Shown here: positions 1-64,000 of the stretch, piece after piece
How the letters are laid out: each line of letters starts with the position of its first letter
Position numbering within the stretch: position 1 is the first letter of the stretch
Assembly: GCA_013415865.1 (NCBI GenBank)
Contig: CP058896.1
Coordinates: 1,097,957-1,161,956, forward strand
Length of the DNA: 64,000 bases
Reading direction: 5' to 3'
Source: Methanomassiliicoccales archaeon
Lineage (GTDB): Archaea; Thermoplasmatota; Thermoplasmata; Methanomassiliicoccales; UBA472
Notes under the pieces: model-generated
The model's database searches: none
What the model was told of the DNA's origin: nothing
The model's input: only the letters and a program-made list of their open reading frames with translations
Made by a program: the position numbers and the translations under genes

Positions 1-1
1 G

Positions 2-274
2 GTATATGTCTATGACGACAAAGAGCTCCAGGAGGCCCAGGAGGAGATCGGCCGGGGAGCGACCATCCAGAGGTATAAGGGTCTGGGGGAGATGAACCCC
101 CATCAGCTCTGGGAGACGACGATGAACCCCGAGACGAGGGTGATGAAGCTCGTGACCATCGAGGACGCCATCAAAGCGGACGAGCTGTTCACGGTCCTGA
201 TGGGCGACGCCGTGGAGCCAAGGAAGGAGTTCATAATGGCCCATGCAAGGGAAGTGGAGAACCTGGACGTCTGA
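2..274 (+). CDS. gyrB: DNA gyrase subunit B, C-terminal end (partial)
   Basis: Only the last 90 codons are present; the gene begins upstream of the window. The frame starting at base 2 contains the signature [10 protein letters not shown] followed by [14 protein letters not shown], the strongly conserved C-terminal Toprim-distal region of bacterial-type GyrB/ParE. GyrB supplies the ATPase and Toprim parts of the A2B2 gyrase that introduces negative supercoils. The stop at 272-274 lies ten bases before the gyrA start, so the two subunits are co-transcribed. Bacterial-type gyrase is a known feature of Thermoplasmatota and some other Euryarchaeota. Identification is secure although the N-terminal half is not visible. 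Confidence 0.95.
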
Positions 275-284
275 GGTGAGATGA

Positions 285-2891
285 GTGGCCGACGAGAACG
301 AGAACAATGGGCAAGATATCCGACCAACGGTCCAGGAGGAGGTCCCGAAGAACCTGATCAAGCGCCCTATAGAGGCTGAGATGAAGAAGTGCTACATCGA
401 TTATGCGATGAGCGTCATAGTGGGCCGGGCATTGCCGGACGTGAGGGATGGGCTGAAACCGGTCCACAGGCGCATCCTGTACGCGATGTACGACATGGGC
501 ATCGCCTCTAACAAGCCGCATAAGAAGAGCGCAAGGGTGGTCGGTGACACCCTCGGCCGTTATCACCCTCATGGCGACACCGCGGTCTACGATTCATTGG
601 TCCGTATGGCCCAACCATTCTCCCTCAGGTACATGTTGATAGATGGTCAGGGGAACTTCGGGTCGGTCGACGGCGATTCCGCGGCCGCGATGCGATACAC
701 TGAATGTCGTCTCAGCAAGATAGCCGAGGAGATGCTGCTTGACATCGACAAGGAGACGGTCAACTTCGTGGACAACTTCGATGGGAGCCTCAAGGAACCA
801 GAGGTCCTTCCCGCGAAGCTACCGAATCTGATACTCAACGGAGCGTCGGGAATAGCGGTCGGGATGGCCACCAACATGCCTCCCCACAACCTCAAGGAGA
901 CCGTGGATGCCATAGTGCATCTCATAGATCACCCCGATGCCGAGGTGATCGACCTCATGCAGTTCATAAAGGGACCTGACTTCCCCACGGGGGGAATTTT
1001 GTATGGTGTAGGTGGCATCCTTGAGGCCTACCAGACAGGAAGGGGCAAGCTCCGGGTCCGTGCAAGGACGGAGATCGAGGAGCACGAGGGCAGGACAAGG
1101 ATCATCGTCAGAGAGATACCTTATCAGGTGAACAAGTCCAAGCTGATAGAGTCGATAGCTGACCTGGTGAAGGACAAGAAGGTCGAGGGCATCACGGACC
1201 TGCGCGACGAGAGCGACAGGCAGGGGATGCGCATCGTCATCGAGCTGAGGAAGGACATTCAGCCGGACATAGTGCTGAACCACCTGTTCAAGCAGACCCA
1301 GCTCGAGTCGGGATTTGGTGTGATAAACCTAGCGCTGGTGAACAATGAGCCCAAGGTCCTGACCCTCAAGGAGCTGCTCCAGAATTACATCGCTCATCGG
1401 CACGACGTCGTGGTGAAAAGGACCAGGTATGAGCTGGCACAGGCAAGGAAGCGCGAACATATACTCATAGCGCTGATCATGGCCGTGGACGCGATAGACG
1501 AGACCCTTGCGATCATCAGGGGTTCCGGGACCCCCGAGGAGGCAAGGAACGGCCTCATGACGAGGTTCGGGATCGATGAAGAACAGGCGAAGGCCATACT
1601 GGACATGCGCCTGCAGAAGCTGACGGGCCTGGAGATCGAAGAGCTGAGGAACGAGTTCGCCGACCTCGAGAGGACCATCGCCGACCTGTTGGACATATTG
1701 GCGAACGAGAGCAGGGTCTACGGCATCATCAAGACAGAGCTGCAAAAGCTGAAGGAGGAGTTCGGGGACGAGCGGAGGACCGAGATAGTGGCAGACGCCA
1801 GGGACCTGGAGGACGAGGACCTCATCCCGAACGAGGACATGGTCGTCATGGTGACCCAGGATGGTTATATCAAGCGCGTCCCGCTCGACACCTACAAGCA
1901 GCAGAGGCGTGGCGGCATAGGCCTCATGGGAATGGAGACCAAGGAAGAGGATTTCGTCACTGACATGTTCGTCACGCTCACCCACAATTTCCTTTTGTTC
2001 TTCACGAACAAGGGACGCGTGTACAGCCTCAAGGCCTACAAGCTCCCGGTCGGATCGCGCCAATCGAAAGGCAAGGCGATCATCAATCTCCTGCCCAAGC
2101 TCGAGGACGGCGAGAAGGTCATGGTGACCATGCCCGTGGAGAAAATATCTGCTGTAGAGCGGTACCTGGTCTTCGCGACGAAGAACGGCATCATAAAGAA
2201 GACGCCATTGGAAGCCTACTCGAACATACGCTCGTCGGGCATAATAGCGATAAGCCTTGAGCAGGGCGATGAGCTTGTGGACGTGAAGATCACCGACGGG
2301 ACGAAGGAGATAATCCTCGCGACGAAAGAAGGCCAGGCCGCAAGGTTCGAGGAGACGCAGGTGCGTCCGATGGGCCGACCGGCGCATGGCGTCATCGGCA
2401 TAAGGATGGATGATGGCGACGAGGTCGTCTCCATGGCGGTGGTCACCCCAAGGTCGATGCTCCTCACGGTCACGGAGAACGGTTATGGGAAGATAACCCC
2501 GGTGGGAAAATGGGAACCTACGGACGAGCACGACGTCTATCGTAAGACCAACAGGGGCGGAAAAGGGGTCATCACAATCAAGACCGATGAAAGGAACGGA
2601 AAGGTCGTCAGCGTCATGGAGGTCGAGGATGAGGACCAGCTGGTCGTCGCCTCCAAGTCAGGCAATGTACAGAGGATCATCGCCTCTGAGATCCGGAAGA
2701 CGGGCCGTGTGGCAATGGGTGTCCGTATCATGAGGTTGAAGGAGGAGGGCGACAAGGTCATCGCCGTTGCCCGTCTGGCGGGCCGAAAGGAGGAACAGAA
2801 GGTCGTTGAGACCGAATCGAAGGGAGACCGCCTGCTCCCTGATATCCCAGAGGAGCCTGGGGGAAGATCCGATACGGGGGAGGATGATTGA
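285..2891 (+). CDS. gyrA: DNA gyrase subunit A
   Basis: This 868-residue protein is the DNA breakage-reunion subunit of gyrase. The catalytic tyrosine is Tyr138 in the motif AMRYTECR. The quinolone-pocket helix reads [10 protein letters not shown] (94-103), with Thr99 at the place of E. coli Ser83 and Asp103 at the place of Asp87. The C-terminal beta-pinwheel begins with a GyrA-box QRRGGIG (540-546), the feature that separates true gyrase from topoisomerase IV. Length is close to bacterial GyrA (about 875). The start is GTG at 285, following an AGGTGAG ribosome binding site; an ATG at 281 is out of frame. It follows gyrB directly and probably forms one operon with it. Confidence 0.97.
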
Positions 2892-2981
2892 GATGCGGGC
2901 ACCGGCATCATCTTATGAAACCGACCGCGAAAGTTTTATCATAGGACCAGACCATAGAACGCAGAACATGACTGGCGGTGC

Positions 2982-3689
2982 TTGAAAGTGTTCAGGAACT
3001 CGATCCCCGGTTTGGACAAGATATTCCGCACGGACATCGAGGCGCCGAAGGTCGTCCTTATCACCGGGCCTCCGGGGTCCATGAAGACGAGCTTCTGCTA
3101 CTCGCTCATGCTCAACTATCTCGAGAAGAATGACGAGTTCGGTCTGTATGTGACCTTGGAGGAATCAGCAGAAAGCCATATGCGCAACATGCGGTCGCTC
3201 AAGCTGGACATGACGAACAATATGGAGATATCCGATTTCTCGGACCTGAGGGACCTTGACGAGATCGTCGATATCGATGACCCCACAAATTATGTCGAGT
3301 TCATAATCCAGATGATACACTATTACAAGAAGAAGCACGGGGACAGGTTCACGGTCTTCACAATGGACTCTCTCGGCGCTCTTTATTCTCTGATGGAGGA
3401 CACCAAGGGCATGCGCAAAAGGATGTATCATTTCTTCAAGACCTTGAGGGATTATAACCTGATATCTTTCATAGTGATGGAGAGGACGCCGGGCGCGCCC
3501 TCGGAGATGATGGGGAACGAGGGTTTTCTCGTCGATGGAATAATAGAGCTGGGCCTTGATAGGTCACGAGGAAAGCTTGTGCGCTTCGTCCGCGTCGAGA
3601 AGATGAGGGCGTGCGATCACAGCATGGAGAGCCATACGATGGAGGTCGGAGAAAAGGGGATCACGGTCCTGGGCCCGACATTGGCCTGA
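2982..3689 (+). CDS. KaiC-like RecA-superfamily ATPase
   Basis: A 235-residue single-domain ATPase of the KaiC/GvpD type. The opening FRNSIPGLDKIF matches the usual 'G(I/L)xxLDxLL' start of KaiC-like domains. Walker A is GPPGSMKTS (about 29-37) and Walker B is the hydrophobic strand ending TMDSLGALYSL (about 126-136). The start is TTG at 2982 behind GGCGGTG; GTG at 2988 is an alternative. A TATA-like GTTTTATCATA lies at 2933-2943, so the gene may have its own promoter as well as readthrough from gyrA. The coiled-coil zinc-ribbon gene follows 33 bases later. Such archaeal KaiC paralogues are often signalling or regulatory ATPases; the substrate here is unknown. Confidence 0.75.
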   Translation: MKVFRNSIPGLDKIFRTDIEAPKVVLITGPPGSMKTSFCYSLMLNYLEKNDEFGLYVTLEESAESHMRNMRSLKLDMTNNMEISDFSDLRDLDEIVDIDDPTNYVEFIIQMIHYYKKKHGDRFTVFTMDSLGALYSLMEDTKGMRKRMYHFFKTLRDYNLISFIVMERTPGAPSEMMGNEGFLVDGIIELGLDRSRGKLVRFVRVEKMRACDHSMESHTMEVGEKGITVLGPTLA

Positions 3690-3722
3690 GACCATCAATA
3701 GCTATCTGAAAAAGGTGAAAGC

Positions 3723-4808
3723 ATGGTGGACGAGCAGGTGCCAATCTGGGACGTCATCGAGGAGTTCAAGAACAAGATCAAGGTCCAGGAGATAGACCTG
3801 AAGAAGAGAAGAGAGGAGCTTGACAAGCGCGAGGCCAAGGTCCGAGAGGATGAGAGGGAGATGGCCGAGCTCAGGGCGGACCTGGATAAAAGAGCGGCAT
3901 CCGTGTCCGCGAGAGAGACGTCCATAGGGGCACGCGAGGCAGATGTGGCGAAGAAAGAGGCCAAGCTTAGGACCCTCGAGGCCGAACTGGCCGCCATCGA
4001 GAAGCATCTTACCGCTGAAAGGGCAGTGATGCAAAGAAGGCTGGCAGAGATGACGGAACGGGAGGCCGAACTGCTCAGGATGTCAGAGGTCTGTTCCGAG
4101 GGCGAGGTCAGGGCGAAGGAGGCCCTGGCGCATTTGTTGGCCGCGGAAGAAAGGATGCTTGCTGAGGAGGCAACGCTCAAGAAGTTGCTCGAGGAGGCTT
4201 CTGGCAGAAGGGAGGAGATCCTTGCCAGGGCAAAGGTCCTAGAAGAGCAGAGCGCATCGGTAGCGGCCAGCAGGCGCCTGATGATCGAACAGCAGAAGAG
4301 ATTGGTGGAGCTCGAGCGCACGTTGAACGAGAGGGAGAAGGACCTGAACGAAAGGGCGCTCTTCCTCGAATCGAGGATAAGGAACATCCCAGCCCAGGCC
4401 GAGGACGTCATCCCAAGCATCGGACCGGTGCCTGAGGAGGGCAACGCCGCGGCCCTGGAGGCTAAAGTGGACGAGGTCCCGGAGATGAAGAGCGTACCGG
4501 CACCGATAGAGCCAGAAGTGCATGCCGAGCCAGCATCCATACCACATGAGATAAGCTGCCCCAAGTGCAGAACGATGATCGAGGCAACGGCAGAGAACTG
4601 TTGGGCATGTGGAGCGAACGTCAAACAGGCATATGAGGAACTCAATCGACCGGTCCAGGTCCAGGAGCCCCCTGTCCAACCGGCGCCGAAAGAAGAGACC
4701 AAGACCCCTGTTGGAGATGGAGGACGCGATGAGCAGAAGGTCGCCCCCGCCCATGAAGAGGAGGCAAAGAGGCCGGTCTCGATAAGAAAGATAATAAAAA
4801 GGAAATGA
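3723..4808 (+). CDS. Coiled-coil protein with zinc ribbon and basic tail
   Basis: This 361-residue protein has a long, highly charged heptad-rich region (about 12-225, rich in E, K, R, L and A) that should form an extended coiled coil. A linker follows, then a four-cysteine zinc ribbon (CPKC near 279, CWACG near 295), then a proline/glutamate-rich segment and a basic C-terminus RPVSIRKIIKRK. No signal peptide or membrane segment is visible, so it is probably cytoplasmic. The ribosome binding site AAAGGTGAAA precedes ATG 3723. The tail resembles the last part of the giant membrane protein encoded next (PRTFRKIVKRD), which suggests that both bind the same partner. No named family recognised. 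Confidence 0.7.
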   Translation: MVDEQVPIWDVIEEFKNKIKVQEIDLKKRREELDKREAKVREDEREMAELRADLDKRAASVSARETSIGAREADVAKKEAKLRTLEAELAAIEKHLTAERAVMQRRLAEMTEREAELLRMSEVCSEGEVRAKEALAHLLAAEERMLAEEATLKKLLEEASGRREEILARAKVLEEQSASVAASRRLMIEQQKRLVELERTLNEREKDLNERALFLESRIRNIPAQAEDVIPSIGPVPEEGNAAALEAKVDEVPEMKSVPAPIEPEVHAEPASIPHEISCPKCRTMIEATAENCWACGANVKQAYEELNRPVQVQEPPVQPAPKEETKTPVGDGGRDEQKVAPAHEEEAKRPVSIRKIIKRK

Positions 4809-4815
4809 GGCCCGA

Positions 4816-4845
4816 CCTTTTTTTTCAAAAATATTTTTATATTAT
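4816..4845 (+). terminator. T-rich terminator after the coiled-coil gene
   Basis: Two T-runs (4818-4825 and 4834-4838) directly follow the stop codon at 4808 without a strong hairpin, as is usual for archaeal transcription termination. Confidence 0.5.
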
Positions 4846-4904
4846 TCGCGGTAGCCCGTGATGGCCAATTTTTATAATCTATGTATTTTAATATTATTTC
4901 AGGC

Positions 4905-4945
4905 CATATGTATTTATAATCCGTGAAGTTTATTTTATCCGATTA
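4905..4945 (+). promoter_or_regulatory. AT-rich promoter of the giant surface protein
   Basis: The 159-base gap before ATG 4968 is strongly AT-rich. It holds two TATA-like boxes, TATTTATAAT (4911-4920) and TTTATTTTAT (about 4928-4938). Either would place transcription start 10-26 bases before the ATG, giving a short leader with little or no ribosome binding site. Confidence 0.45.
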
Positions 4946-4967
4946 AACGAAGTCATCGGGTGGGCTT

Positions 4968-7900
4968 ATGAAAATGGGGGATAAACTAACAAAGTTCGCT
5001 AGTGCGATGATCGTATGGTGCATGGTGTCGACCTCGTTGTTAGGTCTTTTGCTGGTCGCGGCACCGATCGTCGCGGAGGGAGCCGGCGTTTCTAACGCCG
5101 ATGTAACGATAGGCGCAGACAACCCTCTTGTGATCATGGGCGGCATATATGTCCTTGGTCACAATCTGACCGTAGGGTCTGGGGGGACCGCCTACTTCGA
5201 GAACTGCAGGATCAATGTGACACAGAACTACGACCCCGCTCACCCGTTCGACCCGGCCGATTTGATGTATTGGATCAAAGTGCAGGATGGCGGTCAGCTA
5301 ATCTTGAAGAATGTCACGGTGACGAACCAGCTCGTAACTCAAAACATGCCCGCCCCAGGTCTCGGCATCATCGTCAGGAATGATGGCTACATGCTCGTTC
5401 AGAATTCTACGTTGGCATTCCCAGGGCACTTCGTCGTGGACAACGCCCATCTGATCATGTGGGACTCCGTCGTCAAAGGTATCGACGCCCAGACTATAGC
5501 AGAAGAATGCGACTTGAGTTATTTCGTACCCGATTACTTTGATGATGCCCCTGTGATGCTCTTCATATCGAGCGACGTCCAGCTTTATAACACAAAGCTT
5601 TTGGGCACATTTAAGAACTCGATTTGGACCAACACCCCTGATCTCTTAAGCTTCAGCTACCCATTTGCAACAGACGATTCTAGCAGGAAGACCGTCACCT
5701 ACTCGTTTGAGAGGAACGTCCTACCATCTGTCACCGGAACGGCCGTCGGCGAGAACGCTGTTAATCTGACAATGGAGGATGGACTATTCTACTCTGTAGA
5801 GGCTGGAGAACAGCTCACCTCACAAGGATTTGACATCGCAGGCCTATCGTTCTCCTCCGCCGATGTTGGGTTCATCACCCTCAATATACAATACTCGGCA
5901 CCATATCCATTTGCCGACGCAACCCCAGATGCTTTCAGTTATACCATCCCCTTCGGAAGCCCCGTGGCCACTGGCATAACCGTGACCCCGACCTGGGGGC
6001 CTGACCCATCTGATGATATGGAGATCGTGAAGTCAGCCTCACTCCCATCAATGTCATCACAGGACCTGGCCAACCTATTGATATCATATACGAATGGCGG
6101 ATCAAATGTGGTCAAGATAAATAGGATATGGGTAGATGTTGGCTTGGAGTATCAGTCTTACAGGAACATAACTCTGGCAGGCAACACAAATTTCCTGGCG
6201 GTCAACTCGGTGTTGGATATAAACAATTATAACTACACCGATGAATACAATTATACGTGGAACAAACTGGTTATAGCGGACCAGGCCACGGCGTACCTTT
6301 ATGGCGTGAATGTCACCGACACAAAAGGAACTCCATCGCCAGATGGAATATCGCCGATAATCTGCGATAGCAAAAATGTAATTATCCTACCCGAAGAAAA
6401 GAGTATACTTGACAACACTGGCCAATCTATAACTTCTTTGTTCATGAATGATGATAATTATTATTCTATACAAAATGGACAAACATTCAACATTAATAAA
6501 TTTACAACAAACGGTCTTTCTGGAGGGTTGTTAAGTGCGAGGCTATATGTCAGATATATTGCAAATGTGGGATATACAACTTCAAATTATTTGACATGGG
6601 GAATAGGAGAGAGCTCTGTAAAAAAGAATGCTATATTGTTCTCATACCAAACTGGAGAAACTCAGGTTTCCTATGATTTGTTTACAAATGGAGTTACAAC
6701 AATAGAGGACATTCAAAGTCTCAACATATCATTTGAAAATGTGGGTGGAGAAACAATCGGCATCGATCAGCTTTGGTTAGAAATTGAACTCGATCCCAAT
6801 GTTTACATATATAGGTGGGCCAATTTCAATGTAACCGACGAACAAGCATTACCTGTCGATGGGGCCAAGATCAGTTTGGTTGACCAGAGGGGTAATCCAT
6901 TGGTCTATATCAGCCCCTCTGGTACGAGCTCCACCCCTCCAATAGAGGTATTGAATTATTTGGGGAGAACAGCCTCAGACTTCAATATAACAGATCCATT
7001 TGGCCATGCGTCTGTACCAGTACTCACCGAGATCGTGAACAGCTGGTCATTACCTAGGTCCATGGACCTATATGGTGTAAGGTCTCCGATGAGGTATGAT
7101 GCCACGGTCACATATGTAAATGCAACATCTGTATTGTTCGATGAGTCTGTAGCAGTCTCATTCGAACAGTTCCCAGAGATGAGCATTGTAGGTCTCGACC
7201 TGGATGTTAAAATGGAAGGTCTTTATGTCGACAAGCCAGACTTATTGCCGATCAACCCAGGTCACAGTCCTGAACCCATGTATAAAAATATGACCGGTTC
7301 GACCGTCAATGTGACAGTCTGGAATAAAGGAATTACAGCTGCGCAATTTATAACGGTACAAGTCTTAGACATCTATAAAGCCAAGACCATCATCGTGGCA
7401 AATGTGACTGTAAATTCTCTATTGCCAGGAGAGTGGGCGGTCATAACGGTGCCATGGGTTAACAACACAGATGGCCTTCACGAGATCAAATTCATTGTGG
7501 ACCCCAAGAACACCATTCTCGAAGAGGATGAGAGCAATAACGCCATCTCTCATTATGTGAATGTTCTGCCTCTATTGCCAGATCTCTCGGTCTCAAATAG
7601 CGATATCAACTTCAGCATGACCCCTGCGATGACCGGCATCCCATTGACGATAACAGCCACCATCTATAACACATATGGAAGGGCAGATGCAGTGAACGCC
7701 ACGGTCAGCTTCTATCTCGGTCAACCGACTTCAGGTGGAATATTGATCGGGACGGATCGTGTGACGGTCAGTGCAGGTGGGCAGGTCAATGCCACCTTGG
7801 TCTGGAACCCCAGTGTCGTTGGTAAGTTCACGATATATGTGGTGGTCAGCGGCGTTTTGGAATACTCATATGCGAATAACCAGGCATACGCCAACCTTGC

Positions 7901-10796
7901 AATCTTCGTGTCGCAGAGCGGCCAATTGGAAGTGAACGACACTGTCGGAACGATGTACATCAACGAATATAGGAATCAACAGCAAAATGTCATTATCCGA
8001 GAGAATGGAACATTGGTCTTGAACGCAACATTGTTCATGAAGCAGAGCAATGCTAACCAATACTGGATCGTCGTTCAGGATAATGGTAGGCTGGTTCTCA
8101 ATGGAGGAGGTCTGATATCATCAGATCAAGCGCTGACCGTCTATCTTGCAAACAATGCGAACCTTACTATAACGAACGCAAACCCGCAATCGAATAGTAA
8201 GGTGACCATCATCGCCGATGACACCTCGTCTATATACATAGCGAACTCTGGAATCGGTTATGATTTCATCGCGCCAAGCACCTCCCAGGCGGTATTTGTC
8301 GCATATGACTCACTGTTCCTGAGGAAGTGGACATACTTTGGAGGTCAAGCCATAGCAGATCTGACGAGCGTTGCGATTCCGAAGCTGGACCCGAGCGAGA
8401 ATGCTATCATCAACCATTACCGTTGGATAACGGTCACCACATACGATGGAAGTGGCACAGTAAAATTGTCCGGAGTATATGTCGAGTTAAAGAGCTGGAA
8501 CACCGCAATACCGATCTACTATGCCTCTGGAGTGAGCGACTCCAATGCGGAGGTCAAGTTCAAGGCGATCTGTGATGTAATTGTCGCGGGGCCATCCGTT
8601 CAAGATTATGGCAACTACAAAATTAATGGAACATATTGGGTTGATGGTAACAGGATCGATTCCTTGGCTGATCAAGAGGTCAGTCTATTGTATTACACAG
8701 AGCCATTATCGATCGCCAACAGCGTTGAAAAGCTGATAATACCCGTCCTGTTATCCGATGTATCGATAGTGGCCAGCGATATTGTGGTATCTCCCACAAA
8801 TCCTGTGACGAACACAACAGCGACTTTATCGGCCACAATAAAGAATTTAGGCAGCCAGGCAGCTAATGGAGTTAACATTACGTTCTATCTTAATACAACT
8901 GGAACAAGAACGTATTTAGTTAGCCGCATAGTGACGAGCATACCGAGTGGGCAGTCCTATACGGTCAACGTCCCATGGATGCCAAAAAAGCCTGGCAATG
9001 AGACAATCCTCGTAACACTAGACGAAGGACAGGTCTTGAATGAGAGTACCAGGGGCAATAATCAGGCAAGCATCAATGTGAAGGTCTTGGACATTCCACA
9101 CATATATGTTTCCCAAATATCCTTCAACATTGGTTCAGGAACTATGCCCATCTCCCAGGCCATCGTGGGTCAGCAGGTGAAGATAAATGCGAAACTTGTA
9201 AATGACGGAGAATCGTCTGCAACAGACTTTACTGTAAGCTTCTGGCTCAATCAACCGGTAACTGGAACCTTGATAAGCACGGTGCCTGTATCGAACATCG
9301 CCGCGGGCTCGGAGTACACGGCATCTACGTTCTGGGAGGCAACATCCATCTCTGGTGGAGGTGCCTACCAGAACAGGCAGATATTTGTTACCGTGGATAA
9401 GATGGAATATACTAAGGTCACTGACGTCCCTCAATCTCAGATCATCCAGATCATAGATGATCGTCCTGACCTTATAATTGAAGACGATGTCGTCGTGACC
9501 AAGGGAGCTACGATAGCATCGGGAGCGAGCCTAGGTGAGAGGATAAAGGTATGGTTCAATGTAACAAATGTCGGCATGTCCACTGCTGAAGACGCGGTCA
9601 TATTGGTCAACATGACCTCTGGGACAACCAACGTGGTCTTAGCAACATTTGTGATCACATTAGACCCGAGCGAGACACGACAGTATAATGTAAGTTGGCT
9701 CGTCAGCGGTATTGCCCTTGGCACGTATGATCTGAACATATGGGCCAATCCGAACCAGACCTTTAAAGAGGCCTCTCAGACGAATAATCATTACATCACA
9801 GAATTCGACGTGGTCGTCTTAGAGGACCCTGTGATCGAGATCGTCCTGCAGACAGGTGGAAAGACAACCTTCGAGCCTGGTGATAAGATCACAGTGAGCG
9901 GGACGATCAAGAGCAAGGATGGCATACCCATCGTTGGTCAGCCGGTAAAGGTCAGCCTGAGAGACAGTAAAGGATTCCAGATCGGCACCGCTCAAACAAG
10001 GACGACCGACGAGACCGGTTGGTTCATAACTACGATCAACGTATCTCCTGACTATTCTGGAAAGGAGGCCTACGTCACCGTAACGATAAATGATGGCGTA
10101 CAGGACGTTTCTGGTTCGGTGAAGATCAACATATCGACAGAAGAAGGTCTACCGATCCCACTCTGGCTAATACTGTTGATCATAGTTGTGATAGTATTGG
10201 TCGTAGCGTTCTTCTCTTGGTACCTGTACCGTTACAGCCTAGGAAAGATGGTTGAGTGCGGCGAATGCGGTGCATTGATCCCGGAGAGCTCTAAACGTTG
10301 CCCGAAGTGCGGAACGGTCTTCGAGACCGGAACGGCAAAATGCTCGGAGTGTGGTGCATGGATACCGGCCAATGCAACAGAGTGCCCGGAATGCCACGCC
10401 AAGTTCCTAACGATAGCGGTCGAGCCAGAGAAAGGGGACGCATACACCAAGGCAATGAAGGAACAGTATGACCAGTATGTGAACGGTTACCGCCAGCAGG
10501 CGATGGCAGCCCTTGGTTCAAAATACTCCGAGGAGAAATTCCAAGAGTGGTTGAAGACCGAACCAGGATTCCTAACCTACGACCAATGGGTGAAGAAGAC
10601 CGAGGAGGACCGGAAGTCAGGCGTCTTCCCCTGCCCCAACTGTGGTACCCCGAACCCCCGCGGAAGCACCATATGTCACAAGTGCGGCACGGTGTTCGCG
10701 ACCGTCCAAAAGGAGCAGCCACCAGAGGAGAAACCGAGGACCTTCCGGAAGATCGTCAAACGCGATAAGGAAAAGAAGCCTCCTGAGGGTCAGTAG
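4968..10796 (+). CDS. Giant CARDB-type surface protein with cytoplasmic zinc ribbons
   Basis: A 1942-residue exported protein. Residues 1-38 form a signal peptide (KLTK, a long hydrophobic core, then VAAPIVAEGA). The extracellular part contains right-handed-repeat-like segments and several CARDB/Ig-like modules with the recurring pattern 'PDLxxSxxxI..P..G......N.G...A.....F' and many N-glycosylation sequons. A single membrane helix lies at about 1731-1755 (PLWLILLIIVVIVLVVAFF). The cytoplasmic tail carries zinc ribbons: CGECG...CPKCG and CSECG...CPECH from about 1764, then CPNCG...CHKCG from about 1889. It ends in a basic motif RTFRKIVKR. A moderately AT-rich block (6355-6800) encodes a diverged copy of an upstream domain. 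Surface adhesin, sensor or S-layer-associated roles are possible; the function is unknown. Confidence 0.75.
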   Translation: MKMGDKLTKFASAMIVWCMVSTSLLGLLLVAAPIVAEGAGVSNADVTIGADNPLVIMGGIYVLGHNLTVGSGGTAYFENCRINVTQNYDPAHPFDPADLMYWIKVQDGGQLILKNVTVTNQLVTQNMPAPGLGIIVRNDGYMLVQNSTLAFPGHFVVDNAHLIMWDSVVKGIDAQTIAEECDLSYFVPDYFDDAPVMLFISSDVQLYNTKLLGTFKNSIWTNTPDLLSFSYPFATDDSSRKTVTYSFERNVLPSVTGTAVGENAVNLTMEDGLFYSVEAGEQLTSQGFDIAGLSFSSADVGFITLNIQYSAPYPFADATPDAFSYTIPFGSPVATGITVTPTWGPDPSDDMEIVKSASLPSMSSQDLANLLISYTNGGSNVVKINRIWVDVGLEYQSYRNITLAGNTNFLAVNSVLDINNYNYTDEYNYTWNKLVIADQATAYLYGVNVTDTKGTPSPDGISPIICDSKNVIILPEEKSILDNTGQSITSLFMNDDNYYSIQNGQTFNINKFTTNGLSGGLLSARLYVRYIANVGYTTSNYLTWGIGESSVKKNAILFSYQTGETQVSYDLFTNGVTTIEDIQSLNISFENVGGETIGIDQLWLEIELDPNVYIYRWANFNVTDEQALPVDGAKISLVDQRGNPLVYISPSGTSSTPPIEVLNYLGRTASDFNITDPFGHASVPVLTEIVNSWSLPRSMDLYGVRSPMRYDATVTYVNATSVLFDESVAVSFEQFPEMSIVGLDLDVKMEGLYVDKPDLLPINPGHSPEPMYKNMTGSTVNVTVWNKGITAAQFITVQVLDIYKAKTIIVANVTVNSLLPGEWAVITVPWVNNTDGLHEIKFIVDPKNTILEEDESNNAISHYVNVLPLLPDLSVSNSDINFSMTPAMTGIPLTITATIYNTYGRADAVNATVSFYLGQPTSGGILIGTDRVTVSAGGQVNATLVWNPSVVGKFTIYVVVSGVLEYSYANNQAYANLAIFVSQSGQLEVNDTVGTMYINEYRNQQQNVIIRENGTLVLNATLFMKQSNANQYWIVVQDNGRLVLNGGGLISSDQALTVYLANNANLTITNANPQSNSKVTIIADDTSSIYIANSGIGYDFIAPSTSQAVFVAYDSLFLRKWTYFGGQAIADLTSVAIPKLDPSENAIINHYRWITVTTYDGSGTVKLSGVYVELKSWNTAIPIYYASGVSDSNAEVKFKAICDVIVAGPSVQDYGNYKINGTYWVDGNRIDSLADQEVSLLYYTEPLSIANSVEKLIIPVLLSDVSIVASDIVVSPTNPVTNTTATLSATIKNLGSQAANGVNITFYLNTTGTRTYLVSRIVTSIPSGQSYTVNVPWMPKKPGNETILVTLDEGQVLNESTRGNNQASINVKVLDIPHIYVSQISFNIGSGTMPISQAIVGQQVKINAKLVNDGESSATDFTVSFWLNQPVTGTLISTVPVSNIAAGSEYTASTFWEATSISGGGAYQNRQIFVTVDKMEYTKVTDVPQSQIIQIIDDRPDLIIEDDVVVTKGATIASGASLGERIKVWFNVTNVGMSTAEDAVILVNMTSGTTNVVLATFVITLDPSETRQYNVSWLVSGIALGTYDLNIWANPNQTFKEASQTNNHYITEFDVVVLEDPVIEIVLQTGGKTTFEPGDKITVSGTIKSKDGIPIVGQPVKVSLRDSKGFQIGTAQTRTTDETGWFITTINVSPDYSGKEAYVTVTINDGVQDVSGSVKINISTEEGLPIPLWLILLIIVVIVLVVAFFSWYLYRYSLGKMVECGECGALIPESSKRCPKCGTVFETGTAKCSECGAWIPANATECPECHAKFLTIAVEPEKGDAYTKAMKEQYDQYVNGYRQQAMAALGSKYSEEKFQEWLKTEPGFLTYDQWVKKTEEDRKSGVFPCPNCGTPNPRGSTICHKCGTVFATVQKEQPPEEKPRTFRKIVKRDKEKKPPEGQ

Positions 10797-10803
10797 GCAT
10801 AAA

Positions 10804-10827
10804 CCCTTTTTCTTTTCTCCCTTTTTG
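10804..10827 (+). terminator. Pyrimidine-rich terminator
   Basis: Three T-runs (10807-10811, 10813-10816, 10822-10826) lie just after the giant gene's stop, in the gap between convergent transcription units. Confidence 0.5.
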
Positions 10828-10886
10828 ATCCTGTATGATAAGATCATTAGAGATGAAGATGACAATGGTTCATCCTGGTGACATTA

Positions 10887-10908
10887 TTGAAAAATAATTG
10901 AAGAAAAT
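10887..10908 (-). terminator. T-rich terminator of the pilus operon
   Basis: Read on the minus strand this gap has T-rich runs immediately after the ATPase stop codon; no stable hairpin is seen. Confidence 0.35.
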
Positions 10909-10918
10909 CGTTTAAAGG

Positions 10919-12601
10919 TCAGAGCTGAAGGGTCTTTTCCCTTACCTCTTTCATCACTCTTTCGGGGTTGCGATAATAGGCCGATATGACCTTTGCGACC
11001 TGTTTGTAATTGTTCACCCCTAGCTTCCTCATATACTCCAATATCTCAACGCGCCTTTGGAGCTCTCTCTCCATCTCTCTCGGGGACCACGACTTGATGG
11101 CCCTCACCTTCTCAAAGATGTAGCTATGACCGCTATAATTGAAAGAGTCGTCGGCCGGATTCCAGGTGAACACCGAGTTTGTGATCAGCTCACCTGTCTC
11201 AGGGTCCATCCCTACGATCTCAGTGATCGATTTCACACGTCTGGTCATCTTCGTGCCGACCTTGACCTGTGCCTGTAGGAGGACGATGTCGAGAGCTGTT
11301 ATCAGGGCCCTTGGCAGATTGATCGGGTCGTTCTCCATACGATGGACCATCGCCTGAACGTCCTCGGCGTGGAATGTTGAGTATGATGTCTTTCCTGTGG
11401 CCATGGCCTGGAATACGACATAGGCCTCCTTGCCCCTCACCTCACCGACCATCAGGTAGTCAGGCCTCTGTCTCAAGGCAGCGGTCAACAGATCGAACAT
11501 GTCGACCTGTCCGACCGAACCTGATTTCTTTCCTCCGAACCCTTCCCTTGTAAGACCTGGTATCCAGTTCTCATGAGGAAGGTTCAGTTCCCTCGTATCC
11601 TCTATGGAGATGATCTTCTTCTGCGGGGGTATGAACAGAAGTACCGCATTGAGCGTCGTTGTCTTGCCTGAAGCGGTACCCCCGCAGACAAGCATCGACG
11701 AGCCGAACTCGGTGGCGATCCAGAGATATGCCATCATCTCTGTGCTCATTGTCTTGAACTTGATCAGGTCCAACGGAGTGAAAGGGTTCTCCTTGAACCG
11801 TCTTATTGTGAAGGAGGAACCTCTTTTGGTCACATGTTTGCCCAAGCTGGCATTTAAACGCGAGCCATCTGGGATCGTCGCATCTAGCAAGGGGTCGGCC
11901 ACAGAGATATGCTTCCCACAGCGCTGGGCCATCCAGACCACGAAAGCATCGAGCTCCCTGTCCGTATAGAACTTTACATTGGACTTTATAGAACCGTATT
12001 TCCTATGGAAGATGTATAAGGGGATGTTCACCCCATCGCAAGATACGTCCTCAACATTCGGGTCTATCATCATCACATCTATGACGCCGTACCCAACGAA
12101 ATCTCGCTTGAGATAGTACAATATGCGCTCCTTGGAGACCGGGTTGAGCGTGACATTAAATGTCTTGAGGAGCTCCTCCATGCCTTTCTTCACCAAGAGG
12201 CCCCTTTCCTCAGGCCTCTTCTCATCTGTGAGGTTAAGGGTGATCGTCAAGGACTCCTTCAATATATCCAGGAGGTCTTTCTCATCAGGCGTCAGCTGAG
12301 GCTCTATGACCTCATAGATATACTCTGATGAGGTGTTGTCGAACTTGATCCTTACGAAGGCCGCCGGTTTTACAATTGTGTTGACCTCGACCTCATCAAC
12401 ATTTGGCTCAGTTATTTTCGGGATCTCCGTGATCGTGGATTTTGAAGGGTCGGTCAGGCTGTCCTCGCTGATCATGACCTTCATAGGTTTTGACCTTAGG
12501 CGGTAGAGAAGATTGATATAAGACTCCTTTAGACCGGACCTGGGATTCTCTTCTTTCGGCCCCATCAGCTCTTCCGGCGTTATCTCCTTTTCAGCTTCCA
12601 T
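10919..12601 (-). CDS. Type II/IV secretion ATPase, FlaI/TadA-like (second paralogue)
   Basis: A 560-residue cytoplasmic motor ATPase that powers assembly of a type IV pilus-like filament. Walker A is GGTASGKT with Lys313, followed by IISIEDTREL (Asp box), LTAALRQRPDYLMVGEVRG (Walker B) and the His box TSYSTFHAED. The N-terminal third carries the all-beta/alpha domain typical of archaeal FlaI. The start ATG 12601 has a GAGGTGA ribosome binding site and lies nine bases after the upstream membrane gene. It is last in the operon 17382-10919 and is clearly paralogous to the ATPase at 14590-16320, but diverged in the N-terminal region. Whether the two ATPases mix in one hexamer or act separately is unknown. 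Confidence 0.9.
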   Translation of the reverse strand: MEAEKEITPEELMGPKEENPRSGLKESYINLLYRLRSKPMKVMISEDSLTDPSKSTITEIPKITEPNVDEVEVNTIVKPAAFVRIKFDNTSSEYIYEVIEPQLTPDEKDLLDILKESLTITLNLTDEKRPEERGLLVKKGMEELLKTFNVTLNPVSKERILYYLKRDFVGYGVIDVMMIDPNVEDVSCDGVNIPLYIFHRKYGSIKSNVKFYTDRELDAFVVWMAQRCGKHISVADPLLDATIPDGSRLNASLGKHVTKRGSSFTIRRFKENPFTPLDLIKFKTMSTEMMAYLWIATEFGSSMLVCGGTASGKTTTLNAVLLFIPPQKKIISIEDTRELNLPHENWIPGLTREGFGGKKSGSVGQVDMFDLLTAALRQRPDYLMVGEVRGKEAYVVFQAMATGKTSYSTFHAEDVQAMVHRMENDPINLPRALITALDIVLLQAQVKVGTKMTRRVKSITEIVGMDPETGELITNSVFTWNPADDSFNYSGHSYIFEKVRAIKSWSPREMERELQRRVEILEYMRKLGVNNYKQVAKVISAYYRNPERVMKEVREKTLQL

Positions 12602-12610
12602 CTCTTCACC

Positions 12611-13531
12611 TCAGATCAATGTACCTATAAGTCCGATCAGCAACATGATGAACGAATGTCTAAGACCGTTCGCTATCACCCCATCCTGCAAGACCCCGGC
12701 CAGTATACCATCCCCGAACGCATGGATGGCCACAGAGATGATGAATATCAGCTGCACCTGTGGGATGACATCGGTCTGAATGCTGTTCGGCAGACTGGTG
12801 ATGCCCGCCTGCTCGGCCCCCTCCGCCACATCCCTGCCCGCGGTCTCCATGTTCGGAAGGAAGGTGGTGTTCAGGATGAATATCGTTGCAAGGAACACCC
12901 CGAAAGCGACGTAGATCACCACAGTATAAGTGGACATTGTCAGGCGGCGGTCATTGGCGTTGATAATATTCTCCCTGGCGTCATGAGCGACCATGTTGAG
13001 GACATCTGAAACGCTTCCACCGGCGTCGTTCGCCTTAATGATGATGGACACCATCCTCTTTGTCAGGGGGGTGTTGACCCTCTCAGAGAACAATCTTAAG
13101 GCCTCCGAGGCCGGGACACCCCAATCGATCTGCGCGGCCATCCTCTGGATCTCTGGGGTGAGACTACCATATATCCCCCGGGAGGAGACCTTGATGGCCT
13201 GCGCCAGCGTCATTCCGAATCGTCCGCCCTCCGCTACATCTCTGAGGAAATCGGGGAGCCTGTTCTCGATGTCCCTTATCTTCTTTATCTTCCAACCAGC
13301 ATAGAACCCATACGGGCCTGAGAAGATCATGAGCCCGATCATTACGAGATGGATCCACTTTATCCTTTCCCCTAGGTCTATCCTCTCGAACGCCAGCAAT
13401 GCTGCGAGGACGCAGAAGGCGGCAAGACCTATCCCACCAATGATGAGGAGCGTCTTTGAGATGTCCTTCTGCTTAATAAAAAGCTGTTCGACATCCACGA
13501 CCTCTTGTTTATCTTTCTTTTTTGCCATCAT
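12611..13531 (-). CDS. TadC/FlaJ-like pilus platform membrane protein (second)
   Basis: This 306-residue membrane protein belongs to the type II secretion F / TadC family, which forms the inner-membrane platform on which the ATPase acts. Two N-terminal helices (about 27-47 and 62-82) are followed by a cytoplasmic T2SF domain with RLPDFLRDVAEGGRFGMTLAQA and the typical SVSDVL(N)MVAHDARE segment. Further helices lie near 200-222 and 255-305. The start ATG 13531 (MMAKKKDK) follows GAGGTGAG. It sits between the first TadC-like gene and the second ATPase with six- to nine-base gaps, so all are translated from one message. Confidence 0.85.
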   Translation of the reverse strand: MMAKKKDKQEVVDVEQLFIKQKDISKTLLIIGGIGLAAFCVLAALLAFERIDLGERIKWIHLVMIGLMIFSGPYGFYAGWKIKKIRDIENRLPDFLRDVAEGGRFGMTLAQAIKVSSRGIYGSLTPEIQRMAAQIDWGVPASEALRLFSERVNTPLTKRMVSIIIKANDAGGSVSDVLNMVAHDARENIINANDRRLTMSTYTVVIYVAFGVFLATIFILNTTFLPNMETAGRDVAEGAEQAGITSLPNSIQTDVIPQVQLIFIISVAIHAFGDGILAGVLQDGVIANGLRHSFIMLLIGLIGTLI

Positions 13532-13537
13532 CTCACC

Positions 13538-14593
13538 TCACATGGTGGACTCCTTGGTGGTGTTCCAGATGAAGAAAATAAAACCGAACTGAGAGAACGG
13601 TATCATCAGTCCCACGACCATATAGAGCAGCAGGACGGTGCTGTCCGCACTGCTCCCCGAGTTCCCAGGGACAATGGCCATGATCGCCATTATGACCACC
13701 AAGAACAGAGGGAACGCGACGACCACGGTCACAAAGGTCTCAGCCATAAGACCTAACGTCTCAAGCTGTTTCCTCATGTCGAGCTTTGCCTCCTTCTCGA
13801 ACTGCTCTGCCTTCTGCAGGAAGTATGGCTTCAGCTGCCCTCCAGAGGTCGCCGTGGTGACGACACCCTGTAAGAACTCTTGGAACTTTGAAGATGGGGT
13901 ACGCTGGGCGGCCTTGCTTATCGCCGTCAGGATATCCACTCCCAGCAGCTCCGTGTCCCTGGTGATCCATTCCGCCTCGGTCTTTATCTCGCCATAGATC
14001 GGCTGTCGAGCCAGCTCCTTGAAAATCACGTCGATGTTGACATCCGCAGAGGCCATCGCCGAGATGAAGCTCATGGCGGCACCGATCCTCTTGTCAATAT
14101 CCCGTTTCCGGGTCTTTGCTTTGGATCCTGGCAAAGACATCATGACCGCCCAGGTGAGCAATGGAGGCAGCACTATGACCATCAATGTGAATATCAAGAC
14201 AAGACCGCCGGCCACATTCAAGAGAGCAATCAAGGCGGCCCCGAACAACAATCCTGCAGTGATGGAGACTATCGCCACGAGGACCGTCGTCATGTAAACA
14301 TATGCCAGGAACTCCTCTACCCTCAACCTCATATGCGCCTGTTGGAGCGAAAGCTCCAACTTGGCATTGGGCCGCATCGTACGTGTGACGAGGGGCCCCA
14401 AGACCTTCCAGCAGAGCTTTTGATAAGGAGAGAGCTTTACATAATCTGGTATGGCGCCCTTCGGCAGCTTTACCATTCTTGGCCCGGTCTCGTCTATCTT
14501 CGAGCGGATGTCCTTGGTACGGAGGTATTGTTTCTTTGATGATTCCAGGCGCGTGAATATATCTGATGATGCCTCAGGACACATCTCTCTCAA
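13538..14593 (-). CDS. TadB/TadC-like pilus platform membrane protein (first)
   Basis: A 351-residue T2SF-family membrane protein with an N-terminal cytoplasmic region, two helices (about 97-150), the cytoplasmic T2SF core (RKRDIDKRIGAAMSFISAMASADVN...) and C-terminal helices near 285-345. The longest frame begins with TTG 14593, overlapping the upstream ATPase stop as TTGA. ATG 14584 is better spaced from the GGGGG/GAGAG ribosome binding site and is probably the real start. Having two separate platform proteins recalls the TadB/TadC pair of bacterial Tad pili, whereas archaella use one FlaJ. Confidence 0.85.
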   Translation of the reverse strand: MREMCPEASSDIFTRLESSKKQYLRTKDIRSKIDETGPRMVKLPKGAIPDYVKLSPYQKLCWKVLGPLVTRTMRPNAKLELSLQQAHMRLRVEEFLAYVYMTTVLVAIVSITAGLLFGAALIALLNVAGGLVLIFTLMVIVLPPLLTWAVMMSLPGSKAKTRKRDIDKRIGAAMSFISAMASADVNIDVIFKELARQPIYGEIKTEAEWITRDTELLGVDILTAISKAAQRTPSSKFQEFLQGVVTTATSGGQLKPYFLQKAEQFEKEAKLDMRKQLETLGLMAETFVTVVVAFPLFLVVIMAIMAIVPGNSGSSADSTVLLLYMVVGLMIPFSQFGFIFFIWNTTKESTM

Positions 14594-16320
14594 CCCCCTG
14601 CTCTCTTTGCTGCTTCCATCTCTTCCATCTCCTTTCTGATGCGCAGAAGCGTCTTCTGAGGCTCCTTGTAATATGCCTGGGTGACGGCCCAGATCTTGCG
14701 ATGGTCCGTCATGTTCTTCGCGACCATGTAATTGATGATCTCTATGCGGCGATGGAACTCCTCCATCATCTCCTCCTGGGTCAGCGACTTCATCTCCATT
14801 ATCTTGTCAAAGAGGAAACTATGGCCCTTATAGATGAAACGGTCTGTGGCCTGGTCCCATTCGTAGACGGTGTTCGTGATGAGCTCGTTCGTCTCAGGCT
14901 CGAAACCTACTATCTCGATGACCTGCTTCATCCTCCTGACGTAGTCCGAGCCGACCCTCACCTGTGCCTGGATCAGCACATTCCTAAGGGCGGTTAGCAG
15001 TATCCTCGGACAGTTGATCGGAGGGTTCTCGAGACGGTTAACCATCGACTTGACCGAGTCGGCATGCATCGTCGAATAGGTGGAGTGCCCCGTCGCCATC
15101 GCTTGGAACATGATGTACGTCTCCTTACCCCTGACCTCCCCCACGATGATGTAGTTCGGTCTCTGCCTCAAAGATGCCCTGACCAGGTCATACATGTCGA
15201 TCTCGCCGGCGGCCTTACCATCAGGCCCCTTCTCTCCGACCCCCGTCCTGGTGGTCCCTGGTATCCAGTTCTCATGTGGCAGGTTGATCTCCCTTGTGTC
15301 CTCAATGCTGACGATCTTGGCCCCTGGCGGGATGAAAAGAGTGATGGAGTTCAATGCGGAGGTCTTACCAGATGCCGTCCCCCCGCACAATATCATCGAC
15401 TCGCCGTTCTCGACCCCCAGCCAAAGATAGGCCATCATCTCAGGGTTGACGGTCTTGTATTTCAGAAGGTCTACCGGGGTGAAAGGGCGGTCCTTGAAAC
15501 GCCTTATCGTGAAGGTCGAACCTCTTGTGGACACCTCCCTGGAATAGGTCGCGTTGACACGGTGACCTTCTGCGGTGGTACCATCAAGGATAGGGCTGGA
15601 GACGGAGATCTGTTTGCCCCCCCTTTGTGCTAGGGCCACGACGAATGAGTTCAGATCGTCCTCGTTAGTGAAGACCAGGTTCGTCTTTATGCTCTCGAAC
15701 TTCCTATGGGAGACGAATATAGGTATCCCTACACCATCGCAGGAGATGTCCTCAATGTCATCATCCTTCATCATTACATCGATGACCGAGTGTCCAACAA
15801 AATCTCTGATGATGTAGTATTCTATCCTTTTCTTCGACAGATCAGAGACCCTCACGCCTCTGGACTCAAGGTAGCTATCGATCGCGTGACCGAGATATTC
15901 CTTCTTGTCCATGACGGTCAGCTTCTCCCATTCATACCCAAGGGTCTTCTGCAAGGTGTCCTTTATCAGGCCCAGAAGCCCCATCTCCCTTATGTCGAGC
16001 CGAGGTTCGATGACCTCATAGAGGTGCTCGCTCGTATCGTTGTTGTAAGTGATCCTGACATAACTATAATCCGGTAGGACCGGATAGAACTCCTCCACCT
16101 CCATGGCCGGGCTGGCCAAAGGTGGTATCTCCGTTATCTTGGAACCCAATTTCTGTTCTACCTTCTCCTCCCCGAGGTTTACTTCGGTCTGGGCTTCGGA
16201 CAAGCCTGCCGGCACCATGACCTTCCTGGCCTTCTTTCGCCCCAACAGACCCCGGCCTCTTTTTTCTTTAGATCCTTCATCGCCGCCTCGGCCACCCTTG
16301 TCTACTTCACTAGCTTCCAT
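14590..16320 (-). CDS. Type II/IV secretion ATPase, FlaI/TadA-like (first paralogue)
   Basis: A 576-residue motor ATPase for pilus assembly. Motifs are Walker A GGTASGKT (about 313-320), VSIEDTREINLPHENW, LVRASLRQRPNYIIVGEVRG and the His box HSTYSTMHADS. The N-terminus has a lysine/arginine/glycine-rich stretch (about 5-40) absent from the second ATPase. ATG 16320 is chosen because AAGGTTGTG lies six bases upstream; GTG 16326 would add two residues. It lies 18 bases after the pilin-like gene and overlaps the next gene. The close match to the other ATPase from the central domain onward shows an old duplication within the operon. Confidence 0.9.
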   Translation of the reverse strand: MEASEVDKGGRGGDEGSKEKRGRGLLGRKKARKVMVPAGLSEAQTEVNLGEEKVEQKLGSKITEIPPLASPAMEVEEFYPVLPDYSYVRITYNNDTSEHLYEVIEPRLDIREMGLLGLIKDTLQKTLGYEWEKLTVMDKKEYLGHAIDSYLESRGVRVSDLSKKRIEYYIIRDFVGHSVIDVMMKDDDIEDISCDGVGIPIFVSHRKFESIKTNLVFTNEDDLNSFVVALAQRGGKQISVSSPILDGTTAEGHRVNATYSREVSTRGSTFTIRRFKDRPFTPVDLLKYKTVNPEMMAYLWLGVENGESMILCGGTASGKTSALNSITLFIPPGAKIVSIEDTREINLPHENWIPGTTRTGVGEKGPDGKAAGEIDMYDLVRASLRQRPNYIIVGEVRGKETYIMFQAMATGHSTYSTMHADSVKSMVNRLENPPINCPRILLTALRNVLIQAQVRVGSDYVRRMKQVIEIVGFEPETNELITNTVYEWDQATDRFIYKGHSFLFDKIMEMKSLTQEEMMEEFHRRIEIINYMVAKNMTDHRKIWAVTQAYYKEPQKTLLRIRKEMEEMEAAKRAGG

Positions 16321-16344
16321 CTTCACAACCTTTGTACAGTCTCT

Positions 16345-17382
16345 TCACTTGGTGACCTCATAGTTCACGAAAGAATGGTAGTAAGCCACATTACTGATCC
16401 CAACGTTTTTGATGGTCAATGATACTGTGTATATCCCTGTCGTCGGGTTCTTATTCAATTCAACCTTCCAAAACAGCTTCGTAGGGTCCAAATTTCCCGG
16501 GGCCTGGTTTTGATAATAATAATGGTCTGGATTGATCGTCACTTTTCTATTGGCCTCTGAACCCAGTAACGGCATCCCCGCTATGCCCGTAAGGGTCTCT
16601 ACCAGATAATTATAGTAAGCCTCCCCATATTTGGTCGTGAAATCGAATACTATGTTGGAATCAACGTCTGGCCTATAGTTTGACTCCATCACAGTGACCA
16701 CTTCTAGATTGATCCCGATCGACCCCGTCCCTGAGTTCGATGACGCTTTCCCGATCAATGAGGTCTGATAGAAGACCGTGTTCAAAACCGGTCCACTTGG
16801 TGAATTGGAGTCGAGGAGGAATATTATGCCTGGCTTCGACCTTGCGATCTGACCATCATCCTGCTTTAGTATGATCGCTCCGTTCTCATAGGCTATCCAT
16901 TGCTGGACATAATATCTATTGGGCGCATAGAACTCGATAGAGCCCCCCCCAGGCGAAGGGGACACAGAGACCCCGCCGACGGTAACTGTCAACCGGCTCA
17001 TTGAGGTCGACCCACCAACCGGGGTGATAGTCAACAGACCTGCTGTCGGAGATGCAAATGCAGGGATGCCCTCTGATCCTAGGTCGATGCTTTGGTATAC
17101 AGGAAGGGAAGGCTGTCCAGACAGACGAGTGTAGATCACCATGTTGTCAAGGCTTCCTTTCATATACCCAAACTCATTCATCACGGAATCCATATGGGTC
17201 CGTTCATGCTCTTTCAAGGTGACAGGCATCCATGTGTTTACGAACAGGGTCAATAGCGTCAGGAAGATCAGAAGCGCCATGATCGTACCGACGACCGAGG
17301 CTACACCCTCCTTGTCCTTCCTTATAAACCTGCTCTTACTGGGATAGGTGGACCTCAATCTATCCGAACCCCGACAGCGCAT
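16345..17382 (-). CDS. Archaeal type IV pilin-like protein
   Basis: A 345-residue secreted protein at the head of the pilus operon. The N-terminus has a class III (prepilin) leader: RKDKEG followed by a hydrophobic stretch VASVVGTIMALLIFLTLLTL. Cleavage by a prepilin peptidase is expected after Gly26. The remaining 300 residues are glycine/serine/threonine-rich beta-type sequence with no recognised enzyme motif. It is much larger than ordinary archaeal major pilins (100-200 residues), so it may be a minor or tip pilin. The start ATG 17382 is the longest option; TTG nine codons later is possible. The upstream 200 bases are AT-rich and include the promoter. Confidence 0.7.
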   Translation of the reverse strand: MRCRGSDRLRSTYPSKSRFIRKDKEGVASVVGTIMALLIFLTLLTLFVNTWMPVTLKEHERTHMDSVMNEFGYMKGSLDNMVIYTRLSGQPSLPVYQSIDLGSEGIPAFASPTAGLLTITPVGGSTSMSRLTVTVGGVSVSPSPGGGSIEFYAPNRYYVQQWIAYENGAIILKQDDGQIARSKPGIIFLLDSNSPSGPVLNTVFYQTSLIGKASSNSGTGSIGINLEVVTVMESNYRPDVDSNIVFDFTTKYGEAYYNYLVETLTGIAGMPLLGSEANRKVTINPDHYYYQNQAPGNLDPTKLFWKVELNKNPTTGIYTVSLTIKNVGISNVAYYHSFVNYEVTK

Positions 17383-17557
17383 GCTCTATTCTCCAGACCG
17401 TTAAATAGAACTCGTGCGATATTTAAACATATCGAATTTAATCTTTTTATAATAAACAATAGAAAATAATATGCCCAGACGGTCATTGCAGCATCGTAGA
17501 GAATAGGAGTATTTATTGCAGAAATGAATAAAGAACGCGACGCCCCTTCTGTGAAAA

Positions 17558-17568
17558 CGTTTATCAAT
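17558..17568 (+). promoter_or_regulatory. TATA box of tRNA-Phe
   Basis: TTTATCAA at 17560-17567 is about 30 bases upstream of the mature tRNA 5' end, as expected for an archaeal promoter. Confidence 0.5.
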
Positions 17569-17594
17569 GCGTGTACCTTTCACTCTCCCTACAC

Positions 17595-17667
17595 GCCGCA
17601 GTAACTCAGCTGGGAGAGTGCAAGACTGAAGATCTTGAAGTCGCCGGTTCAAGTCCGGTCTGCGGCA
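17595..17667 (+). tRNA. tRNA-Phe (GAA)
   Basis: All arms fold. The acceptor pairs GCCGCAG (17595-17601) with CTGCGGC (17660-17666), followed by discriminator A and genomically encoded CC. The anticodon stem CAAGA/TCTTG encloses loop CTGAAGA with anticodon GAA at 17628-17630. The T-arm is GCCGG-TTCAAGT-CCGGT (17643-17659). No intron is present. Confidence 0.97.
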
Positions 17668-17669
17668 CC

Positions 17670-17685
17670 TTTTTGCCATTTTTCT
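17670..17685 (+). terminator. T-run terminator of tRNA-Phe
   Basis: T-runs at 17670-17674 and 17679-17683 directly follow the tRNA. Confidence 0.5.
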
Positions 17686-17748
17686 ACTCTGTTCACTTGT
17701 CTCCATAAATACCTGATAAGACATTAGGTGGAACAGAGGCGGGTTGGC

Positions 17749-18174
17749 ATGCATATCAGATCCTTCGAGACGAACGGCATAGAGGCGAAACGCTTCTCAA
17801 AGACCGGAGAGCGAATGGCAAATATTCGCATCGACCAGAACAGCAGCATCATCCAGATAGTCAAATCTTCTAACGACATCGCCTCGATAGATTTCAGGTT
17901 CACCGCCAACTATGTAGGGCTCGGGTTCATAAAGATAGAAGGCCAGATGACCGTTCAGGGGGATGTGGACGTCATGATCTCGGAATGGAGCAAGGACGGA
18001 AATATGAACCCTGAGGATGCCAACATCGTCCATAACACCATCGTGAGCAACTGCCTTCCGACCGCCCTCCTCGTTGCCAGAGATGTGAAGCTGCCTCCAC
18101 CTTTCCCATTACCGCGCATCAACATACAGAAAAAAGGAGAACCCCGCCCCTCCAGCAACGTCGAGGTCGCCTGA
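17749..18174 (+). CDS. SecB-like protein (tentative)
   Basis: A 141-residue soluble protein. The middle has alternating beta-type sequence (FRFTANYVGLGFIKIEGQM), and it closes with a proline-rich element VKLPPPFPLPRINIQ preceded by NCLPTALLVARD. This arrangement recalls the SecB fold, whose C-terminal signature is a proline-rich 'FPPLNLxPxNF' segment; an archaeal SecB-like protein is known as MJ0357 of Methanocaldococcus. If correct, it would be a holdase for unfolded secretory or toxin proteins. ATG 17749 is preferred to GTG 17728 because GAGGCGGG sits at ribosome-binding distance, with a TATA-like ATAAATAC about 40 bases upstream. It abuts the convergent coiled-coil ATPase gene. The assignment is inference. 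Confidence 0.45.
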   Translation: MHIRSFETNGIEAKRFSKTGERMANIRIDQNSSIIQIVKSSNDIASIDFRFTANYVGLGFIKIEGQMTVQGDVDVMISEWSKDGNMNPEDANIVHNTIVSNCLPTALLVARDVKLPPPFPLPRINIQKKGEPRPSSNVEVA

Positions 18175-20136
18175 TCAGCGTATGTGGTCGAGCGCAAAGG
18201 AGCCTATGTTGAGACTGTGCTTTGTCGCCGTGTAACGTATATAGGCCCTGGATTGGACATCCGCGATGCCCTGCACAGAGAAATAGGTCTTCATCTGCTC
18301 CACCTTGAAGTCGAACATGCCGTCCATGATCGACCCGAGCATCTGGATCTCCTGTTCACCGTGCATTCCTTTTTCGACAAGGTACATCGAGACAGCCTGG
18401 TCTCTTTTTCTCCTCCCGCACAACGGGCTCAGGAACTTGAACGCGGCCGAGGGGTCTGAATAGGCGATCAATGTGGAGACAGAACGGAAGGCCATCCGAT
18501 AGTACTTGGCCCTCTCCTTGAACTCCTTGCATACCACCTCCACCATCTCAGATATCTTGTCGTGGTCGGTCGGCTCCTCCACATATATCGTATATGGGTC
18601 CTGGGTCTCGTCGCCCATGCTCCTCGAGTAACAATCAATGTACTTCACGAGCCCCCTGGCCTCATACTCCTCGTAACCTGAGATGACATATCTCATCTCA
18701 TCACGGATGTCCTTGGGGGTCTTGTCCGTGATGACCCAAAGGACCGGGACCCCCTTCTTCAGCCCGTCTGCCATGAAGACGTTCACCATCGTCTCTTTTC
18801 CTTGGAACGGCGGACCGTGGACCATGATGTTGGACCCTAAAGGAATACCTCCATACAACAGGTCATCCAGGCGGTTGTTCCCGGTCTTTGCCTTTGCCTG
18901 CTGGAGCTCCACCACCAGCTCCTTTTGTCTTGCCTTCAGGTCATCCTCGATTATACCTGCCTCGCGCTGCCTGATCTCTTCTGCCTTGGCCGCCAGCCAT
19001 TTCTCTTTGTTCCGAAGCTCCTCCTCTTTCGCCTTGATCTCGTTGCCAAGGTCCTCAAGCTTCTTCTTGAGCTCCACCTGGCTTATGCCAAGCACCTCTT
19101 TCTTGGCCTCCTCGAGCTTCAATCTCTCGGCAGCGATGACCTTTTCTTTATATTGGATCTCCTCTTCGCGCCTGGCCATCTCCTCTTCTTTCTTGTTTAT
19201 TGCCTCACGGAGACGGTTCACCTCCTCCTCCCTGACGATCATCTCGGCCTTAAGGTTCTCGAGCTGGACCTTCATGAGGAGGGACTCCTTCTCCTTTGAT
19301 TGCAGCTCCATCAGTTTTTTATCTATCTCCGCCACCGCGTTGCCCGAGCTCAGATTGCCTAGCTTCAGCTGCTCCTCCTTGACCTTGAGGTCGACAAGGG
19401 CCTTGGCCAGGTCTTTTTCAAGGCGCTCGACGTTCGCCCTTAGTTCCTGCTCTCTCTGGCGCCACTTCTCCTCCTTCGTCTGCATTTCCCTCGTGTATCG
19501 CTCAAAGATCTCGCGCTCTATGTCCTTGGGGGCCTTGGCATCTCTCAACGGCCCGGTCATCTCGAGCTCAGCGGCCTTGGCCTTCAGCCTCGACTCAAGC
19601 TCCTTGAGCTCTATCTCCTTCATTATCAGAGCGCTCTTCTCATCAGGGACCTTTTCGAGCGACCTCTGGAAGTCCATTTTCATATTTTCGACGAGCCCCT
19701 CGAGCCGTTCGACCTCTGTCTTTAGCGCTGCATTTTCATCAATGACCTTTACGGCCCTTTCTAAAAGCTCTATGATGCTTGAAAAGCCCTGGTCCGTCTC
19801 TGGTTGATCTGGAGCGAGCCTCTTCCTCAATTTGGCAATATCGACCTTATATCGTTCTAGCTCTCCCTTGATACGGTCGGTCTCCTCGGATGGAGGGCAT
19901 TCCATTGTTCTCCAGGCAGGGTCTTCCCTCAACCACTCGAGAAAGGTGATGTCCTTGCGGTCCAACCATTTCTTGAGGCCATCGATGATCTCCTCATCCT
20001 TGATGACCGGGGCATTGGCCTCGACTTCGTTCTCTGCATCCGAGGCCGTGACACAACCCCCCCTGGTTTCATTCTTCAATTTCTTTCCCTCAGCAGAACA
20101 TGATCGGTCTCTTATAGTATCAACTGCACTATACAT
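18175..20136 (-). CDS. Long coiled-coil KaiC/RecA-like ATPase
   Basis: About 653 residues. The first 110 residues are low in structure and include a 'LKKWLDRKDITFLEWLREDPAW' type helix-turn region. Residues from about 100 to 430 form a very long charged coiled coil. The C-terminal 230 residues are a KaiC-like domain with RLDDLLYGGIPLGSN and a Walker A of the form GPPFQGKET. A TATA-like ATTTATGC about 20 bases before ATG 20136 suggests a leaderless message starting there, although an in-frame ATG at 20181 and a TTG near 20072 are also possible. It recalls a fusion of the two neighbouring gene types at 2982-4808. The role is unknown; tethering ATPases for surface or signalling structures is a guess. 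Confidence 0.65.
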   Translation of the reverse strand: MYSAVDTIRDRSCSAEGKKLKNETRGGCVTASDAENEVEANAPVIKDEEIIDGLKKWLDRKDITFLEWLREDPAWRTMECPPSEETDRIKGELERYKVDIAKLRKRLAPDQPETDQGFSSIIELLERAVKVIDENAALKTEVERLEGLVENMKMDFQRSLEKVPDEKSALIMKEIELKELESRLKAKAAELEMTGPLRDAKAPKDIEREIFERYTREMQTKEEKWRQREQELRANVERLEKDLAKALVDLKVKEEQLKLGNLSSGNAVAEIDKKLMELQSKEKESLLMKVQLENLKAEMIVREEEVNRLREAINKKEEEMARREEEIQYKEKVIAAERLKLEEAKKEVLGISQVELKKKLEDLGNEIKAKEEELRNKEKWLAAKAEEIRQREAGIIEDDLKARQKELVVELQQAKAKTGNNRLDDLLYGGIPLGSNIMVHGPPFQGKETMVNVFMADGLKKGVPVLWVITDKTPKDIRDEMRYVISGYEEYEARGLVKYIDCYSRSMGDETQDPYTIYVEEPTDHDKISEMVEVVCKEFKERAKYYRMAFRSVSTLIAYSDPSAAFKFLSPLCGRRKRDQAVSMYLVEKGMHGEQEIQMLGSIMDGMFDFKVEQMKTYFSVQGIADVQSRAYIRYTATKHSLNIGSFALDHIR

Positions 20137-20307
20137 CTTTATCGGGCAACCAGCATAAATATGTATGTATGCTATGAACATGGGAGCGTCACGGCCATGG
20201 CGCTCCTTGGCGATGGGCTGTCTGGCCCCGTGAGCATGTCATGCCGCCAAACAAATAATATATATCGACGACGTATCATAGAAGAGTTCAGTCGTTGGCC
20301 AGGGCTT

Positions 20308-20481
20308 ATGATGGAGAAGAAGGTGCATGTGAGGTTGGACCGCAACAGCGACTTCACCCTACGTGAGGTTCTAAAGAAGATAGAGGAGATCCAGGCCCAG
20401 CATCCTGACCTTGATGTTTTCTTTGATGGGGACGACTATGCGATATGCAGCAGACCTAGGAAGGTCCCATTGAAAAAATGA
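20308..20481 (+). CDS. Small conserved-looking protein, unknown function
   Basis: A 57-residue protein starting at tandem ATGs (20308, 20311), with a TATA-like AATATATAT about 40 bases upstream. It reads as beta-strand (KKVHVRLDRN), amphipathic helix (LREVLKKIEEIQAQH) and beta-hairpin (DLDVFFDGDDYAICSRP), which suits a compact alpha/beta fold. Codon use resembles the neighbouring genes. It is divergent from the coiled-coil ATPase gene and 60 bases upstream of the DUF531 gene. No family recognised. Confidence 0.6.
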   Translation: MMEKKVHVRLDRNSDFTLREVLKKIEEIQAQHPDLDVFFDGDDYAICSRPRKVPLKK

Positions 20482-20541
20482 CCTCTAGTGAGGACCGCCC
20501 GCGATAATCAGAAATAGGGTCCCTTTCCTCAGCGTCATCAT

Positions 20542-21108
20542 ATGATGCACAAGACAAGGCTTGGGAGGGCCACCGTAGCGATATTCAACTCCTATGATTC
20601 CAACATTTTCAGGGAGGCCCACAGGAGGATACTGGCCAGAGCAGGACCCCTCGCCCTGGCCTTCGATTGCAACCTTGCGACCTTTGGCTTCCCATTCCCC
20701 CAGGAGCTCACAACCCCGAACGAGATCGCGGAATGGATCTCCACCACGACCTCCATAGGGGAGGATGGCAGCTATCTGAAAGAACTGACCGCAAAGGGCA
20801 GGTTCCAGACCTTCCCTTATCCTGAGAAGGGTTTCCCTCCGCAGCTTGGAGAGGTCGTGCTTACGACATGCAATCCCGACCCATCCAAAAAGAGGAGCGT
20901 TGACTGGGCGGTCGAGGTGCTGCTCTCAGGGAGGTCGATCTGTCTCGTCTTCGGTGCGGGCCCGAAAGGGGTGCCGAAAGAGGTCCATAACATGGCAAGG
21001 AACCACTTGGACATAACCTTCGACGAGATGTCCCTTGAGACCTGCACGGCCCTTGGGGCCGTGGTCGCGGTGCTGGCCCATAAGGTCAGAGACGCAAGGG
21101 TCCAATAG
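20542..21108 (+). CDS. DUF531-like archaeal protein, SPOUT-type
   Basis: A 188-residue protein. Near its start it has VAIFNSYDSN and near its end the glycine-rich loop VFGAGPKGVPKEV followed by LETCTALGAVVAVLAHKV. This resembles the archaeal DUF531 family, proposed to be SPOUT-fold RNA methyltransferase-like proteins in which the GxGPxGxP loop forms part of the cofactor knot. No enzymatic role is shown for the family as far as I know. Two ATGs open the frame (20542, 20545). It is a single gene on the plus strand facing purM. Confidence 0.6.
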   Translation: MMHKTRLGRATVAIFNSYDSNIFREAHRRILARAGPLALAFDCNLATFGFPFPQELTTPNEIAEWISTTTSIGEDGSYLKELTAKGRFQTFPYPEKGFPPQLGEVVLTTCNPDPSKKRSVDWAVEVLLSGRSICLVFGAGPKGVPKEVHNMARNHLDITFDEMSLETCTALGAVVAVLAHKVRDARVQ

Positions 21109-21204
21109 CGTCATTACTGCGTTTATAATGGGAAGACCCCGTTCAGAGGACCGCATGGGCGGTCACCCGTCCCTTTATTATCATCGGGTCCAGCGACCCC
21201 GGTC

Positions 21205-22230
21205 TCAATACCCCTCATAAAGAATTTCCAACGGGCTTATACCGGCACCATCCCCTTCCTTGACCTCCCCTACGACCCTGGCACCTTCGCCAAGAAGGCC
21301 CAAGGCCTCTTTCACGTCCTCTTGACGGAGGACGATGCCGAACCCCATTCCCATGTTGAACGTCTTGTACATCTCCTCGTCTGAGACCTCGCCCGTCTCT
21401 TGGAGGATATCAAATATCGGATGCGGCTCGATAGGTCGGTCGATGTCGAACAGGACGCCCTTCTTCAGCCTGACGAAGTTCTTCAGGCCTCCCCCTGTCA
21501 CATCCACCATGCCTGTCGGCTTCACCTTTTCCAGCATCCTCAGGACCTTCCTGACATATATCTCAGTAGGGGTTAGGAGCTCCATGCCGATGGTCTTTCC
21601 AAGGCCCTCGAACTTCGTGCCGAGGTCTATCTGAGCATCCTCAAGGATCCTCCTTGCCAGGGTGAGGCCGTTGGAATGGACCCCACTGCTCCTCAGGCCT
21701 ATGATGGCATCGCCCACGCGGACCTCGGCGCCCGTCACCATCTGTTCTTTGCGGAGGAACCCAAGGCAGGTGCCTGAAAGGTCGACCCCATTGACCATCT
21801 CGGGGAGGACGGCTATCTCTCCTCCCACCAGGTCGACGTTCGCCATCTCCGATGCCTTGTCGAGCCCTATCCCTATCTGTTCGGTTATTCTCGGGTCAGG
21901 CCTGTCCATAGCGATATAATCCACGAACGCCATCGGCTCAGAGCCGACGCATATGGTATCATTGACGTTCATGGCCATGCAATCGATGCCTATCGTGTCC
22001 CACTTGTCCAACGCCTCGGCGATGAGCAATTTCGTGCCGACCCCGTCAGTGCACAATGTCAGGACCCAACCCTCGAAATCGATCAGGCTGGTGAACTGTC
22101 CTTTGATGTCGATCACCCTGCCTTTTCCGACCCTGCGATATCTGAGGCGGTCCACCAGAGCCCCGATGGCCTTTGATTTTTGATCTATGTCCACTCCCGC
22201 CTTTGCATAGGTCCAAGATCCCTGGGTCAT
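21205..22230 (-). CDS. purM: Phosphoribosylformylglycinamidine cyclo-ligase
   Basis: PurM (341 residues) closes the imidazole ring in purine synthesis, converting FGAM and ATP to AIR. Signatures are YAKAGVDID at the N-terminus, CTDGVGTKLLIA, MNVNDTICVGSEPMAFVDY, the GGEIAVLPEMV segment and GLRSSGVHSNGLTLARR. The C-terminal half has VDVTGGGLKNFVRL and FNMGMGFGIV. Length equals that of bacterial PurM (about 345). ATG 22230 (MTQGSWTYAK) is chosen because GGTGA lies five bases upstream; GTG 22239 would add three residues. The gene stands alone on the minus strand with no other pur genes in view. Confidence 0.95.
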   Translation of the reverse strand: MTQGSWTYAKAGVDIDQKSKAIGALVDRLRYRRVGKGRVIDIKGQFTSLIDFEGWVLTLCTDGVGTKLLIAEALDKWDTIGIDCMAMNVNDTICVGSEPMAFVDYIAMDRPDPRITEQIGIGLDKASEMANVDLVGGEIAVLPEMVNGVDLSGTCLGFLRKEQMVTGAEVRVGDAIIGLRSSGVHSNGLTLARRILEDAQIDLGTKFEGLGKTIGMELLTPTEIYVRKVLRMLEKVKPTGMVDVTGGGLKNFVRLKKGVLFDIDRPIEPHPIFDILQETGEVSDEEMYKTFNMGMGFGIVLRQEDVKEALGLLGEGARVVGEVKEGDGAGISPLEILYEGY

Positions 22231-22324
22231 GTAACTCACCTCTCGTATCCTGATGGGTTCTAAAATACCTTCGTCACCATCGCGAACATAAGGGTTTTAT
22301 CCGGGAAAGGCATGGTTCGCGCGC

Positions 22325-22972
22325 ATGTCGAAGAACTGGTTGCAGGCCCGGCGAAGAGACCACTACTATCGCAAGGCAAAAGAGCTGGACTATCGCAGCA
22401 GGGCATCTTTCAAACTGATCCAGATAGACGATAAGTTCCATATCCTGAGGGAGGGGTCGATCGTTGTGGACCTAGGCGCCGCACCAGGTGGTTGGCTTCA
22501 GGTGGCAGCGGAACGTGTCGGTGAAAGGGGCAGGGTCATCGGGGTGGACCTTCAGCCCATCGACCCCATCGAGGGCGCCCTGGTCGAGACCATAAGAGGT
22601 GACATCAGGAAGCAGGAGACCGTCGAGAAGGTGCTATACATGATCGGTGGAAACGCCGATGTAGTTCTCTCCGACATGAGCCCGAACATATCCGGTCATT
22701 ACTCCATGGACCATGCAAGGTCGATAGAGCTCTGCGAACATGCGTTGGCCTTCGCGAGGAAGACACTGGTGCCCGGAGGTGCCCTCGTCATGAAGATATT
22801 CGAGGGCGATATGATGAACGACTTCCTCAAGGAGGTCAGGGAAAACTTCGAGAGCGTGAAGCTCTTCGGGCCCAAGGCCTCAAGGTCCAGCAGCTCTGAG
22901 ATATACATCATAGCCAAAGGGTTCCATTGGAGCGATGGTAGATCTCAGCCCGCTCTGAGCCCATCGGCCTGA
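22325..22972 (+). CDS. rlmE: 23S rRNA (uridine-2'-O-)-methyltransferase RlmE/FtsJ
   Basis: A 215-residue SAM-dependent methyltransferase that 2'-O-methylates rRNA. It begins with the family hallmark WLQARRRDHYYRKAKELDYRSRASFKL. The SAM motif is VVDLGAAPGGWLQVA (about 47-61), followed by GVDLQPI and the catalytic-aspartate region VLSDMSPNISG. The catalytic tetrad lysine of FtsJ is in SFKL, and the second lysine is in VMKIFEG. A short proline/serine tail follows the domain. A TATA-like GTTTTATC lies about 30 bases before the ATG, so the message is probably leaderless or short-leadered. Confidence 0.93.
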   Translation: MSKNWLQARRRDHYYRKAKELDYRSRASFKLIQIDDKFHILREGSIVVDLGAAPGGWLQVAAERVGERGRVIGVDLQPIDPIEGALVETIRGDIRKQETVEKVLYMIGGNADVVLSDMSPNISGHYSMDHARSIELCEHALAFARKTLVPGGALVMKIFEGDMMNDFLKEVRENFESVKLFGPKASRSSSSEIYIIAKGFHWSDGRSQPALSPSA

Positions 22973-23011
22973 TTCAGAATTTATTTATGCAATGTCCTTG
23001 TTTTTAGGTGC

Positions 23012-23248
23012 ATGATCACCTACATCCGCATAATGTTCAGCTCGGAAGGTAGGCGCCCGTCTCTGGTTTTCGAGGCGCTCCGCAATCTCGGTTTCGAGGC
23101 CACGAAAGGCAACTACGACGGAATATACAGGTGGGACAAGAATGCCACGACCGAGGACGCCATCTATCTCGCTGATAAGGTCCAGGTCACCTTGAAAGGA
23201 ATGGGCGTCATATTTACCTTGGAGACGGTCGGTGACAGCGGCGAATGA
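23012..23248 (+). CDS. Small protein of unknown function next to FAH gene
   Basis: A 78-residue alpha/beta protein (TYIRIMFSSEG, VFEALRNLGFEATKGNYDG, then a C-terminal VTLKGMGVIFTLETV strand). ATG 23012 lies about 25 bases downstream of a TATA-like TTTATTTATG, which suggests a leaderless transcript. It ends 17 bases before the FAH-family start and is likely co-transcribed with it. The two-strand/one-helix pattern recalls small ACT/RRM-like ferredoxin folds. No family recognised. Confidence 0.65.
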   Translation: MITYIRIMFSSEGRRPSLVFEALRNLGFEATKGNYDGIYRWDKNATTEDAIYLADKVQVTLKGMGVIFTLETVGDSGE

Positions 23249-23264
23249 CCGAGGGTGGGCCTCG

Positions 23265-23891
23265 ATGAGGTTTGGAAAGATCGTCTGCGTTGGGCAGAAC
23301 TATAGGGAGCACATCAAGGAGCTCAAGGGAGAGGAACCCTCGGAACCGGTCATCTTCCTAAAGCCATCCACCGCATTGATAGGGGACGGGGAGCCCATAA
23401 TCATACCAAAGGGGATAGGCAGGGTGGACCATGAGGTCGAGCTCGCCCTTATCGTTGGCAAGGCGGGGAAGAACATCCCGAGAGAGGAGGCCCTATCACA
23501 CATATCTCATGTTGCCGTGTTCAACGATGTGACCGCAAGGGACGTCCAGACAGCCTATCGCAAGGCCGGGCTCCCATGGGCCCTCAGCAAGGGGATCGAC
23601 ACCTTTGCCCCCATGTCAAGGCCGGTGCTGCTCTCCTCAGTGCCTGACATCCATCATCTAAGGCCAAGATTGGTCGTCAACAAAGAGATGAGACAGGACG
23701 GTCGGACCGACCAGATGATATTCCCTCCTGAGGTATTGATCGAGTTCATAACAAGGTATATGACGCTCGAGGTCGGGGACATCATCGCCACGGGAACGCC
23801 GAGCGGTGTTGGCCCCATACTCCCAGGCGATATCGTCGAGGCATCGATAGAGGGCGTAGGGAAGGTCACGAACCCAGTATTGGAAGGCTGA
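23265..23891 (+). CDS. Fumarylacetoacetate hydrolase (FAH) family protein
   Basis: A 208-residue enzyme of the FAH superfamily, which covers acylpyruvases, oxaloacetate decarboxylases and 2-oxo-hept-3-ene-dioate enzymes. It has IVCVGQNYREHIKEL, the metal-site segment DHEVELALIVGK (E-x-E within it), VFNDVTARDVQ and the closing GDIIATGTPSGVGP. The short length matches the single-domain archaeal members. ATG 23265 is chosen over an upstream in-frame ATG because homologues start at M(R/K)xxK(I/V)VCVGxNY. The substrate cannot be told from the sequence; acylpyruvate hydrolase or oxaloacetate decarboxylase activity is the usual assignment. Confidence 0.9.
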   Translation: MRFGKIVCVGQNYREHIKELKGEEPSEPVIFLKPSTALIGDGEPIIIPKGIGRVDHEVELALIVGKAGKNIPREEALSHISHVAVFNDVTARDVQTAYRKAGLPWALSKGIDTFAPMSRPVLLSSVPDIHHLRPRLVVNKEMRQDGRTDQMIFPPEVLIEFITRYMTLEVGDIIATGTPSGVGPILPGDIVEASIEGVGKVTNPVLEG

Positions 23892-23917
23892 ATGTTGGGC
23901 CCTGTCCATAGGTCAGT

Positions 23918-26659
23918 TCAATCCCAGAACCTCTTGGTCTTGGCATAATTGATCTCCGCTGCAAGTATGTCCCTCAGGAGGTCGTCCTCGTCCTTGTGAA
24001 AGGAGCCCAACACCCTAGCTGCCGTGTCAGGGCCCACACCCCTGCCGGCCAAGGCCATCATCGCCTTCTTACCCTTTGAGGATACAAGGGAGGCGCTCTT
24101 GTAAAGCCGGGCGATCTCCTTCTTCTCCTCATCCGTCGGCTCCTTTTTCCTGATAAGTCTGATATTGTCCTTATTGTAGGAGCTGAGCGCAGCTATCATC
24201 GTCCCCCCACAGTTCTGGCAGAGGATACGTTTGGGCGCCTCCTTAGGCCTTAACCGGAACTGATGGCCACAATTTAGACAGGACATGTACATGAGCTCAT
24301 CCTCCAATCTCTTCTTCAATGCCATCAGAATGGAGCGGTCCGCCCTCTGGGGGGTGATCAGCTCCTTGGAGTGCTGCAGGCCCGCCCTTCCCATCGGGGT
24401 AAGACCGCATACCTTGATCTCGAGGTCTCCAGTCCATATCCTGTTGACGACATCGACGGTGGAGTCCATGTCCATGTCCTCCCATAACACCTTATCGACC
24501 GCCTCATCGAAAAGGGGCGTCCCGTCGTAGGCCTCAACGAGCCTGGTGAAGTTGATGTTCCTGTAATCGGCATCCTTCTCGACCGCCCCGAACTTCTTTG
24601 CGACATACACGAAACGCCACCTGAGATGGCTGGAGTTCTTTATGACCATCCTTATAAGGGACTCCACGGTGCTTGGCCTTATGGAGCGGACCGTATCGAT
24701 CAACACCTCGGGGCTGACGTCCCTTGGCAGGTCAAGGATGATCCTATAGGGGTCGGTGGTTACACCGATGCTCTCTCCCAGTCTTGCGGACAATAACGTC
24801 GAGAGCATCTTGGCCATCGTCTCGTTGACCTTTGTCCCGAAGCAGGAGTTGATTATCGTCATCTTCTTTCCCATCTCGATGGTAACGAGCTTATCGGTAG
24901 GGATGGGACCAGACGACCCCTGCTCCTGAATATACCTTCTCAGCGCCTCGTTTGCCTGTGGGTCACCAGAATATCCTTCGGTGACACCTTCCCTGCGGAG
25001 CCTCCCCACCTCCTGTGCGACGCTATAGGGGACAGGTATGTCCTCGCCTGCCCAGGAGGGGATAGAACCTATGTCCTTGACCTGCTCGACGAGGAGCTCG
25101 TCCTCTCTTACCTCGATTATCCGCCAGCTCCTTCCTCTGGTTATGAACGTTGCATAAGGCTCTGCGAAGGCCACCACGAAGCTCTCATCGAGCGTCCCGA
25201 CGACCGACCTGGTACCCAGGTCCCTGACAAGGTAGGTCCTTTCATCGGGGATCATCGAGATGTTGTCATAGAAATATTTTCTTCCCCTTGCCGACCGCCT
25301 GAAATCATTCTCATTGACAAAGAGAAGCCCTATCGACCCTAATAGGGTGAGCACCGCATCGAACTTCTCCCTTTCGAGGTTCATGAAAGGGTAGGACCTC
25401 TTTATTGTCACGAACGCATCATGCTTCCTCACCTGACCGACCATTGCCATGGCGACCAGCTGATTTGCCAGCACCGTCATCGGGTTCTCCCTGACGCGCA
25501 TCGGCTCCAGCTCTTCCGCCAAAGCCTTTCGGACAATGACCAGGCTCTCGGCGATCTCGTCTGGATTGGATGCTACGATCGCGCCCTCAGATCTCTCCCC
25601 GACCCTGTGCCCTGCCCTTCCCATCCTTTGGATGAGCCTCGCCACCTGCCTGGGGGAGTTGTATTGTATGGCGAAGTCTGCGCTGCCGATGTCGATCCCG
25701 AGCTCAAGGGAGGATGTGCAGATGAGGCCCTTCAACCTCTCCGCCTTGAAATCATCCTCCATCTCGATCCTGATCTCCTTGGAGAGGGAGCCGTGGTGGA
25801 CACCGACCTTGAAATCCTCGTCCCAGATGTGGTACCTTGCCGCCAGGGCCTCTGCGGTGTCCCTTGTGTTCACGAAGAGCAATGTGGACCGGTGAGAATC
25901 GATGATCTCACGGCATCTTCTCATGCACGACACAAGCTGAGGGTCTGATTGCAAGGTCCCGGCCAGGTCCCTGTCGGCATCGGTCACCTCCGGGCACTGG
26001 ACGCTGAGGCTCATCTGCTTTGAGACCTGCGCCCTGACGACATCGACCTCCCGTTCTGCACCACCAAGGTACCCGGCCACGGTCGAGACGCTGCCCACGG
26101 TCGCCGATAGCCCGATCCTTTGGAACTCACCTGCCAGGTCCACCAATCTTTCTAGAGCGATGGCGAGCTGTGCCCCCCTTTCATCGTCCGTCAGCTCATG
26201 TATCTCGTCGACGACGACATAACGCACATTGGCAAGATGCGCTCTCAGGTTCCTACCGGTGAACATCACCTGAAGGGTCTCTGGCGTGGTGATAAGGATG
26301 TCGGGGGCCTGTTTTGATTGTCTCTGCCTCTCTGATTGGGATGTATCCCCATGGCGGACAGCCACGTTGATGTCAAGGGCATCCCCGAACTCTTCGAGCC
26401 TCTTGAGCATGTCCCGGTTCAAAGCCCTTAAGGGTGTGATATAAAGGCATTGGATCCCTTTACCTGGTGCGGTGAGCATCTTATGTATGACCGGCAGCAT
26501 CGCCGCCTCCGTCTTACCGATGCCCGTTGGGGCGACGAGCAGCACATGCCTTCCTTCCAGTATCTTTGGTATGGCGTCCCTTTGTGGGCCGGTCGGCTCG
26601 TGAATGTTCTTCTCTTTCAATACCGCCCTTATGCGGGGGTCCAATCTCTCGAATACCAT
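23918..26659 (-). CDS. lhr: Lhr-type DEAD/DEAH helicase
   Basis: A superfamily 2 helicase of about 913 residues related to archaeal Lhr/ASH-Ski2, implicated in DNA repair and replication-fork processing. Motifs in order: GPQRDAIP (Q-like), LLVAPTGIGKTEAAMLP (I), YITPLRAL (Ia), TTPETLQ (Ib), VVDEIHEL (II), GLSATVG (III), LLFVNTRDTAE (IV), SSLELGID (V) and QRMGRAGHR (VI). A long Lhr-core C-terminal region follows, with a four-cysteine zinc ribbon (CLNCGH ... CQNCGG) about 100 residues from the end and a final helix-hairpin-like stretch. ATG 26659 has GGAG upstream; an in-frame ATG 24 codons earlier lacks one. Confidence 0.9.
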   Translation of the reverse strand: MVFERLDPRIRAVLKEKNIHEPTGPQRDAIPKILEGRHVLLVAPTGIGKTEAAMLPVIHKMLTAPGKGIQCLYITPLRALNRDMLKRLEEFGDALDINVAVRHGDTSQSERQRQSKQAPDILITTPETLQVMFTGRNLRAHLANVRYVVVDEIHELTDDERGAQLAIALERLVDLAGEFQRIGLSATVGSVSTVAGYLGGAEREVDVVRAQVSKQMSLSVQCPEVTDADRDLAGTLQSDPQLVSCMRRCREIIDSHRSTLLFVNTRDTAEALAARYHIWDEDFKVGVHHGSLSKEIRIEMEDDFKAERLKGLICTSSLELGIDIGSADFAIQYNSPRQVARLIQRMGRAGHRVGERSEGAIVASNPDEIAESLVIVRKALAEELEPMRVRENPMTVLANQLVAMAMVGQVRKHDAFVTIKRSYPFMNLEREKFDAVLTLLGSIGLLFVNENDFRRSARGRKYFYDNISMIPDERTYLVRDLGTRSVVGTLDESFVVAFAEPYATFITRGRSWRIIEVREDELLVEQVKDIGSIPSWAGEDIPVPYSVAQEVGRLRREGVTEGYSGDPQANEALRRYIQEQGSSGPIPTDKLVTIEMGKKMTIINSCFGTKVNETMAKMLSTLLSARLGESIGVTTDPYRIILDLPRDVSPEVLIDTVRSIRPSTVESLIRMVIKNSSHLRWRFVYVAKKFGAVEKDADYRNINFTRLVEAYDGTPLFDEAVDKVLWEDMDMDSTVDVVNRIWTGDLEIKVCGLTPMGRAGLQHSKELITPQRADRSILMALKKRLEDELMYMSCLNCGHQFRLRPKEAPKRILCQNCGGTMIAALSSYNKDNIRLIRKKEPTDEEKKEIARLYKSASLVSSKGKKAMMALAGRGVGPDTAARVLGSFHKDEDDLLRDILAAEINYAKTKRFWD

Positions 26660-26785
26660 TCCTGCTCCATTAGGAAGGGCATGGTTAATCAAAGGGGCTA
26701 ATAAACCCTGCGATGGACCGTCCTTGATCATTATGGTCTAGAAAATAATGACGGTGGAAGTGGTTTTGTTCCAATGGCCATGCGG

Positions 26786-27994
26786 TCAAGCCTTTTTCTC
26801 GGTAGCGACCTCGGTCTTTTTCTCCTCGACGACAGGATCGGTCGCCTGAAGGAGCAGCTCGGAGATGTCCATGACCTTGATGTTGGCGCCGATCTTCTTG
26901 GCACCCTGTGAAAGGTTCAGCACGCAGAACGGACACGAGGTGACTAGCAGTTCCGCTCCGGTATCGACCGCTTCCTTGACCCTCTCCGCTGCAATGTTCA
27001 CCGCGAAATCGTTGTTGGCCGACTTGAACCCCCCGCCCGCCCCGCAGCATCTTGAATCCATCTTGACATGTTTCATCTCGATGAACTCGATACCAGGGAC
27101 CGCCTTGATGCACTCCCTCGGCTCATCGAACACATGTGCATGTCGACCAAGATGGCAAGGATCATGGTATGTGACCTTCGCTTTGATCTCCTTGGTGAAC
27201 TTCAACTTCTTGTCCTTGATCAACTGCGCGGCCATCTGGGTGAAGTGTTGGACCGGGAAAGGCGGGTTGGCATAGTAACGGCCATAATCATGAGAGGTGG
27301 TCTTGTAACAACCAGCGCAGGTCATGACCATCGATTGCGCGCCCATCCTTTCCGCCTTCGTAATATTGTTCTCTGCGAACTTGGCCGTCAGCTTGGTCTG
27401 TCCGGTACGGAGGGCTGGAGATGTGCAGCACCATTCCTTCTCTCCCAAAGTATTGAGGGTGACACCAGCACGATGCAGGACCGTGACCCCTGCCTTCGCA
27501 GGGGCGTTCATCCTGTACGACGCAGTACATCCAGCAAAGAAGATCGATTGGGGATTTGGGCTCTTAGGCACGTCCTTTGGCCACCAGGCAGCACGTTTCT
27601 CCATAGGTTCGTTGTAGGGGTTGCGCAGCTCCTCGAGCCTTTCACGTATCTGGACATGTGCGGGTAGCGGCCCTTTTCCTTGTTCCACGCACCATTCCCG
27701 GACTGTCTCCCAGAACTCAGCGAACTCGATGCTAACATGGCATACGGTCCAGCAACGGGCACAACCGGTGCACCAGTAGAGGGCGTTGATGAACTCATCA
27801 TCGATATCGACCTTCCTACCGAGCATCTGGTCGAGAACGGTCCTTTTCGCCAGCTGGTTCAAGTAGTATACCTTTCCGCGAGGGGAATTGGACTCCCAGG
27901 GGGATTGCTTATACGTGTCACATACCTGGACACAATATCCACACTGAAGACAAGCGGCCATGTCCCTTTGGATGCTCTTCGGAAGCTTCACCAT
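26786..27994 (-). CDS. HdrD-like iron-sulfur protein (two CCG domains)
   Basis: A 402-residue soluble redox protein with the layout of heterodisulfide reductase subunit D and GlpC-type proteins. Two N-terminal 4Fe-4S motifs are CLQCGYCVQVC (15-25) and CTGCARCWTVC. Two cysteine-rich CCG-type domains follow: GCTASY...WCCTS...CAGC and PCHLGRH...RCCGAGGG...CPFC. In HdrD these hold the noncubane clusters that cleave CoM-S-S-CoB. No HdrE, HdrA, HdrB or FAD-linked oxidase gene adjoins it, so its partner is unknown; it could equally serve a lactate- or glycolate-type oxidoreductase. The charged tail (VVEEKKTEVATEKKA) is unusual. HdrD itself is about 410 residues. Confidence 0.8.
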   Translation of the reverse strand: MVKLPKSIQRDMAACLQCGYCVQVCDTYKQSPWESNSPRGKVYYLNQLAKRTVLDQMLGRKVDIDDEFINALYWCTGCARCWTVCHVSIEFAEFWETVREWCVEQGKGPLPAHVQIRERLEELRNPYNEPMEKRAAWWPKDVPKSPNPQSIFFAGCTASYRMNAPAKAGVTVLHRAGVTLNTLGEKEWCCTSPALRTGQTKLTAKFAENNITKAERMGAQSMVMTCAGCYKTTSHDYGRYYANPPFPVQHFTQMAAQLIKDKKLKFTKEIKAKVTYHDPCHLGRHAHVFDEPRECIKAVPGIEFIEMKHVKMDSRCCGAGGGFKSANNDFAVNIAAERVKEAVDTGAELLVTSCPFCVLNLSQGAKKIGANIKVMDISELLLQATDPVVEEKKTEVATEKKA

Positions 27995-28186
27995 TTCATT
28001 ACCTCGATGAGATTCAGCACTACCTGAAACCGTTCGGTAGGATGTGGGATATGGATGGAAAACGAGTATAAATATCCTATGACGGAATGCATCAACACCC
28101 TTAAGAGATGAGCATCCAGATGAAAGGTTTCGACCTATTATTTAAATGTAATATTTATAATAAAAATACAAGGCCCCTTCTCTCTA

Positions 28187-28708
28187 TCAACCCTCCAAGA
28201 TCGGGGTGTACCCATACCAACTTCCTTCCATCCTGAGCATGTGCTCGTTCTCCTCGAGCAATCTCAAATGCCCCCTTTCAATATCCACCAGCTGCAAGAG
28301 CCTTCCCCTCACCTCTTCATCGATAGAGTCCTTGGCCGCGCTGGCGTACATATCGATGGACCTTCTCTCCACCTCCATCCCGACCTTCAAGACCTCCATC
28401 TCCTCTTTGATGGTGAGACATCTGTCGGTCGGCAAAGACATGAAGACCTTAGAAGGCTCTATACCGTAGCCGGTCAGGTCGACCCTTCTCTGTTCCACCT
28501 TGCCTCCGGTTATCCTTCGCACCTCATCTAGAATGACCTGCCTATGATGGGCCTCGTCCCTGGCAAGGCCTCTCATCAACGCCTTCCCGCCCTCCTCGGC
28601 CACACATTTTTCCAACCGATGATAGAACTCGATCCCGAACTCCTCTATGGCGATGGCCGCATAAAGCACCTCAAGCTCGTCCTTGCCTGACCCGATGGTT
28701 CTCGACAT
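28187..28708 (-). CDS. Ferritin-like/rubrerythrin-like diiron protein
   Basis: A 173-residue four-helix protein with two repeated carboxylate/histidine helices: AIAIEEFGIEFYHR with RDEAHHRQVILDEV, and GMEVERRSIDMYAS with DIERGHLRLLEEN. These are the E...ExxH pairs of the ferritin-like superfamily that bind two metal ions. There is no rubredoxin domain, so it resembles the rubrerythrin-like proteins involved in peroxide or oxygen defence in anaerobes. It stands alone on the minus strand, 478 bases downstream (in minus orientation, beyond an AT-rich gap) from the HdrD-like gene start. Confidence 0.8.
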   Translation of the reverse strand: MSRTIGSGKDELEVLYAAIAIEEFGIEFYHRLEKCVAEEGGKALMRGLARDEAHHRQVILDEVRRITGGKVEQRRVDLTGYGIEPSKVFMSLPTDRCLTIKEEMEVLKVGMEVERRSIDMYASAAKDSIDEEVRGRLLQLVDIERGHLRLLEENEHMLRMEGSWYGYTPILEG

Positions 28709-28797
28709 GCTCTAGTCCTTCCAGTGACAATCAGATGTGAACTATCGGTATTTCACTGTTGCTGAGATTGAAATATGGATGAGGAGATGAGGTCTGC

Positions 28798-30261
28798 ATG
28801 TCCTCGCCCAAGGACAAGAGGTATAAGTGGAAGGTCTTGGTCATCGCATGCATCGGGTCGATGATGGGCCCTCTGGACTCATCTATAATCGGTGTCTCTC
28901 TCCCAGAGATCTCCAGGAGCCTGAGCATGGACTATGCGAGCGTGATATGGGTTCCCACAGCCTATCTGGTCACGATAGCGTCACTTCTTCTGAGCGCAGG
29001 CCGACTTTCTGACATGAGGGGGAGGAAGTGGTTGTACATCGTTGGATTTGGAACGTTCACGCTAGGGTCGTTGGCGTGCAGCATCTCGATGGACGGTCCC
29101 CAGCTGATCGTTTCCAGGGTCGTTCAGGGTGTCGGTGGCGCCCTCATGATGGCAATTGCGCCGGCCATGATCACTGCGACATTCCCGAACGAGGAAAGGG
29201 GGAAGGCCTTAGGGATCAACGCGCTTTTCGTCTACCTCGGCCTGTCGTTCGGCCCACCTTTGGGGGGCCTCCTCACGAACGCATTTGGCTGGAGGTCGAT
29301 CTTCCTTGTGAACATTCCCATAGGGATCACGGTCATGGCCTTATCCGCCCTCGTCATTCAAGACGATTCAAGGCGCATAGAAGGGCGGTTCGACGTGAAA
29401 GGGGCCGCGCTGTTCTCGGTGGCGCTCATTTCTTTCCTCATCTCCCTGACGTTCGCCGAAGACATCGGTTGGACCTCCCCATTCATATTGATAGGTCTTT
29501 CCATCGCTCTACTGGCAGGGACAGCATATTGTATCGTCGAGGTCGGTCTTGGCGATAATGCGATGTTGAACTTCGCCCTCGTCACAAAGAACAGGCTGTT
29601 CGCGATGGCGAACCTGTCCGCGTTGATGAACTATACCGCATTCTTCGGAACGAGCTTCATAATCTCATTTTATCTGCAGAGGGTCTTAGGGGCCTCGCTC
29701 GTGGAAACGGGGGCGGTCCTTCTATCGATGCCCATCTCGATGGCCATCATAGCCCCCATGAGCGGGTGGCTTTCGGACAAATGGGGCTCTCGGGCGTTGG
29801 CGACGGGTGGGATGTTGCTGATGTCCATCGGCCTGTTGATGTTGTCCACCTTGAATGGCCAGAGCGATATTTGGACAGTGACCGTATTTTTAATAACCGT
29901 CGGCATCGGCATGGGAATGTTCGCCTCTCCGAACACCAGCGCTATAATGGGGAGCGTTAGGAAGGACCAGCTCGGTCAGGCATCTGGAACTTTGTCCACC
30001 ATGAGGACGGTGGGACAATCGCTCAGCCTGGTGGTGATGGGGGCCGTCATATCCGCCTTCTCCTCGCCGGACATCGTGACGTCGGTATTCAGAGGTTCGA
30101 TCGGTTCTACGGTGGAGCTTGAGGGGTTCATCGAGGGAATGAGGGCGGCGTTCTTGGTCTGTGCCTTCATCGGCCTGACCGGCGCACTTGTGTCCTCAGT
30201 GCGGGGAGGGACAGAGAACGTTGGTCTGGGGGTGGATGAAGTGAAGGGCAGGGCATCCTGA
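28798..30261 (+). CDS. MFS exporter, DHA2 (EmrB/QacA) family
   Basis: A 487-residue integral membrane protein with about 14 helices. The signature LDSSIIGVSLPEISRSL in helix 1 and GRLSDMRGRKWLYIVG in the 2-3 loop (motif A) mark the 14-helix drug:proton antiporter group. Motif C appears as GLSFGPPLGGLLTNAFGWRSIFLVNIPIG. It probably exports hydrophobic compounds or toxic ions at the expense of the proton gradient. ATG 28798 follows GATGAGGTCTGC. It is a single gene upstream of the membrane complex operon, with a TATA-like ATCATATATATGG between them. Confidence 0.9.
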   Translation: MSSPKDKRYKWKVLVIACIGSMMGPLDSSIIGVSLPEISRSLSMDYASVIWVPTAYLVTIASLLLSAGRLSDMRGRKWLYIVGFGTFTLGSLACSISMDGPQLIVSRVVQGVGGALMMAIAPAMITATFPNEERGKALGINALFVYLGLSFGPPLGGLLTNAFGWRSIFLVNIPIGITVMALSALVIQDDSRRIEGRFDVKGAALFSVALISFLISLTFAEDIGWTSPFILIGLSIALLAGTAYCIVEVGLGDNAMLNFALVTKNRLFAMANLSALMNYTAFFGTSFIISFYLQRVLGASLVETGAVLLSMPISMAIIAPMSGWLSDKWGSRALATGGMLLMSIGLLMLSTLNGQSDIWTVTVFLITVGIGMGMFASPNTSAIMGSVRKDQLGQASGTLSTMRTVGQSLSLVVMGAVISAFSSPDIVTSVFRGSIGSTVELEGFIEGMRAAFLVCAFIGLTGALVSSVRGGTENVGLGVDEVKGRAS

Positions 30262-30390
30262 TCATGACGTCGGTGCCAAGGTAAATCATATATATGGGAT
30301 CATGATTGCGTCCTCAGTCCTGTGACCCAATCGAAGATGAGGGTGTAAATGTCCTGGGCATGATCGCATAGTCCCAGCCCTCTCTGACGG

Positions 30391-32418
30391 GTGATACAAA
30401 CGAACGCTCAGATACTGTTCCAATCGATGATCGTGCTCTTAGGGATCGGTGGTCCGGTCTCCCTCTTGTTAAGGAGGAATGGACCATCGGTCGCTGTATC
30501 AGGGTCCGTCCTGTCCTTGATCTCATCGCTGTTGGGGATCGTGGTCTCATCGATCGTGATCATCGAGGGGCCGCTTGACCTTGGGTGGGAGATAAGCACG
30601 TTCTTTGGTGAATGGTCTCTTTCCCTTGACCCCCTTGGCGCCTTCTTCCTCCTTGTAATTTGCATTGTGATGGCGTGCGTCTCGGTGTATTCTATCGGCT
30701 ATATCAGAGAATATGAGGGGGTCTATGACATCGGTGTCCTAAGTGGGCTCTCGATCTTGTTCTTCCTCTCGTTGGTCCTCGTCGTATCATCCACCAATGT
30801 CATTCTTTTCCTGATATCCTGGGAGACCATGTCCATGGTCTCTTACCTGCTTGTGGTTTTTGAGAACAGAAAGAACAATGTGGTAAGTGCCGGGTACCTG
30901 TATCTCACCATGACGCATCTTGGCACCGCGGCGATGACCGTCGCTCTCCTGCTCATGGCCCATTATGCTGGTTCATATTCTTTCGAGGAGATGGCCGGTG
31001 GCCTTGATGGAATGCCTTTGGCCACGATGTCCGCTGTCTTTGTTCTGTTATTGATCGGTCTCGGCACCAAGGCGGGGATGGTGCCTCTGCATGTCTGGCT
31101 TCCGGCGGCCCATCCCGCGGCCCCCAGCAACATCTCGGCCCTCATGTCAGGGGTCATGGTCAAGATGGCACTTTTCATGATGGTCCGCTCATTCTTCGAC
31201 CTGCTCGTTCCGACCGAACATTGGTGGGGGCTGCTCGTGGTGCTGCTCGGTTGCATCTCTGCTCTGCTAGGGGTCCTCTACTCGCTCAAGGAGCGGGACA
31301 TCAAGTCGACCTTGGCATACTCGACGGTCGAGAACATGGGGATCATGCTGATAGGTCTTGGGACGGCCATGGTGTTCGCGTCCTATGGCCTGTCAGAACT
31401 TTCCGCATTCGCTTTGCTGGCCACTTTGTTCCATGCCTTGAATCATGCAATATTCAAGGCATTGCTCTTCATGGGGGCGGGGTCGGTGGCCCGTGCGACA
31501 CATACCCGCAACATGGAATCGATGGGCGGCCTGGCAAAAAGAATGCCCTATACCAGCGCCCTCACATTCTTAGGGCTGTTGTCCATGGCCGCCATGCCGC
31601 CGTTCGGCGGGTTCGTCAGCGAATGGCTCCTATTCCAGTCCCTGATCCAGTCCGTAAGTGTTCCAGATGTACCGATAAAAATGTTGATGTCCGTATCGAT
31701 AGCAGTGCTCGCCATTACTGGAGCATTGGCGGTATCAATGGCGGTGCGCCTTTTCAGCTCCACCTTCCTCGCGCGGCCAAGGACCGAGGCGGCCGAAAGG
31801 GCGCACGAATCCCCTCGGTCCATGGTCCTGGGGATGGCATTCCTTGCTACGCTGTGCATAGCATTTGGCGTGCTCTCATTATGGGCGGTAAACTTTATTG
31901 ACAACGTGACCTCCTCTGTCCTTGGCGTCAGCATCGGGTCCGATATAGCCGAAGGGCTTACGCTCAGATCGACCGATGAAGGATTCGCCTCCATGGCCCC
32001 ATCGTTGATCGCGGTCCTCCTGGTGACATCGGCGGCCATCGCATGGACGGCGGCCTATACGATCACGAAGGGCTGGAAGGAGAGGATATCTGGGACGTGG
32101 GATTGTGGCACACCTCTAGGTCCTCGCAATGAATATACGGCCACCGGCACGGCTGACCCGATAGTCCGCGTCTTCAATACCGTCTATAAGCCGAGGAGCG
32201 AACTGAGGACAGAACCATCCGCATCTCCTTTGATCAAGAAGAGGTTGTTCTATGAGATACAGTTCATCGACATTTTTGAGAAATACCTCTACAGGCCAGT
32301 CGCAAAATCGTTCATTGCCATAGCCAAAAGATTGAGCATCATACAGGCTGGAAGCATCCAGGCATATCTATCTTACATCTTCGTGATGCTCGTGGCCCTT
32401 TTGTTGCTGTTCAGGTGA
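30391..32418 (+). CDS. hyfB: HyfB/HycC-like antiporter-type subunit of Ehr complex
   Basis: A 675-residue membrane protein of the Mrp-antiporter/NuoL family with about 16 helices. The core signature GMVPLHVWLPAAHPAAPSNI carries conserved histidines, and lysine-bearing helices (ALMSGVMVKMALFMMV; THLGT) form the ion pathway. A C-terminal extension includes the RNEYTATGTADPIVRVF segment typical of HyfB/HycC. It is the first gene of a seven-gene operon in the order hyfB-C-E-F-G-H-I. The start GTG 30391 is the most upstream possible because an in-frame TGA precedes it; ATG 30427 is an alternative. It probably translocates H+ or Na+. Confidence 0.85.
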   Translation: MIQTNAQILFQSMIVLLGIGGPVSLLLRRNGPSVAVSGSVLSLISSLLGIVVSSIVIIEGPLDLGWEISTFFGEWSLSLDPLGAFFLLVICIVMACVSVYSIGYIREYEGVYDIGVLSGLSILFFLSLVLVVSSTNVILFLISWETMSMVSYLLVVFENRKNNVVSAGYLYLTMTHLGTAAMTVALLLMAHYAGSYSFEEMAGGLDGMPLATMSAVFVLLLIGLGTKAGMVPLHVWLPAAHPAAPSNISALMSGVMVKMALFMMVRSFFDLLVPTEHWWGLLVVLLGCISALLGVLYSLKERDIKSTLAYSTVENMGIMLIGLGTAMVFASYGLSELSAFALLATLFHALNHAIFKALLFMGAGSVARATHTRNMESMGGLAKRMPYTSALTFLGLLSMAAMPPFGGFVSEWLLFQSLIQSVSVPDVPIKMLMSVSIAVLAITGALAVSMAVRLFSSTFLARPRTEAAERAHESPRSMVLGMAFLATLCIAFGVLSLWAVNFIDNVTSSVLGVSIGSDIAEGLTLRSTDEGFASMAPSLIAVLLVTSAAIAWTAAYTITKGWKERISGTWDCGTPLGPRNEYTATGTADPIVRVFNTVYKPRSELRTEPSASPLIKKRLFYEIQFIDIFEKYLYRPVAKSFIAIAKRLSIIQAGSIQAYLSYIFVMLVALLLLFR

Positions 32419-32422
32419 TAGA

Positions 32423-33370
32423 TTGGATGACATAGTGCTCGATCCCCTTCTTGCGGTCCTACAGGCCCTTCTTATGCTCGGTCTATCCCCTTTGATGATC
32501 GGGATCATCCGAAAGGTCAAGGCCTGGTTCCAGAGCCGAAAGGGCCCCTCCGTGGTCCAACCATATTATGATATCATCAAGCTGTTCAGTAAGGAGACGA
32601 TAGTTCCAGACCAGGCCTCTTGGGTCTATCGGGTCGCCCCTTACGTAGGCCTGGCATCAGTGGTCGTGGCCGGCCTGTTGGTCCCATTCTTCACGACCCG
32701 CTCCTTGGGGTTCGTCGGGGACCTCATCGTGGTGATCTACCTCCTTGCGCTGTTCCGTTTTTTCATGGTGCTTGCAGGCTTGGACACTGGGAGCACATTT
32801 GGGGGGATGGGAAGCAGCAGGGAGCTCATGATATCTGCGATAGTCGAACCGACAATGCTCATGGCCATCTTCACCATGGCGCTTATTACCGGAACAACAA
32901 CGTTATCATCAATATCTGAGGCCTTGGCCGTCAATGGTCTTGAACTGGTACGACCGGCCCTTTTCCTTGCCACGGCCGCATTCTTCATCTCGCTCCTTGC
33001 GGAGAACGCCCGCATCCCGTTCGATAACCCAGCGACCCATCTGGAGCTCACCATGGTCCATGAGGGGATGATACTGGAGTATTCCGGGAAGGACCTTGCG
33101 TTCATGGAGATGGCCTCTTGGATGAAACTGATGCTTTTCTCGACCATACTGTCTAATGTTTTTATCCCATGGGGGGTGGCGACCGATCTCAGCCTGGTCG
33201 CCATTGCAATAGGGCTCACGGCCATCCTGGTGAAGGTCCTGCTGATCTCGCTGGTCGTGGCGCTGATCGAGTCAGGGATGGCGAAGATGAGATTGTTCAG
33301 GATCCCCAACCTATTGACAATGTCCTTCATATTGGCCCTACTGGCGGTGACATCATATTACATATTGTGA
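32423..33370 (+). CDS. hyfC: HyfC/HycD-like (NuoH-type) membrane subunit
   Basis: A 315-residue, eight-helix protein that anchors the soluble arm of the complex. Conserved features are KAWFQSRKGPSVVQPYYDIIKLFSKE (the HycD/NuoH loop contacting the hydrogenase-like module) and AENARIPFDNPATHLELTMVHEGMILEYSG with its conserved acidic residues. Start is TTG 32423, directly preceded by AGGTGAT. Four bases separate it from the hyfB-like stop. In related group 4 complexes this subunit couples electron transfer in the large/small subunit pair to ion movement in the antiporter subunits. Confidence 0.88.
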   Translation: MDDIVLDPLLAVLQALLMLGLSPLMIGIIRKVKAWFQSRKGPSVVQPYYDIIKLFSKETIVPDQASWVYRVAPYVGLASVVVAGLLVPFFTTRSLGFVGDLIVVIYLLALFRFFMVLAGLDTGSTFGGMGSSRELMISAIVEPTMLMAIFTMALITGTTTLSSISEALAVNGLELVRPALFLATAAFFISLLAENARIPFDNPATHLELTMVHEGMILEYSGKDLAFMEMASWMKLMLFSTILSNVFIPWGVATDLSLVAIAIGLTAILVKVLLISLVVALIESGMAKMRLFRIPNLLTMSFILALLAVTSYYIL

Positions 33371-33379
33371 GGTGATCAG

Positions 33380-34039
33380 ATGAGCAGTGAGATCTTCGTC
33401 GACGCTATCAACGGCCTTGGGGCGGTCGTCCTTTTGACCTCGATATTCTTGGTAGCCAGCAAACGGATGGTCTCATTTGTCAGGACCTTTGCGGTCCAAT
33501 CTTTGGCGTTAGGGCTTTTCGCCGCCATTGTGGCGTACCATATGGGCGCAGACCACATCTACATCGTCGCCGTACTCACGATAGCGCTCAAGGCCCTGAT
33601 CATCCCAACTTTCTTGACGCGTACAATAGAACGGATCCATGTGAAAAGGGAGATCGAGCCATTGGTCGGGGTCCCGATGTCGCTTCTGATTTGCGGGGGC
33701 CTCGCCTTCGTGGGGTATTATGTCTCCGAACCGATAATAGCAGGTGGGAACGCGATAACGAAGAACTGCTTCGCGATATCATTGGCCGTGGTCCTGATAG
33801 GTCTCTTCCTGATGATATCAAGAAAGAAGGCCATGACCGAGATCATCGCCATCCTTGTCATCGAGAACGGGTTATTCCTAGGGGCAATATCGATCGCATA
33901 TGGCATGCCCCTAATTGTGGAGATAGGCATCTTCTTTGATGTTCTCGGGGCGGTCCTGATCATGGGCATCTATGCCTTCAAGATAAATCAGACGTTCGAG
34001 ACATTGGACACGTCTTTCATGAGGAGGCTGAGGGACTAA
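33380..34039 (+). CDS. hyfE: HyfE-like membrane subunit
   Basis: A 219-residue membrane protein with about six helices. The N-terminal segment includes SKRMVSFVRTFAVQSLALG and the middle ALKALIIPTFLTRTIERI, typical of HyfE, which corresponds to a NuoK/MrpC-like part of formate-hydrogenlyase-type complexes. GAGGTGATCAG precedes ATG 33380. The stop overlaps the next start by one base (TAATG). HyfD, present in E. coli hyf, is missing here. Confidence 0.82.
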   Translation: MSSEIFVDAINGLGAVVLLTSIFLVASKRMVSFVRTFAVQSLALGLFAAIVAYHMGADHIYIVAVLTIALKALIIPTFLTRTIERIHVKREIEPLVGVPMSLLICGGLAFVGYYVSEPIIAGGNAITKNCFAISLAVVLIGLFLMISRKKAMTEIIAILVIENGLFLGAISIAYGMPLIVEIGIFFDVLGAVLIMGIYAFKINQTFETLDTSFMRRLRD

Positions 34040-35499
34040 TGTTGCTCGAGGTCCTTTTGATAATACCTCTCGTCATCGCGGTCCTGAGCTATTCAATTAA
34101 AAACAGGGCTTTGGTCCAATGGATGATGGTCGCCGGTGGGGCATCGTCCTTCGTCATCGCGGTGTTGTTGGGATTGGAAGTATGGAGCGATGGTCCATAT
34201 GAGCATTCCATATGGTATGTGGACCAGCTCAGCGTCTACATGTTGTGCATCATAACGTTCGTTGCCTTGATGGTCGCGACGTATTCGGTCAGTTATATAC
34301 GCCACGATCACGAGGAAAAAGAGATAGGCACAAGGCAGCTGAAGATGTACCACATATTTGTCCAGATCTTCCTATTCACGATGTTGGTCGTTGTTTCCTC
34401 CAACAACATGGGGATCATGTGGATAGCGATAGAGGGGACCACCCTGGCATCGGCGTTCTTGGTAGGATTTTATGAAAAGGACACCTCAATCGAGGCCGCA
34501 TGGAAATACATCATCATCTGCTCGGTCGGCATTACATTGGCCTTGTTCGGTACGATAATCACGTATGCTTCCTCGACCGAGGTCCTGGGCGAATCATCGG
34601 ATGCTCTCAATTGGACAAAATTGAGAGATGCGGCACCACTTCTTGAACCTACCTTCCTGAAGATAGCGTTCATCTTTATCGTGATCGGATACGGGACCAA
34701 GGTAGGTCTCGTACCGATGCATACCTGGCTACCTGATGCGCATAGCCAGGCCCCTTCACCTGTGAGCGCTCTTATGTCCGGAGTCCTTCTGAACTGTGCA
34801 TTCTATGGCATAATTAGATATTACATCATCAGCGAGATCAGGGTCCCAGGATTCGCCCCCGACCTCATGCTGATATTTGGTCTCCTTTCACTCTTCGTCG
34901 CGGCGTTCTTTATCCTGATATCCAGGGACTTCAAGAGAATGCTGGCCTACAGCAGCGTTGAGCATATGGGGATCATCAGCCTTGGCTTTGGGATAGGTGG
35001 CCCCCTTGGCATCTTCGGGGCGATGTTCCACATGTTGAACCACTCCCTCACGAAGACCTTGATGTTCCTATGCACCGGCAATGTGGTGCAGAAGTATAAC
35101 ACGAGGGAGATCGGCGAGGTGAGAGGGATGGCGACCGTGATGCCGATCACAGCGGCGCTGTTCCTGTTAGGGGCATTGGCCATCACAGGCTCCCCACCGT
35201 TCGGGCCGTTCCTTAGCGAGATCGTGATAATGCAGGCGGGCCTAAGCTATGGAAGATACATCGTCACAACGGTCTATGTTCTCCTGCTGGTGGTGGTGTT
35301 CGCAGGGTTCATGTACCATGTGTCGAGGATGGTCTTTGGGGAACCGACCGAAGGGGTCACCAGAGGCGAGATCCATAAACTTTCATTGGTCCCTATGACA
35401 ATACTCCTGTCGACAATATTGGTCATTGGCATCTTCATGCCTGAGGAACTGACCAACATCCTCAGGGAAGTCGCGAAGGTCGTCCCTGGGAGCGGATGA
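34039..35499 (+). CDS. hyfF: HyfF-like (NuoN/NuoM-type) antiporter subunit
   Basis: A 486-residue membrane protein with about 14 helices, the second antiporter-like subunit of the complex. It contains GTKVGLVPMHTWLPDAHSQAPSPVSALMSG, the conserved loop of complex I NuoL/M/N subunits, and LNHSLTKTLMFLCTGNV with the conserved lysine. Translation is coupled at both ends: its ATG overlaps the previous stop, and its TGA overlaps the hyfG-like ATG (ATGA, 35496-35499). Two antiporter subunits suggest that more than one ion is moved per turnover. Confidence 0.88.
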   Translation: MLLEVLLIIPLVIAVLSYSIKNRALVQWMMVAGGASSFVIAVLLGLEVWSDGPYEHSIWYVDQLSVYMLCIITFVALMVATYSVSYIRHDHEEKEIGTRQLKMYHIFVQIFLFTMLVVVSSNNMGIMWIAIEGTTLASAFLVGFYEKDTSIEAAWKYIIICSVGITLALFGTIITYASSTEVLGESSDALNWTKLRDAAPLLEPTFLKIAFIFIVIGYGTKVGLVPMHTWLPDAHSQAPSPVSALMSGVLLNCAFYGIIRYYIISEIRVPGFAPDLMLIFGLLSLFVAAFFILISRDFKRMLAYSSVEHMGIISLGFGIGGPLGIFGAMFHMLNHSLTKTLMFLCTGNVVQKYNTREIGEVRGMATVMPITAALFLLGALAITGSPPFGPFLSEIVIMQAGLSYGRYIVTTVYVLLLVVVFAGFMYHVSRMVFGEPTEGVTRGEIHKLSLVPMTILLSTILVIGIFMPEELTNILREVAKVVPGSG

Positions 35500-37085
35500 A
35501 AATGCGTGAACAGTTCGACGTGCTTGTGGAGAACCTTGCCCAGGAGTTCGGGCACGATATAATCTCATCCTCTGTCGCAAGGAACGAGCTGAAACTTGAG
35601 GTCAGGAAGGACACTTTCCCGGTCATTGCCGCTCACATAAAGAAAAATCACCATGTCCAGCTCATATCAGAGCACGCAGTGGACCTTAGGGAGAAGGACG
35701 GGTCTTTCCATATCTATCTGATATTCTCACTTCCAAAGGAAGACCATTTTGTCACCATCAGGACAAGGATAGACGCGTCAGACCCGACCTTCAGGTCGAT
35801 CACCCCGGAGATATATGCGGCCAACTGGTTCGAAAGAGAGATCATGGAAGGCTTTGGGATCGTCCCAGTAGGGCATCCCGACCCAAGGCCCATCCGTCTA
35901 TATGATGACTGGCCATCAGGAACATACCCTATGAGAAAAGACTTCGACCTATCCAGTCATGTTCCAAGGACCCCCTCGGGCTATGAGTACCGAAAGGTCG
36001 AGGGCGAGGGCGTCTTTGAGGTCCCCGTCGGGCCGGTCCATGCCGGCGTGATCGAGCCTGGCCATTTCCGTTTCAGCGTTGCAGGGGAGTCGATACTGCA
36101 TCTTGAGATCAGGATGGGATATGTCCATAAGGGATTGGAGAAGCTCTCTGAATCGATGAGGTATGACCACGGTGTTTTTTTGGCGGAGCGGATCTCTGGT
36201 GACAACGGGTTCACGCATTCGTTGGCCTATTGTCAGGCGATCGAATCGATAGCCGGCATAGGGGTTCCTGACAGGGCCAGGTTCCTAAGGACCGTATACT
36301 CGGAGATGGAGAGGATATACAATCTGTTCGGTGATATCGGCGGTATAGCGATGGACGTCGCGTTCAGCGTGGGGGCACAGAACCTATATCTCCTGAAGGA
36401 AAGGGCGTTATCGTTGAACGAGAAGGCCACGGGAAGCCGGCTGCTGAGGTCGGTGAACCGCATCGGCGGGGTCAATAAGGACATCGATGCCGATATGAAG
36501 AAGAAGATCAGCACAGAGCTTGTGGGCATCAAATTGGACTTTGACGATGTTGTGGAGACATTGACCGGTATGGCCTCATTGTTGGACAGGGTAGAGACGA
36601 CGGGGACCCTGCCCACAGATGCTGCGAAGAACTTCAATGTGGTAGGGCCGATAGCACGGGCGAGCGGCATCGACAGGGACGTGCGAAGGGACCATCCTTA
36701 CGCGGCATATGACGAGGTCAGCTTCTCGGTCCCCTCGTATAGGGAGGGGGATGTGTACGCCAGAATGATGGTCAAGATCGAGGAGGTGCTGGAGTCGATC
36801 AGCATCATCGAACAGGCCATGGACAGAATGCCGCAGGGACCATTGTTCACAGAGGCGGCCGAGGTCCCTGAAGGGAACGTCGGAATGAGCCTCACGGAGA
36901 CCCATAGAGGGGAGGCAATGCATTGGGTGCTCAGCGGAAACGGCATGCCGTACAGGCACAAGGTCCGTGACGCATCGTTCCTGAACTGGCCTGCGATCGA
37001 ACAGGCCGTCCTAGGGAACATAATCCCAGATTTCCCACTTGTGAACAAGAGCTTCAACCTGTCATATTCAGGCAACGATCTGTGA
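35496..37085 (+). CDS. hyfG: HyfG-like large subunit without Ni-Fe ligands (NuoCD-type)
   Basis: A 529-residue fusion of a NuoC-like 30-kDa domain (NWFEREIMEGFGIVPVGHPDPR) and a hydrogenase/NuoD-like large domain. In real group 4 hydrogenases two CxxC motifs hold the Ni-Fe site. Here the N-terminal site reads ERISGDNGFTHSLAYC (Ser234 and Asn237 in place of RxCGxC), and the C-terminal site reads KSFNLSYSGNDL (521-524, NLSY in place of the CxxC after DP). All four ligands are gone, so it cannot bind the Ni-Fe centre. The chain also ends here, without the tail that is processed in hydrogenases. This fits the energy-converting hydrogenase-related (Ehr) group between hydrogenases and complex I. 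Confidence 0.9.
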   Translation: MKMREQFDVLVENLAQEFGHDIISSSVARNELKLEVRKDTFPVIAAHIKKNHHVQLISEHAVDLREKDGSFHIYLIFSLPKEDHFVTIRTRIDASDPTFRSITPEIYAANWFEREIMEGFGIVPVGHPDPRPIRLYDDWPSGTYPMRKDFDLSSHVPRTPSGYEYRKVEGEGVFEVPVGPVHAGVIEPGHFRFSVAGESILHLEIRMGYVHKGLEKLSESMRYDHGVFLAERISGDNGFTHSLAYCQAIESIAGIGVPDRARFLRTVYSEMERIYNLFGDIGGIAMDVAFSVGAQNLYLLKERALSLNEKATGSRLLRSVNRIGGVNKDIDADMKKKISTELVGIKLDFDDVVETLTGMASLLDRVETTGTLPTDAAKNFNVVGPIARASGIDRDVRRDHPYAAYDEVSFSVPSYREGDVYARMMVKIEEVLESISIIEQAMDRMPQGPLFTEAAEVPEGNVGMSLTETHRGEAMHWVLSGNGMPYRHKVRDASFLNWPAIEQAVLGNIIPDFPLVNKSFNLSYSGNDL

Positions 37086-37091
37086 GGTGCG

Positions 37092-37424
37092 ATGATGTTC
37101 AGGTTCTATAACTTCGGCGTCAAAAAGCAAGGTATCGTTACGACCCGGTACCCTGATGAGACGTTCGTTCCCCCAGAGGGCACCCTTGGGATGCCTGATG
37201 TGCTCATCGGAAGATGCGATATGTGCGGGACCTGCGCCAAGGTCTGCCCTGTAGGCGCCATAATCGTCGAGGAGGGGACGATAATGTTTGACATGGGCAG
37301 GTGCATTTTCTGCGCGTACTGTACAAGCCACTGTCCTAAGGGGGCGATATTCATGAGCCAAAGGTATGAGCTCGTTGGAAGGACCAATAAGGACCTGGAG
37401 GTGAGGCATGCCGTCAAACATTGA
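37092..37424 (+). CDS. hyfH: HyfH-like polyferredoxin subunit
   Basis: A 110-residue protein with two intact 4Fe-4S motifs, CDMCGTCAKVCP and CIFCAYCTSHCP, like HyfH/HycF/NuoI. It would relay electrons between an external donor and the small subunit. Two tandem ATGs open the frame, after GAGGTGCG. Its last 17 bases overlap the small-subunit gene. The presence of both clusters contrasts with the lost Ni-Fe site in the large subunit and shows that the electron path itself is maintained. Confidence 0.9.
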   Translation: MMFRFYNFGVKKQGIVTTRYPDETFVPPEGTLGMPDVLIGRCDMCGTCAKVCPVGAIIVEEGTIMFDMGRCIFCAYCTSHCPKGAIFMSQRYELVGRTNKDLEVRHAVKH

Positions 37425-37893
37425 CCAAGACCTGGAATCGATGGGAGAGGCGCTCAGGGAAAGAGCGATGAAGGTCTTTGGAAGATCCTTTGCCATACGC
37501 GAGGTCGATGCAGGCTCATGTAATGCCTGTGAGGTGGAGGTCAATTCATTGACCAATTCTGTCTACGACATCGAAAGGTTCGGCATCCATATAGTCGCCT
37601 CACCCCGTCACGCCGATGCCCTGTTGGTCACTGGTCCGGTCACTAGGAACATGGAGGTGCCGTTATTGAAGACATATGAGGCGGCTCCTTCCCCCCGCAT
37701 GGTGATAGCCATGGGGGCGTGCGCGATAAGCGGGGGGATATTCAAGGACTGTTACGCCTGCCACAGGGGAGTTTCCGACCTTTTACCGGTGGACGTCCTT
37801 ATCCCAGGATGCCCGCCCAGACCCCAGGCGGTCATCCATGGTCTCATGGCGGCATTAGGAAAGATCGAGGAGAGAAAGTTCAAGAGAAGATGA
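37408..37893 (+). CDS. hyfI: HyfI-like small subunit (NuoB-type)
   Basis: A 161-residue subunit that holds the proximal 4Fe-4S cluster. Ligands are intact: SCNACEVEV (two Cys), GACAISGGIF with the following DCYAC, and IPGCPPRPQAV. The length is somewhat shorter than E. coli HyfI (about 250), lacking the C-terminal extension. It overlaps the hyfH-like gene by 17 bases and closes the operon, 13 bases before a convergent UspA gene. Conserved cluster ligands imply that electrons arrive here; with no Ni-Fe site, the final acceptor must be a different molecule such as a quinone-like or sulfur compound bound between small and large subunits. Confidence 0.9.
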   Translation: MPSNIDQDLESMGEALRERAMKVFGRSFAIREVDAGSCNACEVEVNSLTNSVYDIERFGIHIVASPRHADALLVTGPVTRNMEVPLLKTYEAAPSPRMVIAMGACAISGGIFKDCYACHRGVSDLLPVDVLIPGCPPRPQAVIHGLMAALGKIEERKFKRR

Positions 37894-37906
37894 GCTGTCG
37901 GCCCTC

Positions 37907-38296
37907 TCACTTCACTATGATGACAGTGCAACGCGAGTTGCGGACAACATACTCTGAGACAGAGCCGATGAGCACCCTATCAAGAACCGTCTTGCCTGAT
38001 GTCCCGACAATTATGGCATCGGCCTTCATCCTCTCTGAGGCGGCCAGAATAGACTCATAGGGATTCCCCGCCTCCAGCAATGTCGTGACATCTATACCTT
38101 GGTCTTTTGCTTGGTTCTTTAGCCTATCGAGGACCTGCATGCCGTTCTGTACCAGCCTTTCCTTGTCCTCGTCGGCCTTTGGGCTCACGACGAACACGAT
38201 GAACAGCTTTGCCTTGAAGACCTTGGCATACTCCATCGCATATTTTGTCGCCTTATCCGAATGTGGCCGTCCATCGGTCGCAAGGAGAACGTTCAT
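37907..38296 (-). CDS. Universal stress protein (UspA family)
   Basis: A 129-residue single-domain USP with the ATP-binding signature G-x2-G-x9-G-(S/T): GTSGKTVLDRVLIGSVSEYV. The N-terminus MNVLLATDGRPHSDKA carries the usual aspartate of the phosphate loop. ATG 38296 is chosen because AAGGTGATGACG lies at the right distance; GTG 38305 and ATG 38302 are also in frame. It is convergent with the membrane complex operon. Function: nucleotide-dependent stress signalling, details unknown. Confidence 0.9.
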   Translation of the reverse strand: MNVLLATDGRPHSDKATKYAMEYAKVFKAKLFIVFVVSPKADEDKERLVQNGMQVLDRLKNQAKDQGIDVTTLLEAGNPYESILAASERMKADAIIVGTSGKTVLDRVLIGSVSEYVVRNSRCTVIIVK

Positions 38297-38424
38297 CGTC
38301 ATCACCTTCCCGCCTCACATATGCAGAAGAACATAAAAAAGAGTTTCGAGAATGGCCAGGAGATCATTCGGTCCATCCCTTTTCGTCGTTGACTGGTCAG
38401 ACAGGCCAACTTAAATGCATCGAT

Positions 38425-39066
38425 TCATATCCAAAGGTCGTCATCCAAGCTGGTCTGGATGATCCTTCTTCTCCTATTGCTCGTGCCCTTCCCATCGCGA
38501 CCATGACCAAAGATCCTTTTGTTGAGCTCATCGGTGTGACGCCCATGACACTCCATGCAGAGCGTCACAAGATTTTCCGGCACGTCACTCCCCCCCTCCA
38601 CAACTGGTATGACATGATGCACCTCTGTGTACCACTTCGGGTATTTATTCAGGTCCCGACCACATTGCGTGCATGTGTGCCCATCCCTATCTATGACGGC
38701 GGACCTGATTTTCCTTCGTGCCATCCCGATCATGTATCGAGGGAACATCTTTTTGAGCAAGGGTGAGGTGCTTCCTTTCGGTGGCCCCATCTCTTCGAGG
38801 ACTCGCTGCAATCGGCCTTCCATCAGACAATGAAGATGTTCCCCAACGGTATCATGGCGACGTCCGCAAGATGGACATCCGCCCAGAATTTCAGAACGTA
38901 CTGCCGTCACAAGTTGCCGTCTTTCAACTTCCCAGGACCTGAAAGGACACTCGTCGCTGTCAGCGCAGGGTCTCCAATCGATCTCAGAAAGTGCCCTCCC
39001 CTGGACCATGGTCCTTAGGCAAAGCGACCTTTTTCCCGGCCGGTCCTGGTAGTGACAGGCCCTCAT
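38425..39066 (-). CDS. HNH endonuclease with N-terminal cysteine-rich region
   Basis: A 213-residue protein. The C-terminal half is a McrA-type HNH nuclease: CTQCG, then EVHHVIPVVEGGSDVPENLVTLCMECH (catalytic HH, Asn, and zinc CxxC pairs). The N-terminal half has a possible zinc module CPSCGRRHDTVGEHLHC and an arginine-rich middle (MARRKIRSAVIDRDGH). The start ATG 39066 overlaps the upstream stop as ATGA, so translation is coupled to the DUF362 gene. HNH proteins of this class cut DNA in restriction, homing or repair. The pairing with a redox protein is unusual. Confidence 0.8.
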   Translation of the reverse strand: MRACHYQDRPGKRSLCLRTMVQGRALSEIDWRPCADSDECPFRSWEVERRQLVTAVRSEILGGCPSCGRRHDTVGEHLHCLMEGRLQRVLEEMGPPKGSTSPLLKKMFPRYMIGMARRKIRSAVIDRDGHTCTQCGRDLNKYPKWYTEVHHVIPVVEGGSDVPENLVTLCMECHGRHTDELNKRIFGHGRDGKGTSNRRRRIIQTSLDDDLWI

Positions 39067-40256
39067 TTCGAGCTCCTGGTCTTATTGCCTCTCTCGACCA
39101 AGGTCCCAATGATCTTTCCCCCGGCGCTCCTTTTAAGCTCTACTGCTCCTGAGGTGCACATCTCGTGGCACGTGTAGCATCTTATGCATTTGTTGTAATG
39201 GACCCTTGCCTTTCCATCTCTTAAAGAAATAACGTGCTTGGGGCAGGCCCTTACACAACGGCCACACCCAGTGCATCTTTCGCTCACTATCGAAGGCCTT
39301 AGAGCATAGGCCTTCATCAAAGATGCAGCTCTTTCCATCAATCGGGCCCTTCCTGTCCTCTCTTTCCCATTATAAGTCGCTGGCGGTCGGAAGTCCGGAA
39401 CGGCCATATCCTCCAGTCTCTCCCCCACGACCTCGATATCGTCCATTGGGCCATCCAGCACGCCCCTTCGCACTGCGGCCTTTATGGTCGGGATGTTCCC
39501 AGGGGCCGCTCCGATGAGCTTTGAGGCCACCACGTCAACATGGGCATAAGATGGGCCAGCTATGATGGCATTTACCCTTCTTGGAGTGCCTGAATAAGGC
39601 CCGTCCCCCTCCATCGCCATCACCGCGTCGACGATCTGAAGCCTCGGCCTCATCAGCTCGTTCAGGTCCACGAGCATGTCTGAGAAATCATCCTCCAGGG
39701 GGAGCCTGCCATGGAAAGTGGCCTTGTCCATCCCCTGGACCACCCCGAAGATGTTTTTCGTTGCGGCAGTAAGATAGGTCAACATGTGGGTCTTAAGCTT
39801 TGAGACCACGACAATGGCATCCGCTTCGACCGCTGGCCTGATCACTGGGAACATCTTGATGAGCCTGCCTGACGGATTTGGAACATTCACATACGAGACA
39901 TCGGTGTTCAATGTAACACCTAGCTCGGCAAGATCAGAGTATCCGACCTCGTCGTATCCCTTTGATAGTTGGGAGGGGCCATATATGGAGCCGGCCCCGG
40001 GACTGTCGGCGACAGTTACCTTGCAGCCAAGGTCCAAGAGTATCCTGCAGACCGCATGTAATATATCTGGATGGGTGCAAACGGCCCTCTCAGGGGGAGA
40101 GGGCTGAAGCATGTTCGGTTTGACGAGCACCTTCTCCCCAGGGGCCACGAACATCCCTATCCCGCCCAGGAGATCGACCGATTTTTCGACAGCATCATGC
40201 ACGACCTCCCTGCCATAACCATCGCAACGGACCAGAGAGACCCGGTTCGGGCTCAT
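39063..40256 (-). CDS. DUF362 protein with C-terminal 2[4Fe-4S] ferredoxin
   Basis: A 397-residue protein: a DUF362 domain (about 1-300; VLVKPNMLQPSPPERAVCTHPDIL, VADSPGAGS, VVSKLKTHMLTYLTAATKNIFG) followed by a bacterial-type ferredoxin with CTGCGRCVRACP and CIRCYTCHEMCTSG. DUF362-ferredoxin proteins are widespread in anaerobes and of undefined function, probably electron transfer. The second ferredoxin motif lacks the usual proline after the last cysteine. It is translationally coupled to the HNH nuclease gene downstream, and a flavoprotein gene lies 36 bases upstream. Confidence 0.85.
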   Translation of the reverse strand: MSPNRVSLVRCDGYGREVVHDAVEKSVDLLGGIGMFVAPGEKVLVKPNMLQPSPPERAVCTHPDILHAVCRILLDLGCKVTVADSPGAGSIYGPSQLSKGYDEVGYSDLAELGVTLNTDVSYVNVPNPSGRLIKMFPVIRPAVEADAIVVVSKLKTHMLTYLTAATKNIFGVVQGMDKATFHGRLPLEDDFSDMLVDLNELMRPRLQIVDAVMAMEGDGPYSGTPRRVNAIIAGPSYAHVDVVASKLIGAAPGNIPTIKAAVRRGVLDGPMDDIEVVGERLEDMAVPDFRPPATYNGKERTGRARLMERAASLMKAYALRPSIVSERCTGCGRCVRACPKHVISLRDGKARVHYNKCIRCYTCHEMCTSGAVELKRSAGGKIIGTLVERGNKTRSSK

Positions 40257-40291
40257 GACATTCGTCCCCTAGAGCATACCGTTCGAGACCC

Positions 40292-41023
40292 TCATATCCT
40301 CACCAGACCAGAGGACCTTTCCCTATGCAGGGAGCCGATCCTCTTTCCCAAGGTCTGTGCGCTCTTCAGGACCGAAGGTTCAGTGAGCGCGACCCTGTGC
40401 CCCGACAAAATCTTTGCCGAGCCTTTTTCATATGGAACGTTGTCCGGGAGTATGTCCAAATATTTCGTATAGGCTTCCTTGATGCCATATTCCACACCTG
40501 TCATCTCTTTGGAGTATGTGTTCCAGATAGGGTAGGGACAACTGGCCCCTTTACCACAGGACAAACAGGTTATGGTGCCTTTGACGGCCATGTTTCCGAC
40601 GACCTCCATACCTTCCGCGGTCAACGTCTTGACCATCCAATCCACGACCGCCTGCTCTGTTGCGCAACCGACCGCCACTACCGCGGCGAGCTTGCCCTTC
40701 AACAGAAGTTTTTGGTGCCTGAGCGAGTAGCATCTCTCGATGAAACACTTCATGAACGAGCTAGGGGCGGAGTAATATGTCGGACTTCCTAGGACGACAG
40801 CATCTGCCCGCAACAGTTTCCTGCTGACAAACGTCCAATCATCATCTATGTCGCATCGATTGTTCTGGACACATTTCATGTGCGCCCGGCATGGTCCGAC
40901 ATTCATATCAGAGAGTTTTAAGAACTCCTGCTCCTCGGCACCACTGGACCTTAGTATCTCCTTGATGATGGAGTCCGTGTTAGATCCGTCCACCGGACTG
41001 CCGCTTACCCCAAGTATGTACAA
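40292..41023 (-). CDS. Flavodoxin-like NAD(P)H/FMN reductase (iron-sulfur flavoprotein type)
   Basis: A 243-residue flavoprotein. The FMN loop is GVSGSPVDGSNTDSI at the N-terminus, and the second FMN-contact is VLGSPTYYSAPSSFMKCFIER. Between them is a cysteine-containing stretch CRAHMKCVQNNRC reminiscent of, but spaced differently from, the cluster site of archaeal iron-sulfur flavoproteins. A further cysteine group CLSCGKGASC lies near residue 155. It may accept electrons from the neighbouring DUF362-ferredoxin. The whole minus-strand set from 42342 to 38425 is closely packed, but the gaps of 36-57 bases leave the operon boundaries open. Confidence 0.78.
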   Translation of the reverse strand: MYILGVSGSPVDGSNTDSIIKEILRSSGAEEQEFLKLSDMNVGPCRAHMKCVQNNRCDIDDDWTFVSRKLLRADAVVLGSPTYYSAPSSFMKCFIERCYSLRHQKLLLKGKLAAVVAVGCATEQAVVDWMVKTLTAEGMEVVGNMAVKGTITCLSCGKGASCPYPIWNTYSKEMTGVEYGIKEAYTKYLDILPDNVPYEKGSAKILSGHRVALTEPSVLKSAQTLGKRIGSLHRERSSGLVRI

Positions 41024-41080
41024 GTTTCCACCTTGAGTGATGAATGGGACCTGCCTCGAATAAACATTTGGAAGGAGTTC

Positions 41081-41848
41081 TCACAGGTCAAGCTCGATTC
41101 CGACGGGGCAATGGTCTGAACCTTGGACGTCAGACATTATGAAGGCGGACCTTAGCTTTGGCGACAGGCCTTTGGATATGAAGAAATAATCGATCCTCCA
41201 GCCAACATTTCTTTCCCTGGCTTTTGACTTCATATCCCACCAAGTATATCTTCCTGGGGAGCCGTCGAAATATCTGAACGTATCAATGAACCCGGAGGCC
41301 AAGAGACGGTCTATCCACTCCCTCTCCTCTTTTAGGAATCCTGATACCTTCTCATTCTCCTTGGGTCTGGCCAGGTCTATCTCCTTGTGCGCGGTGTTAA
41401 CATCACCACATATGATGACCTCTCGACCGGACCTCAGTTCTCCCATGACGTGCTTTAAAAAACGCTCATAGAAATCCATCTTGAAAATCAAACGCTCTTT
41501 CGATGCTTTCCCGTTCGGGAAATAGACATCATACAGCACCAGGTCCTTGAAATGAGCTATGATCGTCCTCCCCTCTACATCGAACCTTTCCTCCCCAAGA
41601 CCATACTCTACCTTTTCAGGTACAATTTTGGTGTAGAGCGCCACCCCGCTGTATCCGCTCCTTTCCTTGGGGCTGTTAAAGTATGCCATATATCCTTCTG
41701 GTTTCCTTAGCTCCTCAGGATACTGGTCTGGTGAAGCCTTAGTCTCTTGAAGGCACACGACATCGGGCGAACCATCGAAAACAGGCGATAAAAGGCCTTT
41801 CCTATGGACTGCCCTGACCCCATTTACGTTCCAACAGACCATCCTCAC
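41081..41848 (-). CDS. xth: Exodeoxyribonuclease III / AP endonuclease
   Basis: A 255-residue Xth-family enzyme of base-excision repair that cuts 5' of abasic sites. Motifs: CWNVNGVRA, VCLQETKAS (metal Glu), LYDVYFPNG (catalytic Tyr), IICGDVNTAHKEIDLARP (Asp/Asn pair), RYTWWDMKS and SDVQGSDHCPVGIEL (catalytic His). GTG 41848 overlaps the TPR-gene stop (GTGA); ATG 41842 is also possible. The full set of catalytic residues is present. Confidence 0.95.
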   Translation of the reverse strand: MRMVCWNVNGVRAVHRKGLLSPVFDGSPDVVCLQETKASPDQYPEELRKPEGYMAYFNSPKERSGYSGVALYTKIVPEKVEYGLGEERFDVEGRTIIAHFKDLVLYDVYFPNGKASKERLIFKMDFYERFLKHVMGELRSGREVIICGDVNTAHKEIDLARPKENEKVSGFLKEEREWIDRLLASGFIDTFRYFDGSPGRYTWWDMKSKARERNVGWRIDYFFISKGLSPKLRSAFIMSDVQGSDHCPVGIELDL

Positions 41849-42342
41849 GCCATCCCCTCCATTGCGGCCTTCGCCCTTTTCATCGCAGCCATGGACCTTT
41901 CAACACCATCGTCAAGCCCCAGACCTTCGAAAACGGTCTTTGCGTCCAAGAAGGCCTCCATCGCTTCTCTTGGCTCGCCCTTCTTGAGCAATATCTCACC
42001 CAGTCCGAGAAGGTCCGTTGCCCTGCTCTCAGAGGCACCAAGGTCCGACCTCAAAGCGACCGCCCTCCTCATTGCGACCTCTGCTTCTGCCATCCGACCA
42101 AGTGCATACAGGCAGAGGGCCTGCAGGGAAAGCATGTTCGCCACTTGGACCATGTCATCGAGTTCCTTGAAAACCTCTTCCGCATCGATAAGTTCTGCCA
42201 GTGCAGATGCATAATCATTTCTATCTATGAAATCAATCGCTGAGGACGCTGCTTTGGTGGCCCTGATGACCTTCATAGCATGCATAAGGTCCGATAAGGA
42301 TTCCTTCCTCGACCTTCTCCTAATATCCGGAGGAACATCCAT
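41845..42342 (-). CDS. TPR-like helical repeat protein
   Basis: A 165-residue alpha-helical protein built from repeated amphipathic helix pairs (AKAASSAIDFIDRNDYASALAELIDAEEVF; VANMLSLQALCLYALGRMAEAEVAMRRAV; LLGLGEILLKKGEPREAMEAF, each shown here only as markers of a repeat). These are typical tetratricopeptide repeats, used for protein-protein contacts. It is upstream of, and overlaps by four bases, the xth gene, so the two are co-translated. The partner is unknown. Confidence 0.7.
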   Translation of the reverse strand: MDVPPDIRRRSRKESLSDLMHAMKVIRATKAASSAIDFIDRNDYASALAELIDAEEVFKELDDMVQVANMLSLQALCLYALGRMAEAEVAMRRAVALRSDLGASESRATDLLGLGEILLKKGEPREAMEAFLDAKTVFEGLGLDDGVERSMAAMKRAKAAMEGMA

Positions 42343-42413
42343 TCATCCGTTCGAATTGAAGCTGACGCTACTAATAACTTTCACATGAGAAAATGATGAT
42401 AAGGAAAATGGTT

Positions 42414-43010
42414 TTATGAGGGGACCACCGCGGTCACGGTCCCGAAAACTTCCTCTGGCACATCCATTTTTAGTAAGCTTGCGACCGATCCTTCGGGTAT
42501 CATAAAGCCAATCCAGAAGGTCTGGGTCTCTCCAGGCTCCAAGGACGTCGGTACATTCTCAGGGACCGCCGTAGAATAACCATAGTATTGATTATCAGAG
42601 GTATAAAGCAAGAAATGATCTGGTTCTAGGCTAAGGTCCCCTCCACGGTTGTTCGTGATCGTTACGCTGAGCCTTACGTATTTGTACCCTTCATCTGGCA
42701 GGTCGGACGGGTTATGATATACGCTCTGGGAATTGACCTTCATCTCTATGTTCAGGTCGGACCACTCCTCCCACGGAATGTCATCAACAGCTTTGCTGAT
42801 GAAGAACGCCGCGAGAACCATCGAGACAGCCAGGATCATCACGATCACGACAGCAACTATCAACCCAGTGTTGTCCTTCTGCTTCGGTGGAACATAATTT
42901 TTATAGAGCATAGGGGCAACGTATGTGCCCACTGTCAGGGTGCTTCCGCATTTATGGCAGAACTGGGCCTCGTCGCCGCTCTCCGTCCCACAGTTTGAAC
43001 ATTTCCTCAT
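42414..43010 (-). CDS. Zinc-ribbon membrane protein with DUF4352-like domain
   Basis: A 198-residue protein: an N-terminal zinc ribbon (CSNCGTESGDEAQFCHKCG), one membrane helix (about 49-73), and an extracellular beta domain (about 90-198) resembling DUF4352/immunoglobulin-like telokin domains (VRLSVTITNNRGGDLSLEP... SLEPGETQTFWIGFMIP). Topology is zinc ribbon inside, beta domain outside. This is the mirror arrangement of the giant protein's C-terminus, which also places zinc ribbons in the cytoplasm. Function unknown. Confidence 0.75.
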   Translation of the reverse strand: MRKCSNCGTESGDEAQFCHKCGSTLTVGTYVAPMLYKNYVPPKQKDNTGLIVAVVIVMILAVSMVLAAFFISKAVDDIPWEEWSDLNIEMKVNSQSVYHNPSDLPDEGYKYVRLSVTITNNRGGDLSLEPDHFLLYTSDNQYYGYSTAVPENVPTSLEPGETQTFWIGFMIPEGSVASLLKMDVPEEVFGTVTAVVPS

Positions 43011-43382
43011 TATGACCTACCCTATCATTTACAAATGAAACACGATATATAATAATGACCAATTTAAATGAAATAGAGTTACAAGGCACAACATGAACCA
43101 TGTTAATAAGACACATGAGAGGTATGCATTTAAAGCCCATTGATGCACAATAATGTCGGACGAACAATCGATGAGGTCCATTATTGAAAACAACTCACCC
43201 TTCTATTTGAAAAATGTTCAGAACAATATAGAATTATGAGCTTCACAAATGTAAAAATTGAGGAAATAATTCTTAATACTAACATCTTTCAAATCGAGTA
43301 ATTGGTATCTACTTATCCTGTCGCTTGTCAGTTAGATTCAATTATAGGGACGGCGAATGGTTTTTGCTCAGGGGGATGGGCA
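43011..43382. other. 372-base AT-rich intergenic region
   Basis: Divergent gap between the zinc-ribbon membrane gene and the acetyltransferase gene. It is AT-rich with several TATA-like stretches (for example near 43048 and 43270), which would serve both promoters. I see no RNA gene, repeat or conserved reading frame in it. Confidence 0.4.
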
Positions 43383-43949
43383 ATGCCTCAGACGTTTGAT
43401 GATGAGACGTATCGCTCGATATGGACCAAGGACATCTGGTCAACAGGTAATCTGAAAGATGCCAGTAGCTCCTTGGTCAATATCGATGAGGACATGATCA
43501 ACCTTGTCAAGGTGAGGGATTACAAGGATGAATACATTTTGAGCATTCTCCAACGAGATGCCAGGATCGAGAACCCAGGTTTCAAATTGCACGATCGATC
43601 GAAACAAGAGGCCGTCATTGCATGGACGAGGGTCGAAGGGTCAAAGATCCCATCAGGCTATTATTTGGTCACAAAGGAGCATTATGTGGGCGGGAGTTAT
43701 CCTCATTGGTATCCTAGGACGCTCAACCAACTTTACGTCATAAAACGAATGAGACGGAAAGGAATAGGTATGCGGCTCCTTTCAGACTTTATCTCCAGCG
43801 ATCGGTCGGGAAAGATCTGGGTGGAGAGCCCGAAATGGGAAACAAAAAACATGCTCGAGAAGGTCGGATACTCGGAGACCCAGGAACCTTATGAGATATG
43901 GCAGATGAGGGAAGGACTTACTTTGTGGGTATTAAAGGCAAGGTCATGA
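43383..43949 (+). CDS. GNAT-family N-acetyltransferase
   Basis: A 188-residue protein. Its C-terminal half has the acetyl-CoA motif A, LNQLYVIKRMRRKGIGMRLLSDFI (R-R-K-G-I-G), followed by WVESPKWETKNMLEKVGY, the typical GNAT beta5-alpha4 segment. The N-terminal half is diverged. ATG 43383 is preferred because GGGGGATGGGC precedes it; a longer frame opens at GTG 43302 but its N-terminus is not protein-like. The acceptor substrate is unknown. Confidence 0.75.
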   Translation: MPQTFDDETYRSIWTKDIWSTGNLKDASSSLVNIDEDMINLVKVRDYKDEYILSILQRDARIENPGFKLHDRSKQEAVIAWTRVEGSKIPSGYYLVTKEHYVGGSYPHWYPRTLNQLYVIKRMRRKGIGMRLLSDFISSDRSGKIWVESPKWETKNMLEKVGYSETQEPYEIWQMREGLTLWVLKARS

Positions 43950-44212
43950 CCTCTGATCCGGCAATTTCAACTGAACCTTTCCTCGAGGACGATGTCAAAG
44001 GTGATCGGCCAACCATGGTGCTTACCGAGAATGAAGGTCCAGACCTTTAACATTGAGATTTCTAGCCCGCCCCTCTTCTGATCAGCTCCCCTCATCTCAT
44101 TATCAAGTCACTTAATGTAAGACGGCAACCATCAATTGTCATCCTGGTTTTATGAAGAGTTAGGACCGCTTCTCTAATATCGGGGCCGCTCTTTCCGCTG
44201 AGCTGAGCGGCG

Positions 44213-44968
44213 ATGAGATTAATGGAGTGGAACATCCGGCACGGGGGAGGTAGGGGGTCTTTTCCAGGCATAATCGCGAGCGTGAGGAGACATGACCCGG
44301 ACATGGCAATATTCATAGAGTTCAGACCTGAGAGGGTGATCGAGCTCAGTCTGGCTTTGGCCAGCAACGGTTATCCCTACATCCTTAATTCTCAGCCCCC
44401 CATGAACACCAACGGTATCATGGTGGCCTCAAAGAGACCTATAGAGATGCCCCCCAGGGACTACCCAGACCCCATCATCCCCCATAGGTGGATGGAGGTC
44501 CGCCCAGCCACCTCGGACCTGAGAATATTGGCGGTACATGTGCCCACCGCATCGGACCTTGGAAACAAGATGAGGTTCTGGGACCAGATCATTGATTATG
44601 CCAAGAGGATGATCGAAGATGAACAACGCGCGGTCATCATCGGAGACCTTAATACAGGTCTGGAAATGGACGCAGAGGGCAAAACATTCCTCGGGGAGGA
44701 TAAGTTACGGACATTGATCGGACTTGGGATGAGGGACATCTGGAGAGAATATCATCAGATGTCAAGAGAATACTCTTGGTATAGCCATAGTGGGGCGGGA
44801 TATAGGTTGGACCACGTCCTCGTCACACCATTTATCGATAGGCCCATGTGGGCAAAGTATTCACATCAGGAAAGGGAGGAAGGCCTCTCGGACCACTCCC
44901 CCCTCATATTTGACATAATAAGCTCTATGAGCGAGGGCGGCTCAATAAGGAGCGCACTGAGAGGTTAA
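44213..44968 (+). CDS. Endonuclease/exonuclease/phosphatase family protein
   Basis: A 251-residue EEP-fold enzyme. MEWNIRHGGGRG, FIEFRPERV (metal Glu), LAVHVPT, VIIGDLNTGLEMDAEG (Asp-x-Asn) and GYRLDHVLVT with LSDHSPLIFDI (Asp-His) supply the catalytic set. It is paralogous in fold to Xth at 41081-41848 but lacks its specific WWDM and ETKAS segments, so the substrate (nucleic acid, phosphoester or phosphoinositide-like) is open. ATG 44213 and ATG 44222 are both possible. The 263 bases upstream hold nothing recognisable. Confidence 0.85.
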   Translation: MRLMEWNIRHGGGRGSFPGIIASVRRHDPDMAIFIEFRPERVIELSLALASNGYPYILNSQPPMNTNGIMVASKRPIEMPPRDYPDPIIPHRWMEVRPATSDLRILAVHVPTASDLGNKMRFWDQIIDYAKRMIEDEQRAVIIGDLNTGLEMDAEGKTFLGEDKLRTLIGLGMRDIWREYHQMSREYSWYSHSGAGYRLDHVLVTPFIDRPMWAKYSHQEREEGLSDHSPLIFDIISSMSEGGSIRSALRG

Positions 44969-45018
44969 GGTCCTTAGGAAATGATAAATCAGCGTCCCGC
45001 CATCAGAGCGTCGATAAA

Positions 45019-46554
45019 ATGTCCACGGATATCATGGACCCTTATGATCAGTTATTGAGCAGGTACAAACAGTTGACGATATTGAGGACCGCCATTGGGA
45101 TATTATATTGGGACCTCGAGACAAAAATGCCCCCACGCGGGATAGAGCAGAGGAGCGAGCAGCTCTCGCTCCTGGAGGTCATGGCCCACAGGGAGCAGGT
45201 CGATCCGAAGGTCAACGAGCTTCTCGTGTCGATCGAGAGGAGCGATCGATTTGACACGTTGAACGAGGTCCAGAGGAGGAACGTCAAGCTCATCAGGAAG
45301 TATTATGACGAGGAAGCAAAGCTTCCAGATGAGCTCGTCGCGGAGATAAGCAAGCAGGCCGCGATCACTGTGAACGTCTGGAAAAGGGCAAAGGCGGCGA
45401 AGGACTATTCTATGTTCAAGCCAGATCTGGCCAAGACCATAGAACTGAAGAAGAAGGCCGCGGACATTTTAATGGCGGTGAAAGGAACAAGGACGCCCTA
45501 CGATGCACTTTTAGACTCTTTCGAACCAGGGATGACATCTGAGAAGGTGACCGAGATATTCAATGGGATGAAGAAAGGGCTTATGTCGGTCCTTGAGAGG
45601 ATAAGGTCATCAGATGTTAGGCCAGATATGAGCATCCTCAAGCGAAGAGTGCCGGTTGAGGACCAGAGGAAGATCAGCCTCTTGGCCATGAAGTTCGTAG
45701 GATATGACACCACGTCCCCAAATGCAGGGGGAAGATTGGACGAGACCGAACACCCGTTCTCCACAGGATACTATGACGACCTTCGGATAACCACTCACTA
45801 TCATATCAGAAAGTTCGATTCAAGCCTCTTCAGCGTGCTCCATGAGGCTGGTCACGCAATGTATGAAGGAAATCAGCCAGCAGAGTGGAAGTACCAACCG
45901 GTGGGAGCCCCGGCGAGCTATGGGGTGCACGAGTCCCAGAGCAGGTTCGTTGAGAACATCATAGGAAGGAGCCCGGAGTTCCTGAGTTATGTGTTCCCAA
46001 AGATCAAGAAAGTGACCGGCAGCGCGCTTTCCGATGTAAAGGCAAGGGACTTCATCATCGCAGTGAATAACGTGAAACCTTCCAAGATAAGGATAGAGGC
46101 CGACGAGGTGACATACGGACTGCATATCATAATCAGGTTCGAGATAGAGAGGGACATCTTCGAAGGGAAGATAGGTGTCGATGAACTGCCACAGGTTTGG
46201 AATGAGAAATATGGTAAGTACCTAGGTGTCAAGATAAAGAACGACTCGGAGGGGGTCATGCAGGACACACACTGGGCTAACGGGTCGTTCGGTTATTTCC
46301 CGAGCTACGCCCTGGGGAATATCTACGGAGGGATGTTCTTGGAGAGGATGGAGAGGGACCTGCCCGAATGGAGGTCTTCCATAGCAAAAGGCAACTTTAT
46401 GCCGGTAAGGGAATGGCTCAAAGAGAACGTACACTCAAAGGGGAACCTGTATGACCCAGCCGACCTCGTCAAGGTCATAACCGGGAGAAGCCTTGACATA
46501 GACCCATTCATCAAGTATCTGGACGGTAAGATGGGCAAGATATTCGGCTATTGA
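45019..46554 (+). CDS. Thermostable carboxypeptidase (Taq/M32 family)
   Basis: A 511-residue metallocarboxypeptidase. The zinc site HEAGHAMYE (HExxH) is followed downstream by GVHESQSRFVENIIG with the third ligand Glu (HESQ, family signature). Other M32 hallmarks are YWDLETKMPPRG near the N-terminus and IRFEIERDIFEG. Length agrees with family members (about 500). It removes C-terminal residues from peptides in the cytoplasm. It is a stand-alone gene ending before a strong T-run. Confidence 0.95.
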   Translation: MSTDIMDPYDQLLSRYKQLTILRTAIGILYWDLETKMPPRGIEQRSEQLSLLEVMAHREQVDPKVNELLVSIERSDRFDTLNEVQRRNVKLIRKYYDEEAKLPDELVAEISKQAAITVNVWKRAKAAKDYSMFKPDLAKTIELKKKAADILMAVKGTRTPYDALLDSFEPGMTSEKVTEIFNGMKKGLMSVLERIRSSDVRPDMSILKRRVPVEDQRKISLLAMKFVGYDTTSPNAGGRLDETEHPFSTGYYDDLRITTHYHIRKFDSSLFSVLHEAGHAMYEGNQPAEWKYQPVGAPASYGVHESQSRFVENIIGRSPEFLSYVFPKIKKVTGSALSDVKARDFIIAVNNVKPSKIRIEADEVTYGLHIIIRFEIERDIFEGKIGVDELPQVWNEKYGKYLGVKIKNDSEGVMQDTHWANGSFGYFPSYALGNIYGGMFLERMERDLPEWRSSIAKGNFMPVREWLKENVHSKGNLYDPADLVKVITGRSLDIDPFIKYLDGKMGKIFGY

Positions 46555-46583
46555 CACATTTGACGTCACTGACGAATCGCTGA

Positions 46584-46600
46584 ACTTTTTTCTTTTTTTT
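46584..46600 (+). terminator. Strong T-run terminator
   Basis: TTTTT-TC-TTTTTTTT lies 30-46 bases after the M32 gene stop and just before the next promoter. Confidence 0.6.
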
Positions 46601-46607
46601 CTAGACA

Positions 46608-46618
46608 TCTATATATAC
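46608..46618 (+). promoter_or_regulatory. TATA box of the tusA-dsrE-nifS-iscU operon
   Basis: TCTATATATAC at 46608-46618 is 40 bases upstream of the TTG start, giving a short leader with an AAGGTGG ribosome binding site (about 46647-46653). Confidence 0.55.
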
Positions 46619-46657
46619 AACAGGCTGGCACTATTTCACGATAGACAAGGTGGTTTT

Positions 46658-46888
46658 TTGGCTGAGATCAAGGTCGACTGTAGGGGTAAGAACTGTCCGA
46701 TACCGCTCGTTGAGATGAGGAAAGCGATAAAGAAGGCGGCGAGCGGCGACATCATAGAGATCGTTGGTACCCATCCAGCCTCAAAGAAGGAGATACCCAT
46801 GGCCGTCCATTCGTTAGGTCAGGAGTTGATAGGCGTGACCGAGCAGGGCGAGGAATGGAATATCCGCATCAGGAAGGTCAGGGAGTGA
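46658..46888 (+). CDS. tusA: TusA-family sulfur carrier
   Basis: A 76-residue protein with the signature CRGKNCPIPLVEMRKAI, whose conserved cysteine accepts persulfide sulfur, and GDIIEIVGTHPASKKEIPM. TusA carries sulfur from a cysteine desulfurase to thiouridine, molybdopterin or reduction pathways. TTG 46658 starts translation behind AAGGTGG. It is the first gene of a tight operon with DsrE, a cysteine desulfurase and an IscU-type scaffold, which supports a role in mobilising sulfur from cysteine. Confidence 0.93.
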   Translation: MAEIKVDCRGKNCPIPLVEMRKAIKKAASGDIIEIVGTHPASKKEIPMAVHSLGQELIGVTEQGEEWNIRIRKVRE

Positions 46889-46889
46889 T

Positions 46890-47312
46890 ATGATGACAGA
46901 AAAGGCGACGATCATAGTCCACAGCGGCGACATGGACAAGGTCTATAGCGCCCTCATAATCGGGACCGGGGCGTTGTCGATGGGAATGGAGGCCTCGCTC
47001 TATTTCACCTTTTGGGGCCTACAGAGGTTGAAAAAAAATGGACTTGAGAAAGGGGCGCTATCTAAGATGAACATGCTCGGTCTGGGGAAATGGATGGTCA
47101 AGAAGAGAATGGACAAGAACGGCGTGGCCAAGCTCGACTCGCTGATAAAGGATTTTCGAGAACTTGGAGGCAAGATCATAGCGTGCGAGATGACGATGGA
47201 GGTCATGGGCGTGAAGAAAGAGGACCTTTGTACCGATTGGATCGACGAGTTCGGTGCCGTCGGGACCTACATATCAGAGGCAAGGAGCTCCTCGATCACT
47301 CTTTTCATCTGA
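46890..47312 (+). CDS. DsrE2-like sulfur-transfer protein
   Basis: A 140-residue DsrE/DsrF superfamily member. The N-terminus TIIVHSGDMDKVYSALIIG, the FTFWGLQRLKK segment and KIIACEMTMEVMGV (with the conserved cysteine Cys98 region) are typical of the DsrE2-type peroxiredoxin-like proteins found beside TusA in sulfur-oxidising and archaeal gene clusters. It likely passes persulfide between TusA and a partner. ATG 46890 is one base after the tusA stop, so translation is coupled. Membrane helices are not evident. Confidence 0.85.
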   Translation: MMTEKATIIVHSGDMDKVYSALIIGTGALSMGMEASLYFTFWGLQRLKKNGLEKGALSKMNMLGLGKWMVKKRMDKNGVAKLDSLIKDFRELGGKIIACEMTMEVMGVKKEDLCTDWIDEFGAVGTYISEARSSSITLFI

Positions 47313-47322
47313 GGTGCTGTTC

Positions 47323-48471
47323 ATGATATATCTTGACAATTCTGCGGCGACCAGGATGGACGAGAGGGTCCACGAGGCAATGTTACCCTACTTTTTTGAG
47401 AAGTATGCGGTGGCAACATCAGAGTTCGGATACTCACTAGGGATCGAGGCAAGGGAAGCTTTGGACAAGGCCAGGTCGGACATATCATCCATCATAGGGG
47501 CCGATGAGGATGAGATAATCTTCACATCGGGGGACACCGAGGCCAGCAATATGGCATTAAAAGGAGTGGCCTATTCGCAGACCAGGAAAGGCAGGCACAT
47601 CATAGTCTCGAAGATCGAGGACTTCCCGGTCCTGAATACCGCAAGGGCGTTGGAGAGGGACGGGTTCAAGGTCACATATCTACCGGTCGACAGCGAAGGT
47701 CTCGTCGATCCGGAGGAGTTAAAAAAAAGCATCACAAAGGAGACCGTACTTGTTTCCGTACAGCACTCCAACCAAGAGATAGGCACTGTACAGGACATCG
47801 AGGTGATTGGTAAGATCTGCAGGGATTCTGGAATCCCATTTCATACGGATGCCACACATACCTTTGGAAGGGTCCCCTTAGACATGAAGAAATTACCGGT
47901 CGATCTCATGACCATATCATCGCACACATTGCATGGGCCTAAAGGCGTAGGCGCTCTTTTCAAGAGGAAGGACGTCCCGATTCAAAAGTGGATGGATGGT
48001 GGATATCAGGAGTTTAACCTGAGGGCAGGGCTGGAGAACATACCTGGCATCGTAGGATTCGCCAAGGCGGCTGAGCTGATGAACGAAGAGGAGAATATGA
48101 GGATAAAGGGGATGAGGGACAGATTGATCGACAAGGTAATGAACGGCATCCCGGACACGACATTGAACGGTCATAGGACGAAGAGACTTCCCCAGAACGC
48201 CAACATCACCTTCCATATGGTGGAGGGAGAATCGATGACGCTCCATCTTGACATGAGGGGCATCGAGGTCTCGACCGGCTCAGCATGCTTCAGCCGATCC
48301 TTGGAGGCCAGCCATGTTATCATGGGGATAGGTGGTGACCATGAGAGGGCCCATGGCTCGATCAGGTTCACGTTTGGAAGATATAACAATGAGGAGGAGG
48401 TCGACGTGGTTGTCGAGGCGATGAAGGAGATCGTCTCTAGGCTCAGGGAGATCAGCCCCTTGAAGAGGTGA
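47323..48471 (+). CDS. Cysteine desulfurase (NifS/IscS class)
   Basis: A 382-residue PLP enzyme that takes sulfur from cysteine. It opens with IYLDNSAATRMDERV. PLP-binding Lys207 lies in SSHTLHGPKGVGAL. The persulfide cysteine is Cys322 in EVSTGSACFSRS, on a class I type loop. SVQHSNQEIGTVQ and HTDATHTFGRVPLDM give the cofactor-aspartate region. ATG 47323 is used, behind GAGGTG; a longer in-frame start at 47254 overlaps dsrE and is unlikely. Sulfur can flow either to the TusA/DsrE pair upstream or to the IscU scaffold downstream. Confidence 0.95.
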   Translation: MIYLDNSAATRMDERVHEAMLPYFFEKYAVATSEFGYSLGIEAREALDKARSDISSIIGADEDEIIFTSGDTEASNMALKGVAYSQTRKGRHIIVSKIEDFPVLNTARALERDGFKVTYLPVDSEGLVDPEELKKSITKETVLVSVQHSNQEIGTVQDIEVIGKICRDSGIPFHTDATHTFGRVPLDMKKLPVDLMTISSHTLHGPKGVGALFKRKDVPIQKWMDGGYQEFNLRAGLENIPGIVGFAKAAELMNEEENMRIKGMRDRLIDKVMNGIPDTTLNGHRTKRLPQNANITFHMVEGESMTLHLDMRGIEVSTGSACFSRSLEASHVIMGIGGDHERAHGSIRFTFGRYNNEEEVDVVVEAMKEIVSRLREISPLKR

Positions 48472-48476
48472 TGAAG

Positions 48477-49115
48477 ATGAAGTTCCCATATAACGAGAAG
48501 GTACTGGAGCATTTCAAGAACCCCAAGAATGTTGGAAAGATCGAGGACGCAGACGGCAAGGCGATGGTCGGGAGCCCGGCCTGTGGGGACATGGTCGCCG
48601 TATATCTAAGGGTCAGACCTGAGGACCATGTCATAACCGACATCAAGTTCGAGTCATACGGTTGCGCATCGAACATCGCGACCGGTTCGATCATCACAGA
48701 GCTCGCGAAAGGAAAGACAATAGAGGAGGCTAAGAAGATCACCTGGAAGGACGCCTTGGAGGCATTGGGCGGTCTTCCAAAGATCAAAGCGCACTGTTCC
48801 GTGCTTGCCGTGGAAGGGCTGAGAGAGGCCATCACGAACTATGAGGAGAAGCACGGCCTGGTCATCGAGAAGAAGCCCACGACGGTCGAGCTCATCGAGC
48901 GCCGCTTGAAGAACGTCATGAACCCGCTGACCGGACTGGACATTGTACGGACCAACCTGGTCAGATCGATAACGATAGAGGAAGGTGTGGTGAGGATATC
49001 TATTGATCTTCCGAAAGAACACATTTTCGCCAACAACATCAGGGACGAGGTCAAAGAGAAGATCGAGAACCTATGGGATGTCAAAGAGGTGATCCTAAGG
49101 TTCAATGACGAGTGA
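48477..49115 (+). CDS. IscU scaffold fused to DUF59/MIP18-like domain
   Basis: A 212-residue fusion. Residues 1-130 are an IscU/NifU-type Fe-S scaffold with ligands Cys36 (GSPACGDMV), Cys63 (YGCASN) and Cys107 (KAHCSVL). The C-terminal portion (about 135-209; ELIERRLKNVMNPLTGLDIV ... IRDEVKEKIENLWDVKEV) looks like a DUF59/MIP18 domain of the Fe-S cluster delivery proteins (SufT, Cia2), but without the usual cysteine in the loop. ATG 48477 is preferred, six bases after GAGGTG; GTG 48468 and ATG 48471 are in frame but too close to that site. A scaffold joined to a delivery domain is not the usual architecture. Confidence 0.8.
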   Translation: MKFPYNEKVLEHFKNPKNVGKIEDADGKAMVGSPACGDMVAVYLRVRPEDHVITDIKFESYGCASNIATGSIITELAKGKTIEEAKKITWKDALEALGGLPKIKAHCSVLAVEGLREAITNYEEKHGLVIEKKPTTVELIERRLKNVMNPLTGLDIVRTNLVRSITIEEGVVRISIDLPKEHIFANNIRDEVKEKIENLWDVKEVILRFNDE

Positions 49116-49185
49116 TCATCCTCCATTCTGGGGTCGGGAAATTATTATTAACCTTCGTCATGAATCATATTAGCGGTGACCCTAG

Positions 49186-49962
49186 ATGACCCAAGATGAG
49201 ATCAAGTTCCAGAAGCTCCGCCGTTTCAATATTGTCATGGGCGTGCTTCACACCATCCAGGGAATCCTGATGCTGGCGTTCACGAACGATTTTGCCGTTC
49301 CTTTCACGACGAACTTCTTAAAATTCGATGAGGTTAACGAGACCGTATATCATAATATGAACGAACTCTGGGAGATCCAGCTGGGACCAGCTGTTGCCCT
49401 GTTCATGTTCATGTCCGCCTTTGCTCATTTCTCAGTTTCGACGTATGGCTACGGATGGTATCAGAGGAAGTTAAAGGAAGGCATCAATCCCGCGAGGTGG
49501 TACGAGTATGCTGTCAGCTCTTCCTGGATGATCCTCATCGTGGCAATGCTGAGCGGTCTAACCGACCTCGCCGCCCTCATCCTGCTCGTAGGCCTCAATG
49601 CCAGCACGAACCTCTTTGGAATGATGATGGAACTTCACAACAAAGAGCTGAAGAAGACGAACTGGTCATCTTTCATATATGGAAGCATTGCTGGAACGTT
49701 GGCATGGGTCGCCGTGCTCATGTACTTCCTGGGAGCGATTTTGGATAATTTTGACAACGTCCCGAACTTTGTATACATGGTCGTTTTCGTGCTACTGTTC
49801 TTCTGGGGCACCTTCCCTTTGAACATGTGGCTGCAGTACCGCAGAAAAGGAAGATGGGCGGACTATCTCTACGGTGAGAAGGTCTATATCCTGCTCAGCC
49901 TCGTCTCGAAGTCCGCATTGGCATGGTTCATCTTCTTCGGGGTACAGGGAATAGGTTCATAG
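49186..49962 (+). CDS. Heliorhodopsin
   Basis: A 258-residue, seven-helix retinal protein of the heliorhodopsin family. The retinal Schiff-base lysine is Lys242 in LSLVSKSALAW on helix 7, with Ser238 preceding it. The counterion Glu107 is in ARWYEYAVSSS on helix 3, at the same number as in the reference heliorhodopsin 48C12. His22 and His81 match its inner polar residues. Conserved family segments include LHTIQGILML, NPARWYEYA, ALNAS-like VGLNASTNLFG, LQYRRKGRWADYL and GEKVYILLSLV. Heliorhodopsins have their N-terminus inside, opposite to type 1 rhodopsins, and do not pump ions in known cases. Single gene, ATG 49186, ending four bases from a SemiSWEET gene. Confidence 0.95.
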   Translation: MTQDEIKFQKLRRFNIVMGVLHTIQGILMLAFTNDFAVPFTTNFLKFDEVNETVYHNMNELWEIQLGPAVALFMFMSAFAHFSVSTYGYGWYQRKLKEGINPARWYEYAVSSSWMILIVAMLSGLTDLAALILLVGLNASTNLFGMMMELHNKELKKTNWSSFIYGSIAGTLAWVAVLMYFLGAILDNFDNVPNFVYMVVFVLLFFWGTFPLNMWLQYRRKGRWADYLYGEKVYILLSLVSKSALAWFIFFGVQGIGS

Positions 49963-49966
49963 AACA

Positions 49967-50224
49967 TCAAAAACTGGACCTTACCTTCATGAAGATGAGG
50001 GCAAGGTTCAGGCTCAGACCTATCGCGTTCCACATTACTATCGGCACATCTCCTTGAAGAGCACCATATAATAACCATAGGGACATCCCTATCGCCAGCA
50101 GGATCGGCATGAAAAGGGACACATCATCCATCTTTTTTGTCCGATGGGCACGGACGATCTGAGGTATGAACCCTACGGTGGTCAGAAGACCCGCCAGTAG
50201 GCCTAGGACAAGGTAATGATCCAT
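49967..50224 (-). CDS. SemiSWEET (PQ-loop) sugar transporter
   Basis: An 85-residue, three-helix membrane protein with the PQ-loop signature LTTVGFIPQIVRA in helix 1 and a characteristic NAIGLSLNLALIF in helix 3. SemiSWEETs form dimers that move mono- or disaccharides down their gradient. It is convergent with the heliorhodopsin gene, the two stop codons being four bases apart, so it is not co-transcribed with it. Start ATG 50224. Confidence 0.85.
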   Translation of the reverse strand: MDHYLVLGLLAGLLTTVGFIPQIVRAHRTKKMDDVSLFMPILLAIGMSLWLLYGALQGDVPIVMWNAIGLSLNLALIFMKVRSSF

Positions 50225-50318
50225 GGGCCCCAGAAGCCCTCTGGTTCGTAATTACCTTTGCGTCGAGAAAAACTCCGAGGGCACATCGGAAGACCCACAA
50301 CGATTTTGCCATTTATTT

Positions 50319-50483
50319 TCATCCTTTGATGGAAGGATACAACATGTCCATCTTGGCCAACAATCTTCTTAGGGCCTCCCTCTCGATGTCCCTCTCAACA
50401 TCCCCCGTCAATCTCTCAAGTTCGTTCATGATCTCCTTGTCGGTATACAGGCGGATCCTCTCATTCGGGTCCATCATTGCCAT
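50319..50483 (-). CDS. Small helical acidic-basic protein, unknown
   Basis: A 54-residue reading frame not usually listed because of its size. It reads MDPNERIRLYTDKEIMNELE, then a helix LTGDVERDIEREALRRLLAK, then MLYPSIKG. Amphipathic charge spacing and normal third-base GC bias suggest a real gene. Three ATGs open it (50483, 50477, 50474); GGTGATG sits just before the second and third, favouring those. A TATA-like AATAATAT lies upstream in the minus direction. Function unknown; it might be a small regulator. Confidence 0.5.
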   Translation of the reverse strand: MAMMDPNERIRLYTDKEIMNELERLTGDVERDIEREALRRLLAKMDMLYPSIKG

Positions 50484-50697
50484 CACCGTATATTATTTAT
50501 GTCTATTGTTATTTGAATTTATTCAATCATTCATCTAATTATTTGAAATAAATTACTCAAATGAACAACATAATTACATATTTCACAATATTTGTAGACA
50601 AATGTCGAAAAGGGACACACAAAACACCATAACTTTCTCGGACGACCGAATGCATTAATATCTCACAACTGCAAGTTCATCACAAGGAGGTCAGGCG

Positions 50698-50982
50698 ATG
50701 GCAAAGTATGTTGTGTTGTCGAGGTTAACGGCCGAGGGCAGGAAGACATTGAAGAGCAAACCATCGAGGCTGCTAGAGGTGAACAAAGAGATCGAGAAGA
50801 TGGGTGCAAAGGTGGTACACCAGTATGCACTTCTGGGCAAGTATGATTTCCTCACGGTGCTCGAGGCCCCCGATAATGAGACGGTAGGGAAGGTCATGGT
50901 AGAGCTAGGCTCCAGAGGTACATTGGAGACCACCACCCTGGCTGCAATGCCGATAACGGATTTCTTGAGCTCCCTTGAGTGA
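50698..50982 (+). CDS. GYD-domain protein
   Basis: A 94-residue protein of the GYD family (ferredoxin-like beta-alpha-beta fold). It contains VVLSRLTAEGRKTLKSKP, ALLGKYDFLTVLEAPDNE (the G-x-Y-D core that names the family) and a C-terminal helix. The family has no established function. AGGAGGTCAGGCG gives an excellent ribosome binding site for ATG 50698. It is a single gene convergent with the antiporter gene. Confidence 0.88.
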   Translation: MAKYVVLSRLTAEGRKTLKSKPSRLLEVNKEIEKMGAKVVHQYALLGKYDFLTVLEAPDNETVGKVMVELGSRGTLETTTLAAMPITDFLSSLE

Positions 50983-51035
50983 GATCGGTCATTGATCTGC
51001 CGAGCGTGCTTAGCACCCTCTTTAGGAGTGACCGG

Positions 51036-52808
51036 TCATTCCTCGTCCCCGCCCTGCTCAAGAGGGGCATTCTGGGCGACCATGATGTAGAACCGGTCAT
51101 AACCATTTTTCAAGGTCCCCCATGCGAGATAAGCGACGGTCAAGGCCATCATGACGACCACAATGACCAACATAGGGTTCTCAGGACCGATGTTCGGCAG
51201 GAACGGGATGAGCAGCAACAGGACCAATGTGACCATCGAGATCTTACCAAGGTTGGCGAAGATCGCGAATACGTTCTTTCTGCTGCCCTCCACGAACCTC
51301 CGCGAGCTCATCACCGCGGAGGTCAGAAGCTCGGACAGGTTCCGTATATGGCCATATATATTGACGATGGCAGGTAGAATGGAAAGGACCATCAGGAACA
51401 GAACGAGCAGGTCAGGTACCACATGCAGTTCTTCAGCGATAATGCCTATGGCATTCTTGACCTCGTTCAACATGCTGAACAATAACAGTAACAGCACAAT
51501 GATCAGATAATCCAAAAAGATCAGTAGGAGCCCTCTCCTCATTTTTTCTCTGACATCCTTTGAGACCGCGAATCGTGCAGAGGCCGTTGCCCTTATCTCC
51601 TCTATCCTACCAAGGGCAGACCTCACTCCCCGGGGCAATGACCGAACGAACCCGTTGAACATCCTGACCTGGGCCTTTGTTAATACTGGAAGAACTATCA
51701 TGGTGACCAATGCGGCCCCGACCATCGCGGAGTAGAACTCTCTGGTGACCACCCCCTCGTCCAATGCGATCTTGGCTATGATAAACGCGAACTCTCCCAT
51801 CGCCACTAGGCTGGTGGCGATCATGAAGGAGCTCCTTGAAGGGACGTTCATCACGTAGCAGGACAGTATCACTGAAAAGGTCTTGGCAAGAATGAATGTG
51901 ATGGCTATGACCATGACCAGCCATACATTGTCCCAAATCAATGATGGGTCGATCTGAAGGCCGATCGAAATGAAGAAAACGGCCATGAACAGCTCCTTGA
52001 TGGGGGCCACCTTGGACATCAGGTCATCACTATGAACCGATTTGGACACTATGAGCCCCATCAGGAAAGCCCCGATCGCGATGGAAAGGCCGAGCGATGA
52101 AGATATCAAGGCCATGGTAAAGCACAATCCTACCGATAGGACAAACAATATCTCCATGGAATAGGTGTTACCTATCGCATCGAGCACCCTTGGCACGATG
52201 GCTATGCCGACCATTATGGTAAGGCCAAAGAAGATCGCTAGGCCGATGACCATGTTCACTGTGGAACCCAGAGCTGGCGAATCTCCCGCGAGGAGGGGCG
52301 CCGCCATCGTTAAGATGATCACCTGGCCAACATCCTCGAACACGGTGATACCTATGATCATGCTGGCTTGGGCTCCATCGATGGCACCATTCTCCTTCAG
52401 AACGCTGACGACGACCGCAGTGGATGTTCCGGATATTATCGCGCCAAAGAATATTGCCTGGGTGTTGGGCATTCCGAGGGCCAGACCTACGAGGTAACCG
52501 ACCACCACCATCAACGTCATCTCCATTGTGACGATGATGATGAGGACCGACCCTGTCCTTTTTAACTTGGCCGCGCTCTGCTCGAGCCCTATCCAGAACA
52601 TCAAAAGGACGATACCGATGTTGGAAAGGATGACGACCGTCGCCTCCTCCACCCACAGATCTGGAAACATCGTCGGGCCAAGGATGAGGCCTGCGGCAAG
52701 ATAGCCTAGTATAGGCGGCATCTTTATCCTCGCAAATACAAGCGAACAGATGCCAGAGATAAGCATAAGCAAGGTCATGTCGACGATAATCCTGCTCTCT
52801 TCGCTCAT
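51036..52808 (-). CDS. CPA2-family cation:proton antiporter (KefB/NapA-like)
   Basis: A membrane protein of about 590 residues. The N-terminal 380 residues form a 12-13 helix Na+/H+ or K+/H+ exchanger core (LGYLAAGLILGP, VLLMFWIGLEQS, GTSTAVVVSVLKE, and SLGLSIAIGAFLMGLIVSKSVHS as CPA2 markers). The C-terminal part has further helices and no TrkA-N nucleotide-binding domain, so gating by NAD is not expected. ATG 52808 (MSEESR) is chosen; an in-frame ATG six codons earlier is possible. The ion specificity cannot be told from sequence. Confidence 0.88.
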   Translation of the reverse strand: MSEESRIIVDMTLLMLISGICSLVFARIKMPPILGYLAAGLILGPTMFPDLWVEEATVVILSNIGIVLLMFWIGLEQSAAKLKRTGSVLIIIVTMEMTLMVVVGYLVGLALGMPNTQAIFFGAIISGTSTAVVVSVLKENGAIDGAQASMIIGITVFEDVGQVIILTMAAPLLAGDSPALGSTVNMVIGLAIFFGLTIMVGIAIVPRVLDAIGNTYSMEILFVLSVGLCFTMALISSSLGLSIAIGAFLMGLIVSKSVHSDDLMSKVAPIKELFMAVFFISIGLQIDPSLIWDNVWLVMVIAITFILAKTFSVILSCYVMNVPSRSSFMIATSLVAMGEFAFIIAKIALDEGVVTREFYSAMVGAALVTMIVLPVLTKAQVRMFNGFVRSLPRGVRSALGRIEEIRATASARFAVSKDVREKMRRGLLLIFLDYLIIVLLLLLFSMLNEVKNAIGIIAEELHVVPDLLVLFLMVLSILPAIVNIYGHIRNLSELLTSAVMSSRRFVEGSRKNVFAIFANLGKISMVTLVLLLLIPFLPNIGPENPMLVIVVVMMALTVAYLAWGTLKNGYDRFYIMVAQNAPLEQGGDEE

Positions 52809-53438
52809 CGACAGATGATTAAACAACTCTGATAATTAATGATTGGCCGAGAGATGGGAAAATCGTTGCGTTGATAATATGGACCGGATAGACGTTTTGG
52901 ACCTGGAACGACAGTCATATAATGTTTGAAAACATCGTGATCAATCGACCATAAGCATCCTCCTGCTACCTTCTTCAGAATTCTAAGCCAGGTTGATATG
53001 GGAGAATTATTATCGTTTGAGAATCGAAGCAGCTCAATCTCCATTAACATATCAAGCTTATCACCGCTCTTGCAAAGAGATAAAGTTCCATATAAGGGTC
53101 TAGCGGAGTGACAGCCACTAGAACGGACCTTACGCTCATCCAGCATTATTTAAGAATTGGGCATAAAAAATTACCTGCTGGTTTATGAACACATACGGAA
53201 CCATCTGAGAGATCGGGAGTGAACAGACATCGTGATGATCGACCATCGTTTACCAAAATATTGCTCCATACCTCATCCTCCCAACTTTTTATTTTTTTTC
53301 TTTTTATCAATCATCTTGGTCGCTGCGAAAAACTGATGAGACTTCCTGAGCAAACAGTAATTTGGTCATTCCATTCGATTAATATCTAGAATGGCATCTT
53401 CATCCTTCTGCCCAAAATCGGGGAAGGAGGCGAATGAG
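52809..53438. other. 630-base intergenic region with repeat and possible RNA gene
   Basis: No convincing protein gene. An imperfect direct repeat is present (CATCGTGATCAATCGACCAT at 52933-52952 and CATCGTGATGATCGACCAT at 53228-53246). A TATA-like TATTTAA near 53146 is followed about 130 bases later by a long T-run (53286-53307), the form expected for a small non-coding RNA. A minus-strand frame 52805-53146 is judged doubtful. Confidence 0.35.
53172..53300 (+). ncRNA. Candidate small RNA (unconfirmed)
   Basis: The stretch lies between a TATA-like element (about 53144-53152) and a 20-base T-rich tract that could end transcription. It has no open frame of note and includes one copy of the CATCGTGAT repeat. 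The boundaries are estimates from these signals only. Confidence 0.25.
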
Positions 53439-53495
53439 ATGGCTGACAAGAAGCAGAAGAAGGCCGACGCCTCAAAGACCGAGAACAAGAAGTAA
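53439..53495 (+). CDS. 18-residue lysine-rich microprotein
   Basis: A minimal reading frame MADKKQKKADASKTENKK behind one of the strongest ribosome binding sites in the window (GGAAGGAGG, 53422-53430), eight bases before ATG 53439. An ATG at 53434 is in another frame and only three bases from the site. TTAATATCTAG upstream (53380s) may be a TATA element. The peptide is extremely charged and likely disordered. Whether it is translated, or whether the site belongs to something else, cannot be decided from sequence. Confidence 0.4.
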   Translation: MADKKQKKADASKTENKK

Positions 53496-53570
53496 TGTTC
53501 CCACTTATTCATGCGGTCCTATGACCGCCCATTTAAATCGTCTTTCTCTCAATCTTTTTATTTTAGGATA

Positions 53571-53945
53571 TCAGGAAAATTCTACATTTCCAGCATATTT
53601 TGCACCATGACAATCCGCCAACCTTCCGGCGGCGCATTCCCTCACAGCCTCCTCCACAGAGCCCTTGCAACCTCCCTTGATGCTTATCCCTGCCCTGCTC
53701 AGAACCTCATGTGCACGCTTACCTATCGTTCCAGTGATGACGGTACCGATCTCCTTTGAAACCAATGTCTCTGCGGTCTTGACGCCCGGCTCATTCCGTG
53801 CGTCAATATGCCTCTCCTCAATGACAGAGAATTTGTCAGGCGACCCCTCGAAGACAATAATGTAAGGGCTTCTTGCAATGGGCCCGACCCTGCTTTTGAG
53901 GTCCCTCCCCATACTTGTAACAGCAATTCTGCATTTCTTGTCCAT
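53571..53945 (-). CDS. NifX/NifB-type dinitrogenase cofactor-family protein
   Basis: A 124-residue protein of the Di-Nase FeMo-co family (RNase H-like fold). It has RIAVTSMGRDLKSRVGPIARSPYIIVFE, VISGTIG-like VITGTIGKRAHEVLSRAGI and AVRECAAGRL. In methanogens and other anaerobes these proteins bind metal clusters and are often found far from nitrogenase genes; no nif genes lie nearby. Start ATG 53945 follows a sequence typical of minus-strand genes here. Function unknown beyond the family. Confidence 0.85.
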   Translation of the reverse strand: MDKKCRIAVTSMGRDLKSRVGPIARSPYIIVFEGSPDKFSVIEERHIDARNEPGVKTAETLVSKEIGTVITGTIGKRAHEVLSRAGISIKGGCKGSVEEAVRECAAGRLADCHGAKYAGNVEFS

Positions 53946-54300
53946 GGCCTTTCCCTCATCATGTTCTAGTGTCAGAGCCCAAATTAATACCTTGCATCCG
54001 ACCTCACAACTTTTTTGGGATTGTTCTGATTTGAGACATAGGTCATTTCAGCAAAGTCCGCATGTCCTCGATCATCCAATAAACCAAGCCCCATCAGTTA
54101 TTATGACCAGACGTTTGAACGTTCGATATGGCGCATCTATTGCTCGGTCCTGCCGACCACCCCGCCGCCTGCTGTTCATCAGCTTGCGCTGTTCATCGGC
54201 CCAATCCGCATAAGAAACGAGGAGCTCGAGGGCCTTATCTGACGGTTTACGACCTTCGGAAGAAAAGTCCGAACTGGGATCTTTATCAGGCCAGGAATTG

Positions 54301-54318
54301 GAGTGGGCCCGACCGGAT
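54301..54318 (-). other. Possible attachment site: tRNA 3'-end remnant
   Basis: On the minus strand the segment reads ATCCGGTCGGGCCCACTC. This fits the end of a tRNA: T-stem CCGGT, acceptor strand CGGGCCC and discriminator A. No tRNA body precedes it, so it would be the duplicated att copy made when a tyrosine recombinase inserts into a tRNA 3' end. The intact tRNA (5' strand GGGCCCG) would then lie on the minus strand to the right of the window. Confidence 0.4.
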
Positions 54319-54370
54319 ATTAACAACCAGTAACGCCTGTATAACCCGAATAACCCTGCACATCTACAGG

Positions 54371-55369
54371 TCATGCCACTATCCTCCCGGAAGGGGGCCT
54401 CGGGACCGCCCCCGTGAGCCGCATCCGCTCCTTCGTCTCGCGCAGAAGGTCCGAGACGCTCGCGTGCATCCTAGCCATGTCATCGATCGTCATCGCACAG
54501 TACCTCCTTGTCTGGGTCTCCGACTCGTGCCCCAAAGCGTCCACCAGGACCGGCATGTTCGCCGGGTCCGCTTGGATCACGAACCTCGCCCCCGACCGCC
54601 TCAGCGTATGATTTCCGATCGAGCGGGTTATCCCCGCCCTCCTCGCGGCGTTCGCCACGAGCTTGTCTATCCCCGCGTCCGAGTAGGGGCTCAGCCTCGG
54701 GCACTTCCTGTTCCTGCTATAGATCAGGAACTCCTGAGGTATCGTGGCGTTCGGGTTCAGGGACAGCGCCTCCTCGACCATCCTCGTCCTCGTCTCCTCC
54801 CATTCCCTCAGAACATCCGTGGTCTCGTTCGCCCATGCCAGCGTCCTCCATTTGCCGCCGTAGCGTCCTTTTCCCCTGACGTCAAGGACCCCTTCCTTGA
54901 CGTCCCTGACCGTGAGCCTCTTCACCTCGCACCTCCTCATCATGAGGCGGAGCTCGAGGTGGATGACCAGCCGCTCGGGCCCTTCGGCGGCCTCCATCAG
55001 GGCGACCGCCTCCTCGAGCGACAGCCAATCAACCCTGACGCGCGAGTCCTTGGGCCACCCAAGGTGCATCTCCTCGACCACGTGGTTGCCATAGGTCCTG
55101 AGATAGCCAGACAATATGCCGACGTACCATCTCCGCGTCTTGACCTTGAGGTGCCCGGCATACTCGTTGATTATGTAGTCGATCTCCCTCTCCCCTATCT
55201 TCGCGGGCGTATGGTGCAGGCCCGCGTTCTTGAGCGCCTCGGTCATCCTCCACAGCTCGCGCCTGTACTCCTTGATCCCGAGATCGTTGACCCTCCCCCT
55301 CCTCGCGAGCTTCTCAAGATGCCCCTCGATCTTTGCATGGACCCATTCCCTCTCATGCTCCGTCAGCAT
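54371..55369 (-). CDS. Tyrosine recombinase / integrase
   Basis: A 332-residue site-specific recombinase. The N-terminal SAM-like DNA-binding domain (about 1-115) is followed by the catalytic domain. Catalytic residues: Arg in HLELRLMMRRCEVKRL, His-x-x-Arg in NHTLRRSGARF, the second His in LGHESETQTRRY and the nucleophilic Tyr of RRYC. The lysine strand is not confidently placed. It is clearly GC-rich relative to the chromosome to its left. Its 3' end lies about 70 bases from the putative att site, which is the usual position for an archaeal SSV- or plasmid-type integrase; the gene is not split by the attachment site. Confidence 0.92.
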   Translation of the reverse strand: MLTEHEREWVHAKIEGHLEKLARRGRVNDLGIKEYRRELWRMTEALKNAGLHHTPAKIGEREIDYIINEYAGHLKVKTRRWYVGILSGYLRTYGNHVVEEMHLGWPKDSRVRVDWLSLEEAVALMEAAEGPERLVIHLELRLMMRRCEVKRLTVRDVKEGVLDVRGKGRYGGKWRTLAWANETTDVLREWEETRTRMVEEALSLNPNATIPQEFLIYSRNRKCPRLSPYSDAGIDKLVANAARRAGITRSIGNHTLRRSGARFVIQADPANMPVLVDALGHESETQTRRYCAMTIDDMARMHASVSDLLRETKERMRLTGAVPRPPSGRIVA

Positions 55370-55484
55370 AGGGACCGCTCCCGCCGCATCGAAAACAATA
55401 AAAGCCCGCCGCGGGAACAGGAGGAAATACCGGAAGGGGAAGGTCCGGGGAAAGCGCGGCGGGCGGGTTCATAGGCATCACAGA

Positions 55485-55649
55485 TCACGCTTGGGCAGGG
55501 GCCTTGAGCTTGGCCATGCAGACCTTTCCGTTGCCGTCGTCGTACAGCTGAACCAGGTCGCCCTCCTCGACGTCCAGGGCGGACATGGCCCTGCCGAGGG
55601 AGATCCTGCCGTTCTTCGTGATCTTGGTCACTTGGAGCACTTGGGGCAT
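55485..55649 (-). CDS. AbrB/SpoVT-like transcription regulator
   Basis: A 54-residue protein in the form of a swapped-hairpin AbrB domain: LQVTKITKNGRISLGRAM, then LDVEEGDLVQLYDDGNGK and VCMAKLK. Such proteins dimerise to bind DNA, as antitoxins or regulators. ATG 55649 has AGGTGAAAAC upstream. A TATA-like CATAAATACC lies at about 55691-55703 in the minus direction. The gene is divergent from the winged-helix gene across the repeat array, so the two probably control each other as a switch, similar to those of phages. Confidence 0.8.
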   Translation of the reverse strand: MPQVLQVTKITKNGRISLGRAMSALDVEEGDLVQLYDDGNGKVCMAKLKAPAQA

Positions 55650-55664
55650 GTTTTCACCTAGTAG

Positions 55665-55769
55665 TAATGACTAAGAACTAAATGGTAAAGCAGGTATTTA
55701 TGGTTATCCATTATGACTAAGGACTATGTAATTAAAATTATTCAAGATATGACTGAGTCCTTATGGATA
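55665..55769. promoter_or_regulatory. Repeated operator-like sites between divergent regulators
   Basis: Direct repeats TAATGACTAAGAACTA (55665-55680) and TTATGACTAAGGACTA (55711-55726) match at 14 of 16 bases. Separately, 55705-55721 (TATCCATTATGACTAAG) and the reverse complement of 55753-55769 (TATCCATAAGGACTCAG) match at 14 of 17, forming an inverted pair around about 55737. The right arm sits between an AT-rich TATA-like region (55728-55744) and the GTG start 55771, well placed for repression. Confidence 0.55.
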
Positions 55770-55770
55770 T

Positions 55771-56055
55771 GTGAACAAGAACCGTGTTCCGTTTGCGGAA
55801 ATTCCCGATAACATTTCCATTCAGATACTGTACTGTCTTCATCAAAATGGACGCATGGTTAAGTCGGTACTTTACTCAAGATTAGAGAAAAGCAACAAAA
55901 CAATCCAACCTCGGGTTGATGAAATGGTTGCAACGGGATTAATAAGTGAAACAATTGAGGAGAGACCCCCCAAGCGCAAATGGGTGGAGCTGACGGAGAA
56001 GGGGAGGAAGGTCGCGGAGAAGCTCGAGGAGATAGAGGGGATTTTGGGGGGATGA
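55771..56055 (+). CDS. Winged-helix transcription regulator
   Basis: A 94-residue MarR/PadR-like winged-helix protein: ISIQILYCLHQNGRMVKSVLYSRLEKSNKTIQPRVDEMVATGLI forms the helix-turn-helix (the listed residues are the helix markers), followed by the wing PPKRKWVELTEKGRKVAEKL. GTG 55771 has no ribosome binding site and an AT-rich TATA-like segment 27 bases upstream, so it is probably leaderless. The right arm of the operator repeat lies directly before it, which suggests autoregulation. Odd: the first two thirds are AT-rich whereas the last 90 bases (from about 55965) are GC-rich, like the flanking structural genes. Confidence 0.75.
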   Translation: MNKNRVPFAEIPDNISIQILYCLHQNGRMVKSVLYSRLEKSNKTIQPRVDEMVATGLISETIEERPPKRKWVELTEKGRKVAEKLEEIEGILGG

Positions 56056-56056
56056 T

Positions 56057-56740
56057 GTGGATTTTTTTGAAATCGTTGCCTTAATTCTCATTACATTGAT
56101 TGGAGCTTCAATACCCGTCATACTCAATGAGCGATCAAAGAGGAGATGGTCTCAATCAGACAAGATGTGGGATTTGAAGCGTAAATATTCTTCAGAATTG
56201 TTATTGAAAATGTCTGAGATGGAATTGGCATTAATTGGAATGCAGCTTTATTTTTCACAAAACAATCAAATGAAAAAAACCTACTCGATTGACCAAGAAT
56301 TTAGTCAGGCATTAATGAGTTGGTTTGTCATAAACAACAGGTTATTTGGGGGAAATATTAAATTGGAATGTTTAAAAAATGGAACCCCTTCGAAAATAAC
56401 CGAAAAAGATCTTGATACGCTAAAAATCGAAATATTTTGGTTGTCGTTATTTCGATTCCAGATGTTAACACATGAAGCATTGATTCCAATAACTATGATT
56501 AGGGGGATACTAATAGATGATAAAATCACTGACCATTTTTACGAATTTCAAAAAACAATTCAACATTACATAAATCAAGATTCACACACCCCATCAAATT
56601 ACGAAGATGTTATTAAAACACTTTCATCAATAGTTAATGAATATAATCATTCTATGAAATTAGAGCTTGAGCGAACGAAAGATCCTGGATGGAACTCGAT
56701 ATGGAGAAGACAATTAGATGGCATAATTAAGGTAGGGTAG
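56057..56740 (+). CDS. Membrane-anchored protein of unknown function
   Basis: A 227-residue protein with one N-terminal membrane helix (FFEIVALILITLIGASIPVIL, about 3-23) followed by a basic stretch (RSKRRW), so the rest is cytoplasmic. The remainder is helical (NNRLFGG...; FWLSLFRFQMLTHEALI...) with no recognised motif. It is very AT-rich (third positions mostly A/T), unlike the chromosome, and lies between a winged-helix regulator and a 370-residue unknown. The start GTG 56057 is one base after the regulator's stop, so the two are co-transcribed. A membrane-anchored effector or sensor in a defence cargo is a possibility, not shown. Confidence 0.6.
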   Translation: MDFFEIVALILITLIGASIPVILNERSKRRWSQSDKMWDLKRKYSSELLLKMSEMELALIGMQLYFSQNNQMKKTYSIDQEFSQALMSWFVINNRLFGGNIKLECLKNGTPSKITEKDLDTLKIEIFWLSLFRFQMLTHEALIPITMIRGILIDDKITDHFYEFQKTIQHYINQDSHTPSNYEDVIKTLSSIVNEYNHSMKLELERTKDPGWNSIWRRQLDGIIKVG

Positions 56741-56746
56741 TGATGA

Positions 56747-57859
56747 GTGGTGGGGAAAATGAAGGTCACAGCCAAAGTAAAAAAGCTCGATGAAAATCTA
56801 GCATATCGAAGCACGCACATTCGTGTTGGAAGCGAAAAAACGATCATATCTCCAATTTGTGCAACTACAAAGGGCGTTCCTGCAAGCGAAGTAACGGAGA
56901 TTTATCGGAATTATACAAAAGACGGTCTAACCAGAGCTGTCAATAATTTCGATGAAGAAAAAAGGCTGAACTCAGAATTAAAATCAAAAAAAACTGATAA
57001 TTTGAACATATGTTTTGTTGACTACAACGATTCCGCCGAGCTAGAAAAGGAGGAATTTGAACTCCTGATGGACCTGCAATACCAGAACAGCGATATCGCT
57101 ATGACCCCCATCTGGAGCGGCCTTATCAAAACCAAACAAGAAAGCGACGCGCTCCTTGAGACTGTTTTAGCATGGAACAAGAAGGCCATCGAAATAATCG
57201 AGACGCTGAACAACAAATCTATCATGGGAACGCTGTCAATGGGCATGCCGAGGACAATGATCGGCGATGTAATCAACTCATATGTGGACCAGGGCGTGAC
57301 ATTGTTTGCGATCGATGCAAGGAATAAGTTCGTAGATGGTCACGATACATGGATGAGGGATGTTGTCAGGAAAATTAAGGACTACAAAATGTTCGATGAA
57401 ACCTGTTTGTATATGGTGAACCCAAGGGCCGGGAACTTTTCCCACAACGCAGAGATAGTCCTAGCCAGGGATTTTCTCAGTTCAGGGTACGGTTTCGACA
57501 TATTGGGCGGGGGCCATATTCCCAATAAAGGAATCGGTTTGGCCAAGAACAAGATGAAAGAACCTTTCTGCAGAAGATTCGATGAAAAGACCTATGGTTA
57601 TATTAAAGTGCCAGAGAAAGAGGCTGCCGAATCCTTAAAAGTCTCACCATCGCAGGTAAAGGACGAGATGAAGAAATATAACATGACAAGGCAGGCGGAT
57701 GAAGCATTCAAAATTGCCGAGATGTTATTGAATGAATCGACCCTTGAATCATATCTTAAAACCAAGGATATGGTCAAAGGAAAACATTTGGAACATATGA
57801 AAAAGTACAAAAAAGAGTTGTTCGAGGATAAGAAAAAAAGGTCTGAATGGTTCGTTTGA
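56747..57859 (+). CDS. Unknown 370-residue element-encoded protein
   Basis: A soluble protein with alternating beta/alpha character from about 75 to 255 (NICFVDYNDSAEL, SIMGTLSMGMPRTMIGDVI, VTLFAIDARNKFV, CLYMVNPRAGNF, FDILGGGHIPN), which would suit a TIM-barrel-like fold, and a highly charged helical C-terminus. I did not match it to a known enzyme; loose likeness to tRNA-guanine transglycosylase-type barrels is possible, but their zinc motif is absent. Start GTG 56747; ATG 56759 is an alternative. It is AT-rich like its neighbour upstream and convergent with the toxin gene, the stops abutting. Confidence 0.6.
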   Translation: MVGKMKVTAKVKKLDENLAYRSTHIRVGSEKTIISPICATTKGVPASEVTEIYRNYTKDGLTRAVNNFDEEKRLNSELKSKKTDNLNICFVDYNDSAELEKEEFELLMDLQYQNSDIAMTPIWSGLIKTKQESDALLETVLAWNKKAIEIIETLNNKSIMGTLSMGMPRTMIGDVINSYVDQGVTLFAIDARNKFVDGHDTWMRDVVRKIKDYKMFDETCLYMVNPRAGNFSHNAEIVLARDFLSSGYGFDILGGGHIPNKGIGLAKNKMKEPFCRRFDEKTYGYIKVPEKEAAESLKVSPSQVKDEMKKYNMTRQADEAFKIAEMLLNESTLESYLKTKDMVKGKHLEHMKKYKKELFEDKKKRSEWFV

Positions 57860-58420
57860 TCAACCTTTTAACCGCTTCAAGAGATCTTCCGAGCAATAGA
57901 ATGTACTTTGTTCCAGATCTTCTGCTATCTGGAGCCTCTCCGAAGAACTGATTATACCCTTGTTGCACAAATGCAACAAGAAGCCGATAGTTCCAGTACA
58001 TGAAATGATCACATTACCAACGAATTCTTGAAAGACGGGGTCTTTCTCAATCTTTTTCAAGGATTTCCTCATCAGGTTGTCGTCTGTGATATAATAATAT
58101 CTCTGCGGTCCATTGGCATACCGTGATGCTGTCAAGATTAGAGCCGACAATTCACCAGAATGAAGCCCTGGATAGCGTGCGGACAGATAAGCGAGAAGTT
58201 CATTTTCTTTCTCATTCAATTCGATGGGTCTTACAAGCCCCGACTTTCTTCTCAAGCCCTTCATCGACGAGGGCGTCCTCTTTATTTCATCAGATACTAC
58301 TTCCGTCGTTATGAAATCATATGATTTCTCGCACCTTTCAAATAAATCCAATGATGAGATGTCGTAAATGAATGACGAGATAATCGTTGCATCCAGTATC
58401 TTTACTGTTCTATTCTCCAC
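57860..58420 (-). CDS. PIN-domain toxin-like nuclease (VapC-like)
   Basis: A 186-residue PIN-domain protein. Acidic metal-site residues are Asp10 (KILDATIISSF), Glu40 (TTEVVSDEI), Glu90 (LHSGELSALIL) and Asp113/Asp114 (YITDDNLMRKS). PIN toxins such as VapC cut RNA, commonly tRNA. The size is that of the DUF3368-like group, which is often paired with UPF0175 antitoxins. It overlaps the upstream antitoxin gene by 19 bases, so the pair is translated together. AT-rich, likely part of the transferred cargo. Confidence 0.75.
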   Translation of the reverse strand: MENRTVKILDATIISSFIYDISSLDLFERCEKSYDFITTEVVSDEIKRTPSSMKGLRRKSGLVRPIELNEKENELLAYLSARYPGLHSGELSALILTASRYANGPQRYYYITDDNLMRKSLKKIEKDPVFQEFVGNVIISCTGTIGFLLHLCNKGIISSSERLQIAEDLEQSTFYCSEDLLKRLKG

Positions 58421-58980
58421 TTGATTTTTCTCCTTTTCAATAATTTTTCAAAATCATTTAAATCCAGACCAGCCATCTCTGATGCCTTTGAATAGCTGAT
58501 CTTCCCCTTCAACAGCATCTTGATCGAATATTCGATACGATCTTTCTTCAAATCATCCCACTTAGCAGATTCCGAAGTGTATTTTGGATAGAACGTGTAG
58601 ATGTAAGTCATTATCTCGTTGTCACTGAGGTCGTTCAAGAATAACTTGAAGTCTTGGATGACATCTTTCAATTCTTGTTTTGGTTTGATGTTCTTGAAAA
58701 TTTCTTGCCCTTTCCTAGTGAGGATATAAACTCCACCTTCAGAATTGGTGACGAGATTCAGTCTTTGCAGGTCTTGGAGAATGTAATCAATCTTGTCGCT
58801 GTATGGCCCAAGGAGATTCGGTTCGAAACGAAATAGGTCTTGCAGATTTGGGAATACGTTGGTAACGAGGAACAATATCTTATGGAGCTTTAATTTGCTG
58901 CGTAATGGACTTTGAAGTGAACCTATGCAATATAGGACGATCTTTTCCTCGTCATTCAATTGGTCCCAAAGCTGCGCCAT
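58402..58980 (-). CDS. UPF0175-like antitoxin with N-terminal winged-helix/Panacea-like domain
   Basis: A 192-residue protein. The C-terminal 45 residues (IEYSIKMLLKGKISYSKASE then MAGLDLNDFEKLLKRRKI) match the UPF0175 helix-turn-helix, the known partner of DUF3368 PIN toxins. The N-terminal 130 residues (KLHKILFLVTNVFPNL... FEPNLLGPYSDKIDYIL... GGVYILTRKGQEIF) recall the Panacea/SocA-type domain that neutralises many different toxins, but this is only by appearance. Fusion of the two is unusual. ATG 58980 or 58983 starts it. Confidence 0.6.
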   Translation of the reverse strand: MAQLWDQLNDEEKIVLYCIGSLQSPLRSKLKLHKILFLVTNVFPNLQDLFRFEPNLLGPYSDKIDYILQDLQRLNLVTNSEGGVYILTRKGQEIFKNIKPKQELKDVIQDFKLFLNDLSDNEIMTYIYTFYPKYTSESAKWDDLKKDRIEYSIKMLLKGKISYSKASEMAGLDLNDFEKLLKRRKIKWRIEQ

Positions 58981-59097
58981 CATTTGTCTCCAAAGACCGA
59001 ATTATAATATTTTTATCCGATGATGGGATATTCTATCTTATCGATAAGAGGTTAACGAAATTGACCCAAGGCAGACTCCTTCAATCGACACAAACGA

Positions 59098-59325
59098 TCA
59101 ATGTTTTTCCAGACACGCTTTGCAACCTGAAATTTTATAGCACATCGTAGAACCGAAACAACCTCCGATCTGCCGAAGGACCTCGGAGTTGTTGGAGCTC
59201 TTGAGCTCCAACATGATTGTCTCAAGCCGCCTGAGGACATAACAGTCCTTGGCCGCGGGGCCCATGTCGTTCGTGATGTCATCTATCAGCGCCTCAAGCA
59301 CCTTCTCCAACCTTATATCGTCCAT
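59098..59325 (-). CDS. Small cysteine-rich protein, unknown
   Basis: A 75-residue protein with a helical N-terminal part (MDDIRLEKVLEALIDDITND) and a C-terminal four-cysteine cluster GGCFGSTMCYKISGCKACL that could bind zinc or another metal. ATG 59325 follows GGGGGAGAGGT. An in-frame extension to 59433 exists but lacks a ribosome binding site. Composition changes inside the gene: the start is GC-rich, the end AT-rich. A perfect palindrome lies inside it (59191-59212). No family recognised. Confidence 0.55.
   Translation of the reverse strand: MDDIRLEKVLEALIDDITNDMGPAAKDCYVLRRLETIMLELKSSNNSEVLRQIGGCFGSTMCYKISGCKACLEKH
59191..59212. repeat. Perfect 10-bp inverted repeat
   Basis: GTTGGAGCTC-TT-GAGCTCCAAC: ten paired bases with a two-base centre, lying inside the coding region of the cysteine-rich protein. 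It might be a recombination or protein-binding site, or chance. Confidence 0.7.
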
Positions 59326-59478
59326 ACCTCTCCCCCGTATGGTGCCGTCGCGAGCCGCCGGGGCGAATAAATCGGTGACGGGGGGACGGGGGCGAAAGTG
59401 GAGGGGGATGAGAACGCAAATGTTTATTGTCAAATGTGGAAGGAAAAGGTATTGAAAGGGTTTGACGGCCTAGATCCG

Positions 59479-62079
59479 TCAGCCCACTTTGCGCCCGATC
59501 CTAGCTACCAGGCTCAGCACGACCATGAGCATCAGCAGACCCCAGAGCGGACCGAGCCAAGCATAGAAGGCGTCGGCCATCGTCTCTTTGTCCTCGAACA
59601 ATACCGTGACAGCAGCTGACGCATCGCCCTCGCCGTATTGGTTGATGGCCGACACCTTATAGCTATAATTCGTCCCAGCGACGAGGCTATCGTTGTCTGT
59701 GTATGTCAGGACCGCGCCCAAGGTGGCCAAGAGCGCATACGCGGAGCCGTTGACACTGCGATACACTTTATAGCCGGTCACAGGACTGCCGCCATCGTCA
59801 GCGGGCGGGGACCATGTCAGGACGATTGCGTGGGACGATATGATCGCGGTGAGGCCTAGGGGAGCACTTGGCGGGTCAGGATCCTCGGGAGCTGCCGTGT
59901 AGTTATAGTACGGCCGATAGCCATACTCCTCGCAGTAGATGTAACCCCAGAGGTCGTCATTGGTCAAGTCGGAGTTATCAAACTCGCCGAATACCACTTC
60001 ATGATTCGGACCATGCATCACCATCTCGATGCCGTTGCATCCCTCGCTCGACCGTTGAGCGACCTGTTCGATTGACATGATCACTCCATCGCACTCCCAC
60101 CCATGGACCGCATCCCATTGCCATTGCTCTACTCTTCCCACAGGGTCCTCTGCCGACGTGCCGTTCACGAGCCACAGATGGATGTTATAGTTCTCGATGT
60201 ACCCCGCCGAATCGTAATTGTACAGTGCGGAGCCGTCGCAGATCGTGTCCGCCATCCATGTGCTCGAATTCGAGTAGTAGATATGCTGCCATACCGTGTT
60301 ACCGGAGGTGTAATTGGCCACGGTGACGTGAGGCCTTCCACTATCATCTAGCATCAGGTTTAGGTTCCACATCTTTGTCTGGGTGCCGGGGATGTCCTGA
60401 ATACAGTAGGTTCTGAGCTCAGTGGCGTCTGCGACGGTCCCCAGATTAGTGCCGCCGAACGAGTATATGTTACCATCAGCATTGTATCGTATTATCGTCC
60501 AATAATCAGTGTAGCCTAGTGTTGGGTCCCTCCGATCACCGCAGATCCAGAAATCAAGATTATTGCCAGTGTATCTTGGTACGACCGAGAATATATAGAA
60601 CAGATCTGTGCCCATATCGATGAACTCATGGGATGTCCATGTCAGACCGCGGTCCGAGGACTTGAACATGATCCAGTTACGTCCCGCAGTTCCATGGTTT
60701 GATCTGAGCAGGAGGTAAAGCACATCGTGGACGTCGTCCCAGTATGGCATGGGGTAGGTCGTTCCGATCGAACCGTCGACATCGGGTCCCAGCGTCCAGG
60801 TGCTGATGTCCCCACCGGCCCCACTGTACATGTAGATCGTATTAGAGTCGTGCGATCCGAAGAACGCATGGATCCTCCCATTGTCGTCTATGGCGATCTT
60901 GACCGCTCCATGACCGTCCCCAGATCCCTCGCCGATCTTGACCGGGGACGACCATGCCCGAGTCTTCATATCGTATGTGACGATGTAAGCGCTCAGATCT
61001 ACCCCGTCCTTATAGCCATTAAAGGCATAGAAGACCTTACCTTGGTAATACACGGCCTGACCCAGCCTGCCCGGTCCCCCGGTCGTGAGCCATGAGCCTT
61101 GTTTCAGGCCCGTGATCTCGGTAGGCGTGTACACATTCAAGGTATACCGTTGGACAACGCTCGCGGTCTCGTTGCTAGCCGTGACGTTGACATAGAATTG
61201 CCCGCTCGCGTTCGGAGTGCCACTGAGGACCCCTGTTGTAGAATTGATCGTCAGCCATGTAGCATTAGATGCCAGTGCATAGGTGTCTGCACCGGGACAG
61301 GATGCCGTATACGAATAGGTCGTACCTGTGACCGCAGTAAGGACAGGATAGCTGGCGAATTCTGAGCCCAAGGCGGCATCGGATAACACGACCGGGAAGT
61401 CGCCCTTGTAGACGATGATGTCGTCGTACCAGACCGTGCCATAGTTGACGCTTGAACTACCATCGCCCAGCATCAGCTTGGTGGCAACATTATCATAGGT
61501 ATATCTCCCAGGGTAGCTGGCTGTCCATGACCCTCCATCCATGCGATACTTCCAATAGTTGGCGCCAGAGCGGTTCGCCTCGAAGTGGTGCCACGCGTTG
61601 GCCGCGACCGATGTCCACAGGTTGGCATACGAACTCGTGGTCCTGTTGTATGTCCTTACCGTCGTCCCATCGATCTCCAGCCAGGGCCCGATTGCATTGC
61701 CGGAGTTATCCGCAAAAGAAAACACTCTTATCGCCGAGACAGTACCGGTGAAACGGAACCATATGGAGATGTTTGTGTATCCATCAAGCGCGGAGGCCCA
61801 TGTGTATACTGGGTAAGCATATGCCGAAGCACTAGGCACACTAACCTTGAGCGAGTTTGGTGAGCTGTGATACTGCGCTGAGTCCAATCCCACCGTGCCA
61901 GAGCTCTCAAACTCGGTCCAACCCGTGGTCGGCCATGTCCCCTCATCGAAATCTGCATAGAGGTGCACCGTGCCCGCCGCCGATACTTGTGACGGCACCA
62001 AAACCATCAGAGCCGCGATGAGCATCATGGCGATGAGGCCGATGCTAATTGTCCTGTGTATCGAAACCTTGAATCTCAT
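59479..62079 (-). CDS. Large exported spike/adhesin-like protein with C-terminal anchor
   Basis: An 866-residue protein. Residues 1-35 are a signal peptide (MRFKVSIHRTISIGLIAMML... VSAAG). In order come a LamG/jelly-roll-like domain (about 40-220), an Ig-like putative domain with GTTYSYTASC (about 230-320), a beta-propeller-like region with BNR/sialidase-type Asp-box patterns (about 330-730; SSDRGLTWTSHEF), a fibronectin type III domain (PPSAPLGLTAI...GYKVYRSVNG), and a C-terminal membrane helix FYAWLGPLWGLLMLMVVL then RIGRKVG. ATG 62079 follows AAAGGAGGGAAAGAG. It is the last gene of the minus-strand structural block and a good candidate for receptor binding. Confidence 0.75.
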   Translation of the reverse strand: MRFKVSIHRTISIGLIAMMLIAALMVLVPSQVSAAGTVHLYADFDEGTWPTTGWTEFESSGTVGLDSAQYHSSPNSLKVSVPSASAYAYPVYTWASALDGYTNISIWFRFTGTVSAIRVFSFADNSGNAIGPWLEIDGTTVRTYNRTTSSYANLWTSVAANAWHHFEANRSGANYWKYRMDGGSWTASYPGRYTYDNVATKLMLGDGSSSVNYGTVWYDDIIVYKGDFPVVLSDAALGSEFASYPVLTAVTGTTYSYTASCPGADTYALASNATWLTINSTTGVLSGTPNASGQFYVNVTASNETASVVQRYTLNVYTPTEITGLKQGSWLTTGGPGRLGQAVYYQGKVFYAFNGYKDGVDLSAYIVTYDMKTRAWSSPVKIGEGSGDGHGAVKIAIDDNGRIHAFFGSHDSNTIYMYSGAGGDISTWTLGPDVDGSIGTTYPMPYWDDVHDVLYLLLRSNHGTAGRNWIMFKSSDRGLTWTSHEFIDMGTDLFYIFSVVPRYTGNNLDFWICGDRRDPTLGYTDYWTIIRYNADGNIYSFGGTNLGTVADATELRTYCIQDIPGTQTKMWNLNLMLDDSGRPHVTVANYTSGNTVWQHIYYSNSSTWMADTICDGSALYNYDSAGYIENYNIHLWLVNGTSAEDPVGRVEQWQWDAVHGWECDGVIMSIEQVAQRSSEGCNGIEMVMHGPNHEVVFGEFDNSDLTNDDLWGYIYCEEYGYRPYYNYTAAPEDPDPPSAPLGLTAIISSHAIVLTWSPPADDGGSPVTGYKVYRSVNGSAYALLATLGAVLTYTDNDSLVAGTNYSYKVSAINQYGEGDASAAVTVLFEDKETMADAFYAWLGPLWGLLMLMVVLSLVARIGRKVG

Positions 62080-62153
62080 CTCTTTCCCTCCTTTGGGGGA
62101 ATGAAAAACCGGAAGGGGTTTCGGGGTCCGGCCCATCTCAGGTCGCCTCCCTT

Positions 62154-62750
62154 TCAGACCTGCCATTTCTCGAACAGCTTGAAGATGACCGAGACCACTG
62201 CCAGCGTGACCATCAGGCCCATGATCGCAGGTATCCAGGCGCTGATGACACCGCGCGGGGCGTCCGAGCTTATCGGCAGCTCGTAGGTGTAAGAGTCGAG
62301 GACCGTGGTACCTGACTTGAGCTGGACGGTCAGAGTCGCATCGGACTCCGTCAGCGTGGCGATCTGCAGCGACGAGAACGACGCATTTGCGTACTGCTCG
62401 GTCAGGACGGTGCGGACGACGCTCAGCGTGGAGACCTTCGAGACGGAGGTGCCATTGCCATCGACGATGGTGATGGTCACCGTGTAGGTCCCCGAGGCCG
62501 CCGCGCCGGTGCCGTTGACCAGCAGCGCGTAGACCTCAAAGTTCCATGTCTCGGCGTCCAGCGCCAGGTAGTCTGGCGTGCTGACGTGGAACTTCCAGTC
62601 GGTCGCCGAGGTGACCGCGCTGCCCCCGTCGTTCAGGAGCCACACATGGTCTGCCGCCACCACCTCGGCGGAAGCCGGAGCTGCGAGACAGAGGGCCATG
62701 GCCACCACTGACATCATCATCGTCATGTAGGCCATGATCTTCTTGTGCAT
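62154..62750 (-). CDS. Exported membrane-anchored beta-domain protein
   Basis: A 198-residue protein: signal peptide (1-28, CLAAPASA cleavage site), an extracellular beta-rich domain (about 30-155), and a C-terminal membrane helix AWIPAIMGLMVTLAVVSVI (about 169-187) with a basic tail FKLFEKWQV. The pattern repeats that of the genes on either side. Possible roles are a virion membrane protein or surface assembly subunit. No conserved family recognised. It is co-directional with its neighbours with gaps of 14 and 74 bases. Confidence 0.65.
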   Translation of the reverse strand: MHKKIMAYMTMMMSVVAMALCLAAPASAEVVAADHVWLLNDGGSAVTSATDWKFHVSTPDYLALDAETWNFEVYALLVNGTGAAASGTYTVTITIVDGNGTSVSKVSTLSVVRTVLTEQYANASFSSLQIATLTESDATLTVQLKSGTTVLDSYTYELPISSDAPRGVISAWIPAIMGLMVTLAVVSVIFKLFEKWQV

Positions 62751-62764
62751 CCAGACCGCCCCGC

Positions 62765-63013
62765 TCAGTCTCCGCCCATCTTCCTGGTCATCTTGAAGAT
62801 CAATCCTATGATCACGGTGAACATGGCAAGCTCGATGATCATCGGCAGCCAGCTCTCAAGGCTCGACGCGACGTCCGTCACGAGCGGAGAGAACCCGATA
62901 CCGAGAGCAGCAATGCCTGGCGCTATCCCATTTACCTTCTCGATCCCCCGGAGGTCGACAATCTCGACCTCCTTCGCCCTTGCTTCGGCTTTGTGCTTGA
63001 ACAGGTGGAACAT
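62765..63013 (-). CDS. Small membrane protein, virion-like
   Basis: An 82-residue protein with a charged N-terminus (FHLFKHKAEARAKEVEI), a hydrophobic segment about 29-50, and a second helix WLPMIIELAMFTVIIGLIF (about 55-74) with a basic tail KMTRKMGG. Size and layout resemble single-helix coat proteins of filamentous phages and small membrane proteins of pleolipoviruses, but there is no sequence family I can name. ATG 63013 follows ACAGGTG, which can pair with the coding sequence (63001-63007). A TATATAAG box lies about 60 bases upstream. Confidence 0.6.
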   Translation of the reverse strand: MFHLFKHKAEARAKEVEIVDLRGIEKVNGIAPGIAALGIGFSPLVTDVASSLESWLPMIIELAMFTVIIGLIFKMTRKMGGD

Positions 63014-63032
63014 CTATTCACCTGTCACAGGT
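63001..63032 (-). promoter_or_regulatory. Ribosome-binding-site-sequestering hairpin
   Basis: In the minus-strand message ACAGGUG (63019-63025 reversed) contains the ribosome binding site and pairs perfectly with CACCUGU (63001-63007 reversed) in codons 3-5. The 11-base loop AAUAGAUGUUC contains the start codon. A further upstream ACCUGU (63027-63032 reversed) could compete for the same bases, giving two alternative folds. Confidence 0.45.
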
Positions 63033-63066
63033 ATCGATGTCATGATTTTTCTGCAGGGACCGTCCT

Positions 63067-63078
63067 CCTTATATACTA
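63067..63078 (-). promoter_or_regulatory. TATA box of the structural block
   Basis: Minus-strand AGTATATAAGG is centred near 63072. With start about 25 bases downstream it leaves a leader of roughly 34 bases carrying the hairpin. Confidence 0.55.
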
Positions 63079-63157
63079 GTTCGGGGGGCGGGGGCTTCTC
63101 AGCCCTTATTGTTCATCCTATCTACTTACTGTCCTTCGGACAAATTTAGAATAAAGC

Positions 63158-64000
63158 TCAAACGTCGCCTCCGGAGGAAGTGCTCAGGCCCGCGCAGACC
63201 TGCCGGGCGAGACCGTCCGTGAGCTGATACTCGTAGGCTATGCGGTCCCTTGACCATGTCCCACGAGAGCTGAGCAGCTTTGCCCGCTCGGCCTCTGGGA
63301 GCTTCAGGATCTTCTCGACGATGGACCTAGGGTCCACGTCCTGATGCTTCGCCCTCTCCTTCTCCACCTGGTCGATGTAGCGCTGCACCCGCTCTATGCC
63401 CCGCTTTGTCTTGATCTTCACATATGCCTCCCTGATCGCGGGTGGTAGTGGCTTGAAGTAATAGATGTGCTGCAGGTCGAAATAGGGCTCCGACTTCTTT
63501 CCGTAGCGTGGGATGACAGGCACGTGCCATAGCGATCGGCCCCTGCGGAAGTTAGGTGCCTCCGATATGACGAGGGTCTTGAAACGGCGGCGGAGAGCCG
63601 AATCGAGCAGCTCGAGGGCCGGTAGGTTAAAGATGACGTGCAGGTTGCGGTCCCTCATCTGCTGGCTCGCCTTGATGATCGCTTTGTTCATCTCCGTGTT
63701 GAAGTCCCTGCTGAACGCGGCCTCGCCCGCCTCGTCCAGCACGATGGAGCCATACCTAGGGGCGTCGTCGATGAGGCGGAGCAGCTCCTCGGGGTCGTAG
63801 ATGACGTGCTCCTGCAGGACAAAGAGCTCCCTCCCCACCTTCATCGCATTGTGTATGCTGAGCGAGGACTTGCCGGTGCCCTCAGCCCCCTCGTTGCAGG
63901 TCCACCAGTCCCAGTCGTCCCGGATGACCTTGCGGACGAAGTTCGAGTGCCGGTCAAGGAAGTCCTCATGCTCGTCCCGGGGAGGCCTTTCGGGGCAGAG
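63158..64000 (-). CDS. P-loop packaging/assembly-type ATPase (partial)
   Basis: The 3' part of a gene running off the right edge; 280 codons are present and the frame is open to base 64000. Walker A is GAEGTGKSSLS (in codons near 63855-63900, upstream of an internal ATG 63844). Walker B is SIVLDEAGEAAFSRD, followed by a QQMRDRNLHVIFNLP segment like the sensor region of FtsK/HerA and Zot-type ATPases. A downstream charged helical domain ends in GLSTSSGGDV. Its position next to the small membrane proteins and spike-like proteins suggests a genome-packaging or virion-assembly role. Helicase-type or conjugative ATPases cannot be excluded without the N-terminal part. Confidence 0.7.
   Translation of the reverse strand, partial: LCPERPPRDEHEDFLDRHSNFVRKVIRDDWDWWTCNEGAEGTGKSSLSIHNAMKVGRELFVLQEHVIYDPEELLRLIDDAPRYGSIVLDEAGEAAFSRDFNTEMNKAIIKASQQMRDRNLHVIFNLPALELLDSALRRRFKTLVISEAPNFRRGRSLWHVPVIPRYGKKSEPYFDLQHIYYFKPLPPAIREAYVKIKTKRGIERVQRYIDQVEKERAKHQDVDPRSIVEKILKLPEAERAKLLSSRGTWSRDRIAYEYQLTDGLARQVCAGLSTSSGGDV

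Follow-up and report, generated by a model that had tools for sequence, protein, structure and literature searches.

Two neighbouring genes of a Methanomassiliicoccales archaeon (class Thermoplasmata), one for a cytoplasmic coiled-coil protein (hereafter CC) and one for a giant surface protein (hereafter GIANT), share a short basic tail that occurs almost nowhere else, and they lie between a KaiC-family ATPase gene and a type IV pilus cluster. The shared tail suggests that CC and GIANT plug into the same site of one surface machine. KaiC, CC and GIANT probably constitute an accessory or regulatory module for a pilus of an already known kind, with a new linear motif common to CC and GIANT. We give a probability of roughly 0.4 to the reading that both tails are a linear motif for one common acidic site on the inner membrane face at the pilus base. 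Its grounds are the conservation and specificity of the tails, the synteny of the genes, the observed pairing of KaiC with CC and the predicted topology of GIANT; that the tails bind, where they do so and that the module has a regulatory role is what we infer.

Gene neighbourhood and pilus cluster

The window, a stretch of 64,000 nucleotides, is part of a 1.82-Mb single-contig genome. Families (f) and genera (g) of relatives are labelled as in the genome search tool, and loci and genomes are denoted by L and G, respectively. On the forward strand, gyrA (285..2891), an upstream neighbour conserved by synteny, is followed by the genes of the KaiC-family ATPase (2982..3689), CC (3723..4808) and GIANT (4968..10796). 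Facing them on the reverse strand, PilB1 (10919..12601), a type IV pilus assembly ATPase, matches T2SSE with 117.6 bits (cut-off 24.9), and its paralogue PilB2 (14590..16326), the second pilus ATPase, is placed by synteny and by 722 bits to the PilB1 profile. TadC1 (12611..13531), probably one half of the platform protein, matches ArlJ/FlaJ-like and UpsF models below cut-off and is supported by synteny, and TadC2 (13538..14593), the probable other half, is placed by synteny and orthologues. The score against the archaellum motor ATPase equivalog NF058587 was 454.6 bits, below its cut-off of 550.

Adjoining PilB2, a pilin-like protein (16345..17382, reverse strand) carries a class III-type signal (FIRKDKEGVASVVGTIMALL) at its N-terminus RKDKEGVASVVGTIMALL; this motif is also found in 8 relatives, and the orthologue is in place in 8/8, while a Pfam search with the protein returned no match. 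A conserved 148-residue protein (17728..18174, forward strand), likewise in place in 8/8 relatives, is encoded between the pilin-like gene and the gene with which the pilus cluster ends. The latter (18175..20181, reverse strand; same order in 8/8 relatives) encodes a natural fusion of 668 residues between a long coiled coil and a KaiC-like domain (PF06745, 3e-16; DUF7504, 3.7e-12), and can be viewed as a natural counterpart to KaiC and CC, which are encoded separately.

The gene order gyrA-KaiC-CC-CARDB protein-pilus, which the sequence-only reading had singled out, recurs in five families of Methanomassiliicoccales, and parts of it are kept more widely in the class. Twenty loci were retrieved from these five families, and in every one gyrA-KaiC-CC-GIANT faces PilB1-TadC1-TadC2-PilB2 as far as the contig reaches. 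GIANT also opposes pilus genes in many families of the class, including ones without a nearby KaiC or CC, and adjacency to gyrA is gone in f13 and others. GIANT and CC occur together in 34 genomes of the order, one of them alone in 10 and neither in 103, a co-occurrence that is confounded by phylogeny and in which several one-sided cases are contig breaks. Pilus ATPases are present in every tested genome that has GIANT. Two f5 genomes (G010 and G013) keep the two-ATPase pilus with GIANT, CC and the KaiC orthologue all absent, indicating that the pilus does not depend on the module.

The KaiC-family ATPase and its coiled-coil neighbour

The KaiC-family ATPase (235 residues, TTG start) consists of one RecA-like domain that matches PF06745 with 129.5 bits against a cut-off of 26.6. 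Its orthologues are 51-82% identical, and the Walker A motif G-P-x-G-S-x-K, the E60-E61 pair and D129-S130 are invariant or nearly so among them. Against the circadian two-domain KaiC model TIGR02655 this single-domain protein reached 50.7 bits (cut-off 546). ArlH (FlaH), too, is a KaiC-superfamily ATPase with one domain whose gene accompanies a motor of type IV pilus type, whereas the KaiC of the window is not part of an archaellum operon, sits beside a coiled-coil protein of its own and scores 23.7 bits against the ArlH equivalog model (cut-off 215).

According to its orthologues and to AlphaFold, CC (361 residues) is predicted to be a cytoplasmic rod with one zinc ribbon and a basic C-terminal tail; a segment at its N-terminus, PIWxVIEEFK, is conserved as well. 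Within this locus it is KaiC and CC that belong most closely together. Outside the order, in L158-L161, KaiC is immediately upstream of CC and both are away from GIANT and the pilus; f12 is an exception, encoding both but apart. In every lineage examined, a tailed CC is accompanied by KaiC, usually adjacent. At a threshold of over 350 bits, no KaiC orthologue was detected in f6-g26, f8-g32/g46, f10, f14, f15 and the f7 genomes tested (the f7 genomes examined, probably Thermoplasmatales, are mostly without KaiC). CC is tailless in f6-g26, f8-g32/g46 and f10, as it is in f8-g49, where KaiC is encoded elsewhere, while GIANT retains its tail in f6-g26, f8-g32/g46 and f10. The CC tail therefore roughly tracks KaiC and the GIANT tail does not, so that KaiC as the sole common partner of the tails is excluded. 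When KaiC and CC were modelled as a read-through fusion, AlphaFold predicted one continuous helix of 207 residues and an ordered ribbon, and left the tail undocked (pLDDT 46) in a model with just 7 aligned sequences behind it.

The giant surface protein and the zinc ribbons

GIANT is a CARDB surface protein of 1942 residues with five CARDB stretches (150 bits). Its predicted topology comprises a signal peptide, an extracellular part, a transmembrane helix and a cytoplasmic zinc-ribbon module. The transmembrane helix (residues ~1732-1756; 10161..10235, forward strand as for all parts of CC and GIANT) corresponds to helix 20-44 in the model of the C-terminal fragment and is also supported by alignment. 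It is followed by zinc ribbons 1 and 2 (10257..10394; domain matches, cysteines invariant in the alignment), a conserved helical domain (10431..10619; pLDDT about 70-90) and zinc ribbon 3 (10632..10685; domain match and alignment). Each of the three ribbons has two CxxC knuckles and scores above cut-off. The ribbon of CC, C279-x2-C282...C293-x2-C296 (4557..4610), scores under the Pfam cut-offs for DZR/Zn_Ribbon_1 and was identified by sequence, its four cysteines being nearly invariant in the alignment. Zinc ribbons thus precede the tails in both proteins, as had been suggested, with the correction that CC has one rather than several and GIANT three.

The cytoplasmic part is the best-conserved region of GIANT, with a mean identity to nine full-length orthologues of 57% over 212 residues versus 32% for the extracellular part, and its module is recognised across the class. 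Beyond the class, weak matches to the transmembrane-ribbon module were obtained and the tail was not found in them. Although the model of the C-terminal fragment contains confident helices, it is weak, and a structure search with the cytoplasmic module gave no match at E<=0.001. The conserved helical domain had no significant PDB match, and a profile search against solved structures returned zinc-ribbon matches only, all weak, including ribosomal L40e. In some f5 genomes, the end of GIANT is overlapped or directly followed by a protein of 226-250 residues (L052, 17010-17690; L054, 17482-18234), and the one in L054 weakly matches a zinc-ribbon profile.

A basic tail shared by two proteins

In the window, CC ends in ...KRPVSIRKIIKRK and GIANT in ...EKPRTFRKIVKRDKEKKPPEGQ. 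The CC tail SIRKIIKRK (4779..4805), located by genome pattern scan and orthologue alignment, is the exact C-terminus. The GIANT motif TFRKIVKR (residues 1925-1932; 10740..10763), located in the same way, stops 10 residues from the end, and in relatives it lies 17-58 residues before the end amid unalignable acidic C-termini. The earlier description of a motif that ends both proteins therefore holds for CC and fails for GIANT. Likewise, the P-x-[ST] lead then assigned to the motif varies between the two families and among orthologues, and its core is kept: the positional profiles of both have in common hydrophobic-[KR][KR]-hydrophobic-hydrophobic-[KR][KR].

The strict pattern [ST]-x-R-K-[IV]-[IV]-[KR]-[KR] matches exactly CC and GIANT in the whole 1.82-Mb genome, so the similarity between the two tails is real. 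The looser pattern [KR][KR][ILVM][ILV][KR][KR], searched in the last 60 residues, occurs in 47 of 718 non-overlapping gene calls, and 47/47 are CC or GIANT; these calls cover the window plus 68 loci from relatives, selected for holding CC, GIANT or KaiC, and so represent neighbours rather than whole proteomes. Chance resemblance of the two tails is ruled out by the genome scans together with this exclusivity. The further matches listed from relaxed genome scans all lie in spurious frames or inside folded proteins, except for one in a MetV-like protein (G000:C1:716288, L143), which has RKVVRK 16 residues before its end. Among those listed matches it is the only other real gene of this genome with the relaxed motif at the C-terminus, probably a chance occurrence.

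CC orthologues were found in about 39/147 genomes of the order. Nearly all C-termini in f1, f3 and f5, the families where they are readable (contig ends cut those of f2 and f4), follow [VI]-S-I-[RK]-[KR]-[IV]-I-[KR]-[KR]-[KR]; L018 has the variant VSVRKVSIRRR, and in one Methanomassiliicoccales genome (G014) the tail of CC is lost. GIANT orthologues, also in about 39 genomes, display R-[RK]-[IV]-[VI]-[KR]-[RK] in 31/31 C-termini read, counting a one-residue-insertion variant (L053). One R is invariant across all 32 aligned GIANTs, and prolines stand on either side of the motif in many of them. Within both tails K/R and I/V swap freely, and both are rich in R within the order and in K beyond it. 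In CC as in GIANT, the tail is the best-conserved segment of a hypervariable, disordered C-terminus, and the GIANT alignment places the tails within very acidic linkers. The sequence-only reading had named two findings that would speak against it, absence of the tail from orthologues and its presence in many unrelated proteins; instead, orthologues of CC and of GIANT retain the tail, and hardly any other protein examined carries it.

The tail also persists where the ribbon is lost, both in CC (L004, L005, L027 and L032; some genomes of f5) and in GIANT (G008), which rules out that it is bound up with the zinc ribbon. A strict dependence on the presence of a pilus is ruled out by f7, f14 and f15, whose GIANTs are tailless though pilus ATPases are present. 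In f16 and f21 the CC tails have decayed into K-rich ends. At least two copies of the motif are found in GIANTs outside the order (L119, L122, L128 and L171), for example PKKVVRKPVVEGAPTVVPKKVVRKP in L122.

Possible role of the shared tail

In the mechanism that we propose, the motif, carried in flexible cytoplasmic termini, would dock on a conserved part of the machine other than KaiC. GIANT might thereby be held at the pilus base from outside, and the CC rod, whose helix of ~207 residues would extend about 30 nm by helix geometry, might bring KaiC to the same base. There, KaiC would act as an ArlH-like switch, and CC would be the second component of a KaiC-family pilus ATPase. Counted in favour of docking are the invariance and exclusivity of the tail, its outliving of the ribbon, synteny, KaiC-CC adjacency, the coil-KaiC fusion, the co-presence of GIANT and pilus ATPases, the conserved cytoplasmic part of GIANT and, fitting avidity, the repeated motif of GIANTs from several families. 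Counted against it are the undocked tail in the AlphaFold model, the free interchange of K/R and I/V, which fits non-specific binding to anionic membranes, the tailless GIANTs of f7/f14/f15, the situation in G010/G013, the decay in f16/f21 and the loss in G014. The broader proposal of a new linear docking code, by which a KaiC-type ATPase, a rod-like coiled coil and a giant outward-facing protein that serves as adhesin or sensor would converge on one type IV pilus site, is tentative and rather unlikely as a whole.

The main rival to docking is membrane-surface binding, in which the tails are short amphipathic basic anchors that hold CC and the GIANT module at the inner leaflet with no protein partner. 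The spacing gives a helix with a hydrophobic face and a K/R face, interchange within each class of residue would be tolerated, and several copies in some GIANTs would raise avidity. Nevertheless, GIANT is already anchored in the membrane, the motif is limited to two neighbouring gene families and does not recur in other peripheral proteins, and neither the R found in 32/32 aligned GIANTs nor the flanking prolines of many of them favour such an anchor; we regard it as unlikely, if a serious contender. Somewhat more doubtful is convergence, with the CC tail a KaiC-binding element and that of GIANT an unrelated basic tail. It would account for the constant company of KaiC and tailed CC, for the tailless CC of the KaiC-less f6-g26, f8-g32/g46 and f10 and for the independence of the GIANT tail from KaiC. 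Identical spacing in both families and near-exclusivity argue against it, as does f8-g49 with its tailless CC despite a KaiC elsewhere, and KaiC loss is confounded with phylogeny.

The tails and ribbons might also bind nucleic acid or ribosomes and so tether the chromosome or transcripts to the membrane. This is improbable: while the repeated K-rich tails of f21 look like nucleic-acid-binding tails, the weak ribbon matches include ribosomal L40e and gyrA is next door, the tails lie in very acidic linkers, gyrA adjacency is missing in f13 and others, and no DNA- or RNA-binding fold was recognised. Least probable are lineage-specific basic tails with no common function that reflect a general composition constraint. 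The motif is short and simple in composition, and the R-rich to K-rich shift is common to both proteins, but its conservation against a hypervariable background and its 47/47 exclusivity are hard to reconcile with such a constraint. If the broader proposal of a docking code is true, the code would provide transmembrane, ATP-clocked control over pilus activity in these archaea. The tail offers a specific, mutable nine-residue handle on the connection between outside structure, pilus motor and ATPase.

Relation to known pilus and surface systems

From its gene content, the locus is probably a CdiP-type archaeal type IV pilus to which KaiC, CC and GIANT have been added as an accessory module. The CdiP pilus of Cuniculiplasma divulgatum, also of class Thermoplasmata, is described as having a pair of assembly ATPases and a platform divided between two genes (PMC12448462); the same set is found here in one operon, as genes alone, and is conserved in relatives. 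Unlike here, the sections of that report drawn on describe no KaiC, coiled-coil or giant protein, and they place the CdiP pilins ~500 kb from the machinery, whereas the pilin-like gene of the window is adjacent. The sequence-only reading had spoken of an undescribed surface machine; this is not so for the motor, which is of a known pilus kind, while the KaiC/CC/GIANT module and its tail appear undescribed, and a literature search found no account of such a module.

In the sections of Makarova et al. (2016; PMC4858521) considered, KaiC-family ATPase genes are located beside archaeal pilus operons with a second component that is mostly unknown, and how and via which partner these ATPases act on pili is an open issue. 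In this context, KaiC is tightly paired across much of a class with CC, whose tail is near-exclusively common to GIANT, and the tailed CC, a candidate second component, is absent from the descriptions in those sections. The arCOG07564 coiled-coil and arCOG06883 double-Zn-ribbon proteins of type IV pilus loci that they do contain are alike by description, being of cytoplasmic coiled-coil or zinc-ribbon type, but belong to Halobacteria and Thaumarchaea and to other subclades of the system. Surface-layer proteins with CARDB in Thermoplasmatota and DPANN (PMC10354927, PMC5498576) are large and secreted like GIANT, which adds the conserved triple-ribbon/helix/tail cytoplasmic module and the link to pilus genes. 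The 2016 census (PMC4858521) reports that secretion ATPases were not found in three species of Thermoplasmatales, Methanomassiliicoccus apparently among them; unlike this, the window (10919-16326) and many Methanomassiliicoccales relatives encode two pilus ATPases.
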